DNA of 64,000 bases from Capsulimonas corticalis (lineage in GTDB: Bacteria > Armatimonadota > Armatimonadia > Armatimonadales > Capsulimonadaceae): positions 3,782,001-3,846,000 of the forward strand of contig NZ_AP025739.1 in assembly GCF_003574315.2 (NCBI RefSeq). Direction: 5' to 3'. Both the position numbers and the translations under genes were made by a program. Of the stretch, positions 1-64,000 are shown piece by piece (the stretch's first letter is position 1; each line of letters starts with the position of its first letter). The notes beneath the pieces were generated by a model that saw only the letters and a program-made list of their open reading frames with translations, was not told where the DNA came from and searched no databases.

Positions 1-36
1 CGGCGAATGCAGGCCCGTTCCACAGGGCGCCTCGCG

Positions 37-66
37 TTGACTTTACCCGGCGGCTTTTGGTATAGT
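37..66 (+). promoter_or_regulatory. Sigma70-type promoter of the DUF1385 gene
   Basis: TTGACT (37-42), an 18-bp spacer and TATAGT (61-66). The predicted transcription start falls at about position 73, which is the A of the ATG, so the transcript is probably leaderless. No Shine-Dalgarno sequence fits between the -10 box and the start. Confidence 0.6.
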
Positions 67-72
67 AATTCG

Positions 73-1092
73 ATGGAGACCAGTGATCGGCCGGAAGATT
101 TCACCTCGCCGCCGGGCCTGGGCGCGAGTGACGGGAAACCGGCCTTTGCGTCGTCGACGACCTTTGCCGAGGCCGCCGACGCGCTGCGTCAGGTTGGCGA
201 ATCGACGCTTCCCGTATTTGATCCCGAGACCGGCGCCCTGATCGGCCACTTCGTCCGGCCGGTGGCGGAGCCGGCCGAGCCGCCGCGCCTGGGAGGCATG
301 GCGACGCCGCTGGGGGTTTACCTGACCGACGGCGTGTCGTCGGGCGGCGCGGGCTTCTGGGGGCTGGTGCTTACCGGCGTTGTGCTCGGCCTCGTTTCGG
401 TTTTTGTCCAGGCGCTGTGCAGCCGCATGGGGACATGGGCGGATCTGTCGCTGCCATTGCTGTTCCTTCGCTGGCCTCAGCTCTACCTCCACCTAACTCC
501 GCTGATGGCCGGGATCGAGCAGCTGATCGGGTTTACCCCGCTGCTTCTGGTCTTCGTGGTGCTGCGGATGCTGCCGCTGGCCGGCACGCATGCGGCGGAG
601 CATCAGGTGGTGCACTGTGTCGAGCGCGGCCAGCCGGTTGTTCCGGAGATGGTGCGGAGCATGCCGCGCGTCCATCCGCGCTGCGGCACCAACTTCTATG
701 CGGCGATGATCCTGTTTTTGACGATCTTCGTGACGGTCTTCTCGGCGGCGATGGCGCATGCGTTCACCGTAGCGGATTCGGCGACATTCGGCGTGATCCT
801 CGCCGCGCCGGTCGCGCTGCGCTACTGGCGCACGGTGGGGGGATTCCTCCAGTACTGGCTGGCGACTCGTCCCGCAACGGATAAGCAGATCGAAAGCGGG
901 ATCCGCGCGGCGCGGGAAGTGCTGGAGCGCCGCGCCGTCGCGACCGTCCACCGGCTGCCGGCGATGCGGCTGGCGCGCCGGATTTGGAGCATGGGACTGG
1001 CGCAGGTGCTGATCGGATATGCGGCGCTCGCGGGCGTTGTCAGCTTTGTCGCGCGCCACTGGCCGCCGTTTGGCCGCTTGCTGGGTATTTAA
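73..1092 (+). CDS. DUF1385-family membrane protein with N-terminal CBS-like segment
   Basis: The protein has 339 residues. Its C-terminal two thirds match the DUF1385 family: hydrophobic segments, then a THAAEHQVVHC motif followed by a HPRCGTNF motif, the His/Cys-rich signature of this family of predicted metal-binding membrane proteins. The biochemical role of the family is not established. The first ~60 residues (FAEAADALRQVGESTLPVFD and the following GALIGHF) resemble half of a CBS domain, an uncommon addition. ATG 73 was chosen over the upstream in-frame codon at 7 because a promoter ends at 66, which would make the message leaderless. argS follows 26 bp downstream on the same strand, so the two may be co-transcribed. 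Confidence 0.72.
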   Translation: METSDRPEDFTSPPGLGASDGKPAFASSTTFAEAADALRQVGESTLPVFDPETGALIGHFVRPVAEPAEPPRLGGMATPLGVYLTDGVSSGGAGFWGLVLTGVVLGLVSVFVQALCSRMGTWADLSLPLLFLRWPQLYLHLTPLMAGIEQLIGFTPLLLVFVVLRMLPLAGTHAAEHQVVHCVERGQPVVPEMVRSMPRVHPRCGTNFYAAMILFLTIFVTVFSAAMAHAFTVADSATFGVILAAPVALRYWRTVGGFLQYWLATRPATDKQIESGIRAAREVLERRAVATVHRLPAMRLARRIWSMGLAQVLIGYAALAGVVSFVARHWPPFGRLLGI

Positions 1093-1118
1093 CACTTGCC
1101 GGAGAGATGAAGGAATTT

Positions 1119-2837
1119 ATGATCAAAGAACAGTTGGCGGCGACGGTCGCCGCCGCGCTGCAGAAGGCGAAGGACAGCGGGGATTTGGCTCCAGAGATGG
1201 TTCCCGACGTGGTGCTGGAGGCGCCGAAGAGCCGCGAGCATGGAGATTGGGCGACCAATGTGGCGCTCACCCTTTCGAAATCGCTCGGGCTGCCGCCGCA
1301 GGAAGTCGCCGCGAAGATCGTCGCCCATCTGCCCATCGGCGGCGGCTTGATCGAGAAGGCCGAAGTTGCGGGGCCGGGCTTTATCAATCTCACCCTGCGC
1401 CCTGACTGGCTGTTCGACGTGCTGCGCCGGATCGAGACCGAAGGCGACGCTTACGGCCGATCTCAGGCGGGCGCCGGCAAGACAGTCCTAGTGGAGTTCG
1501 TCTCCACCAATCCGAACGGCCCAATCACCGTGGCCGGCGGGCGCAACGCCGCGATCGGCGACGTGATGGCGTCCCTGCTGGACGCCGCCGGATACGTCGT
1601 CACGCGTGAGTATTACATCAACGACGCGCTGAACTCCGTGCAGATGATCAACTTCGGCAAGTCCGTCTTCTACCGATACCTGGAGCTGCTGGGCGATAAG
1701 CCGCCCGTGGAAGGCGATGAGCCGCCGGACTGGCTTTACCAAGGCGATTACGTGGCGGACATCGCCCGGGAGATCATCCAGGTCCATGGGCGCGAGTTTG
1801 AAGGCGCGGACCTCGACGATCCTCAAACAACTCAGACCTTCCGCGCTTTGTCGCAGGACGGCATGATCGCGCAGCAGAAGGCGGATCTAGACGCCTTCGG
1901 CGTGCGCTTCGACAACTGGTTCAGCGAATCGTCGCTGCACGACGACGGCCGGGTGGACGCCGCCGTGAAGGAACTGACGGCGCGCGGCCATACCTTCGAG
2001 AAGGACGGCGCGCTCTGGCTTCGCAGCACGGAGTTCGGCGACGACAAGGATCGGGTTCTAGTCCGCGCGAACGGAACCGCCACTTATATCGCGGGCGACG
2101 CCGCCTATCATAAAGACAAGTTCGACCGGGGCTTTGATGAGGCGATCAACGTCTGGGGCGCCGATCACGCCGGTTATGTCGCCCGCACCAAAGCGGTCGT
2201 CGCGGCGCTCGGGTACGATCCCAGCCGCATCAGTATTCTGCTCTATCAGCTCGTCCGGATCGTCAAGGACGGCGAACTGGTGCGCTCCTCCAAGCGCAAG
2301 GGCGCGGTGCTGGAGCTGAAGTCCGACCTGATCGAGGAGATCGGCAAGGACGCCGCGCGTATCTTCTTCCTGATGCGCTCTCCGAACACCGATCTGGATA
2401 TCGACCTGGATCTCGCGAAGAAGACGGAGAAGGACAACCCCGTTTATTATATCCAGTACGCGCACGCCCGGATCGTGCAGACGCTGGAGCGCGCCAAGGA
2501 ACAGGCGGGCGCGTCCGCGCCGTCCGCCGGCGACACCGATTTGACCGTCCTGACGGAGACGACGGAAACGGACCTGATCCGGAAGCTCTCCGAATTCCCG
2601 GAAGAGACGCTGGGCGCCATGCGCGAGTCCGCGCCGCAGCGGCTGGTGCAGTACGTGCGGGACCTGGCCGCCGTATTCCATACCTTTTACGACGCCGGCA
2701 ATCGCAATCCCGCGCTTCGAGTCGTTACCGACGATCCGAAGCTGCTCGGCGCCCGGCTCGTTTTGATCGATGCGACACGCATCGTGTTCAAGAATGCATT
2801 TGCCCTGCTCGGAGTCTCCGCTCCCGAGCGGATGTAA
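1119..2837 (+). CDS. argS: Arginyl-tRNA synthetase
   Basis: A class I aminoacyl-tRNA synthetase that charges tRNA-Arg in the cytoplasm; 572 residues, normal for the family. The N-terminal Arg-tRNA additional domain (residues ~1-100) is followed by the Rossmann catalytic core. The KMSKS-equivalent loop reads SSKRKG, and a DALR anticodon-binding domain closes the protein (AHARIVQTLERAKE onward). The HIGH-region sequence is NPNGPITVAGGR (131-142), where family members usually have HVGH; this is noted separately. The start at 1119 uses AAGGA just upstream. An in-frame ATG at 1107 is an alternative. The gene lies 26 bp after the DUF1385 gene and is followed by a strong hairpin. Confidence 0.95.
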   Translation: MIKEQLAATVAAALQKAKDSGDLAPEMVPDVVLEAPKSREHGDWATNVALTLSKSLGLPPQEVAAKIVAHLPIGGGLIEKAEVAGPGFINLTLRPDWLFDVLRRIETEGDAYGRSQAGAGKTVLVEFVSTNPNGPITVAGGRNAAIGDVMASLLDAAGYVVTREYYINDALNSVQMINFGKSVFYRYLELLGDKPPVEGDEPPDWLYQGDYVADIAREIIQVHGREFEGADLDDPQTTQTFRALSQDGMIAQQKADLDAFGVRFDNWFSESSLHDDGRVDAAVKELTARGHTFEKDGALWLRSTEFGDDKDRVLVRANGTATYIAGDAAYHKDKFDRGFDEAINVWGADHAGYVARTKAVVAALGYDPSRISILLYQLVRIVKDGELVRSSKRKGAVLELKSDLIEEIGKDAARIFFLMRSPNTDLDIDLDLAKKTEKDNPVYYIQYAHARIVQTLERAKEQAGASAPSAGDTDLTVLTETTETDLIRKLSEFPEETLGAMRESAPQRLVQYVRDLAAVFHTFYDAGNRNPALRVVTDDPKLLGARLVLIDATRIVFKNAFALLGVSAPERM

Positions 2838-2840
2838 GTT

Positions 2841-2877
2841 CGCCGCGCCCCGCGCTTTCGATGCGCGGGGCGCGGCG
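2841..2877 (+). terminator. GC-rich hairpin after argS
   Basis: A perfect 15-bp stem (2841-2855 with 2863-2877) and a 7-nt loop directly follow the argS stop. No T-run follows, so it may act as a Rho-independent-like attenuator or protect the 3' end rather than be a canonical terminator. It sits 30 bp before the next start codon. Confidence 0.55.
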
Positions 2878-2908
2878 GCTTCCAGGCATCCCGGCGGATA
2901 AAGGCTCC

Positions 2909-5650
2909 ATGAAGATCTATTGCTCACTCCTCGCTCTGCTCCTCGCCGTCGCCGGCGCGCCGGCGCTCGCCGCCGCTTCAAAAGACTCGGCTCAGCAAAC
3001 TCCGGCCCCCGCTCCGCCTCCCGTCGTGGACGCGCCCCCCGTCACCGCTCCGCCGCAGAAGCATGTGACGACCGGGGAGTATCATGACGCGTCCGGCAAG
3101 AAGCACGCCTGGATGATTACCCCCAGCCATATGCTGCGCTGGGACAACGACGCTTATCTCCCCGTCGGCGGCGCGTTTACCCCGCATTACTGGGCGGAAG
3201 GTCAGACCGAGGAGAACTGGGCGAAGGATGTCAAGGCGCTGGATGCGATCAAGGCCCAGCATGTCCACGACCTGTATTTGTACGCCGGCGCGCGCGGCCT
3301 GACCCATGTGCCTCCCGCCGCCGCGCAGCGCGTGATCGATTATCTGGATCAGAACGAATTCCGCTACGGGATCGCGATTGCCGATCCCGCGCCGATGCCG
3401 CTGATGGGTTATGTCATTCATCCAGCCGTCTACCGGGACGCCAGCCCCGGCCCGTCCACGACGTTTGCGCATGTCGACGGTTTGATCTCCGCCACCTATG
3501 TTCTTGCGTCCGCGCAGAAGGGCGAGATTGAGGAAACCGGCAAGGCGAAGGTGCAGGAGGGGACCACGGCGGTGGCGACGCTGCGATCGGCGAGCGACGA
3601 CAGCGTGCTGCTGCTTTACCCGGAGCGCCTCTTCGCCGATGGGACGCCCGAGAGCCGCATGCCGGATCTCTGGCAGGGATACGATGACTACCGGGACCGC
3701 CTGCTCACCTACTTTGGGAAAGTGAAGCTGGGGGCGGGGTTCCGCTTCTTTTTGGACCCGCTGACCGATCAGCTGGGAGTCAACGGCGATGCGGACAGCT
3801 TGATCCCCACTTCGGACGGCTTTCGGCTGGAGTTTCAGGCGTGGCTGCAGACCAAGTACCACCGCAATGTGAACGACGTCAACCAGGCATGGGGCGTCAA
3901 GGACCGGGATATTCCCGACTATACGGTCGTGGCCCGATGCATCCCGCTTTGGCTTCAGACCAAGGGCGTGGCGGGACTTTATGATCCCGTGGACGGAAAG
4001 ATCTATGAAGTTCTCAATAAGCCGCGCATCGCCAACGGCTTTTGGGAGGACTTCACGAAGTTCCGCACGGAATCGCTGCGGCGTTACATGAACTCCATCG
4101 CGACCGTGCTGAAGACCAGCGTCGCCGACGTTCCCGTCGTTTACCGCGCGCCCAAATTCGACTCCCTGTTTGTGAACGACGCCACGGACGGCGGTTACGA
4201 TGGGCTGGGGATCGAAGCCTTTGGGCATGGGCGGGCGCTGGCCGAACAGTCCGCGCTTTTTACGTACGCCCAGTCCGAGGATACGCCGAAATCGACCTGG
4301 CTGATCGTGAGCAACACATTCGGCGCGCAGAACGCGGCGGAGCAAAAGGATTCGGGGTATGGAACGAAGGGCTCGCTCTTCGACGATTTCGATTACCTCA
4401 AGGATTCCGGCGCGCGCGGCTTCTTTACCACCGCCTTGCAGCGGCTTCCCGAAGCGGAGTTCGCGAGCGCGAACCTCGCGTCGCAGACAGACCAATTGGG
4501 CTGGCTCGGATCGTACGCGGCGTCGCTCCAGGAACTCGGCGACATGCGCGAAAAAGATCCCGACCCAATTCTGTGGTATCCCGCAGAGTCCGATCAGATC
4601 GCCGCGCGTCCCCGCCACTTTCCCGACGGAGTTTGGTGGCTGCCTACGCTCCGCTCCAGCAGCGCCTTTTCCATGGGACTGGAAACGGTCATTCAGGTTT
4701 ACCGCGTTCCGGCGCAGGACCCGGGGCTTTCAACATGGGCGGTCTGGACCGGGCAAAGCGCGGTGCGCGAGGTTCGCTTCCCGTTCAATCAGACCTACCC
4801 GCCGGTGGTGACGGATGCGCGCGGGATCCCGCTCAAGATCAAAGGGAAGAACGGCGTGTGGACTTTGCCGCTGGGACCGGAGCCGATTCTGGTTTCGCAT
4901 GTCAAGGGTATTCCGAGACCGACGGAGCTTGTGGACGAAGCGGCGGCGGAGGCGGCGCGTCTGATCAAGGTCGCGAAGGCGCAGCACATCGCGACTCAGC
5001 GATACGAGGATTCGCTGTTCTATGCGAATAACTCCATCGCCGACAATCCGGGCTCCGACGATCTGCGTTATTCGCTCGTGACGCGCTTGATCAGTCAGCT
5101 CACGGAATCGCTCCGGCCGTACGCCTGGATTGAGGGGGAAGCGGCCTCGGACTTCACATTTGACTCTCTGGCGGCGTCCAAAAACGCGTCGGGCGGCTCC
5201 TACCTCTCGCTGGACACGGATCGAGATTCGCAGCACGGCACGGCGGTTGACAGCGGGTATCACGCGACTTATAACTTCAGCGTCAACGCGCCTGGGCGAT
5301 ACACGATCTGGCTCGCCGGTTCGCCGCTGGATTCCAGCACGGCTTCGCCGTTTACTTATTCCGTGGACGGGGCCGCCGTGCAGGATACGCATGACGTGCC
5401 GGCGGAAGGGCCGTCCTATGGCGGCGGGTTTGTCTGGACCAATCTCGGCGAAACGACGCTCGACGCCAAGCGGCATACGCTGACGATCGATGTCACCGGA
5501 CGCTCGAAGGACAATCGGTATCGCCTGGACATCGATGCGCTGTGCCTGAGCCGCGTCGAATTTCATCCCAATGGATTGACGCCCCCGCCGATCGATCAGA
5601 CCACGCCGCCGCCGGCGCCGACCGAGCGGAACGAAAACGCCAAACGCTGA
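2909..5650 (+). CDS. Secreted GH42-like glycosidase with C-terminal carbohydrate-binding domain
   Basis: The predicted product has 913 residues. Residues 1-22 form a Sec signal peptide (MKIYCSLLALLLAVAGAPALA), followed by a Pro/Ala linker. The central part reads like a TIM-barrel hydrolase of the GH42 type: a YDDYRDRLLTYFG segment, then FQAWLQTKYHRNVNDVNQAWG, which resembles the GH42 pattern F..WL...Y....LN.AWG. The last ~180 residues (from YAWIEGEAASDF) look like a CBM6/35-type beta-sandwich, ending in a Pro-rich tail. It probably acts outside the cell on galactose- or other hexose-containing glycans; the substrate is inferred. I could not assign the catalytic glutamates with confidence. The start is set by the signal peptide and the AAAGG sequence upstream. 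Confidence 0.6.
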   Translation: MKIYCSLLALLLAVAGAPALAAASKDSAQQTPAPAPPPVVDAPPVTAPPQKHVTTGEYHDASGKKHAWMITPSHMLRWDNDAYLPVGGAFTPHYWAEGQTEENWAKDVKALDAIKAQHVHDLYLYAGARGLTHVPPAAAQRVIDYLDQNEFRYGIAIADPAPMPLMGYVIHPAVYRDASPGPSTTFAHVDGLISATYVLASAQKGEIEETGKAKVQEGTTAVATLRSASDDSVLLLYPERLFADGTPESRMPDLWQGYDDYRDRLLTYFGKVKLGAGFRFFLDPLTDQLGVNGDADSLIPTSDGFRLEFQAWLQTKYHRNVNDVNQAWGVKDRDIPDYTVVARCIPLWLQTKGVAGLYDPVDGKIYEVLNKPRIANGFWEDFTKFRTESLRRYMNSIATVLKTSVADVPVVYRAPKFDSLFVNDATDGGYDGLGIEAFGHGRALAEQSALFTYAQSEDTPKSTWLIVSNTFGAQNAAEQKDSGYGTKGSLFDDFDYLKDSGARGFFTTALQRLPEAEFASANLASQTDQLGWLGSYAASLQELGDMREKDPDPILWYPAESDQIAARPRHFPDGVWWLPTLRSSSAFSMGLETVIQVYRVPAQDPGLSTWAVWTGQSAVREVRFPFNQTYPPVVTDARGIPLKIKGKNGVWTLPLGPEPILVSHVKGIPRPTELVDEAAAEAARLIKVAKAQHIATQRYEDSLFYANNSIADNPGSDDLRYSLVTRLISQLTESLRPYAWIEGEAASDFTFDSLAASKNASGGSYLSLDTDRDSQHGTAVDSGYHATYNFSVNAPGRYTIWLAGSPLDSSTASPFTYSVDGAAVQDTHDVPAEGPSYGGGFVWTNLGETTLDAKRHTLTIDVTGRSKDNRYRLDIDALCLSRVEFHPNGLTPPPIDQTTPPPAPTERNENAKR

Positions 5651-5655
5651 AAGAA

Positions 5656-5686
5656 CGCCCGCCGGGAAGCGCTTCCGGCGGGCGCG
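5656..5686 (+). terminator. Hairpin between the GH42-like gene and recQ
   Basis: CGCCCGCCGG-g-AAGC pairs with GCTTCCGGCGGGCG (about 5656-5685), a strong stem with one bulged base and almost no loop. No T-run follows. It may reduce read-through into recQ. Confidence 0.45.
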
Positions 5687-5699
5687 CCCGTCTCCTCTT

Positions 5700-8057
5700 A
5701 TGACCACTTCTCAAGACGCAAAACAAACGCTCCAGCGCCTCTTCGGACATTCGGACTTCCGGTCGGGGCAGCAGGAGATCGTCGAGTCGGCGCTGGCCGG
5801 GCGGGACACGCTCGCCGTGCTGCCGACCGGCGGCGGCAAGTCCGTGACCTATCAGCTTCCCGCGATGATGCTCCCGGGCGTCACTCTGGTGCTTTCGCCG
5901 CTGATCGCATTGATGAAGGATCAACTGGAGAACCTTTCCCCCGAGGTCGCCGTGCATACGACGATCATCAACTCCTCGCTGGACCCGAGCGAAGTGGCGC
6001 GCCGCATGCGCATGACGGCGGACGGCCACCTGAAGATGGTCTACGCCGCGCCGGAGCGTCTGCGCCAGGCGCCGTTCCTGCATGCGCTGCGCCAGGCGCG
6101 CGTCTCGCTGGTCGTCGTGGACGAAGCGCACTGTATCTCGCAGTGGGGACATGACTTCCGCCCCGATTACCGCGCGGTCGGCCGCGCCGTCGCCAGTCTC
6201 GCGCCGCGCTCCGTCCTGGCCGTCACGGCGACGGCGACGGAATCCGTTCAGGACGATATCGAACGGCAGCTCGCCCGTCCGCTGCATCGGATCATCCGTC
6301 CGACCTATCGGGACAATCTCTTCCTCACATGCCGCCAGGTGCAGGGAGAGGACGAGAAGCTCGAAATGGCGCTGGCGCTGGCGCGGGAGGCCACAGGGCC
6401 GACTCTGATCTACGCCGGTTCGCGCGAAAAGTGCGAGCGCCTGTCGCAGATGTTCCGGCGCTACCGGATCAATGCGGGTTTCTACCACGCCGGGCTTCCG
6501 CCGGAGGAGCGCGGCGCGGCGCAGGACAGCTTTATGCGCGGCGAGATCCAAGTGATGGTGGCGACCGTCGCCTTCGGCATGGGCGTGGACAAAGCCGATA
6601 TCCGCACGCTGGTGCATTACAATCCGTCGCGAACCCTGGAAAACTACTACCAGGAAGCGGGGCGCGCCGGGCGCGACGGGCAGCCGTCCGAGTGTATTTT
6701 GTTTCACTCGCGCGCCGACGCCTCGAACGCCGCGCGCTATCTGCGCGAGGACACGCTGTCGCTGGACGATCTGAAACGGGTTTACAATATCGTGCGGGGA
6801 TCGATCAACGGACGGATCGGGCCTGTCTCCATGGAGACGCTGACGTCGCAGGCGGGGGAGGGCGAGGAGGATCTTGTGCGCTCCACGCTGCCTGTGCTGG
6901 AGGAAGCGGGGCTGCTGCGGCGCCATGTGGACGCTCCGCGCACCTGCTATGTCACAATGCGCGGCGAGCGGGCGATCTCCGACGACACGCTCGACGGGGC
7001 GCTGATGGAGGAGTTCATCGCGACCGTCCGGCAGTCCGGCGCCTGGGACATCGGCGAGCTGTCGGCGGCGACGGGCGTGCCGCTGCCCGAGGTCGAATCG
7101 ACCTTGCTGGCGCTTCAGGAAACCGGCGTGCTCAGCTTCCGGGCGTCGCCGCGCGAAATGCTGATCGAGCTGCTGCCCGCGCCCTCCGGCTCCAAGGCTA
7201 TGATGGAGGAGATGCTGCGCCACCGCGCCCGCGAGGCGAAGCATCGGGTGGATGCGATGATCGCCTACGCCCGCGACAACAAGTGCCGCCACGGCGCGGT
7301 GGCGCGCTACTTCGGCGACAATTGGCCGAACCTCCCCTGCGGCATGTGCGATGTCTGCCGCGCCAGGGCCGCCGGAGCATCCTCGGGACGCTCCGCGCAC
7401 AAGGCGTCCGCGCCGGCTGTCGCCGCCCCCAGCACGGCGGACAGCGAAGCCGCGCCGCTCCACGCCCTGCGTCTGGTTGCCACTCTGACCGCCGGTATGA
7501 GCCCGTTCGCTCTGGGGCGCACGGGCCTCGTCCGCGCTTTGCGCGGCACGCCCGACGCGCCGATCCGCCCGGACCGCGCGCGCGAGTTCGGCGCGCTCGC
7601 CGCCTTCAAAAAGGCGGAGATCGAGCGACTGATCGACGCGCTTGTCGAGTCCGGCCATCTGCGTCGTGACGACGAGGATGAGTATCGCCGCCTTTATCTG
7701 ACGGCGGAAGGCCGCGATGCGATCTCGTCCGAGGAAATCGATATTCCGTGGCCGTCGACAAAGATGTCTCGCCCCGCCGCCCCGCGCCGCAGTGTGTCGA
7801 CCGAGACGGATGACTCCGAGCCGGGCGAATTCGATCCCGAATTATTTGACCTCCTGAAAAACTGGCGCCGCGAAGAAGCGCGTGAAGCCAGCGTTCCCCC
7901 GTACGTCATCTTCGGCGACAAGACGCTGCGCGCGCTGGCCGAGATGCGCCCCACGAACGAAGAAGACCTTCTCCGCGTCCCCGGGATCGGCCCCTCCAAG
8001 GCGGAAAAGTATGGCGGCGCCATTTTGAAGATGGTGCGCGGCGAGGACGCCTCCTAA
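5700..8057 (+). CDS. recQ: ATP-dependent DNA helicase RecQ
   Basis: A 785-residue 3'-5' DNA helicase of recombination and replication-fork repair. The full RecQ layout is visible: motif I LPTGGGKS, motif II DEAHCISQWGHDFRPDY, motif VI QEAGRAGRDG, and a zinc-binding segment with CRHG plus CGMCDVC. The winged-helix RQC region follows, and a C-terminal HRDC domain ends LLRVPGIGPSKAEKYG. The protein is longer than E. coli RecQ because of an Ala/Ser-rich linker and an extra winged-helix-like stretch (about 590-690) between RQC and HRDC. No clear Shine-Dalgarno precedes ATG 5700, but the conserved N-terminus starts there. A perfect hairpin follows the stop. Confidence 0.96.
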   Translation: MTTSQDAKQTLQRLFGHSDFRSGQQEIVESALAGRDTLAVLPTGGGKSVTYQLPAMMLPGVTLVLSPLIALMKDQLENLSPEVAVHTTIINSSLDPSEVARRMRMTADGHLKMVYAAPERLRQAPFLHALRQARVSLVVVDEAHCISQWGHDFRPDYRAVGRAVASLAPRSVLAVTATATESVQDDIERQLARPLHRIIRPTYRDNLFLTCRQVQGEDEKLEMALALAREATGPTLIYAGSREKCERLSQMFRRYRINAGFYHAGLPPEERGAAQDSFMRGEIQVMVATVAFGMGVDKADIRTLVHYNPSRTLENYYQEAGRAGRDGQPSECILFHSRADASNAARYLREDTLSLDDLKRVYNIVRGSINGRIGPVSMETLTSQAGEGEEDLVRSTLPVLEEAGLLRRHVDAPRTCYVTMRGERAISDDTLDGALMEEFIATVRQSGAWDIGELSAATGVPLPEVESTLLALQETGVLSFRASPREMLIELLPAPSGSKAMMEEMLRHRAREAKHRVDAMIAYARDNKCRHGAVARYFGDNWPNLPCGMCDVCRARAAGASSGRSAHKASAPAVAAPSTADSEAAPLHALRLVATLTAGMSPFALGRTGLVRALRGTPDAPIRPDRAREFGALAAFKKAEIERLIDALVESGHLRRDDEDEYRRLYLTAEGRDAISSEEIDIPWPSTKMSRPAAPRRSVSTETDDSEPGEFDPELFDLLKNWRREEAREASVPPYVIFGDKTLRALAEMRPTNEEDLLRVPGIGPSKAEKYGGAILKMVRGEDAS

Positions 8058-8058
8058 G

Positions 8059-8101
8059 TCCGAACGCCTGGGCGAAAATATTTATCGCCCAGGCGTTCGG
8101 A
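8059..8101 (+). terminator. Perfect hairpin after recQ
   Basis: A 17-bp perfect stem (8059-8075 with 8085-8101) closes an A/T-rich 9-nt loop immediately after the recQ stop codon. No long T-run follows. The TTGACA of the next promoter begins 3 bp beyond it, so the hairpin insulates the two transcription units. Confidence 0.6.
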
Positions 8102-8104
8102 TCG

Positions 8105-8133
8105 TTGACAGGATGGGTAATAACTTGTATAAT
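8105..8133 (+). promoter_or_regulatory. Full-consensus sigma70 promoter of the first DUF1559 gene
   Basis: TTGACA (8105-8110), a 17-bp spacer and TATAAT (8128-8133) make an exact consensus match. The predicted start near 8140 leaves a ~110-nt leader with two direct copies of CCGTGCTAG (8147-8155 and 8178-8186), 31 bp apart. Confidence 0.8.
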
Positions 8134-8251
8134 GCTTTTAACTAGTCCGTGCTAGCTATTTTGAGATCGCCATAATACCGTGCTAGTTGTTGTATGAAAG
8201 TGTTGCTCTCATCGCAATTTTTTTTAATTGTGTCCGCTAGAGGAGAAAGTC

Positions 8252-9025
8252 ATGAAACGTTCTGGTTTTACACTCATTGAACTGTTGGTTGTCATTGCTA
8301 TAATTGCGATTCTTGCCGCAATTCTCTTTCCCGTCTTCGCCCAGGCGCGTGAAAAGGCGCGCGCCATCTCCTGTCTGTCCAACGAAAAGCAGATGGTGCT
8401 GGGGCTGATTCAATATTCGCAAGACTCTGACGAGCAGATGCCGCCCGCCTGGATTGGCTATCCCACCGTGGGATATCCCGGCAAGGCTCGCTGGATGGAC
8501 GTCATTCAGCCTTATGTGAAGAGCACGGCGGTTTTTACCGATCCGGATTCCAATACAAAGTATGTTCCCGTGCCCGCCAATAACATCGTGAACGACACGG
8601 ATCCCGCAACGGGAGCGCAATACCGGGCGGAGAACGGCGGTTACGCCATGAACGTCGCGTATTTCAACTCCACGACGGGGCATCCGCCGACGCCGATTCC
8701 GGACGTCGCGGGAAACGATAGCCGCTCTCTTGCGGCGGTTGCGGATCCCAGCGGCACGGTCTGGATCATGGACTTTGTGAACGGCGGCGATTCCTTCCAG
8801 TGCGCCTGGCCTGCCGGCGTGAATCTGCCCATTATTACCACGGTCACTCCGCGCACTCTTGGGGCGGGCGGATACCTGCGCGAACTGCATCAAGGGCGCA
8901 CCAACGTCGCGTTTTGCGATGGTCACGCGAAGGCCGTCACGCTGGACTATCTGACGGAAAAAACGAAGACCGGGCCGAACGCGGGATCGTACTGCCACTG
9001 GTCGGTTGAGGACGATTGCAACTAA
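8252..9025 (+). CDS. DUF1559-family prepilin-like secreted protein
   Basis: A 257-residue protein with a type IV prepilin leader: RSG followed by [20 protein letters not shown], the processing site being the G-F junction and E5 of the mature protein conserved. The body is the DUF1559 (H-x9-DG) type with a C-terminal FCDGHAKAV motif. Such proteins are processed by prepilin peptidase and expected on or outside the cell envelope; their function is not known. AGGAG lies 7-8 nt before ATG 8252. The gene has its own full-consensus promoter and a 3' hairpin, so it is monocistronic and probably strongly expressed. Two further intact copies and one ruined copy lie in this window. Confidence 0.85.
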
Positions 9026-9033
9026 TGGAAGAC

Positions 9034-9062
9034 GCCCTCGGCTTCGTGTGGAGGCCGAGGGC
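9034..9062 (+). terminator. Hairpin after the DUF1559 gene
   Basis: GCCCTCGGC (9034-9042) pairs perfectly with GCCGAGGGC (9054-9062) over an 11-nt loop just after the stop codon. A T-poor tail follows. Confidence 0.5.
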
Positions 9063-9178
9063 TCAATATTGTGTTAGGCATTCGTAAACAATTACCATAA
9101 TTCATCGCTCTTTGTGATAAAATCTTATATCTCCTTGGCGAAGTCCAAGTCAGCGTTTTTGTAAGGGACCCTCTCTTG

Positions 9179-10231
9179 ATGCATCGCAGGCCAACTCAAG
9201 CAGACGTCGCTCGTCTCGCCGGCGTCTCCAAATCCACCGTCGGATTCGCGCTGAGCGACCGGTACGATATCGCCATTCCGGAGACAACAAGGCAGCGAGT
9301 GAAACGGGCGGCTCTGGAGATCAACTACCGGCCGAACCTGGCGGCGCGGGCGCTGACATCCGGTCGCATGAACGCGGTCACGATTGCGTTCCCCGGTTCG
9401 ATCCACTCGTACCACGCACGCGTCCTCGAAGCATTCGAATATCACTCCAACATGCATGGCTATCACTTGATCGCCAGCACCATCGGATCGCTCGACTCGC
9501 ACAAAAGCGGCCTGGACTTCTCGACTCTGCTGCACGGACCGAGCGACGCCGTGGTTCTGGTGGACGCGTTCGGCCACTATATGCCCGATGTCAATGAGAT
9601 ACTGTCCGGCCCAAAACCCGTGGTTTCGATGGGAATCACGTCGATCGATGGGATCGACAGCGTCCTCATCGACCTTAAGGCCGGGGGAGACGCCGCCTGC
9701 CGGCACTTGATTGATGGCGGCGCGCGGAATATAATGTATTTCGGGGTCAACTTGCCGCAGGCCGATATTCCCGCATATATAGCGAAATGCCTGGTCAGCG
9801 ATGACGCCGATCCGCGCTGCATCGCGTTTTGCCGCACCGCCGACGCGGCCGGCCTGCCGATCCATATGGTCGGCGGCGATCTGAACGACCGCCGCGCGAC
9901 GATCGAGACTTTGGAGGCGTATATCGCCGCGAACGGCTGCCCCGACGCTATCTTCTGCCACAACGACACGCTCGCGATCCGCGTCCACGGCGTCCTGCGC
10001 CGTCTGGGTTTTCAGATGCCGCGCGACGTGCGCCTAGTGGGCTGCGACGGGATTGAAGTCTGCGAAGACATCGAGCCGCCGGTCTCCACGATCAAACAGC
10101 CGGTCGAAGAGATGTGCAAGGCGGCCTGGGATTTCCTCCAAACGCGCCTCGCCGAGCCGGAGCGCCCGCGCCAGTTTGTGCGCATTGAGGCGCAGTTTCT
10201 GCCGCGCGCCTCTTCCACATCCACCCTCTAA
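9179..10231 (+). CDS. LacI-family transcriptional regulator
   Basis: A 350-residue repressor-type regulator. The N-terminal HTH (TQADVARLAGVSKSTVGFAL) and hinge helix (ARALTSGR) are followed by a periplasmic-binding-protein-like sensor domain with the usual FCHNDTLAI and VRLVGCDG motifs. It is a paralogue of the regulator at 45158-46198; both share the LSDRYD sequence after the HTH and the QP(V/I)(E/D)EMC segment near the end. The ligand is presumably a sugar but is not readable here. No hydrolase adjoins it directly; the neighbours are a DUF1559 gene upstream and a convergent sulfotransferase 12 bp downstream. ATG 9179 follows AAGGGA; TTG 9176 is also in frame. Confidence 0.88.
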   Translation: MHRRPTQADVARLAGVSKSTVGFALSDRYDIAIPETTRQRVKRAALEINYRPNLAARALTSGRMNAVTIAFPGSIHSYHARVLEAFEYHSNMHGYHLIASTIGSLDSHKSGLDFSTLLHGPSDAVVLVDAFGHYMPDVNEILSGPKPVVSMGITSIDGIDSVLIDLKAGGDAACRHLIDGGARNIMYFGVNLPQADIPAYIAKCLVSDDADPRCIAFCRTADAAGLPIHMVGGDLNDRRATIETLEAYIAANGCPDAIFCHNDTLAIRVHGVLRRLGFQMPRDVRLVGCDGIEVCEDIEPPVSTIKQPVEEMCKAAWDFLQTRLAEPERPRQFVRIEAQFLPRASSTSTL

Positions 10232-10243
10232 AACGCAGACCGA

Positions 10244-11062
10244 TTACACGCTGGCCTTGGAGCTGACCCGCCGCTTCTCCCATTGCCGGTCCATCAGCTG
10301 ATTGGCGTATTCGTAGAGTTGTCGATCGTATTCATTGGCCGCGTCGATCGCCGCAATGTATTCCGGGGGAAACTCTCCCGAGGCGCGGTAACGATTTTGA
10401 ATCGAACGGCCAGGCGCGACGTTTTCCACGGGGGGCGTTTCGGGCGCCGGAATATTCAAAAAGTCGCAAATCAAATCCAGCGATTCTGAAAATCGCTCCA
10501 CCGTTCCTACCACCGCCATCGTGTCCAGCCGCCGTTTGGCGCGCTCCAAAATCTCCTCCATAGTCTGCCCCTTCTGCGCGTCACGGAGCAGGAACCCATA
10601 GTCTTTCTCGCTTGGCTTACCCAGGAAGGGATTGAGATCGACATCCACGCCCAGGCTTCGGGTTTGAAAATTGCCCATGACGGAGGTGGTGTGCGGTTTC
10701 GTCCAACCATCACGGAATTTACGGCGCATCCACCGGGGAGCGATCCACCAGACGCCGCGAAGTTTGCGCTCCCAGTCTCGCTCCGCATGCAGAAGATGGG
10801 AGATCGAGCGTTCACAGGGATCGCGCAGCAGGGTGATTGTCGCGATATTGCGATCCAGCAAGCTATAGAACGATGTCCCAAAATGCCCTGTATAGCAGCG
10901 GTATTGCTGTATCCGATCCCGATCCATCCGCACGATATGATTCCACTGATGAACGTGAAGCCGCTCCTGCACGGGATACGCGTCGCGGATCATGGCCGCC
11001 AGGGAAGACCCGGCCGTTTTCGGGATATGCAGGAAGTAGATGTCAGGCGGGCTGGGCGTCAT
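10244..11062 (-). CDS. Sulfotransferase-family protein
   Basis: A 272-residue cytosolic or membrane-associated enzyme that would move sulfate from PAPS to a glycan. The 5'-phosphosulfate-binding loop is FLHIPKTAGSSL (10-21), and the 3'-phosphate-binding segment is LLRDPCERSISH (78-89) with the conserved Arg and Ser. It is the last gene of the minus-strand glycan operon, 18 bp after the UbiA-like gene, which suggests that the exported polymer or its lipid carrier is sulfated. The acceptor is an inference. It converges with the LacI gene. Confidence 0.8.
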   Translation of the reverse strand: MTPSPPDIYFLHIPKTAGSSLAAMIRDAYPVQERLHVHQWNHIVRMDRDRIQQYRCYTGHFGTSFYSLLDRNIATITLLRDPCERSISHLLHAERDWERKLRGVWWIAPRWMRRKFRDGWTKPHTTSVMGNFQTRSLGVDVDLNPFLGKPSEKDYGFLLRDAQKGQTMEEILERAKRRLDTMAVVGTVERFSESLDLICDFLNIPAPETPPVENVAPGRSIQNRYRASGEFPPEYIAAIDAANEYDRQLYEYANQLMDRQWEKRRVSSKASV

Positions 11063-11080
11063 AGCGGATGCCGTTATTCC

Positions 11081-12145
11081 TTAACTGTTGTGTGTGAGCC
11101 GCCGCCATCGATGAATGATACGCGATAGCACTCTCCATCGCAGGATATGCGCCACATGCGAGATCATGAGCCAGCCAGGGGCGGGGAACAGCAATAACTG
11201 CGCGGCGAGGAGCACCCATGCCCCCTGTTCTACGCGCGCGTATTCGAGCAGATAGGCGACCGGAAAGAAAAATTGATAGTATTCCAGCATCGCGAACCGG
11301 AAGTTCACGGCTGGAGCCACAATGGTGACGTTTGCGGCGAGGTATCGGGTGCGCAGCCACTCTAACGCGACATAGAACGCGAGCAGTATCCACGCGATGG
11401 AGGATCCGCTGAGGACCAGGATGACTCCGAAGGCGCAAAGTTCGATCGGAAATACGATCCGCTCGCCCAAACGGCGCAGGAAGACGGGGTCGCGCCGTGC
11501 GCCCAAAGTCGCCGTTCCCGTAACGCGGTCGTTCCGCGCGTCATCGAGCTGATGCCAGAGGGTGCTCCGCAGGCCGAAGGCGATGGCCCAAACCGACATT
11601 CCGCCGATCCACACGGCGGGCGCGGGACCTCCCTTGGGAGCGATCAGTACGATGGTAAGCAGCGCGAACAAAAGATGCTCGCCCACCGCGAGGCACAGCG
11701 CCCCCCAGACGCCCCGCTCCTTCAGGCGGACCGGAGGGAGGGAGTACGCGGTGAATAGGAGCCACATCGATAAGTAGAGGAGGAGCGCCGCCAGATTGTG
11801 ACGCAGCAGAAACGCCGTCGCCGTCATGCTCGCCAGGACCGCCGCTAGCGTCGCCCGCTGACCGGCCGGCGACAGCCGCATCATCCCGGTCGTTTTTCCG
11901 GCCAGACGATCCTCGCGCTGATCCAGCAGATCGTTGAAGATGCTGGCGAAGATGGCGCAAGTGATCCCGGCCGCCATCAGAAGCAGCAGGGGGCTCCAGA
12001 GATTGTGCGCTGGAATATGCAGGCGCCATGCGAGCGCGTAGGCGACGCCCAGCGGGAATGTCAATTTGGAGTCCCACCAATCGCGCGCGCGAATCAAGGC
12101 AAGAAAATCCCGGCCGGACTGCATGGCGTTATCCCACTGTTTCAT
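11081..12145 (-). CDS. UbiA-family prenyltransferase-like membrane protein
   Basis: A 354-residue protein with about nine hydrophobic segments. The first Asp-rich motif is NDLLDQRED (71-79), matching the UbiA NDxxDxxxD pattern; the second is DDARNDRVTG (around 208-217). UbiA enzymes transfer a polyprenyl group, or in DPPR synthase join phosphoribose to a polyprenyl phosphate. Its position inside a polysaccharide export operon makes a lipid-carrier role more likely than quinone synthesis, but this is inference. Its start overlaps the end of the upstream ABC ATPase gene by 17 bp, indicating translational coupling. Confidence 0.72.
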   Translation of the reverse strand: MKQWDNAMQSGRDFLALIRARDWWDSKLTFPLGVAYALAWRLHIPAHNLWSPLLLLMAAGITCAIFASIFNDLLDQREDRLAGKTTGMMRLSPAGQRATLAAVLASMTATAFLLRHNLAALLLYLSMWLLFTAYSLPPVRLKERGVWGALCLAVGEHLLFALLTIVLIAPKGGPAPAVWIGGMSVWAIAFGLRSTLWHQLDDARNDRVTGTATLGARRDPVFLRRLGERIVFPIELCAFGVILVLSGSSIAWILLAFYVALEWLRTRYLAANVTIVAPAVNFRFAMLEYYQFFFPVAYLLEYARVEQGAWVLLAAQLLLFPAPGWLMISHVAHILRWRVLSRIIHRWRRLTHNS

Positions 12146-13460
12146 TGCGGCTCAATTCCTGCGCTTCGGTTTCGCGCTCCTCCAAGGACGTGTCGCCGAT
12201 ATGATTTACCATTTGAGCCCAGTTTGCGCTCAAGTGTACGATGCCGTTCCGATACGCCATCAGGTTTCCTTGCGGATCGGAATGGCCGTGGACTTCAAAG
12301 ATCACCCCGGCGTCCTGATAGCCCTTCCATCCCAGCACGATGCCGCTGTCTCGCGTCACCACGGATACGCAGAGGTGGTAAATGCCGGACGCGAGCGGAA
12401 ACGGATCGATCCGGCAAAGAAATTCATTGCGCCCCGGAGTCATGCGGTAACCGCTGTCTGCAAAACCTCCGATGTGCGTCGCCACCGGGAAGATCCCGCG
12501 GCTCCCAATCTCCACGCTGCACAGAACGGCCTCCGTGGTCTCGGAAGAATCGCAAACGATGCGGATCTCGACGGGATCGCCCGGGTAGATCCGGTCCCCG
12601 TCCGCGCCGATCACCTCAATGCTCTCGATTCGGACGAGCTCGTCGCAGGAACGATCGTCCGTCGTGGGCGCAGACGCCTTGTCTTCGAGGGATTTCCGGT
12701 CGCGCTCATGCGCCAGCGCCGTGTAGGCGTGGAGCGCCTCCGGAGTCGTCCCCGAGATGATCGCTTCGCCGCGATCCATCACCACGCATCGGTCGCACAT
12801 CGATTGAATCGTGTAAATATCGTGAGACGCCATGAGAATAGAGCCTCCGGCATCGATATGGTTCTTGAGAAAGCGGGCGAATTTGTTGCGAAAGCGCAGG
12901 TCGCCGCCGCTCAGCGCCTCGTCCACGATGAATAGGTCCGGCTTGAGCTGCGAGTAGATCGCGAACGCCAGGCGCGCCCGCATGCCCAGGCTATAGGACC
13001 CCACGGGGGCGTCCGCGAATTCCCCTAGTTCTGAATAGCCGACGACCGCTTCGATCGCCGCGTCGATATCCAGCGCGGACATGCCGTGGAGCGATAACTG
13101 GCTGCCGATGTTTTCGCGTCCCGTCTGCACGGGACTGAGACCGCTCTGATGGTCCATCGTCACCACGAGATCGGTATACAGCGAGATCGAGCCGAGGGTG
13201 GGGCGCAGGACGCCGCTCACGAGGTTGATCAGGGTGCTCTTGCCCGCGCCGTTGTGGCCGATCAGTCCGACGACCTCGCCGCGCGCAACCTGCATATTCA
13301 CATCGCGCACGGCCCAGAACTCGCCGGGGCGCAGCGCATCGCCTGGCGCGCGGCCGCAAATGTCGCTCCAGATGTCGCGCATCGCGTACGCCGCGGCGCG
13401 CCTGGGATCCCGGCAGTAGCGTTTCGAAAGATGATCGATTTCGAGAAGGATGTCATTCAT
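12129..13460 (-). CDS. Wzt-type ABC transporter ATP-binding protein for polysaccharide export
   Basis: A 443-residue ATPase subunit. It has Walker A GHNGAGKST (68-76), a signature in SYSLGMRARLAF (about 154-165) and Walker B LFIVDEALSGGD (about 176-187), where the family often has YSSGM in the signature. After residue ~270 comes a C-terminal beta-sandwich of the Wzt type (RIESIEVIGADGDRIYPGDPVEI), which in known systems recognises the modified non-reducing end of the glycan. It pairs with the permease gene 4 bp upstream in the operon. It drives export of an undecaprenyl-linked glycan across the inner membrane. Confidence 0.88.
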   Translation of the reverse strand: MNDILLEIDHLSKRYCRDPRRAAAYAMRDIWSDICGRAPGDALRPGEFWAVRDVNMQVARGEVVGLIGHNGAGKSTLINLVSGVLRPTLGSISLYTDLVVTMDHQSGLSPVQTGRENIGSQLSLHGMSALDIDAAIEAVVGYSELGEFADAPVGSYSLGMRARLAFAIYSQLKPDLFIVDEALSGGDLRFRNKFARFLKNHIDAGGSILMASHDIYTIQSMCDRCVVMDRGEAIISGTTPEALHAYTALAHERDRKSLEDKASAPTTDDRSCDELVRIESIEVIGADGDRIYPGDPVEIRIVCDSSETTEAVLCSVEIGSRGIFPVATHIGGFADSGYRMTPGRNEFLCRIDPFPLASGIYHLCVSVVTRDSGIVLGWKGYQDAGVIFEVHGHSDPQGNLMAYRNGIVHLSANWAQMVNHIGDTSLEERETEAQELSRNETVG

Positions 13461-13464
13461 GGAG

Positions 13465-14310
13465 TTACTTCAGAAATCGCTCCACAATAAAGGGACGGCT
13501 GACCCGGCAGAACAGGGCGCCAAAGAGAAAAAGAGCAACCGATATAACGACGCTCGCGGCGAGCGCGCCGCCATGTCCGGCGGGGTCTCCGTAAGTAAAC
13601 GCCCGCGCCGCCTCGAAGACCGAGGTCAGGGGATTGAGACGGTAGATCTGGTGCAGTCCGGAGCTGGACGGGACCTGGACAAAGACCGGGGTCAGCCCGA
13701 AGAGGATCCAGGGAAAGAAGGTCATGATATGATCGAGGTCGGGCTTCAAGGCGCTGGCGGGAGCGAACAGGAGTCCCAGTCCCGAACCCAGCACGCCGAC
13801 GGCGGCGACGCCCAGCAATCCCAGCGGGAGCGCCGCCGTCGGCGGGGTGTGAAAAATGACCGCGAAGATGGCGAGGACCGCCAGCTTGATCCCCAGGCCG
13901 ACCGCGTTATCGGCCGCGCCCGCCAGGATCAGCCCTTCCGTCGCCGTCTTTTGACGCCCCAGCAAGTGGCGGTTGCCGCTGAAGAGGTTTCGCTGCGTGT
14001 TGAATGTCTCCAGAAATGTCTGCGCCAGCATTAAGCCGAACACCGCGTAAAACTGGGGCGGCGTGGATGATCCGGTGTGCGCCAGCGGCAGGCCGCGTTT
14101 GCCGAATGTCAGCAGCGCCGCCGCCACGGGCGGCGCGACCGCCCAGAGCAGCCCCAGGGAAGAGTATCGATACCGTTGGGCGATCGTCTGCTGAAACCAG
14201 CGGCGGGCGGTCTCCCGCGAGGCAAGCAGGTCTGCGGCGGCGTCCCGCAGAAATTGGCGCGGACGCCGTAACGGGCTTTCGGCGGAATAGACTTTCGCGG
14301 GAAGGGACAA
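13465..14310 (-). CDS. ABC-2-type permease for polysaccharide export (Wzm-like)
   Basis: A 281-residue integral membrane protein with about six hydrophobic segments. It has the cytoplasmic N-terminal stretch typical of Wzm/TagG permeases (FQQTIAQRYRYSSLGLLWAV) and a C-terminal LNPLTSVFEAARAF segment before the last helices. It forms the channel with the ATPase encoded 4 bp downstream. The GT2 gene lies 21 bp upstream. Confidence 0.85.
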   Translation of the reverse strand: MSLPAKVYSAESPLRRPRQFLRDAAADLLASRETARRWFQQTIAQRYRYSSLGLLWAVAPPVAAALLTFGKRGLPLAHTGSSTPPQFYAVFGLMLAQTFLETFNTQRNLFSGNRHLLGRQKTATEGLILAGAADNAVGLGIKLAVLAIFAVIFHTPPTAALPLGLLGVAAVGVLGSGLGLLFAPASALKPDLDHIMTFFPWILFGLTPVFVQVPSSSGLHQIYRLNPLTSVFEAARAFTYGDPAGHGGALAASVVISVALFLFGALFCRVSRPFIVERFLK

Positions 14311-14331
14311 TTTCCGTTTCCTTTGCGCGCG

Positions 14332-15354
14332 TTATGGCCGCTTCGCTGTTTCCAGGACGGCCTGTCGCCGGCGGCGCACCTGCGAGGATGTGCTGTGTTT
14401 GCGGCTTCGAACCTCGCGTACGCACTTCAGCACGATCCCGGGGAAGAGCAAGAAGGCAAACAGCATGCAGCCGATCGCTCTGATGAGGAGACCGGGGACG
14501 ACGGCGATATTGCGCTCCGCCAGCTCCCACCTTGCCAAAACAAGCTGGTAAAACGCGAGGCGGGCGTAGTACCAGGATCGTTCGGAGGCGCTCATCATCG
14601 GGGCGAAGCGCTTCAGCAGAATATGAAAGTCATGCACGCAGAGATAGCGTTTGACGTCTTTGCTGCTTCGCTGGTCGCAGATGTTGTCGCCAAAGACGCG
14701 CTTTCGCCAGCGGGGATGGGAGGAAACGGCGACGCGGCGCGGTTTGGATAACACCAGGCCCAGCAACAGATCCCAGTCGTCGGCGATCTTCAGGTCTTCA
14801 GCCCAGCCGTTCTCCAGCAGCTCACGCGGCAGGAGGAAGGACGACGAGGGCGAAATGCAGGCGTCCACATAGATGGCGCGCGCCTGTTCCGGCTCCATGA
14901 TCAGCCAGCCCTTTAGCTCCGTTTCCCGGTAATGGCGCCAGCCGTAGATCTCCTCGAAATTGCTGACGAAGGACTCGCCATCCGCCGTCTGCCCCTTCCA
15001 ATTCGAGAAGACGAAATCGGCCTTGAGCGTGCGCAGCGCGCGCAGGCTGCTTTCCAAAAAGTCCGGATCCCAGAGATCGTCCGAGTCCAGCGAGCAGATA
15101 AAAGCGCCGTCGGCGTGGCGCAGGCCAAGGTTTCGCGCGGCGCCCTGTCCCCGGTGCTCCTGGCGCACGTAGAGGACATCCGTCGCCCGGGACATGATTT
15201 CGGCGGTGTTGTCGTCTGAGCCGTCGTCGGCGACGATGATCTGGACGTGCGGCCACGTCTGCTGGCGAACGCTCGCCACGGCCTGGAGAAGCAGCGCGGA
15301 GCGATTATAGGTGGGGATAATGACCGATACGAGATCGGCGTTAGAGTCGGCCAT
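14332..15354 (-). CDS. Family 2 glycosyltransferase
   Basis: A 340-residue GT-A fold enzyme: VSVIIPTYNRS (9-19), VADDGSDDNT (41-50), the DSD metal and nucleotide-sugar site in CSLDSDDLWD (87-96), and an ADDWDLLL acceptor-side motif. A hydrophobic helix near residues 300-320 anchors it to the membrane. The open frame extends upstream, but the family N-terminus begins at ATG 15354, which overlaps the end of the GT4 gene by 14 bp. It probably adds a sugar during assembly of the exported glycan. Confidence 0.87.
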   Translation of the reverse strand: MADSNADLVSVIIPTYNRSALLLQAVASVRQQTWPHVQIIVADDGSDDNTAEIMSRATDVLYVRQEHRGQGAARNLGLRHADGAFICSLDSDDLWDPDFLESSLRALRTLKADFVFSNWKGQTADGESFVSNFEEIYGWRHYRETELKGWLIMEPEQARAIYVDACISPSSSFLLPRELLENGWAEDLKIADDWDLLLGLVLSKPRRVAVSSHPRWRKRVFGDNICDQRSSKDVKRYLCVHDFHILLKRFAPMMSASERSWYYARLAFYQLVLARWELAERNIAVVPGLLIRAIGCMLFAFLLFPGIVLKCVREVRSRKHSTSSQVRRRRQAVLETAKRP

Positions 15355-16672
15355 GGGAAGTCGCCTCCGTTCGCGTTTGATTGAGCGCCAGCGCCAGCTT
15401 TTCCGCAAACTCGTCGCCCGGGCTCTCGGGGACCAAAAGCCGGATGCGTTTTGCGGCTTCCCGTCCGATCGCTTCCCATTCGTCGCGCCGGCTCCAGGCG
15501 CGTTCCAGCACATCGTCCAGCGAAGCCGCGTCCGTTCCCCGGGCGAGGAATCCTGTCTCGCCGTCGTCAACGACTTCTCCGCTGCCGCCGGCGTTGGTGA
15601 CGATGGGCGGCCGGCCGCACATCATCGCCTCCACCACCACCAGCGGAAGGCCCTCGGCGCGCGAGGGCAGCACCAGAGCGTGGTGCTCGCTCCAGACGGA
15701 CAGGATATCGTCCGTAAAGCCATGAAAGACGACATTGCGCAGGTCCAGCATCTCCGCCGCGCGCTCCAGCGCCTCACGGTGAATGCCCTGCCCGTAGAAG
15801 TTCACCTCCAGATCGCGCCGCCGCCACTTTTCCTGCGCCAGCACGTCCAGCAGGCTGTCCTGACCCTTTTCCAGGACGAACAGTCGAGCAATGCAGGCAA
15901 GTCGAAAATGTCCGGAAGCTGTTTCGGGATATGGCGGCGGCGCGCCGCCGGCGGTCAAAAAGGGATTTCGTACGACCTCCGCGTTCGGAAGCTTGCAGGC
16001 GATTTGCCGCTCCGTCAACGCTTGATTGTGGCGCGAGACGAAATACACGCGGCGGGCGTCCCGGTAGGAGAGCCGCATCTCCTCACGAACGAAATCTCCC
16101 GGCCAATTTAAGTCCGAGGCTTTCTGGCAAATCAGCACGTACGGAACGCCGAGCTTGCGGCAGGCGGCGGAGAAGTGAAGGCCGTCGAAATTCTCGCCTT
16201 GAGAGATCACGGCCAGATCGGGCGCCAGAGCCTTGAGCCGCCGCCCGAAGATGAACTGGTAAAGCCCCAGCAGGCGCTGCTTCCAGGACTGGGTAGGCGC
16301 TGGATGGCTTTGAGATCCATCAGATCCATGGGTTTTGTCCTGGCGCGGCGCGGCGGCTCGGAGCATCATTCCCAGGATGCGCCGGACGAGCGCAAAGGTG
16401 AGTTGAAGGTAGGAGGCGCCCAGGTAATCCTCGACCGAGACGCCCGAGGACAAAAGCTCCCGAATACGGGGGTGATCGCGGACCACCAGCGTCTTGCAGA
16501 CGGACACGCGATGGCCGTCGCTGGATAGGCGCAGCGCGGCTTGGGACCAGAGCTCCTCACTGCCGCCCCATGGCTCCGGGCAGGAGCTGAGGAAGAGAAA
16601 GCGCGAACTTGGACATGACGCGCGGGCAGTCGGCGTGACTGCCTCTGGAATAGAAGGGTGAGCTGAAATCAT
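15341..16672 (-). CDS. Family 4 glycosyltransferase
   Basis: A 443-residue GT-B fold transferase, first gene of the minus-strand glycan operon. The N-terminal domain has a GGSEELW motif, and the C-terminal domain carries the GT4 donor-site pattern ending in VLPSRAEGLPLVVVEAMMCG and PPIVTNAGGSGE. It likely adds a sugar from an NDP-sugar to the lipid-linked glycan on the cytoplasmic face. ATG 16672 was chosen because it begins the conserved portion; an upstream in-frame start at 16720 would add 16 residues lacking family character. The operon order is GT4, GT2, permease, ATPase, UbiA-like, sulfotransferase. Confidence 0.85.
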   Translation of the reverse strand: MISAHPSIPEAVTPTARASCPSSRFLFLSSCPEPWGGSEELWSQAALRLSSDGHRVSVCKTLVVRDHPRIRELLSSGVSVEDYLGASYLQLTFALVRRILGMMLRAAAPRQDKTHGSDGSQSHPAPTQSWKQRLLGLYQFIFGRRLKALAPDLAVISQGENFDGLHFSAACRKLGVPYVLICQKASDLNWPGDFVREEMRLSYRDARRVYFVSRHNQALTERQIACKLPNAEVVRNPFLTAGGAPPPYPETASGHFRLACIARLFVLEKGQDSLLDVLAQEKWRRRDLEVNFYGQGIHREALERAAEMLDLRNVVFHGFTDDILSVWSEHHALVLPSRAEGLPLVVVEAMMCGRPPIVTNAGGSGEVVDDGETGFLARGTDAASLDDVLERAWSRRDEWEAIGREAAKRIRLLVPESPGDEFAEKLALALNQTRTEATSHGRL

Positions 16673-16805
16673 GGTAATCCAAACACCGGCAAAGTCAACA
16701 AACAATCGGCGAGATCGCACTCACGGCTTCTGTAGACAATATACCGTGAATCCTACGGTTTGTACCGGCAATTTTTCCAGGAATTGCGCTCGGGCCCTCA
16801 AATGG

Positions 16806-16838
16806 AAAAACCCCATCCATTCGAGAGAATGGATGGGG
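16806..16838 (-). terminator. Rho-independent terminator of aroF
   Basis: A 12-bp perfect stem (16811-16822 with 16827-16838) with a GAGA loop, followed on the minus strand by five T residues (complement of 16806-16810). It lies 17 bp past the aroF stop and separates aroF from the glycan operon. Confidence 0.9.
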
Positions 16839-16855
16839 TGTATTGGAAGCGGCGA

Positions 16856-17878
16856 TTACATATAGCGGCCGACGGCTTCGACCACGGCGCGAAGCTCGGG
16901 CATCAGCTTCTCGAAGGCGGGGATGGTGATGCTCTGGGCGCCGTCCTTCAGCGCCTTCTCCGGGTTCGGGTGGACTTCCACCAGGACGCCGTCCGCGCCC
17001 ACGGCGGCGGCGGCTTTGCACATCGCCGGAACCATGGAGGAGCGCCCGGTGCCCTGCGAGGGGTCGATGATGACCGGAAGGTGGGAGAGCTCGCGGACGG
17101 CGAGGACCGCCGAGAGGTCCAGCGTGTTGCGGGTGTAGGTCTCGGAGGTGCGCACGCCGCGCTCGCAGAGCATAACGGCGTCGTTTCCGCCCTTGATGAT
17201 GTACTCGGCGGCCTGGAGCCACTCTTCGATCTTCGCGGACATGCCGCGCTTGAGCATGACCGGCTTCTTGACCTTGCCGACTTCGATCAGAAGATCGTAG
17301 TTCTGCATGTTGCGGGTGCCGATCTGGAGGATGTCCGCGTACTTGCAGACCAGATCGATATTGCCCACATGCATGACTTCGGTAATGATCGGCAGGCCGG
17401 TTTCTTCACGGGCCTGGGCCAGCAGCTTGAGGCCGTCCTCGCCCATGCCCTGGAAGGAGTAGGGGCTGGTGCTCGGCTTGAAGGCGCCGCCGCGAAGGAC
17501 GGTCGCGCCGCCGGCCTTGACGGCGCGGGCCGCCGTCATCAGCTGCTCTTCGGACTCAACGGTGCACGGGCCGGCCATCATGACGAAGCTGTTGTCGCCA
17601 ATGACGACGTCGCCGACTTTGACCTGACTCTTCTCGGGGCGGAATTCCTTGCTGGCGAAACGATACGGCTTCAAGATCAACACTGCTCTTTCGACGGAAG
17701 GAAGGGACTCGACTTGCTCCGCGACGCGGGCTTCGTCCTGAGTGGGCGCGCCGACTGCGGCGATCACCGTACGCTCGACGCCATAGATTGGGTGGATCTC
17801 GTAACCCCACTCCTGAAGCGCGCCTTCGACTTCACCAATCTGCTCTTTTGTGGCGTCGGCCTGCATTATCACGATCAT
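16856..17878 (-). CDS. aroF: 3-deoxy-7-phosphoheptulonate (DAHP) synthase, type I beta (AroF/KdsA-like)
   Basis: A 340-residue enzyme for the first step of the shikimate pathway, condensing phosphoenolpyruvate with erythrose-4-phosphate. Residues 1-70 form the small ferredoxin-like regulatory domain found in this subclass (Thermotoga/Geobacillus type). The barrel then shows [49 protein letters not shown] and [10 protein letters not shown], all standard for the family. A terminator follows. The start has GGAG about 12 nt upstream. Confidence 0.95.
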
Positions 17879-17990
17879 TGTGCGAAAATCTCCATGTTGA
17901 TATTAGGACGATGCCCCGTCGCCTTCGCCCTTGTCCTTAAGAATTTAAAATAGCCTTCAAATCCACCCACGGCCTTCGGGCGACCCCTTG

Positions 17991-18225
17991 CAAACCCACC
18001 CCGGCCCTTCGGGCCACCCCTCCCGCCGACGGGAAGGGTGATTTCAGAGCGTGTTATCGCAGGCGGCCTTCGTCAGAGGCAATCTTATCAACCCTTCCCG
18101 TCGGCGGGAGGGGTGGCCCGCAGGGCCGGGGTGGGTTTGCCCGGGAGCATGCGAAACGCCGGGTTAGATTTGCCCGGGAGCACGCGAAGCGCCGGGGTGG
18201 GTTTGCCCAGGGTTTGCGTGAGAAA
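17991..18225. repeat. Large inverted repeat plus 33-bp tandem repeat between aroF and hisC
   Basis: Arm 1 (17992-18042) and arm 2 (18087-18138) are about 50 bp each and complementary except for one mismatch and one indel. Each contains the sub-palindromes GGCCCTTCGGGCC and CCCGCCGACGGG. The loop is ~44 bp. Directly after arm 2 follow 2.7 copies of a 33-bp unit beginning TTTGCCCGGGAGCA (copies start at 18136, 18169 and 18202). This is a dispersed-looking intergenic element in a 347-bp gap; I see no gene in it. Confidence 0.8.
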
Positions 18226-19317
18226 CTAGCTCTCCAGCACCGCCGTCAGCGCCGCGATGAACCGTTCGTTCTGCGCCATGGTTCCCACGGTCACGCGAAT
18301 GTGGGTGGGGAGGCCCAGGCCCGCGCCGGCGCGGACGATTACGCCGAGGCGCTGCAGCGCTTCGAAAACTTCCTTGCTGTCGCGCTTGACGTCAACGCAC
18401 ACGAAATTCGCTTCGCTGGGGATAAACTCCAGTCCAAGGCGCTGAAACTCGCGATAGTAATAGTCGCGGCCTTCATAGTTCAGCGCGACGGCGCGGCGGA
18501 TATGCTCCTGGTCCACGACGCCGGCGGCGGCGGCGGCCTGGCCGATCAGGTTGACATTGAACGGGGAGCGCACGCGGTTGAGCAGCTCGGCGATCCGAGG
18601 CGGCGCGATCCCGTAACCGACGCGCAGGCCCGCGAGGCCGTACGCCTTGGAAAAGGTGCGCAGGATGATGACATTGCGATCGTCACGGACATAAGGACGC
18701 ATGTCGGGCTTGTCGGCGTGGCTGACGTATTCGTCATACGCTTCGTCGAAGACGACGAGGACATGCGGCGGGACGCGCTCCATAAATCTGTCGACTTCGG
18801 CCTGCGTCACCAGGGTGCCCGTGGGATTGTTCGGATTGGCGATAAAAAGCAAGCGCGTTCCGGGCGTGATGGCGTCGGCCATCGCTTCCAGATTGTGCGT
18901 ATAGTGGGTCAGCGGGACGCGATGGATCTTGGCGTTCGCCTGCGCGGCGTAGATCTCGTACATCGCAAAGGACGGATCCGCCTGCACGGTTTCTTCACCG
19001 GGCTGCAAAAACGTCATCGTCAGAAGGTGCAGAATCTCGTCGCTGCCGTTGCCAAACACGAGTGTGTTCGGCGGCATGCTGACCAGTTCCGAGACGGCGG
19101 CGCGCAGGGCCGGCGCGTTGCCGTCGGGATAGATCGAGACGCCATGCGCGCACGCAGCGATCGCTTCGGCGGCGAGGGGAGAAGGGCCGAGCGGGTTTTC
19201 GTTCGACGCCAGCTTGACGACATCGGTGAGTCCCAGCTCGCGTTTTACTTCGTCGATCGGCTTGCCCGGCTGATACGGACGAAGGGCCAGTATGTGTTCG
19301 GAGATCGGTAAGCTCAT
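18226..19317 (-). CDS. hisC: Histidinol-phosphate aminotransferase
   Basis: A 363-residue fold-type I PLP enzyme of histidine biosynthesis, converting imidazole acetol phosphate and glutamate to histidinol phosphate. Visible motifs include LASNENPLGPSP near the N-terminus, FGNGSDEIL, ANPNNPTGT, VVFDEAYDEY and the PLP-lysine loop RTFSKAYGLAGLRVGYG. The start is ATG 19317 because AAGGA lies 10 nt upstream; in-frame codons further up lack a ribosome site. Related aromatic aminotransferases share this sequence, so activity on aromatic substrates cannot be excluded; aroF lies next door. Confidence 0.9.
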   Translation of the reverse strand: MSLPISEHILALRPYQPGKPIDEVKRELGLTDVVKLASNENPLGPSPLAAEAIAACAHGVSIYPDGNAPALRAAVSELVSMPPNTLVFGNGSDEILHLLTMTFLQPGEETVQADPSFAMYEIYAAQANAKIHRVPLTHYTHNLEAMADAITPGTRLLFIANPNNPTGTLVTQAEVDRFMERVPPHVLVVFDEAYDEYVSHADKPDMRPYVRDDRNVIILRTFSKAYGLAGLRVGYGIAPPRIAELLNRVRSPFNVNLIGQAAAAAGVVDQEHIRRAVALNYEGRDYYYREFQRLGLEFIPSEANFVCVDVKRDSKEVFEALQRLGVIVRAGAGLGLPTHIRVTVGTMAQNERFIAALTAVLES

Positions 19318-19739
19318 AAGTAGGGTTTCCTTGATCCCCATTATTTTAGCACAATCAGGCGTACGACCGCAAGAACGGAGCCTCGGAAGCGCGATGGCGT
19401 AAAAAATGCAGAAAGCATATCTAGCATTCGGAACATTATTGGGAATTTCATCGTATAATGGGAAAAGGACCAGAATTGGTCCATGCGGATCCATTTAGAA
19501 AACTTCTTTGGACATTTATATAAAATTCATTGACGTTTTCATAAATAAGTGGTATATTGAAATCGAAGCTCTTTAATCAGAGCTCCTATGAGAGATCAGT
19601 CAATTTTGTTACCCGAAGCAGCGCAGCATCTCATTGGCGCATCTCATGATTTGTGACAGCAGTGCGCGCCGTATTCCTTAACAACCGGCGGCGCTGCTAG
19701 TGAATATAGAAGAATTGGACTATACAGGAGAATCGTCAA
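19318..19739 (+). promoter_or_regulatory. 422-bp gene-free stretch with promoter and structured leader of the HNH-repeat gene
   Basis: The promoter is TTGACG (19530-19535), 17 bp, TATATT (19553-19558). An isolated TATAAT at 19454-19459 lacks a good -35. The ~175-nt leader contains a small hairpin AGCTCT/AGAGCT (from 19567) and a larger imperfect hairpin between AGCAGTGCGC (about 19660) and GGCGCTGCT (about 19690), then AGGAG before ATG 19740. No other gene is seen. Confidence 0.65.
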
Positions 19740-20390
19740 ATGCATCGTAAGTGGAGCAAAGAATCCATCGCCATGGAAATTGTCAGCATGTACGAGTCCG
19801 GCGAGAACCTCAACTACTCCAGCGTCGCTGCCAACAATCTGTCGCTGCTGCGCGCCGCCACTCGCTACTTTGGGACCTGGGAAGCGGCCGTCAACTTCTC
19901 CGGCCTCGATTATGAGCAGATCCGCCGCTATAAGTCCTGGACCCGCGAGCGCATCATCGCCCGCATTCAGGAACTGCATTCGCAGGGCGTCGATCTGTCC
20001 TGGCGTAATGTTTGTTTGAACGTCGACCCGCAGCTCGCCGCCGCCGCGACCAAGAAGAGCCATTTTGGCTCCTGGCGCGAAGCGCTGGAGAGCTCCGGCC
20101 TGAACTACGACGACATCCGCCGCTATCGCGAGTGGGATGACGAGCGGGTTCTGGCCATGGTGCGCGAGTTCCACAAGAACGGCGCCGGGCTCAACGCCAA
20201 GAACATGGAAGCCGAAGATATCACGCTGATCACGGCGGCCCGCCGCCGGTTCGACTCCTGGCACCAGGCGCTCACCGCCGCCGGTCTCGACTACCGCGAG
20301 ATCGTCCAGCGCGCCCCATTCAAGCGCGGGCTTGGACGCGGACAGAGCAAGCGCGCCGGGATCACCCCGGGCGTCGCCACCCGCTCCTAA
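19740..20390 (+). CDS. Stand-alone HNH-endonuclease-associated repeat protein
   Basis: A 216-residue protein built of three ~65-residue repeats (1-65, 66-130, 131-193) and a basic tail (194-216). Each repeat has the order W(S/T/D)xExI, a G-x-x-L-x segment, an AA-(T/R)-x-x-F-(G/D)-(T/S)-W core and (S/A)GL(D/N)Y. This is the pattern of the HNH_repeat domain found next to homing endonucleases, where it is thought to bind DNA. No HNH or other nuclease motif is present, so the protein may be a DNA-binding regulator or nucleoid-type protein; that is inference. It has its own promoter, a structured leader and a strong terminator, so it is monocistronic. Confidence 0.7.
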   Translation: MHRKWSKESIAMEIVSMYESGENLNYSSVAANNLSLLRAATRYFGTWEAAVNFSGLDYEQIRRYKSWTRERIIARIQELHSQGVDLSWRNVCLNVDPQLAAAATKKSHFGSWREALESSGLNYDDIRRYREWDDERVLAMVREFHKNGAGLNAKNMEAEDITLITAARRRFDSWHQALTAAGLDYREIVQRAPFKRGLGRGQSKRAGITPGVATRS

Positions 20391-20414
20391 TTCTGGCGAC
20401 TTTCGAAAAACATC

Positions 20415-20448
20415 AGTCCGGACTGCAATTGCAGGCCGGACTTTTTTT
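20415..20448 (+). terminator. Rho-independent terminator of the HNH-repeat gene
   Basis: AGTCCGG and CCGGACT arms with an inner CTGC/GCAG stem (20415-20442, one A/G mismatch) are followed by seven T residues. Confidence 0.88.
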
Positions 20449-20553
20449 GCGGCGGCACGCAGGAAAATCTCCCTGGACGCTTTGCCGAGAAACACGGAAT
20501 AATGAAGCGGCGCGCCTTTCTCGTCTCCCTCCGCCGGCGTCGCCGCAAACATC

Positions 20554-22950
20554 ATGGCCTACCGAAAATGGAACTGGGAAACGGGCCCGAAACTGATTGG
20601 CGGATTTAGTTTCTGCCTTGCTTTGGCTGCTCTGGTCGGCGGCATCGCGCTGGCGCAGATGCGTGTTATCACGCACGCCGCGCAAAGCATGCTGGCGGAA
20701 AGCGTCATCGGCGCGGAAGCCTTGAGTGATTTCCAAATCAACGCGCGCCGCGTGCGAACGCTGGAGTTTGAAGAGATCCTCGCGCCGCCCCAAGACCAGA
20801 AAAAACTCCAGTCCGCCATGACGGCCGCCGAAGCGTCCGTGAACGCCGCCCTGATTCGATACCGCGACTCCATCACCGACCCCGTCGACCGCAACAACTT
20901 TCAGCTTCTCGAAAGTGATTGGGCGCAGTATCTGCAAATGCATCGTCAGGAGCAGCGGGTGGATTCGAGCGCATCACGCCAGCGTCTCTACGGAATGCTG
21001 AGCGGTCCCATGCGCGCGAAGTTCTTGCAGGTCCGCGATATCTCCGATCGCATCTCGGACTGGAACCGCCGGCATGGGATTTGGTACGTCCGGAATATCC
21101 AGGACATCGACCGTCGCTGCCGGGCCTGGGTCGCCGCGCTCCTTCTCCTTTGCCTGTGCTGCGGGGCCGCGATCGCCTCCAGCGCCACGCGCTACATTAC
21201 GAAACTGATTGACGACCTGCGCCACGAAGCCGCCGAGCGTCTCAGCGCGCAAGTCGCGATGATGCGCCGCGAAGAACGGTTCCGCGCGCTTGTGACGCAC
21301 TCCGTGGATGTGTTCGCCATTCTGGACACCAACGCCATCACCCAGTATGTCAGTCCCGCCGTGGAAACCGTGCTCGGGTACTCCCCGGAGGCGATTGTCG
21401 GAACGAACTCCTTTACCCGCATCCATCCCGACGACCACGCCCGGGCGCGCACGCTCCTCGAACGCACGCTGCGGACGCCGGGCGTGCATTTTCCCGTGGA
21501 GTTACGGCTGAAACACGGCGACGGAACCTGGCGGCCGATGGAGATCACGCTGAACAACATGCTCGGCGATCCCGCGGTTCAGGGGTTGGTGCTCACCTAC
21601 CGGGATATCACGGAGCGTAAGGAGTTTGAAGAACAGCTCCGGCATCAGGCGTTCCACGATGTTTTGACGGGACTTCCCAATCGCGCCCTGTTTTTGGACC
21701 GACTGGAGCACGCGCAGGCGCGCGCGCAGCGCCAGGAAAAGCTCGACGCGATTTTGTTCATCGATCTGGACAACTTCAAGGTCGTCAACGACAGTCTGGG
21801 GCACGAAGCGGGAGACACGCTGCTTCGCTCCGTCAGCGGACGACTGATCACCTGCATGCGTCCGGAAGACACGGTCGCCCGGCTGAGCGGCGACGAGTTC
21901 GCGGTCCTTCTCGAAGATGTCGGCGAGCTGGACGCGATCGTTATCGCGGACCGCTGCTCCGAAGCGCTGCGCGCGCCGTTTATCCTGGGGGAGCGCGAGG
22001 TCTTTATCACGGCCAGCATCGGACTGACCGTCAGCGCGCCGGGCGGCTCGGACCCAAGAAATTTACTGCGAGATGCGGATATCGCAATGTATCAAGCCAA
22101 GACCGGGGGCAAGGCGGCCACCGCGCTGTTTGATCGCAGTATGACCGACCGCGCATCCGAGCGGATGGAGCTGGAAGGGGACTTGCGCTGGGCGATCGAT
22201 CACGGCCAGCTGCGTCTGCATTACCAGCCGATCGTGTCGCTGGAGTCCGGGCGGATCCGCGAGGCCGAAGCTCTTGTCCGCTGGGAGCACCCCAAGCGCG
22301 GCTTGATCCCGCCGGCGAAGTTTATCCCCATCGCCGAGGAGACCGGTCTGATCATTCCTCTTGGGAAGTGGGTGCTGGAGGAAGCGTGCCGGCAGGCGCG
22401 CGACTGGAGTGAGACAACAAAGGAGGGCGCGGCGATGATTATCGGCGTCAACCTGTCCACGCGCCAGTTCCAGCAAAACGATATTGTGGACGACATCGCC
22501 GGCGTGCTCGGCCGCAGCGGCCTGCCGCCGGCGCATCTGAAGCTGGAGATCACGGAAAGCCTGATGGCGCTGAGTCCCGACGACACCGTCGCGAAGCTGC
22601 ACGATCTGAAAGCGCTCGGCGTGCATCTCGCGGTGGATGACTTTGGCACGGGCTATTCGTCGATGTCGTATCTCGCCAACTTCCCGCTGGACACGCTGAA
22701 GATCGATCGCTCATTCGTGCAAAGGATCGGGGAGCAGCCGGAGGCCGAAGCGATCATCCAGGCCGTCATCACGCTGGCGAAGACGCTGAACCTGTGCGTC
22801 ACCAGCGAAGGCGTCGAAACCGCCGAGCAAAAAGAAGTCCTGCGGAAAATGGGCTCCGATCGCGGCCAGGGATACCTCTTCTCGCGCCCGCTGACCGCCG
22901 CCGCGTTCAGCGAGATGCTTTCCGACCGCGACGCCGTTTCTTCGGGCTGA
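20554..22950 (+). CDS. Membrane PAS-GGDEF-EAL cyclic-di-GMP turnover protein
   Basis: A 798-residue signalling enzyme. Two membrane helices (about 13-35 and 190-212) flank a ~150-residue helical periplasmic sensor of the four-helix-bundle type. A PAS domain follows (about 245-355, ending YRDITERKEFEEQLRHQAFHD), then a GGDEF domain (DxLTGLPNR, active-site RLSGDEF, accepted as catalytic in SGDEF variants) and an EAL domain with EALVRWEHP, ITES, DDFGTGYSS and SEGVET intact. Both synthesis and hydrolysis of c-di-GMP appear possible. No ligand can be read. It lies alone, with a MarR gene converging 27 bp downstream. Confidence 0.93.
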   Translation: MAYRKWNWETGPKLIGGFSFCLALAALVGGIALAQMRVITHAAQSMLAESVIGAEALSDFQINARRVRTLEFEEILAPPQDQKKLQSAMTAAEASVNAALIRYRDSITDPVDRNNFQLLESDWAQYLQMHRQEQRVDSSASRQRLYGMLSGPMRAKFLQVRDISDRISDWNRRHGIWYVRNIQDIDRRCRAWVAALLLLCLCCGAAIASSATRYITKLIDDLRHEAAERLSAQVAMMRREERFRALVTHSVDVFAILDTNAITQYVSPAVETVLGYSPEAIVGTNSFTRIHPDDHARARTLLERTLRTPGVHFPVELRLKHGDGTWRPMEITLNNMLGDPAVQGLVLTYRDITERKEFEEQLRHQAFHDVLTGLPNRALFLDRLEHAQARAQRQEKLDAILFIDLDNFKVVNDSLGHEAGDTLLRSVSGRLITCMRPEDTVARLSGDEFAVLLEDVGELDAIVIADRCSEALRAPFILGEREVFITASIGLTVSAPGGSDPRNLLRDADIAMYQAKTGGKAATALFDRSMTDRASERMELEGDLRWAIDHGQLRLHYQPIVSLESGRIREAEALVRWEHPKRGLIPPAKFIPIAEETGLIIPLGKWVLEEACRQARDWSETTKEGAAMIIGVNLSTRQFQQNDIVDDIAGVLGRSGLPPAHLKLEITESLMALSPDDTVAKLHDLKALGVHLAVDDFGTGYSSMSYLANFPLDTLKIDRSFVQRIGEQPEAEAIIQAVITLAKTLNLCVTSEGVETAEQKEVLRKMGSDRGQGYLFSRPLTAAAFSEMLSDRDAVSSG

Positions 22951-22977
22951 CCCCATTCTTCCCATTCCCGCAATGCG

Positions 22978-23475
22978 TTATCTGCGCTGAGTCTGCTCCA
23001 TCATACGCGCGTTAAGTATCTCCAAAAGGCGTCGGAGCTCAAGCATCTCCCCCGGCCCCATGAGCTGGGCGACCTGGTTTTCCAGCTCCGCGCTTTTCTC
23101 CATCGCGGCCTGCTGGACCGCGAGTCCGCTGGGCGTCAGGTGCGCGAGCTTGGCGCGGCCGTCCGTCGGATCGTCCTTGTATTCGACGTATCGATGCTCG
23201 CGCAGGTAATCCACCAGATATCCCATACTCTGCTTGGTCATCTGCGCCTGCTCCGCCATCTCGGTGACACGGGATCCGTCCGGCGAGATCGTGCGAAAAA
23301 CCACGCCGTGCGCGGGGCGGATCACTCCGCCGCTGACTTCGGACATCTGCCCATAGACCGACGCCGACAAAATCTGATACGGCCCGCGCAGCAGCGCGCC
23401 GAACGTCTGGCGCTGATCCGTGATGTTCTTTCTTCGAGAGCGTGGCGTCCTGGAAATATTTTTTTGCGAATTCAT
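22978..23475 (-). CDS. MarR-family transcriptional regulator
   Basis: A 165-residue winged-helix regulator with the recognition-helix region VTEMAEQAQMTKQSMGYLVDYL and the wing DPTDGRAKLAHLT. It is divergent from the cupin gene, with an intergenic region of 84 bp that contains a perfect inverted repeat inside the cupin promoter, so it probably represses the cupin gene and itself. The effector is unknown. The 27-bp gap to the GGDEF-EAL gene is convergent. Confidence 0.9.
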   Translation of the reverse strand: MNSQKNISRTPRSRRKNITDQRQTFGALLRGPYQILSASVYGQMSEVSGGVIRPAHGVVFRTISPDGSRVTEMAEQAQMTKQSMGYLVDYLREHRYVEYKDDPTDGRAKLAHLTPSGLAVQQAAMEKSAELENQVAQLMGPGEMLELRRLLEILNARMMEQTQRR

Positions 23476-23484
23476 AAGGACATC

Positions 23485-23515
23485 TTGACATATAGACAGA
23501 TAATATGTCTATAAT
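23485..23515 (+). promoter_or_regulatory. Cupin-gene promoter with embedded MarR operator
   Basis: TTGACA (23485-23490) and TATAAT (23510-23515), 19 bp apart, with a perfect inverted repeat TATAGACA (23491-23498), 7 bp, TGTCTATA (23506-23513) lying between and over the two boxes. A MarR dimer bound here would block RNA polymerase. Confidence 0.75.
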
Positions 23516-23559
23516 AGTCAGTCTGTATTACTAAATTGTTCACAGGAGGAGATTTTCAC

Positions 23560-24036
23560 ATGGCGTCCACTTTGATTGAAACCGGCGCGGCGGCGCGCGT
23601 TCCCAAGCTCATCGAGCTCGGCGCGGCAAACACTAAGAACGTGTTCGGCGTTCGGGTCGATATTCTTTTGACCGGCGACGATACGGCCGGCCAGTTCTGC
23701 TCCTATGAGTGTTTCGTGGAGCCTGGCGACGGGCCGCCGCCGCATGTGCATTCGGACGATGATGAGACATTTTATATCGCGGAGGGCGAGTTCGAGGTCC
23801 TGGTCGGCGACTCCGTCAAGACGGTGCGCGCGGGAGAGATCGCGCATCTGCCACGCGGCGTCGCGCACACGTTCAAGAATATCGGCGCGGCGACCGGCCG
23901 CTTGCTCGGGACCGCGACGCCCGCCGGGCATGAGCACTTTTTCTCGGACGCGGACCAGCTGACGCGGTCGGGCAATCTCACGCCGCAAACCGCCGCCGAA
24001 GTTTGCCTGCGATATGGCATCACCTTGCTGGGATAA
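23560..24036 (+). CDS. Cupin-domain protein
   Basis: A 158-residue single-domain cupin. Motif 1 is PHVHSDDDETFYIAEGEFEV, giving the HxH(x)nE metal site, and motif 2 ends PRGVAHTFKN. Such proteins bind a metal and act as small dioxygenases, isomerases or sensors; the substrate cannot be read. It is the likely target of the divergent MarR regulator, which suggests a role in handling an aromatic compound or oxidant. AGGAGG precedes ATG 23560 by about 12 nt. Confidence 0.85.
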   Translation: MASTLIETGAAARVPKLIELGAANTKNVFGVRVDILLTGDDTAGQFCSYECFVEPGDGPPPHVHSDDDETFYIAEGEFEVLVGDSVKTVRAGEIAHLPRGVAHTFKNIGAATGRLLGTATPAGHEHFFSDADQLTRSGNLTPQTAAEVCLRYGITLLG

Positions 24037-24308
24037 GAGGGAATCTTGGATGGGCGTGGTCTGGAACGAGCGGGCCGCGCCTCCTCCAAAAAATAACAAG
24101 AATAATTTTTCGGCCGAAATACATTTTTGGGAATTCTCGGGTATAACAACGCAACACGAGTTTTCCCCCTCGTAACCTTCTTTTTCCCTCAAGTTTGATG
24201 CCTCTCCTCTGATCCTTCGGTCTCTTCGGTTATCCGTCGCGCCTCTGATCTCAGCAGCAGCAGACTGCCGAGAAAAAGAGGTTTATTCCGAAAGGAGCCA
24301 TCTCTTCC
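24037..24308 (+). promoter_or_regulatory. Leader region of the RNA-binding protein gene
   Basis: A 272-bp gap. A possible -10 (TATAAC, 24142-24147) would give a ~155-nt leader; its -35 is poor. The leader has the repeated words CCTCTGATC (two copies near 24193 and 24240) and AAAGGAG ~12 nt before the start. Long leaders are common in cold-shock RNA-binding genes, but nothing here proves one. Confidence 0.35.
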
Positions 24309-24668
24309 ATGGCCACAAAATTGTACGTCGGTAACCTGAGCTATCAAACCAAGGATCAGGATCTCAACCAAGTGTTTGCCGAAGTCGGCAACGTTACCAG
24401 CGCCCAGGTCGTCACCGACCGGTACACGGGCGAGTCGCGCGGCTTCGGTTTCGTCGAAATGGCGACCGAGGACGAAGCGCAGCAGGCGATTGCAGCCATC
24501 AACGGCCGCAACGTCGATGGCCGCGCCCTGGTGGTCAATGAGTCCCGCCCGCGTGAAGGCGGAGGCGGTGGCGGCAGCCGCGGCGGTGGCGGCGGCAGCC
24601 GTGGCGGCGGCGGCAGCTATGGCGGCGGTGGTGGATACGGCGGCGGTGGCGGCGGCGGCCGTTACTAA
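24309..24668 (+). CDS. Glycine-rich RRM RNA-binding protein
   Basis: A 119-residue protein with one RNA recognition motif: RNP2 is LYVGNL (5-10) and RNP1 is RGFGFVEM (44-51). The C-terminal tail from about residue 83 is glycine, serine, arginine and tyrosine only (GGGGSRGGGG, then GGGGYGGGG). This is the layout of bacterial and cyanobacterial Rbp proteins, which bind single-stranded RNA and are often cold-induced. It has a strong terminator and is monocistronic. Confidence 0.93.
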   Translation: MATKLYVGNLSYQTKDQDLNQVFAEVGNVTSAQVVTDRYTGESRGFGFVEMATEDEAQQAIAAINGRNVDGRALVVNESRPREGGGGGGSRGGGGGSRGGGGSYGGGGGYGGGGGGGRY

Positions 24669-24690
24669 GCCTGACGCTTGCGTCTGAAGG

Positions 24691-24735
24691 AAACAGGTCC
24701 GCGATTGTTTTTGTCAATCGCGGACCTGTTTTTTT
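24691..24735 (+). terminator. Rho-independent terminator of the RRM gene
   Basis: A perfect stem (about 24691-24707 with 24715-24731) and a TTTTTGT loop end in a run of seven T residues. Confidence 0.93.
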
Positions 24736-24764
24736 GCGCCGCTATAAATATTTGGTCGTAGCGA

Positions 24765-24804
24765 GCGTTTAAACGTTAAACGCCGGTGGAAATTGTGCCA
24801 TAAT
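24765..24804 (+). promoter_or_regulatory. Promoter and operator of the first GntR-LacI regulator
   Basis: TTAAAC (24776-24781), 17 bp, CATAAT (24799-24804). The -35 lies inside the inverted repeat GCGTTTA, 5 bp, TAAACGC (24765-24783), a likely autoregulatory operator. The start near 24811 leaves almost no leader before ATG 24814. Confidence 0.6.
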
Positions 24805-24813
24805 GTCACGAAT

Positions 24814-25992
24814 ATGGCGCCAAATTCCAAGCAACGATCTTCTTCACCCACCCATTTGCCGACTAAAGTGGCCGAAGCCCTGCGTGAGCGCATCCGTTCG
24901 GGGCACTACCAGCCCGGCGAATGGCTGCCCGCGGAGCGCGTGCTGACCGAGGATCTGCATGTCCATCGCCGCGTCGTCCGCGCCGCGATCGCGCAGCTGG
25001 AAAAAGAGGGTCTGCTGATCCGCCGCCCCAACTGCCGCCCGATCGTCCAGGCGCCCGCCGCGCCGGTCGCCGATGACCTGCCGACCGGCTCTCAGTTTCC
25101 CGCATCGCGGCTTGTCGCATTGATCATGTGGCACGGCGCCGCCTTGGGGGCGACCGGCACCGCCCAGCAGCGCATTTTCTGGGGCATGAATCAGGCGCTG
25201 GGGCAGGCGGGGTACCATGGCGTCTTTTTGGATCTCGGCGAGGAAGTCGGCACCGAGCAGGAGAACGCCGAGAGAGAAGCGACGCACCTTCGTTATGCGC
25301 TGGATCACGGGTTCGGGGGAATCATCTTCTACGCCTATGCGTATGACAGCAACCGCGAGCTGATTCAGGAAGTCTCCCGCAGAATGCCGCTCGTGCTGAT
25401 CGACCGCATGGTTCCGGGCGTTGAGGCGGATTTCGTCGGGACCGAAAACCGGCAGGCGATGTTCGACGCCACCAAGTATTTGATTCGCCAGGGACACAAG
25501 CGCATCGCTTACGTCACAAAGGGCGAGTCGATCAACCCGGTCCAGGATCGACTGCAAGGCTATCTGCGCGCGCTGCGCGAGGAGTTCGCCTCCGACGCCT
25601 ACGAAATGGTGCTGACGGCGCCGTTTTCCGACAGCAGCACCTGGTCCGTCTTCGACACCGTCTTCAAGCTTCCCGCCGAGGAGCGCCCGACCGCCGTGCT
25701 CTGCGTCAACGATATTGAAGCCGTGCGCGTCGCCAAGCGCCTCGCCGAACTCGGCCTCACCGTGCCGGAGGATGTCTCGCTGATCGGCTTCGACAACATC
25801 GTGCGAACGCTGCCCGGCGGGGTGGGGCTGACAACCGTAGGGCAGCCCTTTGAGGAGATCGGCAAAGCGGCGACCAAAATGTTCCTGCGCCGCGTGGACA
25901 GCGCCGCCGTTCCCCAGTCGCATGTCGAGCTCCCCGCGCAGCTCATCGAACGCGAGAGCAGCAAGTCGATCAGCGACGATTCGTCCGGGTAG
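24814..25992 (+). CDS. GntR-LacI fusion transcriptional regulator (AraR-like)
   Basis: A 392-residue regulator. An N-terminal GntR winged helix (about 10-80, including PGEWLPAERVLTEDL and RRVVRAAIAQLEKEGLL) is joined to a C-terminal LacI/PBP1-type sugar-sensor domain (FGGIIFYAYAYD, LCVNDIEA, VSLIGFDNI). This is the AraR layout. It is closely paralogous to the protein at 33983-35155. The target genes are not evident from position; no sugar gene adjoins. ATG 24814 was chosen over the in-frame 24793 because the promoter lies just upstream. Confidence 0.88.
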   Translation: MAPNSKQRSSSPTHLPTKVAEALRERIRSGHYQPGEWLPAERVLTEDLHVHRRVVRAAIAQLEKEGLLIRRPNCRPIVQAPAAPVADDLPTGSQFPASRLVALIMWHGAALGATGTAQQRIFWGMNQALGQAGYHGVFLDLGEEVGTEQENAEREATHLRYALDHGFGGIIFYAYAYDSNRELIQEVSRRMPLVLIDRMVPGVEADFVGTENRQAMFDATKYLIRQGHKRIAYVTKGESINPVQDRLQGYLRALREEFASDAYEMVLTAPFSDSSTWSVFDTVFKLPAEERPTAVLCVNDIEAVRVAKRLAELGLTVPEDVSLIGFDNIVRTLPGGVGLTTVGQPFEEIGKAATKMFLRRVDSAAVPQSHVELPAQLIERESSKSISDDSSG

Positions 25993-26038
25993 CTTTGCGC
26001 ATCCTCCGTTCACCTTCCAAACACCTGTTTTCGCGCGG

Positions 26039-26070
26039 AAAGCGCCGCCCCAACGGGCGGCGCTTTCTCT
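26039..26070 (+). terminator. Terminator of the GntR-LacI gene
   Basis: A 12-bp perfect stem (26039-26050 with 26055-26066) with a CAAC loop, and a T-rich tail TTTCTCTTT. Confidence 0.8.
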
Positions 26071-26154
26071 TTGCCGCCTTTCAGGTAAACTAAAGGCTAA
26101 AGAACGTGTTTTGGAAGGCCGATCATAAGATTGGCCGTGTTTTGAGGTTTTTTG

Positions 26155-27573
26155 ATGACGAGCATTCCACCCGAGGATATGGAGATTTGCCTCCAGGTAC
26201 TACAGCAAATCGCCAACTCCCGAGGGACCATTCGCCGCGATCAGCGGTTCAATAGTTTGATCTCCAAGGTTTACCGAGAAGGCAAGCGCATCGATCAGCA
26301 GATGGAAAAGGCGCGCCAGGAGCGCGAGGACCGCGCGCTGCTGGCGACGACCGCGATGGTGCAGATCCAGCGTGACGCGCCTCCCGCCGCCGCGCTGCCG
26401 GCGCCGCCCGAGGCGAGCTTCCGCAAGCTGAATCAGCCGGAGACTTGTTATATCTGCAAGCAGGAGTATACGGACGTCCACTTCTTCTATCACCTGCTGT
26501 GCCCAAAGTGCGCCGCCTACAACTACGAGATGCGCCATCTGAGCGCCGATCTCAAGGGGCGGACGGCGCTAGTGACCGGCGGGCGCGTCAAGATCGGGCA
26601 TCAGATGGTGCTGCGGCTGCTGCGCGACGGCGCCAAGGTGATTGTGGTCACCCGTTTCCCGCACGCCGCCGCCAAACGGCTGGCGTCCGAGACGGATTCC
26701 GCCGACTGGATGGACCGTGTCCACCTGTATGGCCTGGATCTGCGCAATATTCCGGCGGTCGAAGAGTTCGCGCGCCACTTGCTGGCGACGGAATCGTCGC
26801 TCGATATTCTGATCCACAATGCGGCGCAGACGATTCGCCGCCCGCAGGGCTTCTATCAAGAGCTGGTGCGGCAGGAGCAGAATCCGAGCGAGACCGTGTC
26901 GCTGGAGGCGCGGCGTCTGGTGGCGCAGGGCGCCCCGTCGACGCTGGCGATCTCCGACAGTTCGGCGCTGCTGCCGGCCGTCATCCCCGGGATCTCCGCG
27001 AACGGCGCGGCGGCGCTGGCGACGGTGGCCGACGTTCTTCCCACGGACGCCCTGGAAGACAACGAGGAGCGCGCGGACTCGCGCGACGTCAACAGCTGGC
27101 TGCTGCGCCTCGACGATGTCAGCGCGCCCGAAATGCTCGAAGTGCAGCTGGTCAATTCCGTTGCTCCATTCCTGCTCAACAGCCGTTTGAAGGCGCTGAT
27201 GATGCGCTCGCCGCGCGAGCGCCGGTTTATTGTCAACGTCTCGGCGGTCGAGGGCCAGTTCTCGCGTCACAAGACCGTGTTCCATCCCCATACCAACATG
27301 GCCAAGGCCGCGCTCAACATGATGACCCGCACCTCCGGCGACGACTACGCCAAGGACGGCATCTACATGACGAGCGTGGACACCGGCTGGGTAACCGACG
27401 AGAACCCGACCCCCAAGCGCCTTCGCAACCAGGACGTGCGCGGTTTCTTCGCGCCGCTCGATATCACAGACGGAATGGCGCGCATCTACCATCCCGTCGC
27501 CGAAGGCATTAACGACGAGAAGAAACCCTACTTCGGCGTCTTCCTCAAAGACTACGCGCCCTGCCCCTGGTGA
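26155..27573 (+). CDS. SDR-fold protein with N-terminal zinc knuckle and no catalytic Tyr
   Basis: A 472-residue protein. Residues 1-70 are helical and charged. A zinc knuckle follows with C98-x2-C101 and C116-x2-C119. The Rossmann part starts at ~135 with TGGRVKIG (141-148) and the HNAAQ segment (221-225). A ~100-residue insertion lies at about 228-325. The usual catalytic Ser is present in VNVSAVEG (363), but where the YxxxK motif should be the sequence is THR-x3-Lys (T380, K384), so the general-acid Tyr is missing. NAD(P) binding seems likely; normal SDR catalysis is doubtful. GAGG lies 7 nt before ATG 26155. The 3' end overlaps a convergent gene by 22 bp. Confidence 0.65.
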   Translation: MTSIPPEDMEICLQVLQQIANSRGTIRRDQRFNSLISKVYREGKRIDQQMEKARQEREDRALLATTAMVQIQRDAPPAAALPAPPEASFRKLNQPETCYICKQEYTDVHFFYHLLCPKCAAYNYEMRHLSADLKGRTALVTGGRVKIGHQMVLRLLRDGAKVIVVTRFPHAAAKRLASETDSADWMDRVHLYGLDLRNIPAVEEFARHLLATESSLDILIHNAAQTIRRPQGFYQELVRQEQNPSETVSLEARRLVAQGAPSTLAISDSSALLPAVIPGISANGAAALATVADVLPTDALEDNEERADSRDVNSWLLRLDDVSAPEMLEVQLVNSVAPFLLNSRLKALMMRSPRERRFIVNVSAVEGQFSRHKTVFHPHTNMAKAALNMMTRTSGDDYAKDGIYMTSVDTGWVTDENPTPKRLRNQDVRGFFAPLDITDGMARIYHPVAEGINDEKKPYFGVFLKDYAPCPW

Positions 27574-28385
27574 ACCGCCTCGCGATACTCCGCCGCTTCC
27601 GTTCGAAGGCGGCGGAGGAACAGCGCCAGTTCGTGCCGGACTTCCCGATAAAAATCCGAACCGCCGGCCCCGACCGCCGTTAGGGCCGGAGCGTGGTTGA
27701 TGTACAGCATTGTCGCCGCGCCCATCGCCAGCAGCCGAAATCCCATCTCCCATAGCGGGCCATAGGTCCGGCCTTGCGTCCGCGCCATCCGGTCGCGATG
27801 GAAGGCGACGTGTCCGGCTTCGTCGCGCAGGATCAGCCGGCAGACGCCTTTGAGCGCGGCGTCGTCTCCGTGGTGGCAGAGCAATCGGTAATAGGCCGTG
27901 CTCACGATCTCCGTCACGAGCAGGATACTGAGCTCAAATCCCACGCCCAGGACCTGGCGTGAGAGACAAAACGCCGAGAAGCTCCAGTGCCCCTGGATAC
28001 TGCGGCCCCCAAAACGCCGGACAAGCCCGCCGAGCAGGCGCGAGTGCTCCTTTTCCTCCACAAACCACATATCCACCAGCGCCTCGCGCGCCGTCGTCTC
28101 GCATCGGAAGCTGTCGGCGTTTCGGGCGATGAGCCGATCCGGTCCGCCGCCGTCGCCCAGTTCAAACTGCTCCAAAGATCTGAGCAGCGGTTTGATGACC
28201 CCGGGAGGCAGCGTTATCGGCGCATCCCACTCCGGCTCCAGGCGGTGTTCTTGGTTACCGCGAAAGTGCGACAGCCAGCGTTCGATGTCGACCACGGGAT
28301 CGGTTCCCGGCGCGGCCTGGTCTTTGGGGCGGTCGTGGGGCAGGGCGTCTGTGTCAGGGGCTTTCAGGGACAGATCGAAGCTCAT
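27552..28385 (-). CDS. Ferritin-like diiron-site protein
   Basis: A 277-residue all-helical protein. The iron ligands can be traced as EEKEH (about 111-115), an isolated Glu in LLVTEIVSTAYY and DEAGHVAFH (about 190-198), a pattern of ExxH pairs like those of diiron oxygenases and desaturase-like ferritin-fold proteins (AurF type is one option). Substrate unknown. AGGAG lies 8 nt before the start. It has its own promoter with a TetR-like palindrome, so it is probably inducible. The 3' end overlaps the SDR gene. Confidence 0.6.
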   Translation of the reverse strand: MSFDLSLKAPDTDALPHDRPKDQAAPGTDPVVDIERWLSHFRGNQEHRLEPEWDAPITLPPGVIKPLLRSLEQFELGDGGGPDRLIARNADSFRCETTAREALVDMWFVEEKEHSRLLGGLVRRFGGRSIQGHWSFSAFCLSRQVLGVGFELSILLVTEIVSTAYYRLLCHHGDDAALKGVCRLILRDEAGHVAFHRDRMARTQGRTYGPLWEMGFRLLAMGAATMLYINHAPALTAVGAGGSDFYREVRHELALFLRRLRTEAAEYREAVHQGQGA

Positions 28386-28409
28386 TGATATTCTCCTGTT
28401 TGTTCAGAG

Positions 28410-28457
28410 TACTTTGTAAAACAAAGTAATATTAGCATATCTCTTCTCCTGGGTCAA
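28410..28457 (-). promoter_or_regulatory. Promoter and palindromic operator of the ferritin-like gene
   Basis: Minus strand: TTGACC (complement of 28452-28457), 17 bp, TAATAT (complement of 28429-28434). Adjacent to the -10 is a perfect inverted repeat TACTTTG, 5 bp, CAAAGTA (28410-28428), covering the expected transcription start; this is typical of TetR-type repressor sites. No TetR gene is in the window. Confidence 0.75.
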
Positions 28458-28480
28458 GTGGAAGTTTTTTTGGAAAGTTT

Positions 28481-29605
28481 TTAACGCGCTATTGGCGGAC
28501 GACTGCGCAGGCGCCGCCAGCCTCGATGGAGATGGGCGGCGACGCGCGGAAGCGGATCCGCGAGCGTATACCGCCAGATGGTGTTTTGAAGCGTCGCGCC
28601 CGGCGTGCGCCTGGAGGCAAGGTAGGCTGGGTGAAAATGGGCGCAGACAAATTCCGTTGGAGCGCAGCGCGGCTGTGGGATTGGCGCATCCGCGGCGGCG
28701 AGACAGGCGAGGAGCGGGAAATTGACTCCGGCCGCCAGAGAGCCGAGCAGACTGGACCAGTAGCGCGGATTAAAGTCGAGCAGAAAGATCTCGCCCGTGC
28801 CGGCGTCTTCTCGGAAATCGAAGTTGGCGACTCCGCTCCAGTTCAGGATGTGGGCGAGCCGGCGGATGACGCTCAATATTCGCTCGTCTTCGAGAAACCG
28901 AATTCCCGCCGGCGGAGCGAATGGCCGTGCGCTGTAGATTCGGGTTTCCTGGATCGTGTACGCGAGGATGCGTCCATTTTGGCACAGGACGCTGCATCCC
29001 AGGTCTCGCCCCTGCACGATGCTTTGCACAATCGCCTCCGCCGGAGCGCCCGCGCCGTTTCGCAGCCACTCCGACAGCGCGGGAGCGCCTTCGAAGCGCT
29101 TTATGTTTTGTCCGCCGGAGCCGTGGATCGGTTTCACCAGCGCGGGAAATCGTATCCCGTTCAGAGCATCGGGCCGATGGGGATTTGCCAGAAGGAGAGT
29201 GGGAGGATGGGGAATCTGGTTGGCCTGGAGAAATGTCGCCAGCGCCCATTTATCGCCAATTCGATCCAGGGCGCTCACACAGGGAAGCGGCGGGAGGCGG
29301 ACGCATATTTCCAGCTCCGCCCGATGTGCGACGCAGAACCGGATCGCCGGCTCCAGAACGGGAAATAAGATTTGCGCGCCGCTTCTGCGGACGGCGCCGC
29401 GCACCATATCGACCGTCAAATCGTTTATTGGGACGTCGTGAGTTTGAAAGGAGGCGCGGCGGCGGGAATAGCGCAGAGGCGGATGGGGATCGCGCGAAAG
29501 AACATGCAGTTCGACCTCCGGCGCCTGGGCCAGGCAGCGCCCGATTCCGATCGCTTGTTCACTTTCTCCATCCAGCAGCAGGACACGCAGGGAGGCGGTG
29601 GACAT
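28481..29605 (-). CDS. ATP-grasp-domain ligase
   Basis: A 374-residue enzyme of the carbamoyl-phosphate-synthase-like ATP-grasp type. The pre-ATP-grasp Rossmann-like domain (RVLLLDGESEQAIGIGRCL) is followed by the ATP-binding glycine loop FPALVKPIHGSGGQN, a GVANFDF strand and the metal-binding LLDFNPRYW. ATP-grasp ligases join a carboxylate to an amine or thiol; the substrates here cannot be read. It lies upstream of the ferritin-like gene but that gene has its own promoter. Confidence 0.78.
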   Translation of the reverse strand: MSTASLRVLLLDGESEQAIGIGRCLAQAPEVELHVLSRDPHPPLRYSRRRASFQTHDVPINDLTVDMVRGAVRRSGAQILFPVLEPAIRFCVAHRAELEICVRLPPLPCVSALDRIGDKWALATFLQANQIPHPPTLLLANPHRPDALNGIRFPALVKPIHGSGGQNIKRFEGAPALSEWLRNGAGAPAEAIVQSIVQGRDLGCSVLCQNGRILAYTIQETRIYSARPFAPPAGIRFLEDERILSVIRRLAHILNWSGVANFDFREDAGTGEIFLLDFNPRYWSSLLGSLAAGVNFPLLACLAAADAPIPQPRCAPTEFVCAHFHPAYLASRRTPGATLQNTIWRYTLADPLPRVAAHLHRGWRRLRSRPPIAR

Positions 29606-29683
29606 GGTTACCGCCAGTCCGTTCGCGGAAAGCGTCCGGACTGGCGGGTGCGATTGGGAATCGTGCGGAGATCCAATGTTGTC

Positions 29684-31000
29684 CTAACCGCCGTCTTCGT
29701 CGAGCAGGGAGTTCATCTGCGCGCTGAGCTGCTGGAGCGCCTGGGGCGAGGGCAGCATGCCGGCGATATCGCCGATCCCCGTCGAGTCGCCGCTGCCGGC
29801 GGCGCCCATAAGCTGGCTGAGGTCGCCGGGCGAGACTCCGAGAAGTCCCTGGTTGGAGCTCCCGACGCCGAGACCTCCCAGAGAAGAGAGCAGTTTTTGC
29901 AGTCCCGCGCCGGACATCCCGGAGAGGGCCTGTCCGGAATTTCCGCCGCCCAAACCGAGCGCCTGCATCGGGTTGCTACCGCCAAGATTGGTGAGCGCCT
30001 GCATGGGATTGGAGCCGCCCAGTCCCAGCGCCTGAAGCGGGTTGGTTCCGCCGATCGACAGCGCCTGCATCGGGTTGACGCCTCCCTGGCCGAGCGCCTG
30101 CATAGGATTTGCCCCGCCGAGACCGAGCGCTTGCAGCGGGTTTCCGCCGCCAAGACCGAGCGATTGGGGCGAGAGGTTTTGTTCGGGCGCGGCCTGACCG
30201 GTGGCGACATCATCCGTGACCGGCGTCATGCTGTCCAGCGGCATTCCGTCGCCGAGGGGGAAGCCCGTGGACGGCGTAACCGTATCGGTGCGCGTTGTCC
30301 CTTTGTGATAGCTGGACGGGATCATAAACGCGGTGGCCGCCAGCGTGTCCTGCTTGATCTGCGTGGCGTAGGACGTAATGGTGATATCGCCGGCCTGAGT
30401 GTTGCGGTACACAAGGCGATACGCCAGCGGCATGCCCTTAATTTTGGACATCTCGGATTGCAGCATGGCGGCGGGGCCGTCGATGAAGCCGCCGGCCGGC
30501 GGGGTCGGCAGATCGGACGCGGCCCAGATCTCTCCGGCGATCGGGCTGTTGGGAAGGACCGAGCTGGTCAAGGTGACGGCGTAACGGCGTACGGGATGCC
30601 CAAGCATCTGCTGCGTCTGGCTGGTCGGCGTGATCGAGCACGTCATCGATCCGGCGGCCTTCTGGAAGGGATCGTAGGGACCGATCGAGTAGGAAAGCGT
30701 CTGCCGGTTCAGAGTGAACTGGTTTCCGGATTCGGCGTTGACTACGGTGGTGGTCTGCCCCATGTCGGTGCGCAGGCGCTGGCCTTTCAGATATGTGGTC
30801 GTGATCCAGGGCGCTCCGGTCAGCATGGGGCTGAGCATTCCGAGCAGGGGAGCGCGCTGCGCCTGCGGAATCTCCGCGAGCATGCTCTTGACGCCCGGCG
30901 CATCGATGGTGGTCGTCTGCACGACCTGGAGGTCCGCGTGGGCCGGCTGCGAAGCCGCCGCGGCGACCGTGAGAATTACGAACCCCGTCGAGATTTTCAT
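29684..31000 (-). CDS. Secreted protein with 11-residue Gly-Asn-Pro-Gln-Ala-Leu repeats
   Basis: A 438-residue protein. Residues 1-22 form a signal peptide (MKISTGFVILTVAAAASQPAHA). The N-terminal ~220 residues form a beta-rich domain resembling DUF4412-type proteins (TTTYLKGQRLRTDMG near 70-85). Then come seven tandem copies of an 11-residue unit, consensus GLGG-x-NP-(M/L)-QAL (about 265-345), and a Gly/Ser/Leu-rich tail. The start has GGAGG about 9-13 nt upstream. Function unknown; the repeats may form a coil or amyloid-like surface. Confidence 0.65.
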   Translation of the reverse strand: MKISTGFVILTVAAAASQPAHADLQVVQTTTIDAPGVKSMLAEIPQAQRAPLLGMLSPMLTGAPWITTTYLKGQRLRTDMGQTTTVVNAESGNQFTLNRQTLSYSIGPYDPFQKAAGSMTCSITPTSQTQQMLGHPVRRYAVTLTSSVLPNSPIAGEIWAASDLPTPPAGGFIDGPAAMLQSEMSKIKGMPLAYRLVYRNTQAGDITITSYATQIKQDTLAATAFMIPSSYHKGTTRTDTVTPSTGFPLGDGMPLDSMTPVTDDVATGQAAPEQNLSPQSLGLGGGNPLQALGLGGANPMQALGQGGVNPMQALSIGGTNPLQALGLGGSNPMQALTNLGGSNPMQALGLGGGNSGQALSGMSGAGLQKLLSSLGGLGVGSSNQGLLGVSPGDLSQLMGAAGSGDSTGIGDIAGMLPSPQALQQLSAQMNSLLDEDGG

Positions 31001-31305
31001 GGGTGATATTCCTCCGCCGATTATTGCATTCCAATCACAAAGACGGCGCAAACGCCGGTCAGCTTCAAATCGTTCTTTTAGTCCTTTATACCATGTTGCG
31101 GAGGACAAAACCATCACGATTCCCGCCCTTCGCCTCGGAATTTGTTGCGCCGAGTAATGGTTCAGATTTGGTATCAGTGTTGTCTTGACGGTAGTACCAT
31201 TTTGTGTTAAAATAAAGGTGTTGTCTTTCGTCGTCGAAAAGCGCTTTTTCTCTTGGCGGCGACACTTCTTTTTCGTCTGAAATCACTATCGAAACGAGCG
31301 CGGTT
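31001..31305 (+). promoter_or_regulatory. 305-bp divergent region upstream of the GH125 gene
   Basis: Plus-strand promoter: TTGACG (31185-31190), 17 bp, TAAAAT (31208-31213). A small palindrome GGTAGTACC (31190-31198) sits in the spacer and could be an operator. The GH125 leader is ~85 nt and T-rich. For the minus-strand gene only a TATAAA (complement, near 31085-31090) with no good -35 is visible. Confidence 0.65.
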
Positions 31306-32646
31306 ATGAACAAACGTCCCACTCCAGCACAGCGATGCTTTACCAGCCCGGCCATTGAGGCGGCGATCACGGAGGTCGGCGGTCGTATTCGCGACCCAGA
31401 GATCGCCGCGCTTTTCGTCAACTGCCTCCCGAACACTCTGGACACCACCGTCACCGTGGGAAGTGATGCGGACGGCCGTCCCGACACGTTCGTCGTGACC
31501 GGCGATATCGACGCGATGTGGCTGCGGGACTCGACCAACCAGGTCTGGCCGTATCTGCGGTTCGTGACGGCGGATCCCACGCTCAGCCGCTTGATCCAGG
31601 GCGTCATCCATCGCCAGGCGCGCTGTGTGCTGATCGATCCTTACGCCAACGCCTTTAACCGCGAGCCCAAGCCGAGCCACTGGATGTCCGATCATACCGT
31701 GATGACGCCCGATCTCCACGAGCGCAAGTACGAACTGGACAGCCTTTGCGCCGTGATCCGTCTGTCCGCCGGCTACTACGCCGCGAGCAAGGACGCTTCG
31801 TGTTTCGACGCGCGCTGGAGCGACGCCATGCGTAAGATCGTCGCGACGATCCGCCACGAGCAGGCGGGCTCCGATGAGAACAGCAAGGACGACTATCGGT
31901 TCCAGCGCGATTCGCCGAACCCAACCGAGACGCTCGCCTGCGGCGGCTTTGGACAGCCGGCGAACCGCTGCGGCCTGAGTAAATCCCCATTCCGCCCGTC
32001 GGACGACGCCGCGATGCTGCCGTTTTTGATCCCCGCCAACGCCATGGCCGTCGTTTGCCTGCGCCAGCTCGCCGAGATCTGGAGCGGTCCGTGCGCGCTG
32101 CCGGAGGACGCGGCCGGCGCGCTGGCGCTCGCCGAGGAGATCGAGCGGGGGATCCGGACCCACGCCGTGGTTCAGCACCCTGAGCACGGCGAGATCTTTG
32201 CCTATGAAGTTGACGGTTACGGCTCGCACTATCTGATGGACGACGCCAACGTTCCCAGCCTCGTCAGCCTGCCGTACCTGGGATACTGCGCTCCCGACGA
32301 TCCGACCTACCAGCGGACCCGCGCGTTCGTTCTGAGCGCCTCCAACCCGTACTTCGCCTCCGGACAGGCCGCGAGCGGCGTCGGCAGCCCGCACACGGGC
32401 CGCGGCACGATCTGGCCGATGGCCTTGATCATGCAGGCGCTGACCTCGCAGTCCCAGGAGGAAGTCCGCCAGTGCCTTACCACGCTGCGCGATACGCACG
32501 CGGGAACCTGGTTCATGCACGAATCGATCTGGAAGGACGACGCCGCGAACTACACGCGCAGCTGGTTCGCCTGGGCCAACACGCTGTTCGGCGAGCTGAT
32601 CCTGACGATTGATTCCAAATACCCCGGCCTGCTGGAGAGCTTCTGA
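31306..32646 (+). CDS. Glycoside hydrolase family 125 (exo-alpha-1,6-mannosidase type)
   Basis: A 446-residue (alpha/alpha)6-barrel enzyme without a signal peptide, so probably cytoplasmic. GH125 signatures are GDIDAMWLRDSTNQVWPYL near residues 65-83, KYELDSLC, RPSDDAAMLPFLIPANAMA, and the C-terminal GRGTIWPMALIMQAL. Characterised members remove alpha-1,6-linked (sometimes other) mannose from the non-reducing end without metal. The gene has its own promoter. A DUF1559 gene follows, but with a separate promoter. Confidence 0.92.
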   Translation: MNKRPTPAQRCFTSPAIEAAITEVGGRIRDPEIAALFVNCLPNTLDTTVTVGSDADGRPDTFVVTGDIDAMWLRDSTNQVWPYLRFVTADPTLSRLIQGVIHRQARCVLIDPYANAFNREPKPSHWMSDHTVMTPDLHERKYELDSLCAVIRLSAGYYAASKDASCFDARWSDAMRKIVATIRHEQAGSDENSKDDYRFQRDSPNPTETLACGGFGQPANRCGLSKSPFRPSDDAAMLPFLIPANAMAVVCLRQLAEIWSGPCALPEDAAGALALAEEIERGIRTHAVVQHPEHGEIFAYEVDGYGSHYLMDDANVPSLVSLPYLGYCAPDDPTYQRTRAFVLSASNPYFASGQAASGVGSPHTGRGTIWPMALIMQALTSQSQEEVRQCLTTLRDTHAGTWFMHESIWKDDAANYTRSWFAWANTLFGELILTIDSKYPGLLESF

Positions 32647-32660
32647 CCGAGAGCGCACCA

Positions 32661-32693
32661 ATCTCACAAAAGAAAAACCCTCTGTGAGATTCT
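32661..32693 (+). terminator. Hairpin after the GH125 gene
   Basis: A 9-bp perfect inverted repeat AATCTCACA / TGTGAGATT separated by ~15 nt, just after the stop. No T-run follows. Confidence 0.4.
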
Positions 32694-32728
32694 GGTTTAC
32701 TTCGGGATTATTTTGGTCGCATTTTGCA

Positions 32729-32796
32729 TTGACATCGTTGCATGAGTGTGATATACTTTTGGCGTCGGAGTTTACTCTGGTCATTATTATCACACT
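32729..32796 (+). promoter_or_regulatory. Promoter of the second DUF1559 gene with a 9-bp inverted repeat
   Basis: TTGACA (32729-32734), 17 bp, TATACT (32752-32757). A perfect inverted repeat AGTGTGATA (32745-32753) and TATCACACT (32788-32796) overlaps the -10 and lies in the leader, 34 bp apart; it may be a split operator or a leader stem. Confidence 0.7.
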
Positions 32797-32831
32797 TTCG
32801 CGCCGATGTCTTTTTTTGGAAAGGTCACACC

Positions 32832-33695
32832 ATGAAATCCCGCCGCACCCAAAAGTCTGGTTTCACCCTGATCGAGCTTCTCGTTGTTATCGCTATCATT
32901 GCGATTCTCGCCGCCATTCTTTTCCCCGTCTTCGCCAAAGCCCGCGAGAAGGCGCGCCAGATCGCATGCCTCTCGAACTTGAAGCAGCTAAGCCTGGGGA
33001 TCATGCAGTACACGCAGGACAACGACGAACTGCTTTGCCCCTCGTTCTATGGATACGCCCAAGGGTGGGGCGGCTACATCTATCCGTATGTCAAGAGCAC
33101 CGGCGTTTATACCTGCCCCGATGATTCCACGGCCGCCGTGACGACCGCCAATGGAAAAGTCGGCGCCGTCAGCTATGCGATGAATACCGATCTCGCAAAC
33201 TTCGGGAACGCCGTTTATATGCCCGGTCATTCGCTCGCGGAACTGACGTCGCCATCGAATACCGTCCTGTTTCTCGAAGTCGCGGGCGACACCGCCGATG
33301 TGACGAAGCTCGATGAAGACACGAACTTCGGGACGAGCAAACCGCCGGCGCACTATATGAGCGCCAGCACCAACGGGCTGGATACTGCTCCCAATGCGAT
33401 CAATGGTCTCTATGGCGGGGATGGCACCGACGGTCTTCACAACCCGGTATTCGCGACGGGGCATCCGCTTGGGACGATCCCCGGCGAGGGCGGCCAGCCC
33501 CGGCACACCGACGGCGCGAACTACGCCGCGACGGATGGGCATGTCAAGTATCTTCGCCCGACACAGGTCTCGTCGGGAGATAACGCGGTGAACTCGACGG
33601 ATCCCCAGTCGATCGTCAACCGCAAAGCCGCCGGCACGGACAATATGACGCTGGATGGAACGACCCATGTGACGATGACATTCAGCACGAAGTAA
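32832..33695 (+). CDS. DUF1559-family prepilin-like secreted protein
   Basis: A 287-residue protein. The leader [10 protein letters not shown] is followed by the type IV pilin-like N-terminus [20 protein letters not shown] and then the [18 protein letters not shown] segment usual in the family. The C-terminal H-x9-DG motif reads [14 protein letters not shown]. It is probably processed by prepilin peptidase and displayed or secreted. GGAAAGG precedes the ATG. It has a near-consensus promoter and a perfect terminator, hence monocistronic. Confidence 0.85.
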
Positions 33696-33720
33696 CGGGT
33701 CTGAAGAGTCCGCGCAGCCT

Positions 33721-33755
33721 GCCCCCGAACCGGGAAAAGGTTCGGGGGCTTTTTT
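33721..33755 (+). terminator. Rho-independent terminator of the second DUF1559 gene
   Basis: An 11-bp perfect stem (33721-33731 with 33739-33749) and six T residues. Confidence 0.93.
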
Positions 33756-33982
33756 CTCAAATCGCTTCCAAAATTACGTTTAGATATTATGGGTGCGTTT
33801 TGGATCCCGTTGGTTATGGAATCTGCTTTGCGAGCATGGTTCGGCATTGGAGATGGTTTTTTCTGCAACCGGTTACATTTCTTTGGCGATTTTTTCACTG
33901 AGAATTGCAGGAAAATAGTGACTAGCGGCCGAGCGTGACGATATGGAAACCGTGCGCCAAATTGTGTCATACTATGGCAATC

Positions 33983-35155
33983 ATGGCGACAAAATCCGAC
34001 CTTATCCCCCCAACTTCGGCGAAGCTCCACGGTCATGTCGTGAGCGCATTGCGTGAGCGAATCCTATCTGGATTCTATCAGGCCGGCGAGTGGCTGCCGG
34101 CTGAACGCGTGCTGACGACCGATTTGAGCGTGCACCGGAAGGTCGTGCGTACGGCGATCGCCCAGCTGGAAAAAGAGGGGCTGCTTGTTCGGCGCCCCAA
34201 CTGCCGCCCCGTGGTCCAGGCGGCGGCGAGCGCCGAAGACGCCGTCGGGCCCGAGGATAACTCCCGGTTCTCGGAGTCGCGCCTCGTCGCGCTCAGCATG
34301 TGGCGCGGCGGCGGCTCGGTCGGGTCCGCGCAGCAGCGTATTTTCTGGGGAATGAACCAGGCGCTTGGTCAGGCCGGCTATCATGGAGTCTTTTTGGATC
34401 TTGGCGAGCAGGTGGGCACCGTGCAGCAGAACGCCGTGCGGGAGGCCCTGCATCTGCGCTACGTGCTGGACCATGGATTTGGCGGCACGATCTTCTATCC
34501 GTACGCTTACGATGAAAACCGGGAGCTGATTCAGGAGGTGTCGCGCCGGATGCCGCTCGTGCTGATCGACCGGATGGTCGCGGGCGTGGAAGCCGATTTC
34601 GCCGGCGCCCAAAATCGTCAGGCGGTTTACGACGCCGTCATGCATCTCACGGAGCGAGGTCATCGCCGGATCGCTTACCTCACAAAAAGCGAGTCGATCC
34701 TCCCCGTTCAGGAGCGCCTCCAGGGGTACCTCGTGGCGATGCGTGATGTCTTTCCGGAGACCATGACCGAAATCGTGCTCACCGCTCCCGTCTCGGGCTC
34801 GGACTATTGGTATGTTTTCGACGCCGTCTTCCGCCTCCCCGCCGGCGAACGGCCGACGGCGCTGATCTGTGTCAATGATATCGAAGCCATGCGCGCGGCC
34901 AATCGCCTCGCCGAGCTCGGCCTCAGCGCGCCGGAGGATGTCTCGCTGATCGGCTTCGACAACATCGTGAGCGAATTGCCAAACGGGATCGGCCTGACAA
35001 CCGTCGGGCAGCCCTTTGAGGAGATCGGCAAAGCCGCCGCGAAGCTGTTCCTGCGTCGCATCGACGACCGCGCCGGCTCCCAGGTCCACGTGGAGCTTCC
35101 GACGCAGCTGATCGAACGGGAAAGCGTTCAGTCGCTTCCACTCTCATCGAATTGA
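33983..35155 (+). CDS. GntR-LacI fusion transcriptional regulator, paralogue of the gene at 24814
   Basis: A 390-residue AraR-like regulator: GntR winged helix (HVVSALRERILSGFY, PGEWLPAERVL-like AGEWLPAERVL, AIAQLEKEGLLVRR) then the LacI-type sensor with LICVNDIEA and VSLIGFDNI. It is nearly collinear with the protein at 24814-25992, and the sequence just upstream is also similar (TGGAAA, then TTGTGTCATACT), so the pair arose by gene duplication with its promoter. The ATG at 33983 matches the paralogue's start; 33974 is in frame. It lies between a DUF1559 gene and the propeller sensor gene. Confidence 0.87.
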   Translation: MATKSDLIPPTSAKLHGHVVSALRERILSGFYQAGEWLPAERVLTTDLSVHRKVVRTAIAQLEKEGLLVRRPNCRPVVQAAASAEDAVGPEDNSRFSESRLVALSMWRGGGSVGSAQQRIFWGMNQALGQAGYHGVFLDLGEQVGTVQQNAVREALHLRYVLDHGFGGTIFYPYAYDENRELIQEVSRRMPLVLIDRMVAGVEADFAGAQNRQAVYDAVMHLTERGHRRIAYLTKSESILPVQERLQGYLVAMRDVFPETMTEIVLTAPVSGSDYWYVFDAVFRLPAGERPTALICVNDIEAMRAANRLAELGLSAPEDVSLIGFDNIVSELPNGIGLTTVGQPFEEIGKAAAKLFLRRIDDRAGSQVHVELPTQLIERESVQSLPLSSN

Positions 35156-35258
35156 CCGCGCCGCGCTTCCTTCCTCTCCAGATTATTCTCGCGTCCGCCA
35201 CAATATCCATAGATAAGATTTCACGATCCGATATGGAAATGGCGCAGCGAGCAATATT

Positions 35259-38200
35259 TTGCGATTCCTACACACCACTCTTGTTGTTTTGATGGTTGTC
35301 TGTTCGTCCCTGACGATCGGCGCCCAAACTCATGCGGACGACGGTTCGGGACAGACGTCCGTGACACGCTCCGTCTCCCTTTGGGATACCGAGCACGGCC
35401 TGCCGAGCAACAAGATCAACGCCATCACGAAGACGCCCGATGGTTATGTCTGGCTGGCCACTTCCGAGGGATTGATCCGATTTGACGGAATGCGCTTTTC
35501 CGTGTTCGAGCATCACAGCGCGCCGGCGCTGCCGGGAAGCGTGATCGACGATCTGGTCGTGGACGGGCATGGAACGCTCTGGATCCTGGCGCAGGGCCGT
35601 GTCGTCCGGCGCGACGGCGACCAGTTCTCGGACGCCGGCGCGGCGCTGGCCGGAGCCTCCGTCAACCGCATGTGGCGGGGGGAAGACCAGGAAATCTATC
35701 TGGCGACGGACGCCGCCGTCTATCACGGCGGCGGCGGTAAGCTGGCGAGGATCGGTTCCGTCCCGCTGCCCGAAGTGTGCTACAGTTTTGCGGATCTGCC
35801 GGGCAACCGTGTTCTGGCGGGCGGAAGCCAGGGGCGGCTTTACTCCATCAGCGATCAAGGAGTTCATACGGTCGGCTCCGCCGCGTTTTTCGGGAATGGA
35901 TCGGTCTCCGTTGTCTCGGACCACAAGGGCGGAGAGTGGGTGGCCTGCGCGAACGGCGTCTACCACGGCTACAAGGACAACTTCATTCCGCGCCGCGCGT
36001 CCGCTCCGCTCAGCGACCTGGCGTGGATGTGGACGACCAAGGACAGCACGCCCAACTTGCTTTGCGAGGCCGATGGAACCATCTGGGTTCAGAACGGCAG
36101 CCGCCTTTTCCACTCGCATTATGGTACGCTGGACCCCTGCACCGCCCAGGACGGCGCGCCGGCGCACTGCGCCCGCATGGGGCTGGACGCCGGCGGGCGG
36201 CTGTGGGCCGTGGAAACGACGGCCGCCGGGAACGCCGTGCTGTATGCGTGGAACGGCGAGCGTTTTGAGAAGATCCCGGTCAACGGCGCGGTCTACGGCA
36301 GTGTGCGGGTTCCCGCTTATACCGACGAGAGCGGCGACTATTGGATCGGCGGCCAGTCGGGGCTGATCTGGTCGCGCGAGCAGATCTGCCGAACCTTTGG
36401 AAAAGCCGATGGCCTGCCGGAGAGTGAGCTCACCACGGCGGCCGCCGGACATGACGGCATTTGGGTGGGCAGTCAGGGCTCCGGTCTGTATCGACTCGCT
36501 CATGGGCGCTTCGTGCGGAACGCCGGCATGCCCGCGGACGCCAATATCACCAGTCTGGCGGCGTTCGCTCCGGGCGACCTCTGGGTAGGCCGGGAAGGCA
36601 TCGAAGTCGCGGCGCTGAACCATGGCGCCCTCGAAGATTTTCCATCCCGATATCCGGCGCCCCATCTTTCCAACATCATGCGCTATCTGGCGCGAGACAG
36701 CCATGGGACCCTCTGGGCGTCGGACGGCGTGCTTCTGTTTCGCTGCGACGATCATCACGTGACGCGCGTTGAGATCAAAAGCGCTGAATTTTTGATGGGC
36801 GAGATCACGGGCGTCTTCGTGGATTCCCATGACAATGTCTGGGTGGGCGGCTTTGGCGGATTTATCGAATTGCATGACGGGACGATGATGTCGTACGCGC
36901 AGAACCCAAAATTGACCGGCTGCCGAGTGACATCGATCTGTGAAGGAAGCGACGGCGCCGTCTGGTTTGGTTTCAACGGCGCGGGATTGGCGCGATGGAA
37001 AGACGGCGACGTCAAGATTTTGACCGTGGCGGCGAACGGGATTCCCTCGGATTACATTAATGGCATGGCGCGCGATAAAGACGGGCGTTTCTGGATCGGC
37101 GGATCCCGTGGGATTTATTGCGTCGACGAAGTCCAGCTCAGCGCGGTCACGGACGGGCGCGCTCCGACCGCGCCGTTCACCCGTATCGAGAAGGCGGACG
37201 GCGCCGCCGGCGGCGCGCTCCAAACGCGTTATGGCAACTGTGTCACGGAAGACGACGAGGGCATGCTCTGGTTTGTCTGCGAGCACGGTCTTGTCCGCGT
37301 CGATCCCTCACAATTTGCGCGCACACCTACCCCAACCCTGCTGGAATCGGTCTATGTCAATGGAAAGAACTATTCCTTTGGCCACACGATCATCGCGCCG
37401 CCCGGTTCCGGGGATCTGAATATCGAGTACACCGCGATCCGATTCGTCAGCTCGCAGCGCCTGCGCTTTGAATACCGGCTGCGCGGCTACAACTCCCGCT
37501 GGATCGATATCGGCGCGGGACGCAGCGCCGCTTATATGAACCTCCCGCCGGGAACGTATACGTTCGATGTGCGATCGTACGACGCGCACTCCACAACGCC
37601 GCTTTCACGCGCCTCCGTCACGGTGATCCTGAAGCCGTTCTACTACCAGACCACGGCGTTCCGCGCTGCGTGCGTCATGGCGATTCTGGTTACAATTTGG
37701 TTCTTGTTCCTGCTGCGCACACGCATGCTGATGGCCCGCACTCGAAAGCTCGAAGCGATCGTGGAGGCGCGGACCAGCGACCTGAAGAAGGCGCATGAGA
37801 CGGTCGCGGCGGCGTACGAACAGCTGGAGGATCAAAAGCAAGAGCTGGAAATGCACAATGAGATGCTCCAGAACACGCAAGCGGAATTGGAAGCTCAAAA
37901 CGACGAGCTTCAGAGCGCCCAGTCCGAGTTGGAGCGGCAGAACAACGAACTCCAGCGGATGCGCGCCGAGCTGGAGCGCGAAAAGGCGGCGCTCGCCGAA
38001 GCGAACGTCCATTTGAACGCGCTGGCGATTACCGACGGCCTGACGGGGCTGACGAATCATCGGGGCTTCCAGGACCAACTGGAGCGCGAGTGGACACGCT
38101 CCATGCGCTACGGCGACTCCCTGTCCCTTCTCCTGCTCGATGTGGATCACTTTAAACAATACAACGACACCTATGGACACCCGCAGGGCGACACAGTCCT

Positions 38201-38534
38201 GAAGACCATCGCGCGCCTCCTGATGGAGAACTGCCGGGACACGGACACACCCGCGCGGTACGGCGGCGAAGAGTTCGTTGTGGTTGTTCCGCAAACGGAC
38301 TCCGTCGGCGTTGCCGAGCTCGCCGAGCGCATCCGTGAGGTCATCGCGTCGGCGCCCTGGCCCGACCGCCCGGTGACCGCCAGCATCGGCGTTGTGACAT
38401 ACACCGCCGGGATGCTCAACGGCCGCGACCTGATCGAATTTGCCGATCAGGCGCTTTATTTCTCCAAGACTCACGGCCGCAACCGTGTGACCGCCTACGC
38501 GCACATCGCCGAAACAGCTGCTCCTGTTCGATAA
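35259..38534 (+). CDS. Two-component-propeller sensor diguanylate cyclase
   Basis: A 1091-residue membrane sensor. A signal peptide (about 1-26) leads to a periplasmic two-bladed-propeller-type ligand domain (30-690) with repeated blade motifs such as DGYVWLATSEGLIRFDG, DGTIWVQNG, DNVWVGGFGG and DGAVWFGFNG. A Y_Y_Y-type domain (about 700-775), one membrane helix (about 785-805) and a long Gln/Glu coiled coil (about 815-915) follow. The protein ends in a GGDEF domain with YGGEEF intact. It should make c-di-GMP in response to an extracellular oligosaccharide, by analogy with hybrid systems of Bacteroidetes. The start is a TTG with a weak ribosome site; ATG 35292 is the alternative. Confidence 0.85.
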   Translation: MRFLHTTLVVLMVVCSSLTIGAQTHADDGSGQTSVTRSVSLWDTEHGLPSNKINAITKTPDGYVWLATSEGLIRFDGMRFSVFEHHSAPALPGSVIDDLVVDGHGTLWILAQGRVVRRDGDQFSDAGAALAGASVNRMWRGEDQEIYLATDAAVYHGGGGKLARIGSVPLPEVCYSFADLPGNRVLAGGSQGRLYSISDQGVHTVGSAAFFGNGSVSVVSDHKGGEWVACANGVYHGYKDNFIPRRASAPLSDLAWMWTTKDSTPNLLCEADGTIWVQNGSRLFHSHYGTLDPCTAQDGAPAHCARMGLDAGGRLWAVETTAAGNAVLYAWNGERFEKIPVNGAVYGSVRVPAYTDESGDYWIGGQSGLIWSREQICRTFGKADGLPESELTTAAAGHDGIWVGSQGSGLYRLAHGRFVRNAGMPADANITSLAAFAPGDLWVGREGIEVAALNHGALEDFPSRYPAPHLSNIMRYLARDSHGTLWASDGVLLFRCDDHHVTRVEIKSAEFLMGEITGVFVDSHDNVWVGGFGGFIELHDGTMMSYAQNPKLTGCRVTSICEGSDGAVWFGFNGAGLARWKDGDVKILTVAANGIPSDYINGMARDKDGRFWIGGSRGIYCVDEVQLSAVTDGRAPTAPFTRIEKADGAAGGALQTRYGNCVTEDDEGMLWFVCEHGLVRVDPSQFARTPTPTLLESVYVNGKNYSFGHTIIAPPGSGDLNIEYTAIRFVSSQRLRFEYRLRGYNSRWIDIGAGRSAAYMNLPPGTYTFDVRSYDAHSTTPLSRASVTVILKPFYYQTTAFRAACVMAILVTIWFLFLLRTRMLMARTRKLEAIVEARTSDLKKAHETVAAAYEQLEDQKQELEMHNEMLQNTQAELEAQNDELQSAQSELERQNNELQRMRAELEREKAALAEANVHLNALAITDGLTGLTNHRGFQDQLEREWTRSMRYGDSLSLLLLDVDHFKQYNDTYGHPQGDTVLKTIARLLMENCRDTDTPARYGGEEFVVVVPQTDSVGVAELAERIREVIASAPWPDRPVTASIGVVTYTAGMLNGRDLIEFADQALYFSKTHGRNRVTAYAHIAETAAPVR

Positions 38535-38984
38535 GCAATCTCCATAGGGGTAATTATGGTTTTTCTTTGGTTCTGATGTGTCTATTGACATGTGCTCCAA
38601 AGTGTGCTAGACTGAATTCCGTTACGCAAAGCGAGCTTAGGTACGCGCGGTGTGCGGCAATGGCTGCCCGCCGCCGGGCGCCGTTCCGAACGAGACCGAC
38701 AGCCCCGCCGTCAACGGCCTGGCGTACCCCGGGCCGCGAACTGGCTGCTGTCCGACGGCCACGTCAAATATCTGCGCCCGACGCGCATTTCAGCGCTCTC
38801 TAATGTCTCCACAATATCTTCCCGATCGCCGATACCGAACCTGAGACTGCGTGACGCCGCAAGGCGGCGCGCAGTCTTTGTCGGTTGATTCCGCTTTGCG
38901 TCTTCTTGCCTGCGTTTTCTTGACGGCCAGGGCGCGCAGTCGATACAATGTCTTTATCGCCCCAAAGAAAGAGTAATCCCAAGA
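38535..38984 (+). promoter_or_regulatory. 450-bp stretch with an orphan promoter, gene ruin and hairpin
   Basis: An intact promoter, TTGACA (38585-38590), 17 bp, TAGACT (38608-38613), precedes the remnant of a DUF1559 gene (separate entry). A strong hairpin with arms at about 38845-38860 and 38864-38876, ending TTTG, closes the unit. Nothing else is recognisable. Confidence 0.65.
38650..38800 (+). pseudogene. Remnant of a DUF1559 prepilin-like gene (C-terminal piece)
   Basis: Only ~50 codons remain. One frame reads NETDSPAVNGLAYPGPR and, after a shift, another reads [18 protein letters not shown]; together they match the C-terminus of the family, compare [10 protein letters not shown] in the gene at 32832. 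The prepilin leader and most of the body have been deleted, while the upstream promoter and downstream hairpin survive. This is a decayed fourth family member. Confidence 0.65.
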
Positions 38985-40715
38985 ATGTCTTCGAAAGAAC
39001 ATGGCGCGCAAACTGCGTCCACGCGCCGGCAATTCGTGCAGCAGGCTGCTGCGGCTGCGCTCTCCACGGCGCTGATCGCGCCGCTGGCGCCCCAAGCGTC
39101 GGGGAAGGCGCCGCGCGCCGCGCGGTCGTCCAGCGGCTATTTCGACTTACAGCGCGCGCCGGACCTTATCCAGATCTTTACCGAGGACGGCGACCGGAAG
39201 CTGAGCAAAGAGGCGGGCGGCCGCTGGACATCTCAAGACGCTGTGGTGACGACGGCAGTGACCCCCAGCGGCCTGAACGTGTCGCTGTCGGCGTCGAATA
39301 CGGGCGTCAAAAGGATCCATCTGCGCTGGAACGGCGCGGTCGCGGGCGGTCAGCGGTTTCTGGGCGATCACTGGGAGCGCGCCTATGGCGATCTGGAGTG
39401 GCGCGGGGTGGTCCCGGATCGCGCGATGCCCTGGTACTTCGCGGCGTGGGACGGCGCCCGGACGCATGGCTACGGCGTGATGACCGGTCCGGCGGCGTTC
39501 TGTTTCTGGCAAACCGATTCGGATGGGATTAGCCTGTGGGCCGACGTGCGCAGCGGCGGCAAGGGGCTGCGCCTCGGCTCGCGCGCGCTGGATGTCTGCA
39601 CGGTCGTCAGCCGCCCCGGCAAAGGCGGCGAAACGCCCTTCGCGGCGCTGCACGCCTTTTGCCGTCAGATGTGCCCGCAGCCGCGCCTCGCGGACCACTC
39701 GATCTACGGCCACAACGATTGGGACTTCGCCTACGGCAATAACTCCGCGGCGTCCACGCTGGAGGCCGCGCACCTTCTCGCCTCGCTGTCTCCGGCGGGT
39801 AAGAACCGCCCGTATGTGGTCATCGATGACGGCTGGGAGCCGGCCGGCCCCGGCAAGGCGGGACCGTGGGATGGCTCGAACAGCAAGTTTCCGGACATGC
39901 CCGGGCTGACGTCAGATGTCAGGAAGGCCGGGGCGCGTCCCGGCATCTGGATCCGCCCCACCACGGCCTGGGAGGCGATGCCGGATCCTTGGAGAATCGA
40001 TGGGAAACACGGCTCGCTCGACCCGACCGTCCCGGAAGTCAAGGCGCAAATCGAGGCCGACATGGCGCGCTTGGCGGGGTGGGGCTTTGAGCTGATCAAG
40101 CACGACTTCTCGTCGGTCGATATCCTGGGGCGGTTCGGCTCCGGCATGGGCTCGGGGATTACCGACGATCACTGGAAGTTCCGCGAAGGGCAGGGGCGCA
40201 CCACCGCCGAAGTCGTATTGGATCTCTACCAGACGATGCGCAAGGGAGCGGGAAGCGCCGTTGTCCTCGGCTGCAACACATTCAGCCACCTCTCGGCTGG
40301 AATCTTCGAAGCCTGCCGCATCGGCGACGACACCAGCGGGCGGGATTGGGAGCGCACGCGCAAGATGGGCGTTAACTGCCTGGCGTTCCGCAACGCCCAG
40401 AACCGCGCATTCTACGCCACCGATCCGGATATCGCGCCGATTACCCACGATGTCCCGTGGGAGAAGACGGCGCAGTGGCTGGACCTGGTCGCGCGCAGCG
40501 GATCGGTGCTGTTCACCAGCCTCGACATGACCGCCGTCGGCCCCGTCCAGCGAGAAGCGCTGCGCGAGGCGCTCGCGCTCGCGGCCGCCGGTCAGCCGCT
40601 GGGCGAGCCGATCGACTGGCTGGAGACGACCTGTCCCCAGCAATGGAGGCTGGGCGGCGAGATGAAGCAGTATCGGTGGCAAAATCCAGAAGGCGCTTCG
40701 CCCTTTAACGTCTAA
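38985..40715 (+). CDS. Tat-exported GH36-like alpha-galactosidase
   Basis: A 576-residue enzyme. The N-terminus STRRQFVQQAAAAALSTAL (12-30) is a twin-arginine signal. A beta-rich N-domain is followed by a TIM barrel with VVIDDGWEPAG (278-288) and the nucleophile strand ELIKHDFSSVD (K372, D374), the GH36/GH31-clan pattern, and later RIGDDTSGRDW, which may hold the acid/base. It would remove terminal alpha-galactose in the periplasm or outside the cell. The EEP-family gene follows after 22 bp and may be co-transcribed. Exact specificity within clan GH-D is not readable. Confidence 0.72.
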   Translation: MSSKEHGAQTASTRRQFVQQAAAAALSTALIAPLAPQASGKAPRAARSSSGYFDLQRAPDLIQIFTEDGDRKLSKEAGGRWTSQDAVVTTAVTPSGLNVSLSASNTGVKRIHLRWNGAVAGGQRFLGDHWERAYGDLEWRGVVPDRAMPWYFAAWDGARTHGYGVMTGPAAFCFWQTDSDGISLWADVRSGGKGLRLGSRALDVCTVVSRPGKGGETPFAALHAFCRQMCPQPRLADHSIYGHNDWDFAYGNNSAASTLEAAHLLASLSPAGKNRPYVVIDDGWEPAGPGKAGPWDGSNSKFPDMPGLTSDVRKAGARPGIWIRPTTAWEAMPDPWRIDGKHGSLDPTVPEVKAQIEADMARLAGWGFELIKHDFSSVDILGRFGSGMGSGITDDHWKFREGQGRTTAEVVLDLYQTMRKGAGSAVVLGCNTFSHLSAGIFEACRIGDDTSGRDWERTRKMGVNCLAFRNAQNRAFYATDPDIAPITHDVPWEKTAQWLDLVARSGSVLFTSLDMTAVGPVQREALREALALAAAGQPLGEPIDWLETTCPQQWRLGGEMKQYRWQNPEGASPFNV

Positions 40716-40737
40716 TCTCGGCGCGGGAGACAGAGAT

Positions 40738-41532
40738 TTGGAACAAAAGCAGCCGCGCATAATCACCGTCGCGACGATGAATATCCGCCATGACGCGGAC
40801 CGCTGGCCGGAGCGGCGTCCGCTCCTTTCGCAAGGATTGCGCAGGCTGGCGCCGGATGTGATCGCCTTGCAGGAAGTCGCGCTGGGGATCGATCAAGCCG
40901 CCCTGCTGCAATCGGATCTGAACGGAGAGATGGACGCCGCCCCCTACGCCGCGTTTGTCGAGCCGAAAACAGGCGCGGCGCCCACCGAAGGCATCGGGTG
41001 CCTGACGCGTCTGCCGGTGGCGCGCAGTACGCGGCTTGAGCTGCCGGGCGGCTGGCGCATCGCCCAGGCTCTGGACTTTCGGCAGGATGGCGTGAGCTTT
41101 TGCGTGGTCAACACGCATCTGCACCACGAGCCCGCCGACAGCGAGGAGATCCGGGCAAAGCAAAGCGCGGCCATCATGGAGTATCTCGAAGCGGAGGCGG
41201 CTCGGGATCCGGACAAGCATTGGATCCTGGCCGGGGACTTCAACGCCACCCCGGAGACCGAAACCGTGCAGCGTGTTCTGACGCGTCTCGTCTCGGCGTA
41301 TCCCATCATCCACGGCGCGGAGCCGAAATACACCTATCCCACGCCGCTGGCCGCCGAAGATTACGCCGATCCCACATCGTATCACTGCATCGACTATCTC
41401 TTTGTGTCGCCGTCGATCCATGTCCACGACATTCAGATGATCTTTGACGAGCCTGGTCCCGACGATCCGGCGCTCTTTCCTTCGGACCACTTCGGATTGC
41501 TGGCGACGATTTCGTTTCCCGATGCTTCCTGA
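40738..41532 (+). CDS. Endonuclease/exonuclease/phosphatase-family protein
   Basis: A 264-residue metal-dependent phosphodiesterase fold: MNIRHD (N-terminal metal ligand region), LQEV with the conserved Glu, THLHHEP, GDFNATPE and C-terminal SDHFGL. No signal peptide, so cytoplasmic. Targets may be nucleic acids, phospholipid or sugar phosphates; the co-directional alpha-galactosidase gene 22 bp upstream hints at sugar metabolism but proves nothing. The start is TTG 40738 with GGGAG about 9 nt upstream. Confidence 0.8.
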   Translation: MEQKQPRIITVATMNIRHDADRWPERRPLLSQGLRRLAPDVIALQEVALGIDQAALLQSDLNGEMDAAPYAAFVEPKTGAAPTEGIGCLTRLPVARSTRLELPGGWRIAQALDFRQDGVSFCVVNTHLHHEPADSEEIRAKQSAAIMEYLEAEAARDPDKHWILAGDFNATPETETVQRVLTRLVSAYPIIHGAEPKYTYPTPLAAEDYADPTSYHCIDYLFVSPSIHVHDIQMIFDEPGPDDPALFPSDHFGLLATISFPDAS

Positions 41533-41538
41533 AGGGTC

Positions 41539-42411
41539 TTACGTGCGCGGTCCCCGGCGGTACGCCGCCGGGGGACGCCCCGTTTCCCGGGCAAAGACGC
41601 GGGAGAAGTAGAACCGGTCGCCAAACCCCGTTTCCTCGGCGATCCGGTCGATGGTGTCGTCGGTGAAGAGCAGGCGCTGCGCCGCAAGCGCCACGCGGCG
41701 CTTCAGCACGTACTTGGCGGGCGCCACGCCGACGGCTTCGCGGAAGCGCCGGATAAAGTAATCCTCGCTCATGCTGCAAAGCGCCGCCATCGCGTCATTC
41801 GTAATCGCCTGGCCGAGATGCTCGTGAATATGGGAGATCGCCGGCAGGACAGGCTTGAGCGCGGAGACCCGAATCCAGCACCGCTCCAGCATGTCGGGAG
41901 GCAGCGAATTGAAATAGTGACCGAACGCCTGATAAAGCAGCCCTTTGAGCAGGCACTGACTGCCGAAGTCCGCGCACCCTGTCTGCTCGACCCGACCTCC
42001 CAATTCAAAGACCGTTTTGCCGAAGTCCGGCGCATTTGGGATCAAGACGGGGCCAGGGAACATCTCTTGAAAGACGATCGGCGGCAGCCCGCGCAGATCG
42101 AAGTGAACAAAGAACTGCCGCAGGGGCGCGTCGTTATCGCTCGACAGCTCCAGGCCCGACGGAATCAGATAAACCTCGCGCGCCTCCAGCGGCAGCACCT
42201 GATCCCGATTCTTGAGCCAGCCGCCAGGCGCGTCGTTTTGGTACAGCCGCCAATGGTCGTTGACCAGCAGGGGGTGACTCCACCATCCCGGCGGAAGGTT
42301 GTCCCGCTGCGCCCAGAGAAGCCGAATATCCAGGTCATCCAGCATTACTGGGAGCTGCTGTCGTTCAAAAAGCGCCTGCTCGGCGCTTGTCCGTTGTGTG
42401 TTGGTCATCAT
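41539..42411 (-). CDS. AraC-family transcriptional regulator
   Basis: A 290-residue regulator. The N-terminal cupin-like sensor (about 20-140) is followed by two C-terminal helix-turn-helix motifs (AMAALCSMSEDYFIRRFREA and IDRIAEETGFGDRFYFSRVF), ending in the usual GRPPAAYR. It is divergent from the RbsD/FucU-like gene (about 120 bp between starts), so a role in sugar uptake or isomerisation is plausible. ATG 42411 was chosen for the GGGA just upstream; in-frame ATGs at 42408 and 42441 are also possible. Its 3' end is 6 bp from the convergent EEP gene. Confidence 0.87.
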   Translation of the reverse strand: MMTNTQRTSAEQALFERQQLPVMLDDLDIRLLWAQRDNLPPGWWSHPLLVNDHWRLYQNDAPGGWLKNRDQVLPLEAREVYLIPSGLELSSDNDAPLRQFFVHFDLRGLPPIVFQEMFPGPVLIPNAPDFGKTVFELGGRVEQTGCADFGSQCLLKGLLYQAFGHYFNSLPPDMLERCWIRVSALKPVLPAISHIHEHLGQAITNDAMAALCSMSEDYFIRRFREAVGVAPAKYVLKRRVALAAQRLLFTDDTIDRIAEETGFGDRFYFSRVFARETGRPPAAYRRGPRT

Positions 42412-42531
42412 CCCGTTCCCATGCGCGGCGGAATCGTCCATGGATTGGACGGATTATCCCATAGCCTCGACGCACGGAATATTATAAGATATACCACACG
42501 AGATTGATACCGAAATTTGACGGAGTGACTG

Positions 42532-43074
42532 ATGAATATTCCAAGTATCCGCGCCTCGGAGGGGAGTTGGCGGAAGCTACTGGCGGAAACTCTGCCCTTA
42601 TTCGGGCATCGGAACTGGATCGTCGTCGCGGATTCCGCGTATCCGAGCCAGTCCCAACCGGGCGTACGCACGATCGCCGCGCCGGACGATCACCTGGACG
42701 TCATAGATGGTGTGCTGACGGAAATCGACCGCGCCGGCCACGTCCGCCCGATCCTCCATTTGGACGAGGAACTGGAGTTTTTGAGCGACGAGGATATCGC
42801 AGGCGTCGGCGCATTCCGCGCCGGATTGGCGGCGCTGCTCGGCGCCGGCGTCCGAAGCGCGCCGCACGAATCCATCATCCACCGCCTGGACGCCGCCGCC
42901 GGAATGTTTGAGATCCTCGTCATCAAAACGAGTTTTCAAATCCCCTACACAAGCGTCTTCATCGAACTCGATTGCGGTTACTGGGACGCCGAATCCGAAC
43001 GACGCCTGCGAATGCGAATGGAGAGCGCCCAGGCGAACGCCAATGCCGTTCAAATAAGGTATACCGCTTCCTGA
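42532..43074 (+). CDS. RbsD/FucU-like sugar mutarotase
   Basis: A 180-residue protein. The N-terminal FGHRNWIVVADSAYP (24-38) matches the RbsD/FucU pattern of a conserved His and an (A/D)D(A/S)xxP motif, and the C-terminal IPYTSVFIELDCGYW resembles the family's last conserved block. RbsD/FucU enzymes interconvert pyranose and furanose or anomeric forms of ribose and fucose; here the sugar is unknown. The start has GGAG 7 nt upstream. It is divergent from an AraC gene, the likely regulator. Confidence 0.65.
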   Translation: MNIPSIRASEGSWRKLLAETLPLFGHRNWIVVADSAYPSQSQPGVRTIAAPDDHLDVIDGVLTEIDRAGHVRPILHLDEELEFLSDEDIAGVGAFRAGLAALLGAGVRSAPHESIIHRLDAAAGMFEILVIKTSFQIPYTSVFIELDCGYWDAESERRLRMRMESAQANANAVQIRYTAS

Positions 43075-43245
43075 AACGTCTTCGTCGGGTTTCATGGATA
43101 GCCGTGTTGGGGGCGCTTGAGAGCGAATGTCGACATTTTGCGCTTGGCGGAATTTTCCATCGCTTGCATGGACGATGTTGTCGCCGCCGCCCGGGAATAT
43201 TATGAGGATTCCTTGATAAAACGATAGGGATTTTGGGAAGTCCGT

Positions 43246-43878
43246 ATGGCAAAAAGAGATAGGCGCAAAATCAAGGACAGAACTCCGATGCGATTCGCGT
43301 CTGACCCTGCTCCCAGGTGGTATCGTCTCTCCCATCGGGCGCGCTTTAAGCGTCTGCATAAAGTGAGGATCGCGTGCTGCAGAAAATACTCTCGCAGACC
43401 AGAAGACCAGCGTGGGAGGACGATTCATCTGGATGGCGCCTGGATCAGCGATGTTCCGAGTTTCTATCTATCGATGGGGGAAGCGGTCAATGGACCGTTC
43501 GGATATTTCGGAACCTGTTTGGACAGCCTTGCCGATTGTCTGAATGGCGGTTTTGGCGTAAGGTATCCATTGACAATTCGGATTACGCATGTCAGCAAAA
43601 TGAGAAAGGCCTTAGACGCACTGGCATGGTGTCTTTATCGTGCAGAAAGTTTTCGAGAGGTGGTCGATTGGGAAGATACGGCGCAGCTTGTGGACTGGGG
43701 CTACTTTGCCGATGGCAGCGAGGCGGAAGTGGCGCGAAAGACCGCCATTTACGAGGCTGCTCTTGCCGGTGAGTCGTTCGACTGTTCCGACTTCCGCTCG
43801 TATTTTGATAAGATCCTTGAGATCTTTGCGGACCACAGAGTTGAGCTTATCCTGGAAAATGACGATCCTCTAGACTAA
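43246..43878 (+). CDS. Barstar-family protein without a neighbouring RNase
   Basis: A 210-residue protein. After a basic ~55-residue N-terminal extension (MAKRDRRKIKDR) comes a barstar-like core: IHLDGAWISDVPSFYLSMGE, then FGYFGTCLDSLADCLNGGFG, the barstar fG-N-lDal-DcL signature in modified form. A C-terminal extension follows. Barstars bind and block barnase-type RNases or CdiA toxin domains. No barnase or polymorphic-toxin gene is beside it, so it is an orphan immunity-type gene. Its stop overlaps that of the convergent GH53 gene by 4 bp. Confidence 0.65.
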   Translation: MAKRDRRKIKDRTPMRFASDPAPRWYRLSHRARFKRLHKVRIACCRKYSRRPEDQRGRTIHLDGAWISDVPSFYLSMGEAVNGPFGYFGTCLDSLADCLNGGFGVRYPLTIRITHVSKMRKALDALAWCLYRAESFREVVDWEDTAQLVDWGYFADGSEAEVARKTAIYEAALAGESFDCSDFRSYFDKILEIFADHRVELILENDDPLD

Positions 43879-45035
43879 CGAGACGTTCTCGCAAGCTTTC
43901 CCATGGCGTCGATCACGGGCAGCGCGTTTCCGCCGGCGTCGAAGAATGACCGACCTTCAAAGCCGCCCAGGCGGACGCCGGTGAGGGGAAGGTATTCGGC
44001 GGCCCACCAGTAGATCCCCGCGCCGCGGCCGCCCGGGACCTCGCGCAGGACCTTCCCTAATGTTTCAACGAACTGGACCTGACCTTGCTGGCTGGCCGGA
44101 ATGCCGGCGAGCTTGGCGCTGTCTTTGGCGAACTCGTCCTGAGGATTCCAGGGAAAGTCCGTCTCGGCGATCACGACGGGCTTCTGGTAGCGCGCGGCGG
44201 CGCCGTTCAGACAGGCGCGCAGGTTCTCCAGGCTGCCCTGCCAGTATGGATAGTAACTTTCCCCGATAATATCGAACTTCACGTGTTGTTCGAGCAGATG
44301 GTCGAAGAACCACTTTGTCGTTCCCCAATCACCGCCCCGGTCCAGATGCACGATGATCTTGGGGCGCTTCGCCCCCGAGGATTTCTCGATCCCGCGTACG
44401 GCGGCGTTCATCAATCGCCCTAACTGGCTCCACTGCTCCGGAGAATCGGTCGAACCGCCCACTTTGCCCATCGGCCAGAGCAGTCCGCCCGGCGTTTCGT
44501 TGCCGACCTGGACATAGTCCGGCATCGCGCCGGCGCGTTTGAGCGCGGCGATGGCGTCCCGGTTGTACGCGTACATCTGCTGTTCGAGCTTGTCGAACGG
44601 CAGGTCGCGCCACGCCGCCGGAGCCGCCTGATGTCCCGGATCGGCCCAGGTGTCCGAGTAGTGGAAATCGATCAGGAGCTTGAGCCCGGCCGCCTTTACG
44701 CGCCGGGCCAGGGGAACCGTATAGTCCAGATTGTTGATGGCGTTGTAGGGATCGGCCTTCGCCTGGGCCGTGCTGCTGGTGTACACGCGCAGGCGGACGC
44801 AGTTGACGCCGTGCTCTTTTAAAATGGCGAAAGGATCCTTGGCGACGCCCCCATCTCGGTAGACGCCGCCCTGGGATTCGAAGTATGCGACGTGCGAGCA
44901 GTCGGCGCCGGCGACAAAGGCATCCGCCCGCTGGGGCTGCGCCAGGGCGGGCGCTGATCCGGCGCTCGCGAAGACGAGCGCGCTGATGAGGACGCCCAGC
45001 GGCTTTGCGGGACGGGCGAAGAGAAACGGGAACAT
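43875..45035 (-). CDS. Secreted GH53 endo-beta-1,4-galactanase
   Basis: A 386-residue enzyme. A signal peptide covers about 1-33 (cleavage near ALA-QP). The GH53 barrel shows DCSHVAYFESQGGVY, CVRLRVYTSS, LLIDFHYSDTWADPGHQ, the acid/base Glu in DYVQVGNETPGG and the nucleophile Glu in VVIAETDFPW. It cleaves beta-1,4-galactan of arabinogalactan or pectin side chains outside the cell. The divergent LacI gene at 45158 is the likely repressor, and GH35 lies just beyond. AAAGGA precedes the ATG. Confidence 0.93.
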   Translation of the reverse strand: MFPFLFARPAKPLGVLISALVFASAGSAPALAQPQRADAFVAGADCSHVAYFESQGGVYRDGGVAKDPFAILKEHGVNCVRLRVYTSSTAQAKADPYNAINNLDYTVPLARRVKAAGLKLLIDFHYSDTWADPGHQAAPAAWRDLPFDKLEQQMYAYNRDAIAALKRAGAMPDYVQVGNETPGGLLWPMGKVGGSTDSPEQWSQLGRLMNAAVRGIEKSSGAKRPKIIVHLDRGGDWGTTKWFFDHLLEQHVKFDIIGESYYPYWQGSLENLRACLNGAAARYQKPVVIAETDFPWNPQDEFAKDSAKLAGIPASQQGQVQFVETLGKVLREVPGGRGAGIYWWAAEYLPLTGVRLGGFEGRSFFDAGGNALPVIDAMGKLARTSR

Positions 45036-45078
45036 CACTGATTGTATCCTTTCAAAATCCAGCGCGGCGCGGCGATCC

Positions 45079-45108
45079 TTGACACGCCATGGTCACAATC
45101 CCCATAAT
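45079..45108 (+). promoter_or_regulatory. Promoter of the LacI gene at 45158
   Basis: TTGACA (45079-45084), 18 bp, CATAAT (45103-45108) in the 122-bp region between the divergent GH53 and LacI genes. Confidence 0.65.
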
Positions 45109-45157
45109 ATCCATCAACACCGATGCGTTCCGCCGCAGAGAATAGAGTTTCCACCCC

Positions 45158-46198
45158 ATGGCGAAAAGGGCGACACGCGCCGACGTTGCCGCGAAGGCCG
45201 GCGTCTCGAAGACGACTGTTACGTACGTGCTGAGCGACCGCTACGATTTTTCCATCCCTGAGAGCACGCGCGAGCGGGTGCGCGCCGCCGCGCAGAGCCT
45301 CGGCTATCAGCCGCACGCCGCCGCGCGCGCGCTGGCCTCGGGCCGCACGAACTCCATCACCATCGCCGTCCCTTATAGCATCAGTTCGCACTATGCGCGC
45401 GTGCTCCAGGCCTTCGAGCGGCACGCCAACGCCAACGGCTACCACATGATCGCCAGCACGGTCGGGCATTTGAGCATGCGCAATGTCGGCCCCGACCTCG
45501 CCGAACTGCTCAGCAACCTCACGGACGGCGTGGTGCTGGTGGATATGCCCGCCGCCTTCCAGCCGGAAATCGACCGGCTGATGCCCAGCTTCAAACCCGT
45601 GATCTCGATGGGCGTCTTCACCGCGCCCGGCATCGACAGCGTCACGGTGGACCTGGCGCCCGGGGCGGCGGCGGCGCTCGATCACTTGCTGGCGGCCGAG
45701 CCCAAGCGAATCGCGTTCATCAGCGCGGGCCGGGCGTCGGACGGTCCCGAGCGAAGTGATGTTCTGGCTTCCTACACCGGAGACGCCCGCCCGGACGCCT
45801 ACCGCGACGCCATGACCAGGGCCGGCCGGCCGCTGGAGGAGATCCCCGGCAGTCCGTCCAGCCGGCAGGCGACGATGGAGTCTCTGCGCGACTACGTGGG
45901 CGCTTACGGGTGTCCGGACGCGCTGTTCTGCTTCAATGACGATATCGCCATCGCCGCCTATCGAACGCTGCGCGAAATGGGATATCGCATTCCCGAGGAT
46001 GTCCGGATCGTCGGCTGCGACGGCAGTGAGGAAGGCGAGTACGCCTTTCCGGCGCTGACGACGATTGCGCAGCCGATCGATGAGATGTGCGCGCTCGCGT
46101 GGCAGTTCCTGGCGAAGCGCCTCAGCGACCCGGAGATGCCCCAGCAGCGCGTGACCGTCGACGCCCGGTTTACGATCCGAGGCTCGACACGGCCGTAA
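45158..46198 (+). CDS. LacI-family regulator next to galactan genes
   Basis: A 346-residue regulator with the HTH TRADVAAKAGVSKTTVTYVLSDRY, hinge ARALASGR and sensor-domain motifs ALFCFNDDIA and VRIVGCDG. It lies between the GH53 galactanase (divergent) and the GH35 beta-galactosidase (convergent, 29-bp overlap of coding ends), so it is the natural candidate to control galactan breakdown. It is a paralogue of the regulator at 9179. The effector is probably galactose or a galacto-oligosaccharide; that is inference. Confidence 0.9.
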   Translation: MAKRATRADVAAKAGVSKTTVTYVLSDRYDFSIPESTRERVRAAAQSLGYQPHAAARALASGRTNSITIAVPYSISSHYARVLQAFERHANANGYHMIASTVGHLSMRNVGPDLAELLSNLTDGVVLVDMPAAFQPEIDRLMPSFKPVISMGVFTAPGIDSVTVDLAPGAAAALDHLLAAEPKRIAFISAGRASDGPERSDVLASYTGDARPDAYRDAMTRAGRPLEEIPGSPSSRQATMESLRDYVGAYGCPDALFCFNDDIAIAAYRTLREMGYRIPEDVRIVGCDGSEEGEYAFPALTTIAQPIDEMCALAWQFLAKRLSDPEMPQQRVTVDARFTIRGSTRP

Positions 46199-48611
46199 CT
46201 TCGATCGCGGCGCATTCCCATTCGACTGCGTGATCCTCCACAATCTCCACGCCGACCAGCGCGACCACGCTGTCCCCGTCCCGCCGGTCCGGCCATGCGT
46301 CCGCCGGCAGATAGATGGGGGCGTCCTGGCGCAGCGGCAGGATCTTCAACAGCAGTTCGCCCTGACAGATCTCCGGCGTATCGCGCGTCAAACCGACTTC
46401 GAATTCGTTTCCATTGTAGAAATTATCGGTCAGCAGCCGCCCATTCAAATAAAGACGGGCGACATCCCCCACGTATTCGATCCGCAGGCGCCGCCGCGAC
46501 GAGCCCGTCTGGGGCGGCAAATGAAGACGCCATACGGCAGCGTCGTCGAAATCCGCGTCCGACGGCGCCTCGGCGACGCCCTGGCTTCCGATCAGGACAC
46601 GCCGCTTGTGGCCGGTCGCCTGGAGCAGTTCCCGCCGAACTTGCGTGGTCTTGCTTGGAACGGCCGGCGCGATATACCGCCGAAAGATTCCGTCCGATAC
46701 GCCCGGCAGCGCCTGCCCCGCAAATGAGACTTGATCGGGAGCGGGGAAAATCGCCGCCGTGAGACACTCGGGATCGCCGGCCTCCAGACGCAGCCGGTTT
46801 CCGTCCAGGACCAGCGACGCCTCGCTGAGAAATAACCGTTCTCGCCCTGCAAGCGTCCCGCGCCAGCAGGCGAGGGATTGGGCTTCGTCCAGCAGCACGA
46901 TATGGATGCGGCGGCCCTCTTGCGTCCACAGGTGAATGGCGACATCCGTTCCCGCCGCCAGCTCCGAAATCCGAATGCGCCCCTCCTCGCAAGAGACCAC
47001 GCCGGAGGCGGCTTCGGCGCAGAGGTCCTGGTCATGAAAGAGAAATTCGGCGGGAACGCTCGGCGTTTGCGCGAAGACGAAGTAACTTTCCCCGCTCTCC
47101 GCAAGGCGGCAGACTGGCTGCGCGGTGGCGTAAACCAGATTCGCGCCGTCCAAATCCATCTCGAACGGCCAGAAGAAGAACGAATCGGCGGGAACGTCAA
47201 TCGGAGCGCTCGGGACTTGCAGACAAACGCCGGGCAGGCAGAGTTCGAACTGCACCTCCGTCTTAGCGGGCATCGCTTGCAGCCGCTGATAATTGTTGAC
47301 AAAAAGGAACCCGGAGCGCCCGTTGGTGCGCGCGGACCAGCGGAGCGTGGACGTATCATCGGCGCTGGCCGGCGGCGTCAGCGGCATGAGCGCGGGCATG
47401 GACGCCAGCGCCGAGCCGAAGTCCCGCAGAAATAGGTGCATGCGGCGCAGCAGATGGTAGTGATCCCGGACCTGCCCGAACTCGCCCAGCGGCGCCTGGA
47501 AGTCGTAGGATTTGACGGGAAGGTCGTTCCAGTACCCCGTCGCCTGCGACTCCTGAAGCGTGGAGAAGCGGCCTTCGGGATTGGTCCCGCCATGATACAT
47601 ATAGTACCCCTGGAGGTTGCCGCCCGAGCCGATCTTGACCAGTGCGGACGACGCGATGTCTTTGGGCGCGATTCGGATCCGGCGATGGTAGCTGCGCTCC
47701 ATACCGCCGCCGATCTCGCAGGCAAAGTAGGGATAGTAGATATCGTCGGCCTCCAGGCCCACAATGCGCTCGCCAAGCTGGTCCGTGGCGATCGCTGCGT
47801 CGGCGCGGACGGAGCTGAAGAGATAGGCGCCCCGATACCCCGGCGGCATCTCCGCCAGCGACCGGTCCCAGAAACCATCGGCGTAGCCGCCGAAGAGCGG
47901 CAGAAATGGGCCGACCGGCATGGCTGTCGTGAGCTCCGGCCAGCCGGTGCGCGTATACAGCGGGACATCCAGCCCCGCCTCCATCGCCATTCGTCTCAGC
48001 GTGAGCAGGTGCTCCGCCGGGCCGCCATACTCGTTTTCGCACTGGACGGCGACGACCGGACCGCCGTCTTTCCACAATAGGCCGTCCAATTGCCGGCCGA
48101 TCTCGCCGTAAAACCGCTCCACATAACGCAGGTAGCCGGGATCGTCGCTGCGCAGCTCCACGCCTTTTTGCGCGATCCAGTCCGGCAGCCCGCCGCCGCG
48201 CACTTCCCCATGACACCAGGGGCCAAGGCGGGCGGCGACATTCAATCCCAGCTCTCCGCACAGCGTGACGAAGCGGCGAAGGCCGCGCCGCCCCTCCCAA
48301 TCGAAGCGGCCTTCCTCCTCCTCATGATGGATCCAGAAGATATAGGTCGCGACGATTTCCACGCCGCCGGCCCGCACCTTCAGGAGTTCATCGCGCCATT
48401 CGTTCTCCGGATAGCGCGCATAATGGAACTCGCCCATGACGGGCAGCCAGGGCTGCCCGTCGCGCATCAGATGCTGGCTGTTAACCGTGATTTCGCCGCC
48501 GTCCGGCGCGCGATTGGCGCCAAGCTCCAGGTGACCGTCGAAAATCTGAGCCTGCGGGGTCGTGGCGCGGAGACGTAGGGTGTGTGCGTTCATCAATGGG
48601 GTTTTGTCCAT
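46170..48611 (-). CDS. GH35 beta-galactosidase
   Basis: An 813-residue enzyme. The GH35 barrel begins after residue ~45 with MGEFHYARYP, then the acid/base region VAVQCENEYGG and the nucleophile region FACEIGGGME; later come GYYMYHGGTNPEGR, another family block, and C-terminal beta domains. No signal peptide is visible, so it may work in the cytoplasm on galactobiose released by GH53. It has an optimal promoter and a palindromic operator shared with the divergent DUF1559 gene. The start is ATG 48611 (48593 also in frame). The 3' end overlaps LacI. Confidence 0.9.
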   Translation of the reverse strand: MDKTPLMNAHTLRLRATTPQAQIFDGHLELGANRAPDGGEITVNSQHLMRDGQPWLPVMGEFHYARYPENEWRDELLKVRAGGVEIVATYIFWIHHEEEEGRFDWEGRRGLRRFVTLCGELGLNVAARLGPWCHGEVRGGGLPDWIAQKGVELRSDDPGYLRYVERFYGEIGRQLDGLLWKDGGPVVAVQCENEYGGPAEHLLTLRRMAMEAGLDVPLYTRTGWPELTTAMPVGPFLPLFGGYADGFWDRSLAEMPPGYRGAYLFSSVRADAAIATDQLGERIVGLEADDIYYPYFACEIGGGMERSYHRRIRIAPKDIASSALVKIGSGGNLQGYYMYHGGTNPEGRFSTLQESQATGYWNDLPVKSYDFQAPLGEFGQVRDHYHLLRRMHLFLRDFGSALASMPALMPLTPPASADDTSTLRWSARTNGRSGFLFVNNYQRLQAMPAKTEVQFELCLPGVCLQVPSAPIDVPADSFFFWPFEMDLDGANLVYATAQPVCRLAESGESYFVFAQTPSVPAEFLFHDQDLCAEAASGVVSCEEGRIRISELAAGTDVAIHLWTQEGRRIHIVLLDEAQSLACWRGTLAGRERLFLSEASLVLDGNRLRLEAGDPECLTAAIFPAPDQVSFAGQALPGVSDGIFRRYIAPAVPSKTTQVRRELLQATGHKRRVLIGSQGVAEAPSDADFDDAAVWRLHLPPQTGSSRRRLRIEYVGDVARLYLNGRLLTDNFYNGNEFEVGLTRDTPEICQGELLLKILPLRQDAPIYLPADAWPDRRDGDSVVALVGVEIVEDHAVEWECAAIEVTAVSSLGS

Positions 48612-48633
48612 AATTTCTGGAATAATCGCTTAC

Positions 48634-48686
48634 TGACGCGGGTCATTAATTGATCACAGTATAATGGAAGGCCGTTTCGCTGTCAA
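48634..48686 (-). promoter_or_regulatory. GH35 promoter with operator
   Basis: Minus strand: TTGACA (complement of 48681-48686), 17 bp, TATACT (complement of 48658-48663). The operator TGACGCGGGTCATTAA (48634-48649), with palindromic core TGAC-N4-GTCA, covers the expected start point. Confidence 0.8.
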
Positions 48687-48705
48687 GAGCGCCGCAAAAA
48701 AATAC

Positions 48706-48764
48706 TTGACAAATATTGCGACCGATCCTATAATCATAAACAGTTTAGTGACCCGCGTCATTAA
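48706..48764 (+). promoter_or_regulatory. Full-consensus promoter of the third DUF1559 gene with operator
   Basis: TTGACA (48706-48711), 17 bp, TATAAT (48729-48734), then TGACCCGCGTCATTAA (48749-48764) at about +8 to +23. It is the same operator as at the divergent GH35 promoter, in the same orientation, 115 bp apart. Confidence 0.82.
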
Positions 48765-48797
48765 ATCGTCTTTACGCACTTTTGGGAGAATATCTTC

Positions 48798-49556
48798 ATG
48801 CAGAACCGAAAAGGTTTCACACTGATCGAACTACTCGTTGTGATCGCTATTATTGCGATACTTGCCGCTATTCTGTTTCCGGTCTTCGCCAAGGCGCGAG
48901 AAAAGGCCCGGCAGATCGCCTGTGTCTCGAACGAAAAGCAGCTGGGCCTGGCGCTGCTCCAGTATATTCAGGACTCGGATGAGTGTATGCCGGCGAACGG
49001 CGAAGGCAACACGTCCTGGTATGACGCCATCCAGCCTTATGTCAAGAGCTCTCCGCTGATGTTCTGCCCGTCGAACCCCGACACGCAGAAGCAGAACCTT
49101 CCCGCCGGCTCCGGGAAAGCTTACACGACGTATTTCGCCAATCAATTCAACGGTCCGTCGAACGCCGCAAATCCCGAGGATAGCCTGGGGGCGTTCAACA
49201 CTTATGGGAAATCGGGCTTCAACCTCGCGAGCTTCGTGGCGCCCGCGAGCTGCATCGCCGTCGTTGAAGGACGGGATATGGAGGGATACTGGGAGTTCCG
49301 AATCAACTACACGAACAATCTCTACGCGGGGCACACCGGCCGGACCAATTACCTCTTCATGGACGGGCATGTCAAGGCGCTCAAGCCGGAACAGACCCTC
49401 GCCAAGGAGGATCTGGGGACCGCCGACACGGATTACTGGGTCCACGACGGCCGTTCGTTCAAGCAGATCGATACGGACGGCGGATACGTGTACTTCCAAA
49501 GCCCGGCGGGCCCTGGATATCAGACGGTCCAGGCGACAGACCAGTTCTACAAGTAA
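48798..49556 (+). CDS. DUF1559-family prepilin-like secreted protein
   Basis: A 252-residue protein with the shortest leader of the set (MQNRKG) and then [38 protein letters not shown] and the C-terminal [10 protein letters not shown] motif. Divergent from GH35 and under a matching operator, so it is probably made together with the beta-galactosidase; this links the family to polysaccharide use rather than classical pili. GGGAG precedes the ATG by about 10 nt. Confidence 0.86.
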
Positions 49557-49576
49557 ATTCTCAAAGTAACGCGACG

Positions 49577-49615
49577 ACGACGGGGCCTGCGGTATGTCAC
49601 CGCAGGCCCCGTCGT
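49577..49615. terminator. Bidirectional hairpin between convergent genes
   Basis: A 16-bp perfect stem (49577-49592 with 49600-49615) lies between the stops of the DUF1559 gene (49556) and the minus-strand hydrolase-like gene (49637). Confidence 0.75.
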
Positions 49616-49636
49616 TTCGTGTGCCGGCAGAGAGCC

Positions 49637-50950
49637 TTAGCTGCTGAAGTCGACGATGCTGGAGAAGGCCAGCTCCTCGGTGGCGACGATCATGTAGCCG
49701 CTGGTGTCCACAAACCGCTGCCAGCTGGCCGGCCGGTTGCCGTTCGATGTATCGACCCAATCGATGAAGCCGCCGACGAAGTTCGGGTCGGTAGTCGAGT
49801 TGTTGACCCAGTCTCCGGATCCCGTGGCGGAGCCGACGGCCGATTTCGCGAAGTTATAGTGCGACCAGGCCGAAGCGTAGAGGTTATTGTAGTTTCCCGT
49901 CGCCTGCGCAATTTTCCACTCGGCGTCGGCAAGCTGAAGGGCGGAGCCAGGATAGACCTGGGTGTTCGTCCCCGACGCCGGGGTGAACTGGTGCACGCCG
50001 CCGGCGTACTGCCCGCTTTGTACGGTGAGATAAGCGCCGTTATACGCCGTTCCGTGGTCCCACCAGGTGGTGAGGTCCTTGGCGTACTGCTCGCTTTCAG
50101 ATCGGGCGTCGAACTCATACGGCGCGAAGCCCGTTTGGTCGATGCCGCCATTGTAAACGCCGTTGCCGCCGCCATCCAGATAGTCGTAATAGTTATGCCA
50201 GGTTCCCTTGTCCTGGGCGTTCGCGAGCAGCGCGGAGATCGAATTCGCCTGGTTGCTGTAATACGTGCTGGTCGCCGTGTCTCCGACCGCCGTCGCCCAC
50301 TTGGAGAAGCAGCGATAGGCGGCGACCGCGTAAGAGCGATCGACCGTCCACGAGCTCAAATTCGCGTTGGTGAAATCCGCCATCGAATGCGCATGCGCGT
50401 ACTCCTGCGAACGGTAATTGGCGCCGTCGCCGTTGGGGCTGAGCTGCGTGTACTTCCACATCGCGATCAGCAGCTCCGCCGTCACGCGGGCGTCGCCGCC
50501 GCCTTTGGAGCTAACGCCATAGCTGCTATTGTAGGCGATGCTCGCCGGAAACCCATTCCCTGCCTGATTGTTCGTGTTCCGGATCCAGCTCCAGAAGAAC
50601 CCGCTGAGCGCCGTCTTCGCCTTGCCGTCGAGGTCCGCGTTGCTGCGTCCCGCGACTGTCAAGCGATGGTAGCCATAAAGCAAACCAATCGAGCCGATCG
50701 CCGCTTCGCCCGGCTGTACGAAATCGGGCATCCCATTGCCGATCCGCCAGTCGTTCAAAACCCCATAGGCCGCCGCTGAGGCCGAGACGCCCGCCGTGGA
50801 TGAGTTCGCCGCAGTACACGAGCATTGTGTGACGTATTTGCACTCCATCCACATATCGTCATAACTGTCCGCCATCGCGCTATGCGCCGCCCCAAACAAC
50901 GATACGGCCGCAGCCAGCGCCGGCCCCGCCTTCTTCCACGATTTCAGCAT
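49637..50950 (-). CDS. Secreted hydrolase-like protein, family not assigned (possible alpha/alpha barrel)
   Basis: A 437-residue protein. A signal peptide (about 1-27, ending AHSAMA) precedes a mature region rich in Asn, Ser, Gly, Tyr and Trp. Helical segments such as GVLNDWRIGNGMPDF, ARVTAELLIAMWKYTQL, WTVDRSYAVAAYRCFSKWA and ALQLADAEWKIAQATGNY alternate with loops, as in six-hairpin glycosidases. I cannot name the family. The strong promoter with LacI-type palindromes upstream and the neighbourhood suggest a polysaccharide-degrading enzyme. AAGGAG lies 9 nt before the start. Confidence 0.5.
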   Translation of the reverse strand: MLKSWKKAGPALAAAVSLFGAAHSAMADSYDDMWMECKYVTQCSCTAANSSTAGVSASAAAYGVLNDWRIGNGMPDFVQPGEAAIGSIGLLYGYHRLTVAGRSNADLDGKAKTALSGFFWSWIRNTNNQAGNGFPASIAYNSSYGVSSKGGGDARVTAELLIAMWKYTQLSPNGDGANYRSQEYAHAHSMADFTNANLSSWTVDRSYAVAAYRCFSKWATAVGDTATSTYYSNQANSISALLANAQDKGTWHNYYDYLDGGGNGVYNGGIDQTGFAPYEFDARSESEQYAKDLTTWWDHGTAYNGAYLTVQSGQYAGGVHQFTPASGTNTQVYPGSALQLADAEWKIAQATGNYNNLYASAWSHYNFAKSAVGSATGSGDWVNNSTTDPNFVGGFIDWVDTSNGNRPASWQRFVDTSGYMIVATEELAFSSIVDFSS

Positions 50951-51021
50951 CTCATAGTTCTCCTTTGACGATCCTGTCTGGTTAGCAAATATCTCGTCTC
51001 AACCGATTGTGAACATTCGCT

Positions 51022-51074
51022 GTTTATCCGGTTAAACGATGACCGATTGTATCATTGCCTTTCTTGCTTGTCAA
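51022..51074 (-). promoter_or_regulatory. Promoter and palindromic operator of the secreted hydrolase-like gene
   Basis: Minus strand: TTGACA (complement of 51069-51074), 17 bp, TACAAT (complement of 51046-51051). The near-palindrome GTTTATCCGGTTAAAC (51022-51037) covers the expected start point, as a LacI-type operator would. A second, similar site CGTTTAATCGATTAAGCG is at 51160-51177. Confidence 0.75.
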
Positions 51075-51159
51075 GGGAAATTTTTCGTCAGAGTAAAGGC
51101 CGACGAAGACGACTGTAATCGTCCTGCGGGAATATTCTTGGTGAGAAGGAGCGATTTGC

Positions 51160-51177
51160 GTTTAATCGATTAAGCGA
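51160..51177. promoter_or_regulatory. Second LacI-type palindrome
   Basis: CGTTTAATCGATTAAGCG contains the perfect 12-bp palindrome TTAATCGATTAA with a central CG step, like LacI/CcpA sites. It is 139 bp from the operator at 51022-51037, a spacing that would allow DNA looping. Confidence 0.5.
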
Positions 51178-51197
51178 CTGAGGAGAACGTCATGCTT

Positions 51198-51979
51198 TTA
51201 CGGATCGGCGCGGGCGATTCGGAAACCGACTTCATCCTGGTCCGGTGGGGTTCGTTTGGGCGTCGCTGGGATACGGGCCGTCGTCATACCAATCCTCGCA
51301 CCACATCCAGAGATTGCCGTTGATGTCATAGACGCTGTAGGCGTTCGGCTTCAGAAGACCCACGGATGCGTTTCTCCGCCGGCGTTTCGGTCACAGCAGG
51401 CGTACGCCTTCGGCTGGTCCTAATCTGCGTCATCGCCGTCAAAGAACCAGGTCGTTCCTGCCCGGACGACAAACTCATATTCCGCCGATGTTAGCAGACG
51501 GTATCCATTCTCTTTGATATCGCAATGGAAATCTTCCAGCGCCGTAACGCCCGTCGCCGCAGTTTTCGTCACCGATCGATAGGAGTAAATCTGATCGAAC
51601 CCGTCCCGCTTGCTCAGCATATTGCAGTACACCACGGCGTCGTATCAAGAGACATCGTCGATTGGCCGCTGGAGATCGCCTGGATACTTGGTAAAATTGG
51701 TTCCCATCGTCATTTAGTACTCCTCTTAAGTAACCTGAGTCGCGGATTGGATCACATCGTAGGAGAATGTCATTGGGTGGGCAGGAAAAGTATAGATCCA
51801 CCGTTCCCTTCAAACTGCTGTCCAAAAGTGAACGTCTGTCCTTTCGTCGGGATGCGCACCCATCCGGCCGACGTCGTTTTTGGATCAACCTTCGACCTGA
51901 GCCACGCCTGCGCCCTCGTCGCGCCCACCACAATCAGCGCGGCGCACAGCGCCGCCAATGTCCATTTTCTTATTTCCAT
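51198..51979 (-). pseudogene. Decayed formylglycine-generating-enzyme-like (FGE/SUMF1) gene
   Basis: Reading the minus strand from ATG 51979: a signal peptide (MEIRKWTLAALCAALIVVGA), then GWVRIPTKGQTFTFGQQFEG, which is the start of an FGE domain. The frame then shifts near 51770. After TFSYDVIQSATQVT come TAA (51726-51728), EEY, TAA (51714-51716), MGTNFTKYPGDLQRPIDDVS, then TGA (51645-51647) where the family has Trp, then YDAVVYCNMLSKRDGF and NGYRLLTSAEYEF. A stop at 51420 follows. After further shifts VGLLKPNAYSVYDINGNLWM and WCEDWY appear, and finally GFRIARADP. At least four stops and three frameshifts rule out a working gene. Confidence 0.85.
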
Positions 51980-52024
51980 AGAGTTCTCTCGGTCCAAGTT
52001 TCGAATGTTGTCGTTTCAAAAGGC

Positions 52025-52175
52025 GCTAGCGAACGCGCCGGCGATTATGGCTCATTCGACCAATAAGGATAGGAACTGCAAAAACAAATACCGGAAGCCA
52101 GTCGGGCATCACATATCTGTACTTGCGTCGGCGTAAGTGCTGGGCATCGGAAGTCGTTGGCAACGCCAAAAGTCT
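52025..52175 (-). pseudogene. 3' remnant of a paralogue of the membrane-protein gene at 55153-55638
   Basis: In one frame FWRCQRLPMPSTYADAS matches FWRYRILPMPSAHPE of the intact gene; in another, KYRYVMPDWLPVFVFAVPIL matches its WLAIPGWRPVLVFSFF. The DNA words GCTGGGCATCGGAAG are identical in both copies (52139-52153 region and 55264-55278 region). The 5' part is missing exactly where the AT-rich helicase gene begins, so the insertion probably truncated it. Confidence 0.6.
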
Positions 52176-52184
52176 AATACAGAA

Positions 52185-55088
52185 TCATGCTATTTCTTCT
52201 ATCATTTTTTTCAATTCGTGTGATTGTTGTTCTTTGGGTTTGAGATACACCGAACAAATACGAGTGCACAATTCAGGATTGTAGTGATTGCTATTAAGCC
52301 AACATTGGACCGCAGATATCGCTTCTTCTTCGATTGATAGAGGACTTATTAGTGATTTGGGTTCGTCATATCCACAATTAATTAAATCAAGAGATGCGCT
52401 GATGTCAATTTCTTTTACGGTTTTAGTATCGATATCATATAGAATTACATAGTAGCCTGCTTGGTATTCCAGCAATGCTAGTATGCTATGCTTATGTGAG
52501 GTCGTAGATTTTGCCGTGAATAGTGTTGTAGGCAATTCTGATATTTCACTTTGATATTTTTTGAAAATTGACATATGATTGAGAAAAGAAGGTGATGTGT
52601 CTTGGAGGAGCTCTTCTGGCAATATCAGATTTTCAGGATAAGCAGCAATATCTGATTCTGTAGCTAGAGATATTGTATAATCAGAGTTTTGTCCGTCCGC
52701 GTTAGGTAATATACTTCTTCCTATGAGACTCCTTGAATTGTCATGTCGTTCGTGTAATCTTGAAATCATTCTTTTGATAATCTTTGCCGCCTGAGTCTCT
52801 TTATTGTGTAGCGTGGGTTCAAATGTGTAAATGTGTATAGCACGATTGCGTTCTTCCGTCATGCGTAAAACACGACCAGCTCGTTGAAATAATTCATCAG
52901 CACTTTGAGGCAAATCATAATTTATTATTATATTAGCATCTTGCATATTTAAGCCGATACCGTCAGCATCTGTGCATATTAAAATGTTGTATTCTTGCTC
53001 ATGTTGAATGTCACTTACTCCTGAAGAACGAGGAGAAAAATGTTCAATGATATTTTTTCTGTTAGTGAGTGATTTAATAGTATGCTTATTATTTTCTTTC
53101 TGTACCGTACATGCAATTTTTGTAAACGGGAAATTATTTTCTAAAAGCTTGTGTATACTCATAGCTGTTAAGTGTCTTTTTGTGAATATAATAGCCTTTT
53201 CTTTTTGTTCAATATGTGTTTGGATAATGTTCTTTAGTTTGACGAATTTTTCTTCTGTTTCTAAGTTTATTTTGTTTAGTCCATCGACTATAGGGTTTAG
53301 TATATTCTTTCGAAACTCTTCGCTGTGTGTATAGTTTGTACGGTAAAAATCGGAGACTGTTTCGGATGACAATGGGATGCTTAATTCTTCGTTGTTGAAT
53401 ATTTGCATTTGTACTTGCTCGTCTTTTTTATGTGTATTATCGGGAGCATTGTTTCGGCATCTGCTAATGAAATACAGCATCATGTCTACAGAACCTGTCC
53501 ATGCAAGTATGGCATTGTTGCTTGAAACATCTGCGGCTATTAATTCATTCTTATCTTTTTGTTCATTAAAAACATCGAAAGGAATACGGTCTGCTTTAAA
53601 TACTTGGTTTTCAAATGCATGTTGTATGTCTTCTTGTAAGAATAATGAATATTCTGTCCTGTGCAGAACTATTTTACTGGGGAAATAACGATTTGACTGT
53701 CTGTCAGGCATAGAAATGAAAATTCTCCCATCTTCTTCTACATCCTTTCTAGAAATCGCCATTTTTAAAAGAGTAATTATTCCTAAAATACTAACTATCG
53801 GCAAATTTTTAACTTCTGATAAACTATTTACTTTCCAATGATCGCTATCATGGAATAAATTATCTTTTTGAGGATATAAAGGTAGCATCCGGAGAAGACT
53901 GTTTAAGTCTTGACGATCAGTTCCATAAGGAGTCGCTGTTAACAGTAGGACGCTTCCGCCTGTATTGTGGAATTTATCGATTCTCTCTCTCACTATGTTA
54001 ATTTTAGCTTCTACGCCTTTTGTGTTTTGACGTTGTATGTTCGCGTCTTTTTGCAACATTTTACGATATACATGCGCTTCATCTATAACTAAAACACTGT
54101 TTTTGTTGCTTTGTTCTAAAAACTTTAACAATGTGTTTATTTGGTGTAACCTATTGTGAGATTGTTTTTTGAACAGAAGACTAGTGTCAAAATATTCAAA
54201 ATTTATATTTCTACTCCTCAATTGTGCTTCCCACGCTGACTTTACACTCTTTGGTCCTAATATAATAGCTAGAGAATCTCGGTTTGTAACTCGTCTGATA
54301 ATTTCTGAGCCTATAATAGTTTTTCCGAGACCTGTTGCTGCTAATACAATTGATCCCTTGTATTTGTTTATTTGTTGTTCACTTGAATTAATTATTCCTT
54401 TTTGGAAATATGTCGGTATATACCCACCTGGGCCTAGTAGCGGTACTTCTCGCTCATAAGCAAACTGTAGAAACTTTAAATATGCTTGAAAAGGAGACGC
54501 CATTTCAAGCCACGTCTTGAGGCATAATTGTAAGGCCTCAATCAAATCATATGAGTTTGTAATTGTTTCATCAAAATGCTCTATGAACTGTTGTGTGTCT
54601 CTGCTTGATAATACGCTTGCTTGTTCGTGATTACCAGCTGATCCCAAGCCCTGTTTTGTAAAATTTGTCGAGCCATGCCAGATGATTTTATCATCAATAA
54701 TATAATATTTGCAGTGAAACAGACGGGGTGTATTAGTCTCCCATGCTCCTCGGATAATAAAATGTTTTGCTTCTATACGTTTTAATAAATCCGCTACAGT
54801 TTCTGAAAGAGGCGAAAGTGATCTGCCAAGCTCCAGCAGAATTTCATTGACGAACACAGGAATAGTGTTTTCGCCTTGGTCATTTCCAACTAGTATCTGT
54901 AATTGAACATTTGCTCTTAGGCTTGAGCGACTCTGTTCATACCCTGACAGCCTAAAATAGCCACTCGTTATTCGAATAATAGATTTGGCAATAGGGAAAT
55001 AAGCTTTGACAAAGCATAGGCCAATTCCGCGCCCTACACCTGAAATTGGCTTCTTGTTTGATCCGTACCGAACTTTGTAATTCGACAT
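52185..55088 (-). CDS. PLD-nuclease / SF2-helicase fusion protein (candidate defence gene)
   Basis: A 967-residue protein. The N-terminal PLD-like domain (about 1-180) has one HKD motif, H125-x-K127-x4-D132, followed by GSTN (139-142); single-HKD nucleases work as dimers. An SF2 helicase follows: motif I AATGLGKT (250-257), motif II VIDEAH (334-339), motif III LLTATPYG (382-389), motif V ICTDADGIGLN (704-714), motif VI QRAGRVLR (735-742). Motifs and order are like SNF2/Rad25-type DNA translocases. The DNA is far richer in A+T than all neighbours (many AAT, ATA, TTT codons), a sign of recent transfer. GAGGA lies 6 nt before the ATG. No methylase, integrase or partner gene adjoins it. Fusions of this type occur among phage-defence genes; a defence role is inference. 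Confidence 0.85.
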   Translation of the reverse strand: MSNYKVRYGSNKKPISGVGRGIGLCFVKAYFPIAKSIIRITSGYFRLSGYEQSRSSLRANVQLQILVGNDQGENTIPVFVNEILLELGRSLSPLSETVADLLKRIEAKHFIIRGAWETNTPRLFHCKYYIIDDKIIWHGSTNFTKQGLGSAGNHEQASVLSSRDTQQFIEHFDETITNSYDLIEALQLCLKTWLEMASPFQAYLKFLQFAYEREVPLLGPGGYIPTYFQKGIINSSEQQINKYKGSIVLAATGLGKTIIGSEIIRRVTNRDSLAIILGPKSVKSAWEAQLRSRNINFEYFDTSLLFKKQSHNRLHQINTLLKFLEQSNKNSVLVIDEAHVYRKMLQKDANIQRQNTKGVEAKINIVRERIDKFHNTGGSVLLLTATPYGTDRQDLNSLLRMLPLYPQKDNLFHDSDHWKVNSLSEVKNLPIVSILGIITLLKMAISRKDVEEDGRIFISMPDRQSNRYFPSKIVLHRTEYSLFLQEDIQHAFENQVFKADRIPFDVFNEQKDKNELIAADVSSNNAILAWTGSVDMMLYFISRCRNNAPDNTHKKDEQVQMQIFNNEELSIPLSSETVSDFYRTNYTHSEEFRKNILNPIVDGLNKINLETEEKFVKLKNIIQTHIEQKEKAIIFTKRHLTAMSIHKLLENNFPFTKIACTVQKENNKHTIKSLTNRKNIIEHFSPRSSGVSDIQHEQEYNILICTDADGIGLNMQDANIIINYDLPQSADELFQRAGRVLRMTEERNRAIHIYTFEPTLHNKETQAAKIIKRMISRLHERHDNSRSLIGRSILPNADGQNSDYTISLATESDIAAYPENLILPEELLQDTSPSFLNHMSIFKKYQSEISELPTTLFTAKSTTSHKHSILALLEYQAGYYVILYDIDTKTVKEIDISASLDLINCGYDEPKSLISPLSIEEEAISAVQCWLNSNHYNPELCTRICSVYLKPKEQQSHELKKMIEEIA

Positions 55089-55152
55089 GAATTTCCTCTA
55101 ATGTTTATCAGTTACAATTATTAAAATGAAACAAAGCTGCTAGTTAGATTGT

Positions 55153-55638
55153 CTAAGATAACTTTTTCTGAGATCTAAAAAAGGTGAAGAATGAGAAAAC
55201 TAAGACCGGACGCCAGCCCGGGATCGCAAGCCAGGACTCGCGGGGCATAAGCTCTGGATGGGCGCTGGGCATCGGAAGGATTCGGTAGCGCCAGAAGCCA
55301 ATGTGGTTCCACACGGAACGCGGCGCGATCAGTCGAGAGCGCTGGAAGAAGCGGCCGCCCCAGTCGAACGGTTTGAGCTTGTAATGGGGATAATCCTTGA
55401 AGCTATACTGTCCGGTTCCTATCCAGAAAGATCCATCGCCGATCCAGGGAGTTCGGTAGTAGCGTTGTTTCACATAGGGACCATGCCGACTGTCGGAATC
55501 GACACCTACAGAGGTGTATCTTCCAAAGTCCATTATCCAGAAAAGTAGAAATAAGATGGCGATGACTGCACTGATGATCTTTAGCGCTTTTGAAAAGATC
55601 ACGGATACAGGAAACGTCTTTATGATCGTAGCAGGCAT
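55153..55638 (-). CDS. Hypothetical membrane-anchored protein
   Basis: A 161-residue protein starting at ATG 55638 (the open frame runs further upstream but only as the shadow of a decayed ankyrin gene). One strong membrane helix (about 18-38, IISAVIAILFLLFWIMDF) is followed by a Trp/Tyr/Arg-rich region with WIGDGSFWIGTGQ and a second hydrophobic segment near the C-terminus (RPVLVFSFFTFF). No known domain recognised. A truncated relative lies at 52025-52175. Base composition is host-like, unlike the helicase gene beside it. Confidence 0.5.
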   Translation of the reverse strand: MPATIIKTFPVSVIFSKALKIISAVIAILFLLFWIMDFGRYTSVGVDSDSRHGPYVKQRYYRTPWIGDGSFWIGTGQYSFKDYPHYKLKPFDWGGRFFQRSRLIAPRSVWNHIGFWRYRILPMPSAHPELMPRESWLAIPGWRPVLVFSFFTFFRSQKKLS

Positions 55639-55693
55639 ATCGTTATTATGGCGTGAGCAATGATATAATCGACGTTGAGGATCGAACATTTCC

Positions 55694-56172
55694 ATGAGCT
55701 TACGTAATGAACTGCATGAGGCGTTCAAACGAGGCGATCGATAGCCGATTGATGCCCTGGTGATAGTCGACGCGGATATCGAGGAGCGCAATGGATAGGT
55801 CGGACGCCGTTGATGGCAGTCGCCATCGATGGTCAGATGGATCTGGTGAGGCGGCATGTGGAAGTGGGGGACGGATCCGTTTGCCGTGGACGCCGAAGGA
55901 AAATCCGTCATGCATATGGCGGCGATGCGTGGCGGTCCGGAGATCGTGCGCTGGCGGACTGGCTTGGGCGCGGATGTAAACGCCGTCGAGGGGGACGGTT
56001 CCGCGACTCCCCTACATCTAGCGGCAGCGCATGCGAAGCGCGCCGAACAAGCGGATTGGCGGCGGCAATATCGAGCGCTGGGATTCAGTCAAAAAGACCG
56101 CGTGTGATATCGCTTTGGAGATTCGAGAAATGGTCGGGGAGGACAATGGAGGTCATCGCGGCGCTTGCTTGA
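55694..56172 (+). pseudogene. Decayed ankyrin-repeat gene
   Basis: The plus strand starts ATGAGCTTACG with MSLRNELHEAFKRGD, then a TAG. Shifted frames give MAVAIDGQMDLVRRHVEVG, then DPFAVDAEGKSVMHMAAMRG and GPEIVRW, then TPLHLAAAHAKRA, then GGGNIERWDSVKKTACDIAL. These are ankyrin units broken by at least one stop and several frameshifts. The 5' end overlaps the region upstream of the hypothetical membrane-protein gene. Confidence 0.75.
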
Positions 56173-56176
56173 ACGC

Positions 56177-56220
56177 CAAAAAGCGCCCCTGCGAAGAATT
56201 GCGGTTCTTCGCGGGGGCGC
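56177..56220 (-). terminator. Rho-independent terminator of the repeat-rich secreted protein gene
   Basis: A 16-bp stem with one mismatch (56183-56198 with 56205-56220) is followed on the minus strand by TTTTT (complement of about 56178-56182). It lies just past the stop at 56242. Confidence 0.85.
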
Positions 56221-56241
56221 ACTTTGTGTTATGGCCGGTTG

Positions 56242-57795
56242 TTAGCGGCCGCTTCGGTCGCCGCCGCGTGGTCCGGTGGCTCGTCCGCCGCCGCCCGATC
56301 CCTGGTCGCCGCCACCACCGCCGGAGTTGCGGTCGTCGCGGCTGCTGCTGCGATTGTCCTGACTGCCGCCGCTGGAGCTGCGGTCGGCGCGCCCGCCACC
56401 GCCGCTGCTATATGTGCGGTCGCCGCCCGTGCTGTATGTGTGGCTGCCGCCGCTGTTGTAGGTGCGGTCGCCGCCTGTGCTGTATGTGCGGTTGCTGCTG
56501 CTGGAGCCGCGATCGTCGCGGCCGCCGCCGTAAGATCGGGTGGTGGATCCGCTGTCCGTACGAGACGGCGCCGATTCGTCCGCGCCATGGAAGGTGCGAT
56601 GGCCGTCATTGAATACGCGGCCGTTGTCCGACGTCTGACCGCCGTCCGTGGGACGACCTCCGCCGAAGGTGTGGCCCGGTTCGGTTGTCCGGCCGCTGCT
56701 GTACGTGCGTCCGCCGTCCGATGTGCGTCCGGTGTCTGATGTCCGGCCGCCGCCAAAGGTATGGCCGCCGTCCGACGGCCGGCCATTGTCCACGGTCCGG
56801 CCGCCTTCGAAGACGTGGTGATCGTTGCTCGGGCGTCCCGTGCTGAAGGTGTGATCGCCACGGTACGAGTGGTCGTTTCCGTAAGTGCGATCGCCGATTG
56901 TGGTGCGGTCGCCATGGAAGGTCCGGTCGTTGCCGTATGTGTGGCCGCTGGGATCGATGCGGCGTCCACCGCCGCCATAGGAACGATCGCCGGCTTCAAA
57001 CGGCCGTCCGCCGCCAAATTCGCGATGACGATCCCAGTTCGGCCGGCCGCCCCAGTCGTAGACGTCGCGGTGATAGTACGATTCGCGGTACGGCGCCGGA
57101 TGCCGGTAGTAATAGTCGTGGTAGTGGTCCCAGCCGTAATAGGGCCGGCCGCCGATTTCGATGAAGAAACCTGCCGTCGCGATAAAGATCCCGCCCCGGT
57201 AATATGGTCTGCCGCCCCAGTAGCCTCCCCAGCAATTCATGCCGTCATACCAGCCCATGCTGATATAGGAGTCCCAGCTCGGCGCGATGCCGACAAATAC
57301 CGGCGAGGCCGGGTGGAACTTCTCCGTGAAGGGATACCAGCGCGCGCCGGGGACGGTCGCGTTCTCCAGGTAGCCGTTGCGCGGGACATAAAGCACCGGA
57401 GCGGTTCCTTCATTGACGAAGAACATCTCATTGGTCGGAGAAACGGCGAACTTCATCACGTAGAGGTTATTGTTGGTGAATGGGACGACGATGGTTTCGC
57501 CGGACTTATCATAGAGCTGATATCCGCCCTTGTCGAATACCGCGCGCCGGATCGGCGCTTGCTGGTCTTGCGGCACTTCCGCCCAGTTGAACACCGAGTC
57601 CTGACTCGTGTTGACGGCGCCGGAATCATAATCCTGATCCTGCGAAGCGGCCTGCCCAATCGGCGGCGCCATCGTTATCGGCGGATCGGCGAACGCCGCC
57701 ATGCTCGTCATCATGAGCGCGGCCGTCGCGACAACGCCGGCCCCGCGCCGGGCGAGACGCTTGCCCGACGAGATGATATTGATCGGTTTCTCCAT
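56242..57795 (-). CDS. Secreted Gly/Arg/Ser/Thr-rich repeat protein
   Basis: A 517-residue protein. A basic N-terminus and signal peptide (about 1-37, ending MAAFA) precede a ~190-residue folded domain (VFNWAEVPQDQQ to Tyr/Trp-rich GWYDGMNCWGGYWGGRPYY). From about residue 250 to the end it is low-complexity, with repeats of the types GGRTSDxGRT, GDRTYGN and GGDRTYSSGG and a final Gly/Ser/Arg tail. Such tails suit cell-wall or matrix contact; the function is unknown. AAGGA lies 9 nt before ATG 57795, and a clear terminator follows. Confidence 0.65.
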   Translation of the reverse strand: MEKPINIISSGKRLARRGAGVVATAALMMTSMAAFADPPITMAPPIGQAASQDQDYDSGAVNTSQDSVFNWAEVPQDQQAPIRRAVFDKGGYQLYDKSGETIVVPFTNNNLYVMKFAVSPTNEMFFVNEGTAPVLYVPRNGYLENATVPGARWYPFTEKFHPASPVFVGIAPSWDSYISMGWYDGMNCWGGYWGGRPYYRGGIFIATAGFFIEIGGRPYYGWDHYHDYYYRHPAPYRESYYHRDVYDWGGRPNWDRHREFGGGRPFEAGDRSYGGGGRRIDPSGHTYGNDRTFHGDRTTIGDRTYGNDHSYRGDHTFSTGRPSNDHHVFEGGRTVDNGRPSDGGHTFGGGRTSDTGRTSDGGRTYSSGRTTEPGHTFGGGRPTDGGQTSDNGRVFNDGHRTFHGADESAPSRTDSGSTTRSYGGGRDDRGSSSSNRTYSTGGDRTYNSGGSHTYSTGGDRTYSSGGGGRADRSSSGGSQDNRSSSRDDRNSGGGGGDQGSGGGGRATGPRGGDRSGR

Positions 57796-58107
57796 CGCTG
57801 TTTTCCTTCTCAATTTGCTCTGAATGATAAATGGTTCTTATGCTAATATTAGAGACGTCATTGCAGCCTCGCTGGTTCCACAAAATTTCGAATATTTTAC
57901 AGAAGCAAGTAATTTTCTTTACGGGGATCGACCTTCATGAAAAATAGCGCCCGTGAACAAAAAAAGGCCGCGCGATCATATTCTGTGTCGTCCATTCTGA
58001 TTGGTAAGTTTCGTCATCAGAATCTGCATAAATGTACTCTGGCGACATAGAGCAGGGAATGATATAATGAAATGTACTAACATTTGAGAGTTTAGGATAG
58101 TAACCCA
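57796..58107 (+). promoter_or_regulatory. 312-bp divergent region upstream of the GH127 gene
   Basis: Plus strand: TATAAT (58063-58068) with a weak -35 TGGCGA (58040-58045). An inverted repeat AAATGT-ACTA-ACATTT (58070-58085) lies at the expected start, and a direct copy of AAATGTACT is at 58030-58038, upstream of the -35. These look like activator/repressor sites, perhaps for the AraC regulator encoded at 61422. For the minus-strand gene I see only TAATAT without a good -35. Confidence 0.55.
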
Positions 58108-61100
58108 ATGAAACGGCGTAGTTTTTTAAAGTATGGACTGACCGTCGCTGGTGGAGCGATGCTGCCTGCGTTTGCGGCGCGAACGGATGCCGCCTCCTCC
58201 GCCAAAGCTGCTCGAACGCTCAGTCAGGTCAAGCCTGAGGGCGCCGGCGGCTTATACGCCCCCAATCGCGCTCCCTTACATCCCTCGGCTTTCATGAAGC
58301 TGCCCATTGGAAGCATCCATCCGAGCGGATGGATGAGGGAGCAGCTGGAGAACCAGGCGGAAGGATTGAATGGCCGAATGATGGAGGTCTCAGATTATCT
58401 CGACATCCATAAGAGCGGCTGGATCATCCCCGCAAATGACGGATTTGAGGAATTAGGATACTGGCTTCGCGGCTTTGCGCCGCTGGGGTACATGCTTGGA
58501 AACAGTCGCATCATCCAGGCGACCGCACAATGGGTAAAAGGGATCATTGCTACTCAGAAGCCAGACGGCTGGTTCGGTCCGACTCGGCTGCGCACATCCA
58601 TGGACGGCGGCCCGGATATGTGGCCGCATATGCCGATTCTGTACGCCGTTCGAAATTATCACGAGTATACAGGCGATTCGATTGTCATTCCCTTTATGAC
58701 TCAATACTTCCGGTATCAGACCACGCAGGATCCGAAAGTCTTTGGGGGCGGGTGGGGCGGATTTCGCTGGGGCGATAATATCGACAGCATCTACTGGTTA
58801 TATAACCAAACGGGAGACGTATTTCTGCTGGATCTGATCAAGTCGATCCACGCGCATTCCGCGCCATACACGACGGAGATGCCTACGTATCACAACGTTA
58901 ACCTGTCTCAGGGATTTCGGGAGCCAGCGCAGTATAGCATGCTGGATAACGACCCAAAATATGTTCGCGGGACCGAGCGCGTTTACGATACGATTATGGG
59001 CATGTTCGGGCAGTTTCCGGGCGGCGGTTTTGCTGGCGATGAAGGCTGCCGCCCAGGTTTCGTCGATCCGCGTCAGGGGTTTGAAACGTGTGGGATCGCC
59101 GAACTGATGCTCAGTTTCGAGATCCTTACGCGGATCACCGGGGATCCCAAGTGGGCGGACCGCTGCGAGGAACTGGCGTTCAATTCGCTGCCCGCCGCGC
59201 TCGATCCCAACCAAAAGGGAACCCATTATGTCACAAGCGCCAATTCTCCCTCGCTCATGAGCGAAGGCGCCAAGCATCGTCAATACGACGATAGCCCCAT
59301 GGGAATGCAGACTTATAAGCCGGGCGTGCACGATTACCGGTGCTGTCCGCATAACTATGGCATGGCCTGGCCGATGTACGCCGAAAACCTATGGCTGGCG
59401 ACGGCGGACGGCGGGCTTTGCGCAGCGATGTATGCGCCGAACTCCGTGACGGCGAAAGTCGCTGGCGGTATTCCCGTGACGATCGTTCAAGAAACCGAAT
59501 ATCCATTCCGGGATACCATCACCTTAAACATCACTCCACAAAAGCCAGTTTCGTTTCCGCTCATTCTGCGTGTCCCAGAGTGGTGCGACAGTCCGACGGT
59601 CCGCGTGAACGGCGTCACGGAGCCGGCGCGCGCCAAAGGCCGCTCCTATCTGATTTTGGAGCGGTTCTGGCGCGGAGGCGATGTTGTCGTTTTGCATCTT
59701 CCGATGCGAACGGCGGTTCACAAATGGGCGGGCAACAAAGACGCCGTTTCAGTTTCACATGGCCCACTGCACTATTCGCTGGCAATTCAGGAAAAATGGG
59801 TGCGCTCAGGCGGAACGGATCATTGGCCGGAGTACGATCTGCACCCGATGTCGCCTTGGAACTACGGACTGATTCTTGATCCCGCAAATCCCGCGCACTC
59901 GTTTGATCTCATACAGAAAGGACGCGCCATCACGGGCAATCCATTTACCCATGAAGACAATCCCGTGGAGCTGCGCGTAAACGCGAAGCGCATCCCGCAG
60001 TGGCAAGTCGACGGAGACGGCGTCGCTTCCATGCTTCAGGCGAGTCCCGCCATCTCTCAGGAGATCACCGAGAGGATCGGATTGATCCCGATGGGGGCGG
60101 CTCGCCTTCGATTGACAACCTTCCCCACCATCGCCACATCCTCGGATGGGCATCTTTGGCGGCATGCGCCGACCTATGTCGCGACCGTGAAATCGTCCAA
60201 CGACAACAACTGGCCATGGACGCCGCAGTGTTTGCTATACGACGCCCAGCCGTCCAGCTCAAAGGACTTGAGGACGCCGCGTATGTCGTTTCAGGATAGC
60301 CGTCCCACCGAATGGATTCAATACAAACTGCCGAAGCCTGTCCGCATATCCAAAGCGTTGATTTACTGGTTTGAAGACGCCGGAGATAGGTCTGGCTGGT
60401 ATCCGTTCAGCGGCGAGTTCCATGCGCCGAAGTCCTGGCGGCTGGAGTACCGAGATGGAGCTTCCTGGAAACCCGTTCGCGGCGTTGCGGCCTATGGTGT
60501 CGCGCTCGACCGGCCCAACATCGTTGATTTCGACCCCATCGTCGCCTCCTCGCTGCGATTGACGATCGATACCGGCAATCGACCGGTGAGTCTGTACCGA
60601 TGGGATGTCTTTGACGGCGATACGCAGCTTGTTCCAACGGTGTCCGAAAAGGCTATTTCCGTGCTGGGGCCTTTCGCAACAGGACCGCGCTCCATTGGCG
60701 GTGCGCCGGTTGTTTGGCTTGAAGCGGGCAAAATCGAGGAGATCGCCGACGGCGGCGCAGTGAATAATTGGTACGATCAGTCTCCGAACGCCGTGGATGC
60801 GCTGTCCAGCGGTGAGGCGGCGCCGACTTTCGCCGCAGGCGCCATCCATGGTCACGCCGCCGTACGCTTTAGCGCTGTCCACAAGCAGTATCTGATCTTC
60901 GACCGCCCGGTGCAGGACGATTTCACGATCGCAGTCTTGTTCCAAAGTACGCAGGGAGTGAGCGACAGCGCCAATTATTTCCAGGGCGCGGGTTTGGTCC
61001 AGGGGGAAGTTGGCGGAGAAACGGAAGATTTCGGCCTCGCGCTGAACGCGAAAGGTCAAGTGATCGCGGGCGTCGGAAACCCCGATACTTCTATTGCTTC

Positions 61101-61386
61101 GCTGGGAGGATTTAACGACGGCAAGCCGCATCTGGCGATCTTCCAGCGCGTGAGATCTACCGGAGTATTCACACTCTTCGTCGACGGAACTATGGCCGCC
61201 TCCGGTGTGGGAGCCACGAAAAGTCTCACGGCTCCCGCCACACTGGGCGTCGGGGCGCAAAGCAACGGCGCTAATTGTTTCACCGGCGATATCGGCGAAG
61301 TCGTGATCTACGATCGAGCGCTCTCGCAGGAGGATCGCAAGGCGCTGGAGGAGCGTCTTACGGCGCAGTGGGGTCCGTTGGGGTAA
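58108..61386 (+). CDS. Tat-exported GH127-type beta-L-arabinofuranosidase with LamG-like C-terminus
   Basis: A 1092-residue enzyme. MKRRSFLKYGLTVAGG is a twin-arginine signal. The (alpha/alpha)6 barrel (about 50-660, DUF1680) keeps the zinc site known from HypBA1: the Glu and Cys of FETCG (about 328-330) and the Cys pair of YRCCPHNYG (about 412), one Cys being the nucleophile. A F5/8-type segment (about 700-850) and a LamG/concanavalin-like domain (about 870-1085, with VVWLEAGKIEEI and GDIGEVVIYDRAL) follow. It should release beta-L-arabinofuranose from plant arabinan or extensin glycans outside the cytoplasm. The AraC gene follows after 35 bp. Confidence 0.9.
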   Translation: MKRRSFLKYGLTVAGGAMLPAFAARTDAASSAKAARTLSQVKPEGAGGLYAPNRAPLHPSAFMKLPIGSIHPSGWMREQLENQAEGLNGRMMEVSDYLDIHKSGWIIPANDGFEELGYWLRGFAPLGYMLGNSRIIQATAQWVKGIIATQKPDGWFGPTRLRTSMDGGPDMWPHMPILYAVRNYHEYTGDSIVIPFMTQYFRYQTTQDPKVFGGGWGGFRWGDNIDSIYWLYNQTGDVFLLDLIKSIHAHSAPYTTEMPTYHNVNLSQGFREPAQYSMLDNDPKYVRGTERVYDTIMGMFGQFPGGGFAGDEGCRPGFVDPRQGFETCGIAELMLSFEILTRITGDPKWADRCEELAFNSLPAALDPNQKGTHYVTSANSPSLMSEGAKHRQYDDSPMGMQTYKPGVHDYRCCPHNYGMAWPMYAENLWLATADGGLCAAMYAPNSVTAKVAGGIPVTIVQETEYPFRDTITLNITPQKPVSFPLILRVPEWCDSPTVRVNGVTEPARAKGRSYLILERFWRGGDVVVLHLPMRTAVHKWAGNKDAVSVSHGPLHYSLAIQEKWVRSGGTDHWPEYDLHPMSPWNYGLILDPANPAHSFDLIQKGRAITGNPFTHEDNPVELRVNAKRIPQWQVDGDGVASMLQASPAISQEITERIGLIPMGAARLRLTTFPTIATSSDGHLWRHAPTYVATVKSSNDNNWPWTPQCLLYDAQPSSSKDLRTPRMSFQDSRPTEWIQYKLPKPVRISKALIYWFEDAGDRSGWYPFSGEFHAPKSWRLEYRDGASWKPVRGVAAYGVALDRPNIVDFDPIVASSLRLTIDTGNRPVSLYRWDVFDGDTQLVPTVSEKAISVLGPFATGPRSIGGAPVVWLEAGKIEEIADGGAVNNWYDQSPNAVDALSSGEAAPTFAAGAIHGHAAVRFSAVHKQYLIFDRPVQDDFTIAVLFQSTQGVSDSANYFQGAGLVQGEVGGETEDFGLALNAKGQVIAGVGNPDTSIASLGGFNDGKPHLAIFQRVRSTGVFTLFVDGTMAASGVGATKSLTAPATLGVGAQSNGANCFTGDIGEVVIYDRALSQEDRKALEERLTAQWGPLG

Positions 61387-61421
61387 GATGATGTCTATCT
61401 CCAGCGAGGCGGACAGGCACT

Positions 61422-62252
61422 TTGGGCAGCACGGAACTTCACATCACGACCTTGGCCGGCGTCCACGCATTGGATGCCGGACATCTGATCTCTCGCGGGA
61501 AAAGAAGGCATCCCGATCGGATTTGGAATTCGTTCCTTTTGATCTATGTGGCGTCCGGGGTCTTGAGCATTCAAGAAGGTGAGACGCCCTTCACGGTGAG
61601 CGCCGGCGAGACGCTTCTGTTGTGGCCGGGCCGGCGTCACTTTGGTCGGGAGGACTACCCGAAAGACCTGACGTTTTTCTGGCTGCATTTTGACTGTCCT
61701 GACGCCGCGCCAGGACTGGAGGCGCAACCGCTGACGGTTTCTCAGCATGTCCGTGTGGCCCGTCCGGAAAAGCTCGCCGAGATGTTCCGCTGGTTTCTCG
61801 ACGATCAGGAAAACGGCGTCCGCAGCCAGCTTGCGGCCGATTTGGTCGCCACCCTGATTCTCTGTGAATCGGCGCGCGCATTGGAGGATTTGAAGGATGA
61901 TGATGCGCCCCGATCACCGCTTGCGGGGCAAGCGCGCGAATATATCCGCACGCACTTTCGTGAACGGCTAAGCGCGTCGGTCGTATCGCATGCAATGAGC
62001 GTCAACACCAATTACCTCTCCCGTATTTACAAGCGCTCTTTCGGCAAAACCATGACTGAGGAGATCAACACCTGCCGCATGGCGCTGGCTCGGGTGAAGC
62101 TCTTGGAAAACAAGGAAACCGTGGACTGTATTGCGCGTGAAGTTGGCTATCATGATGTCGTGTATTTTCGCCGCGTATTCCAACGCAGCCATGGAATGAC
62201 GCCTCGCGCTTATCAACGCGCATTCTCACACGACAATGTTGTCAGCTATTGA
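61422..62252 (+). CDS. AraC-family transcriptional regulator downstream of GH127
   Basis: A 276-residue regulator with a cupin-like N-terminal sensor (FLLIYVASGVLSIQEGETPF, GETLLLWPGRRH) and two C-terminal helix-turn-helix motifs (SVNTNYLSRIYKRSFGKT and VDCIAREVGYHDVVYFRRVF) ending TPRAYQRAF. It lies 35 bp after GH127, probably in the same operon, and may activate it in response to arabinose. The start is TTG 61422; no ATG suits the frame nearby. Confidence 0.87.
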   Translation: MGSTELHITTLAGVHALDAGHLISRGKRRHPDRIWNSFLLIYVASGVLSIQEGETPFTVSAGETLLLWPGRRHFGREDYPKDLTFFWLHFDCPDAAPGLEAQPLTVSQHVRVARPEKLAEMFRWFLDDQENGVRSQLAADLVATLILCESARALEDLKDDDAPRSPLAGQAREYIRTHFRERLSASVVSHAMSVNTNYLSRIYKRSFGKTMTEEINTCRMALARVKLLENKETVDCIAREVGYHDVVYFRRVFQRSHGMTPRAYQRAFSHDNVVSY

Positions 62253-62386
62253 AGAGAGGTGATATCCCTAGCGCTCCAAGCGCTTTGATCCCGCATCGTG
62301 TGCGCCGCCTCTTTTGAATTAATAGTACTAAAGGTTGTTATTGCTGTCTTTGTTGCGATTTGTCACTTTGACATAGGAGTCATGAT

Positions 62387-64000
62387 ATGATGCCCTCTCT
62401 TTTCTTGCGTCGCTGGCTGAAAACTCTCACGGTCAGCGCCTTTGCGGTGTTTGTCGTGTTGTTAAAGGCTGCGAACGCTTACACGACGGTAGGCGATACG
62501 GCTCATCCGGATCAACTGTACTCCGCGATTATGAACGTCTATAACAGCGGGGGAACCGGGGTTACTATCAATGCCGGCGTATATAACATTCCCGTCAGCA
62601 CGACGGGATATACATGGACTTTCAGCGCCATGTCGAACTTTACAATCAATGCTCCTAACGTCCGACTTGTCTTCAGCGACGCCGCCTATAACGAGATCAA
62701 TTTCTATCACTGCGTCAACTTTACTTTCCAGGGAGCGATAATCTCGGCGGCGATCCCAAACTTTACTCAGGGAAGGATCTATAACGCCGGCAGCGATGCT
62801 CAGGGGCCGTATATCGATGTGCAGATCGACGCCGGATATCCCATCGACTGGACGAACACAGTTCACTGGCCTTACGACGCCTCTCGGCAGAGCCAATTTA
62901 CGAACTTTCAAGTCTTCGATTCCAAGACGCGCCGGTACAAGCCTGGAACCGGCGATTATGGCGCGACGCTGCCGCCCGCAACCTTGAACGCCGCAAACCG
63001 TCAGTATCGGTTCCATACCGATGGCAATAATGACTTTTTGCCCGCAAATCATTTAGTCGTGAATGGGGACATCGCCGGGTTTCGGGGAGGGGGCTCGCGC
63101 TTCTTTAACATTGATGGGTGCTCCAATCTGCTGCTCCAGGACCTGGTAGTCAATACTGGCGGTATTGGCTCCTGGCAGTGCGGCAACGGTCTTGTCACGA
63201 TCAATCGCTGCAACTTCGTCTATCAAACCCCGCCCGTCGTCGGCTCAGCGATCGGAGTGTTTGGGCCGACGGGAATGGCGTCGGGTAACAACAGCACTGG
63301 CCTGCATATGACGAATTCTCTCTGGCAAGGTTCGGACGATGACGTTATCAACGACGACGCTAATCCCGGATACACGGGGCAAGTCAATGGAGCGACTTTG
63401 ACGTTTGGGCAGGGCTATTGCCCATGGCGTGCGGGCGACACCGTCTATTTTTACGACCCGAGCGGAAATTTCCTGGGACAAAACACGATCGTCACCACTC
63501 CTATCCCCAATTCTGCTTACACGCCACCGGACAACACTTATGCGGGGTGGGGGCTCGCGTGGCGCAATGTCACGCTGGCGCGGCCCGTCTCGCTTGCTTA
63601 CAAAAGCCGTGTGATCGATCTCAATTGGAGCGGCGCCAACTTCACGCTGAAGAACGACGTCTTCCAAAATTACCGGGATATTGGCGTGATTGTCTGCTCG
63701 TCCAATGCCGACATCGAGAATTGCGTCTTTGACGGCGGCACGGTGAGCGCAATCGCCAGCGAGAACTTCTCCAACAACATGGTGATCAAGAATAACGTTC
63801 TCACCAACAACTGTCTGCGCTGGAACTATGGCAATACGGAGGGTGGGCGCAACGCTGGGGCAATCCAGATCGACGATGGATACGATACCTACGGCGGCGT
63901 TCAAGGCGCAGGGCTGACGCTGTTCAACACGCTCATTCAGAACAATGCATTCGTCGGAAACGGAACCATCAATATTGGACTGGAGAATGCGGCGAGCACC
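62387..64000 (+). CDS. Secreted right-handed beta-helix protein, cut by the window end
   Basis: The 538 codons present are open to the last base. A signal peptide (about 1-32, ending AANA) is followed by a beta-helix with recurring Asn/Val/Ile strands: VNFTFQGAIIS, SNLLLQDLVVNTGGIG, TGLHMTNSLWQGSDDDVIND, ANFTLKNDVFQNYRDIGVIV and NNMVIKNNVLTNNCLRWN. This resembles pectate-lyase-like or GH28/GH110/GH120-type folds. SDDDVIND recalls the catalytic Asp patches of GH110 alpha-galactosidases, but this is a guess. AGGAG lies 7 nt before the first of two adjacent ATG codons. Confidence 0.7.
   Translation, partial: MMPSLFLRRWLKTLTVSAFAVFVVLLKAANAYTTVGDTAHPDQLYSAIMNVYNSGGTGVTINAGVYNIPVSTTGYTWTFSAMSNFTINAPNVRLVFSDAAYNEINFYHCVNFTFQGAIISAAIPNFTQGRIYNAGSDAQGPYIDVQIDAGYPIDWTNTVHWPYDASRQSQFTNFQVFDSKTRRYKPGTGDYGATLPPATLNAANRQYRFHTDGNNDFLPANHLVVNGDIAGFRGGGSRFFNIDGCSNLLLQDLVVNTGGIGSWQCGNGLVTINRCNFVYQTPPVVGSAIGVFGPTGMASGNNSTGLHMTNSLWQGSDDDVINDDANPGYTGQVNGATLTFGQGYCPWRAGDTVYFYDPSGNFLGQNTIVTTPIPNSAYTPPDNTYAGWGLAWRNVTLARPVSLAYKSRVIDLNWSGANFTLKNDVFQNYRDIGVIVCSSNADIENCVFDGGTVSAIASENFSNNMVIKNNVLTNNCLRWNYGNTEGGRNAGAIQIDDGYDTYGGVQGAGLTLFNTLIQNNAFVGNGTINIGLENAAST

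Follow-up and report, generated by a model that had tools for sequence, protein, structure and literature searches.

Can one gene that joins a nuclease to a helicase defend a bacterium by itself? An A+T-rich gene of Capsulimonas corticalis raises this question. The original prediction read it as a candidate single-gene defense system. We analyzed the gene in a window of 64,000 nucleotides (the whole stretch of DNA under study), compared its product with homologues from other phyla, and asked which known systems it resembles.

An HKD-Snf2 gene with foreign composition among pseudogenes

The intact open reading frame for a fusion of a phospholipase D-like (PLD) nuclease and a helicase lies on the minus strand, exactly where it had been predicted (Table 1). 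It starts with ATG and runs for 967 codons with no internal stops in the translation. A Shine-Dalgarno-like sequence stands just 5′ of the start codon. The gene is present once in the 7.65-Mb genome, which is a single contig. Promoter and terminator scans at the gene gave signals no commoner than in shuffles.

Table 1. Features of the HKD-Snf2 gene and its flanks, in window coordinates
Feature	Position	Strand	Basis
Solitary HKD-nuclease/Swi2-Snf2 gene, 967 aa, G+C 35.7%	52185..55088	(-)	Open reading frame with translation; Pfam; full-length homologues
PLD-like (HKD) nuclease domain, residues 34-174	54567..54989	(-)	PLDc_2, E 9.5e-11 (Pfam); PADLOC DrmC match, residues 119-170
HKD motif H125-x-K127-x4-D132, single copy	54693..54716	(-)	Invariant in 23/23 homologues
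First RecA-like lobe, residues 226-387	53928..54413	(-)	ResIII, E 6.8e-7; Walker A K256 and DEAH 336-339 conserved
Second RecA-like lobe, residues 614-743	52860..53249	(-)	Helicase_C, E 7.5e-13; motif VI QRAGR 735-739
Conserved C-terminal alpha/beta domain, residues ~833-951	52236..52592	(-)	Family conservation; predicted secondary structure
Shine-Dalgarno-like AGAGGAAA	55092..55099	(-)	Sequence just 5′ of the start codon
Broken FGE-sulfatase-like gene, downstream pseudogene, outside the system	51237..51940	(-)	Several stops in translation
Ankyrin-repeat-like debris with stops, upstream side	55700-56172	(+)	Overlaps 5′ part of the 252-aa open reading frame
34-nt direct repeat, 79% identical	52139..52172 and 55264..55297		Second copy in 3′ part of the neighboring gene

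The A+T content had been described as far above that of all neighbors, and the G+C profile, block statistics and third codon positions agree. Against a mean of 62.0% G+C (SD 1.6%) in 2.9-kb blocks of the window's first 49 kb, the gene's 35.7% is far outside chance, and it is the lowest-G+C 2.9-kb stretch within the window. Its GC3 is 29%, compared to 59-86% in other window genes. The pseudogenes said to surround it are there as well, a sulfatase-like one on the left and ankyrin-like debris on the right. An intact 307-aa relative of the broken sulfatase-like gene occurs in a genome of the same genus (G021, L049:1384-2307), where it adjoins a relative of the repetitive window gene at 56242-57813 in an order different from that of the window. 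We sought an empty site in this genome and found none; gene order there differs. The upstream neighbor, a 252-aa open reading frame at 55153-55911 (-), is a single-copy orphan in the C. corticalis genome, and its true start is probably further in than called. Since a 34-nt repeat occurs on both flanks, the HKD-Snf2 gene lies between two related stretches. By its sequence the repeat looks like related gene ends on both sides, and it is possibly a remnant of the gene's arrival.

The original prediction saw neither a methylase nor a second component next to the gene. Indeed, when we probed the window with 17 defense proteins, taken from beside homologues or beside outgroup helicases, the only matches were cross-hits within the gene itself, to its helicase domain. 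Five methylase probes had no match in the window, nor did the window contain HmaB/HmaC-like sequence. A DUF499 protein is absent from the whole C. corticalis genome.

A conserved nuclease-motor fusion and its family

The protein had been predicted to carry one HKD motif (H125, K127 and D132) ahead of a complete SF2 helicase, and both Pfam and an alignment of 23 homologues bear this out. S140 and N142 accompany the motif and, like its three catalytic residues, are invariant in 23 members. So are the Walker A sequence TGLGKT (252-257), D336, E337, Q735, R736, G738 and R739. Since both catalytic sites are kept at about 25-30% identity, both activities are probably needed. With one HKD motif per chain, an active site would need a dimer, judging from BfiI and SauUSI.

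We then examined the fold. An AlphaFold2 model of the protein (pLDDT 71.5, pTM 0.50) matches Swi2/Snf2 DNA translocases over residues ~215-800 in a PDB fold search, with Z up to 19.4; SauUSI is absent among the matches listed. A profile search of PDB sequences also returns Snf2 and RapA proteins. The fold check that the original prediction proposed gives a Swi2/Snf2 motor, and the N-terminal region, where lack of a PLD fold would have spoken against the idea, matches PLDc_2. The conserved C-terminal domain matches no Pfam model. Its predicted secondary structure follows the order alpha-beta-beta-beta-alpha-beta. Modeled alone, this region reached a pLDDT of 61, and Foldseek found no significant match for that model; the best match on a second look was RapA, a weak one (103 residues, Z 6.2). 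RapA and BrxHII have been described as containing an alpha+beta domain that resembles a degenerate REase (PMC12839542). The order of elements, together with this description, suggests that the C-terminal domain is possibly of the same kind.

A single-protein query of genome contigs returned no homologues, and a family alignment was needed to find them. About 20 full-length collinear homologues emerged, all in cyanobacteria and Chloroflexota. They are about 920-975 aa long and align end to end with the C. corticalis protein, C-terminal domain included, at 24-36% identity; single-sequence matches extend over almost all of its length, with E-values of 1e-54 or lower. Members, fragments among them, reach 435-1596 bits with the family alignment, compared to about 75-112 bits for other PLD-helicase stretches in the same genomes. 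The C. corticalis protein itself scores 990 bits with a family profile that includes it, and other PLD-helicases score 234 at most. Judged by these scores, above 430 bits for homologues and 240 or less for other PLD-helicases, the homologues are a discrete family. In a maximum-likelihood tree, 22 members split from outgroup PLD-helicases and HmaA with 100/100 support; the outgroup branches are long and their branching order is unsure. The C. corticalis copy pairs (100/99) with a cyanobacterial copy that is 36% identical, the nearest copy found.

The family is rare. It was found in 8 of 386 cyanobacterial species, 3 of 400 Chloroflexota species and 1 of 291 Armatimonadota, the last being this copy, counted with a single-sequence query that is less sensitive than the family alignment. 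That query gave no other full-length match in the 291 Armatimonadota genomes. Viral contigs held no family members, and a phage collection yielded one partial helicase match only. Several homologues reside on cyanobacterial plasmids and others on chromosomes. Several copies are broken (L038, L039, L041, L042 and G535). Low, patchy frequency and broken copies are the behavior of an accessory, transferred gene. Consistently housekeeping chromosomal homologues would have argued against a defense role; those we found are patchy, often plasmid-borne or broken. Taken with the foreign composition, the taxonomic isolation of the C. corticalis copy points to horizontal acquisition. Stops or frameshifts occur in cyanobacterial copies at L038, L039, L041, L042, L030 and L067, with hosts that include Hormoscilla, Okeania, Coleofasciculaceae, Hydrocoleum and Microcystis; this suggests frequent decay of the family.

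Defense genes beside homologues and the proposed function

Clustering of 430 open reading frames around the homologues revealed no recurrent partner gene and no recurrent methylase. The genes that do recur are lineage-specific or belong to mobile elements, for example a tyrosine recombinase. At least 10 of about 20 independent loci adjoin known defense genes, which recur in kind and not in identity. On a Tolypothrix plasmid (L021), the homologue is immediately preceded by MkoA and MkoB (E 8e-272 and 2e-86), with about 245 bp separating it from MkoB. HmaA and an HEC-04-like ATPase accompany the Nostoc copy (L034); HmaB, HmaC and PDC-S39 the Chlorogloea copy (L029); and Cas10 with Csx10, of CRISPR III-D type, the Kamptonema copy (L035). 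Other loci contain BnzB of Bunzi (L027), PDC-S02 (L075), pPIWI-RE (L077) or a mad3-like protein (L097). The closest relative (L076) has NsnA about 250 nt downstream. In a Chloroflexota locus (L096), DrmD follows the homologue after about 50 nt, and the locus also encodes an OLD-like ATPase together with a type III methylase/restriction pair. L023 contains a methylase that bears HSDR_N and specificity domains, whereas L022, in a near-identical plasmid context, lacks it.

To put numbers on this association, we scanned 50 neighbors from five loci and matched 64 PADLOC families at E 1e-20 or better, which correspond to at least nine different proteins. At the same cut-off, 79 control proteins from seven random 20-kb regions, taken from only two of the homologue genomes, matched 3 families. 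Since PADLOC models overlap and are redundant, family counts exaggerate the ratio of neighbors to controls. The neighborhood survey, which the original prediction had proposed as a check, found defense genes beside homologues, with random regions of two genomes much poorer in them. The association fits a defense enzyme, an anti-plasmid function or DNA repair alike.

Two features of these loci deserve a comment of their own. At L096, positions 9452-19998 hold the PLD-helicase, DrmD, an OLD/AriA-like ATPase and the type III methylase/restriction pair, tightly packed; this may be an uncatalogued DISARM-like hybrid. In Nostocales, a tyrosine recombinase lies near the homologue in differing orientation (L021 19259-20269, L025 13176-14168, L036 13534-14553) and is possibly the vehicle of transfer.

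Since its relatives often stand beside known anti-virus genes, the HKD-Snf2 gene probably encodes a one-gene, restriction-enzyme-like defense of a little-studied type. In the best reading, which we hold to be somewhat better than even, the gene came by horizontal transfer and its product is a restriction-type defense enzyme that stands alone and acts as SauUSI does. The SauUSI-like architecture led us to propose an ATP-dependent, dimeric enzyme acting alone; its dimerization, translocation, cleavage and target choice, and defense itself, are inferred. Two chains would pair through their PLD domains, forming one active site around two HKD motifs. The Swi2/Snf2-type motor would load on incoming DNA judged foreign, hydrolyze ATP and translocate on double-stranded DNA. 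Upon stalling or collision, the PLD dimer would cut both strands. Recognition would fall to conserved family-specific regions, the C-terminal domain included, and the cue could be that a base is modified, that a modification is missing or that the DNA has an abnormal structure. For telling self from non-self, we would place modification reading ahead of sensing of unusual DNA, and that ahead of recognition borrowed from another system.

Several lines of evidence bear on the stand-alone reading. Both active sites are, by alignment, invariant in 23 proteins, although the others share only about 24-36% identity with this one. There is no recurrent partner, and the plasmid contexts with and without a methylase add to this. 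Against it, probing with 17 proteins detected no defense neighbor at the window copy, the motor is not close to SauUSI/DUF3427 helicases, and no known recognition domain was found. The reading as a single-gene defense candidate is well supported by context, through the patchy family, the missing partner and the defense neighbors of homologues, for a role that stays putative.

Other explanations have to be weighed against this one. The protein could be a sensor of the Hachiman/Druantia kind, in which the motor surveys DNA and, on meeting single-stranded DNA or ends specific to phage, frees the PLD nuclease for broad DNA destruction, halting the infected cell. Such a sensor would need no methylase or modification reader, and none was found with the HKD-Snf2 protein. 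The motor of HKD-Snf2, however, is of Snf2 type, and motors of this group are known more for movement along duplex DNA; its nearest relatives by sequence are subunits of methylase-linked systems; we consider this sensor unlikely. A little less likely still is an auxiliary effector, insufficient alone, that borrows recognition from a co-resident Hma, DISARM, Mokosh or restriction-modification system. HmaA or HmaB/HmaC is directly adjacent in two loci, and DrmD and MkoB come within ~50 bp (the Chloroflexota locus) and ~245 bp, respectively. But the neighboring system changes from locus to locus, the C. corticalis genome lacks a DUF499 protein, and the window lacks such a partner.

Whatever the family does, the C. 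corticalis copy may be a recently arrived relic, no longer expressed or useful. Pseudogene surroundings with no defense genes found nearby, unameliorated composition, promoter-like signals at chance frequency and the broken copies common elsewhere all favor this idea. A reading frame of 967 unbroken codons, the full set of catalytic residues and a good putative ribosome-binding site argue against it, and we think it improbable. We give the least credence to a mobile-element or DNA-repair gene without a defense role, carried by plasmids or islands. Several homologues do lie on cyanobacterial plasmids or beside tyrosine recombinases, and the fold relative RapA recycles RNA polymerase, according to the title of its structure entry. 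This explanation sits poorly with the fusion to a conserved HKD nuclease and with the many unrelated defense systems repeatedly adjacent, on chromosomes and plasmids.

If the stand-alone restriction reading is true, a motor group employed in multi-gene systems (DISARM, Dpd, Hma and BREX-related) can also serve in a restriction effector made by a single gene, a counterpart of SauUSI from a different motor lineage. HKD-Snf2 would then be a compact test case for how host DNA is spared without a methylase. For cyanobacteria, in which barriers to transformation are a practical problem, it also adds one simple candidate for what limits DNA transfer.

Comparison with known systems

SauUSI is a single-protein type IV restriction enzyme (PMC7913695, PMC3874153). 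It is a 953-aa chain with a single HKD motif whose PLD domains dimerize; its SF2 motor translocates on DNA, and the DNA between target sites is shredded (PMC7913695). The HKD-Snf2 protein resembles it in being one chain of about 950 aa in which a PLD nuclease domain with a single HKD motif comes first, a linker and the SF2 motor follow, and a further domain forms the C-terminus; no methylase would be needed. It shares a feature that marks the group, a single polypeptide in which the SF2 motor follows an N-terminal PLD domain bearing one H-x-K-x4-D/E motif. The motors differ, that of SauUSI resembling HsdR and LlaBIII and that of HKD-Snf2 being Swi2/Snf2, similar to RapA and DrmD. SauUSI also carries a C-terminal SRA/DUF3427 reader, and by sequence none was detected in the HKD-Snf2 protein, which matched neither DUF3427 nor SRA even at an E-value limit of 1; DUF3427 is absent from the whole C. 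corticalis genome. When six DUF3427 helicases, Armatimonadota proteins standing in for SauUSI in this motor comparison, were run against the family profile, there was a single match, at 14 bits, compared to 140-234 for methylase-linked PLD-Snf2 proteins. Because its motor comes from another SF2 group and no SRA/DUF3427 was detected by sequence, we do not file HKD-Snf2 as a member of the SauUSI group.

The methylase-linked PLD-Snf2 helicases, with an N-terminal PLD domain and the same motor, are the closest relatives by sequence; examples are L. plantarum pLPBLS41_3, Synechocystis pSYSX, Natrinema pNVE500 and Calothrix. They are longer than the HKD-Snf2 family, ~1,100-1,150 aa compared to ~920-975 aa, and most have a large DNA methylase gene as a neighbor. 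Five methylase probes revealed no large N6-type methylase beside the HKD-Snf2 gene, and it was not assigned to such loci. Plasmid loci of this type in Lactiplantibacillus, Synechocystis, Natrinema and Calothrix (L052, L053, L054 and L055) pair a large DNA methylase with a ~1,100-aa PLD-Snf2 helicase and represent a broader two-gene family related to the HKD-Snf2 family; the methylase at L055 is an unannotated 1,116-aa protein. Loss of the methylase, together with shortening, may have given rise to the HKD-Snf2 family. It could be a distinct one-protein family of immune effectors in which a Swi2/Snf2 motor similar to those of RapA and DrmD bears an HKD nuclease, the methylase partner is lost and a new recognition rule lies within the chain; the family would be thinly spread in Chloroflexota and cyanobacteria, with a transfer to one species of Armatimonadota. 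We put this proposal at somewhat short of even.

In type-2 BREX-related (BR) systems, the proposed primary nuclease effector is a Swi2/Snf2 helicase that begins with an HKD domain (PMC12839542), and the HKD-Snf2 protein has the same arrangement. By sequence it is more distant from the BR helicase than from the methylase-linked helicases. BR helicases sit in operons with DUF499, an N6-MTase and DUF3780. With DUF499 missing from the C. corticalis genome and HmaB/HmaC-like sequence from the window, membership was rejected. The models NCBIfam NF042964 (65 bits, cut-off 1100), PADLOC C3a139 (HKD+Snf2; only 60 bits) and PLD_Helicase, with bit scores given for the HKD-Snf2 protein, are taken from their names to represent the BR helicase.

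The original prediction pointed to DISARM, Dpd and Mokosh. It caught the motor relatives DrmD and DpdE and missed SauUSI, the functional analogue. DISARM DrmD, Dpd DpdE, HmaA and RapA share the Swi2/Snf2 motor group of HKD-Snf2, and DrmD and HmaA examples score 79-86 bits with the family profile. DrmD, DpdE and HmaA act in multi-gene systems, and RapA acts on RNA polymerase; to our knowledge, none of the four has an N-terminal HKD domain. The HKD-Snf2 protein reached 82 bits with DpdE (cut-off 500) and 57 bits with DrmD (cut-off 610), so DISARM and Dpd were set aside. Mokosh follows a similar helicase-plus-PLD logic, and an MkoA/MkoB pair is the direct neighbor of the Tolypothrix homologue. 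It is a different protein family, and no Mokosh model is among the PADLOC matches listed for HKD-Snf2. The architecture is less unusual than had been implied: SauUSI (PMC7913695), BR systems (PMC12839542) and the methylase/PLD-helicase loci share an N-terminal HKD domain on an SF2 motor. The HKD-Snf2 architecture is a variation on this known kind and not a new category.
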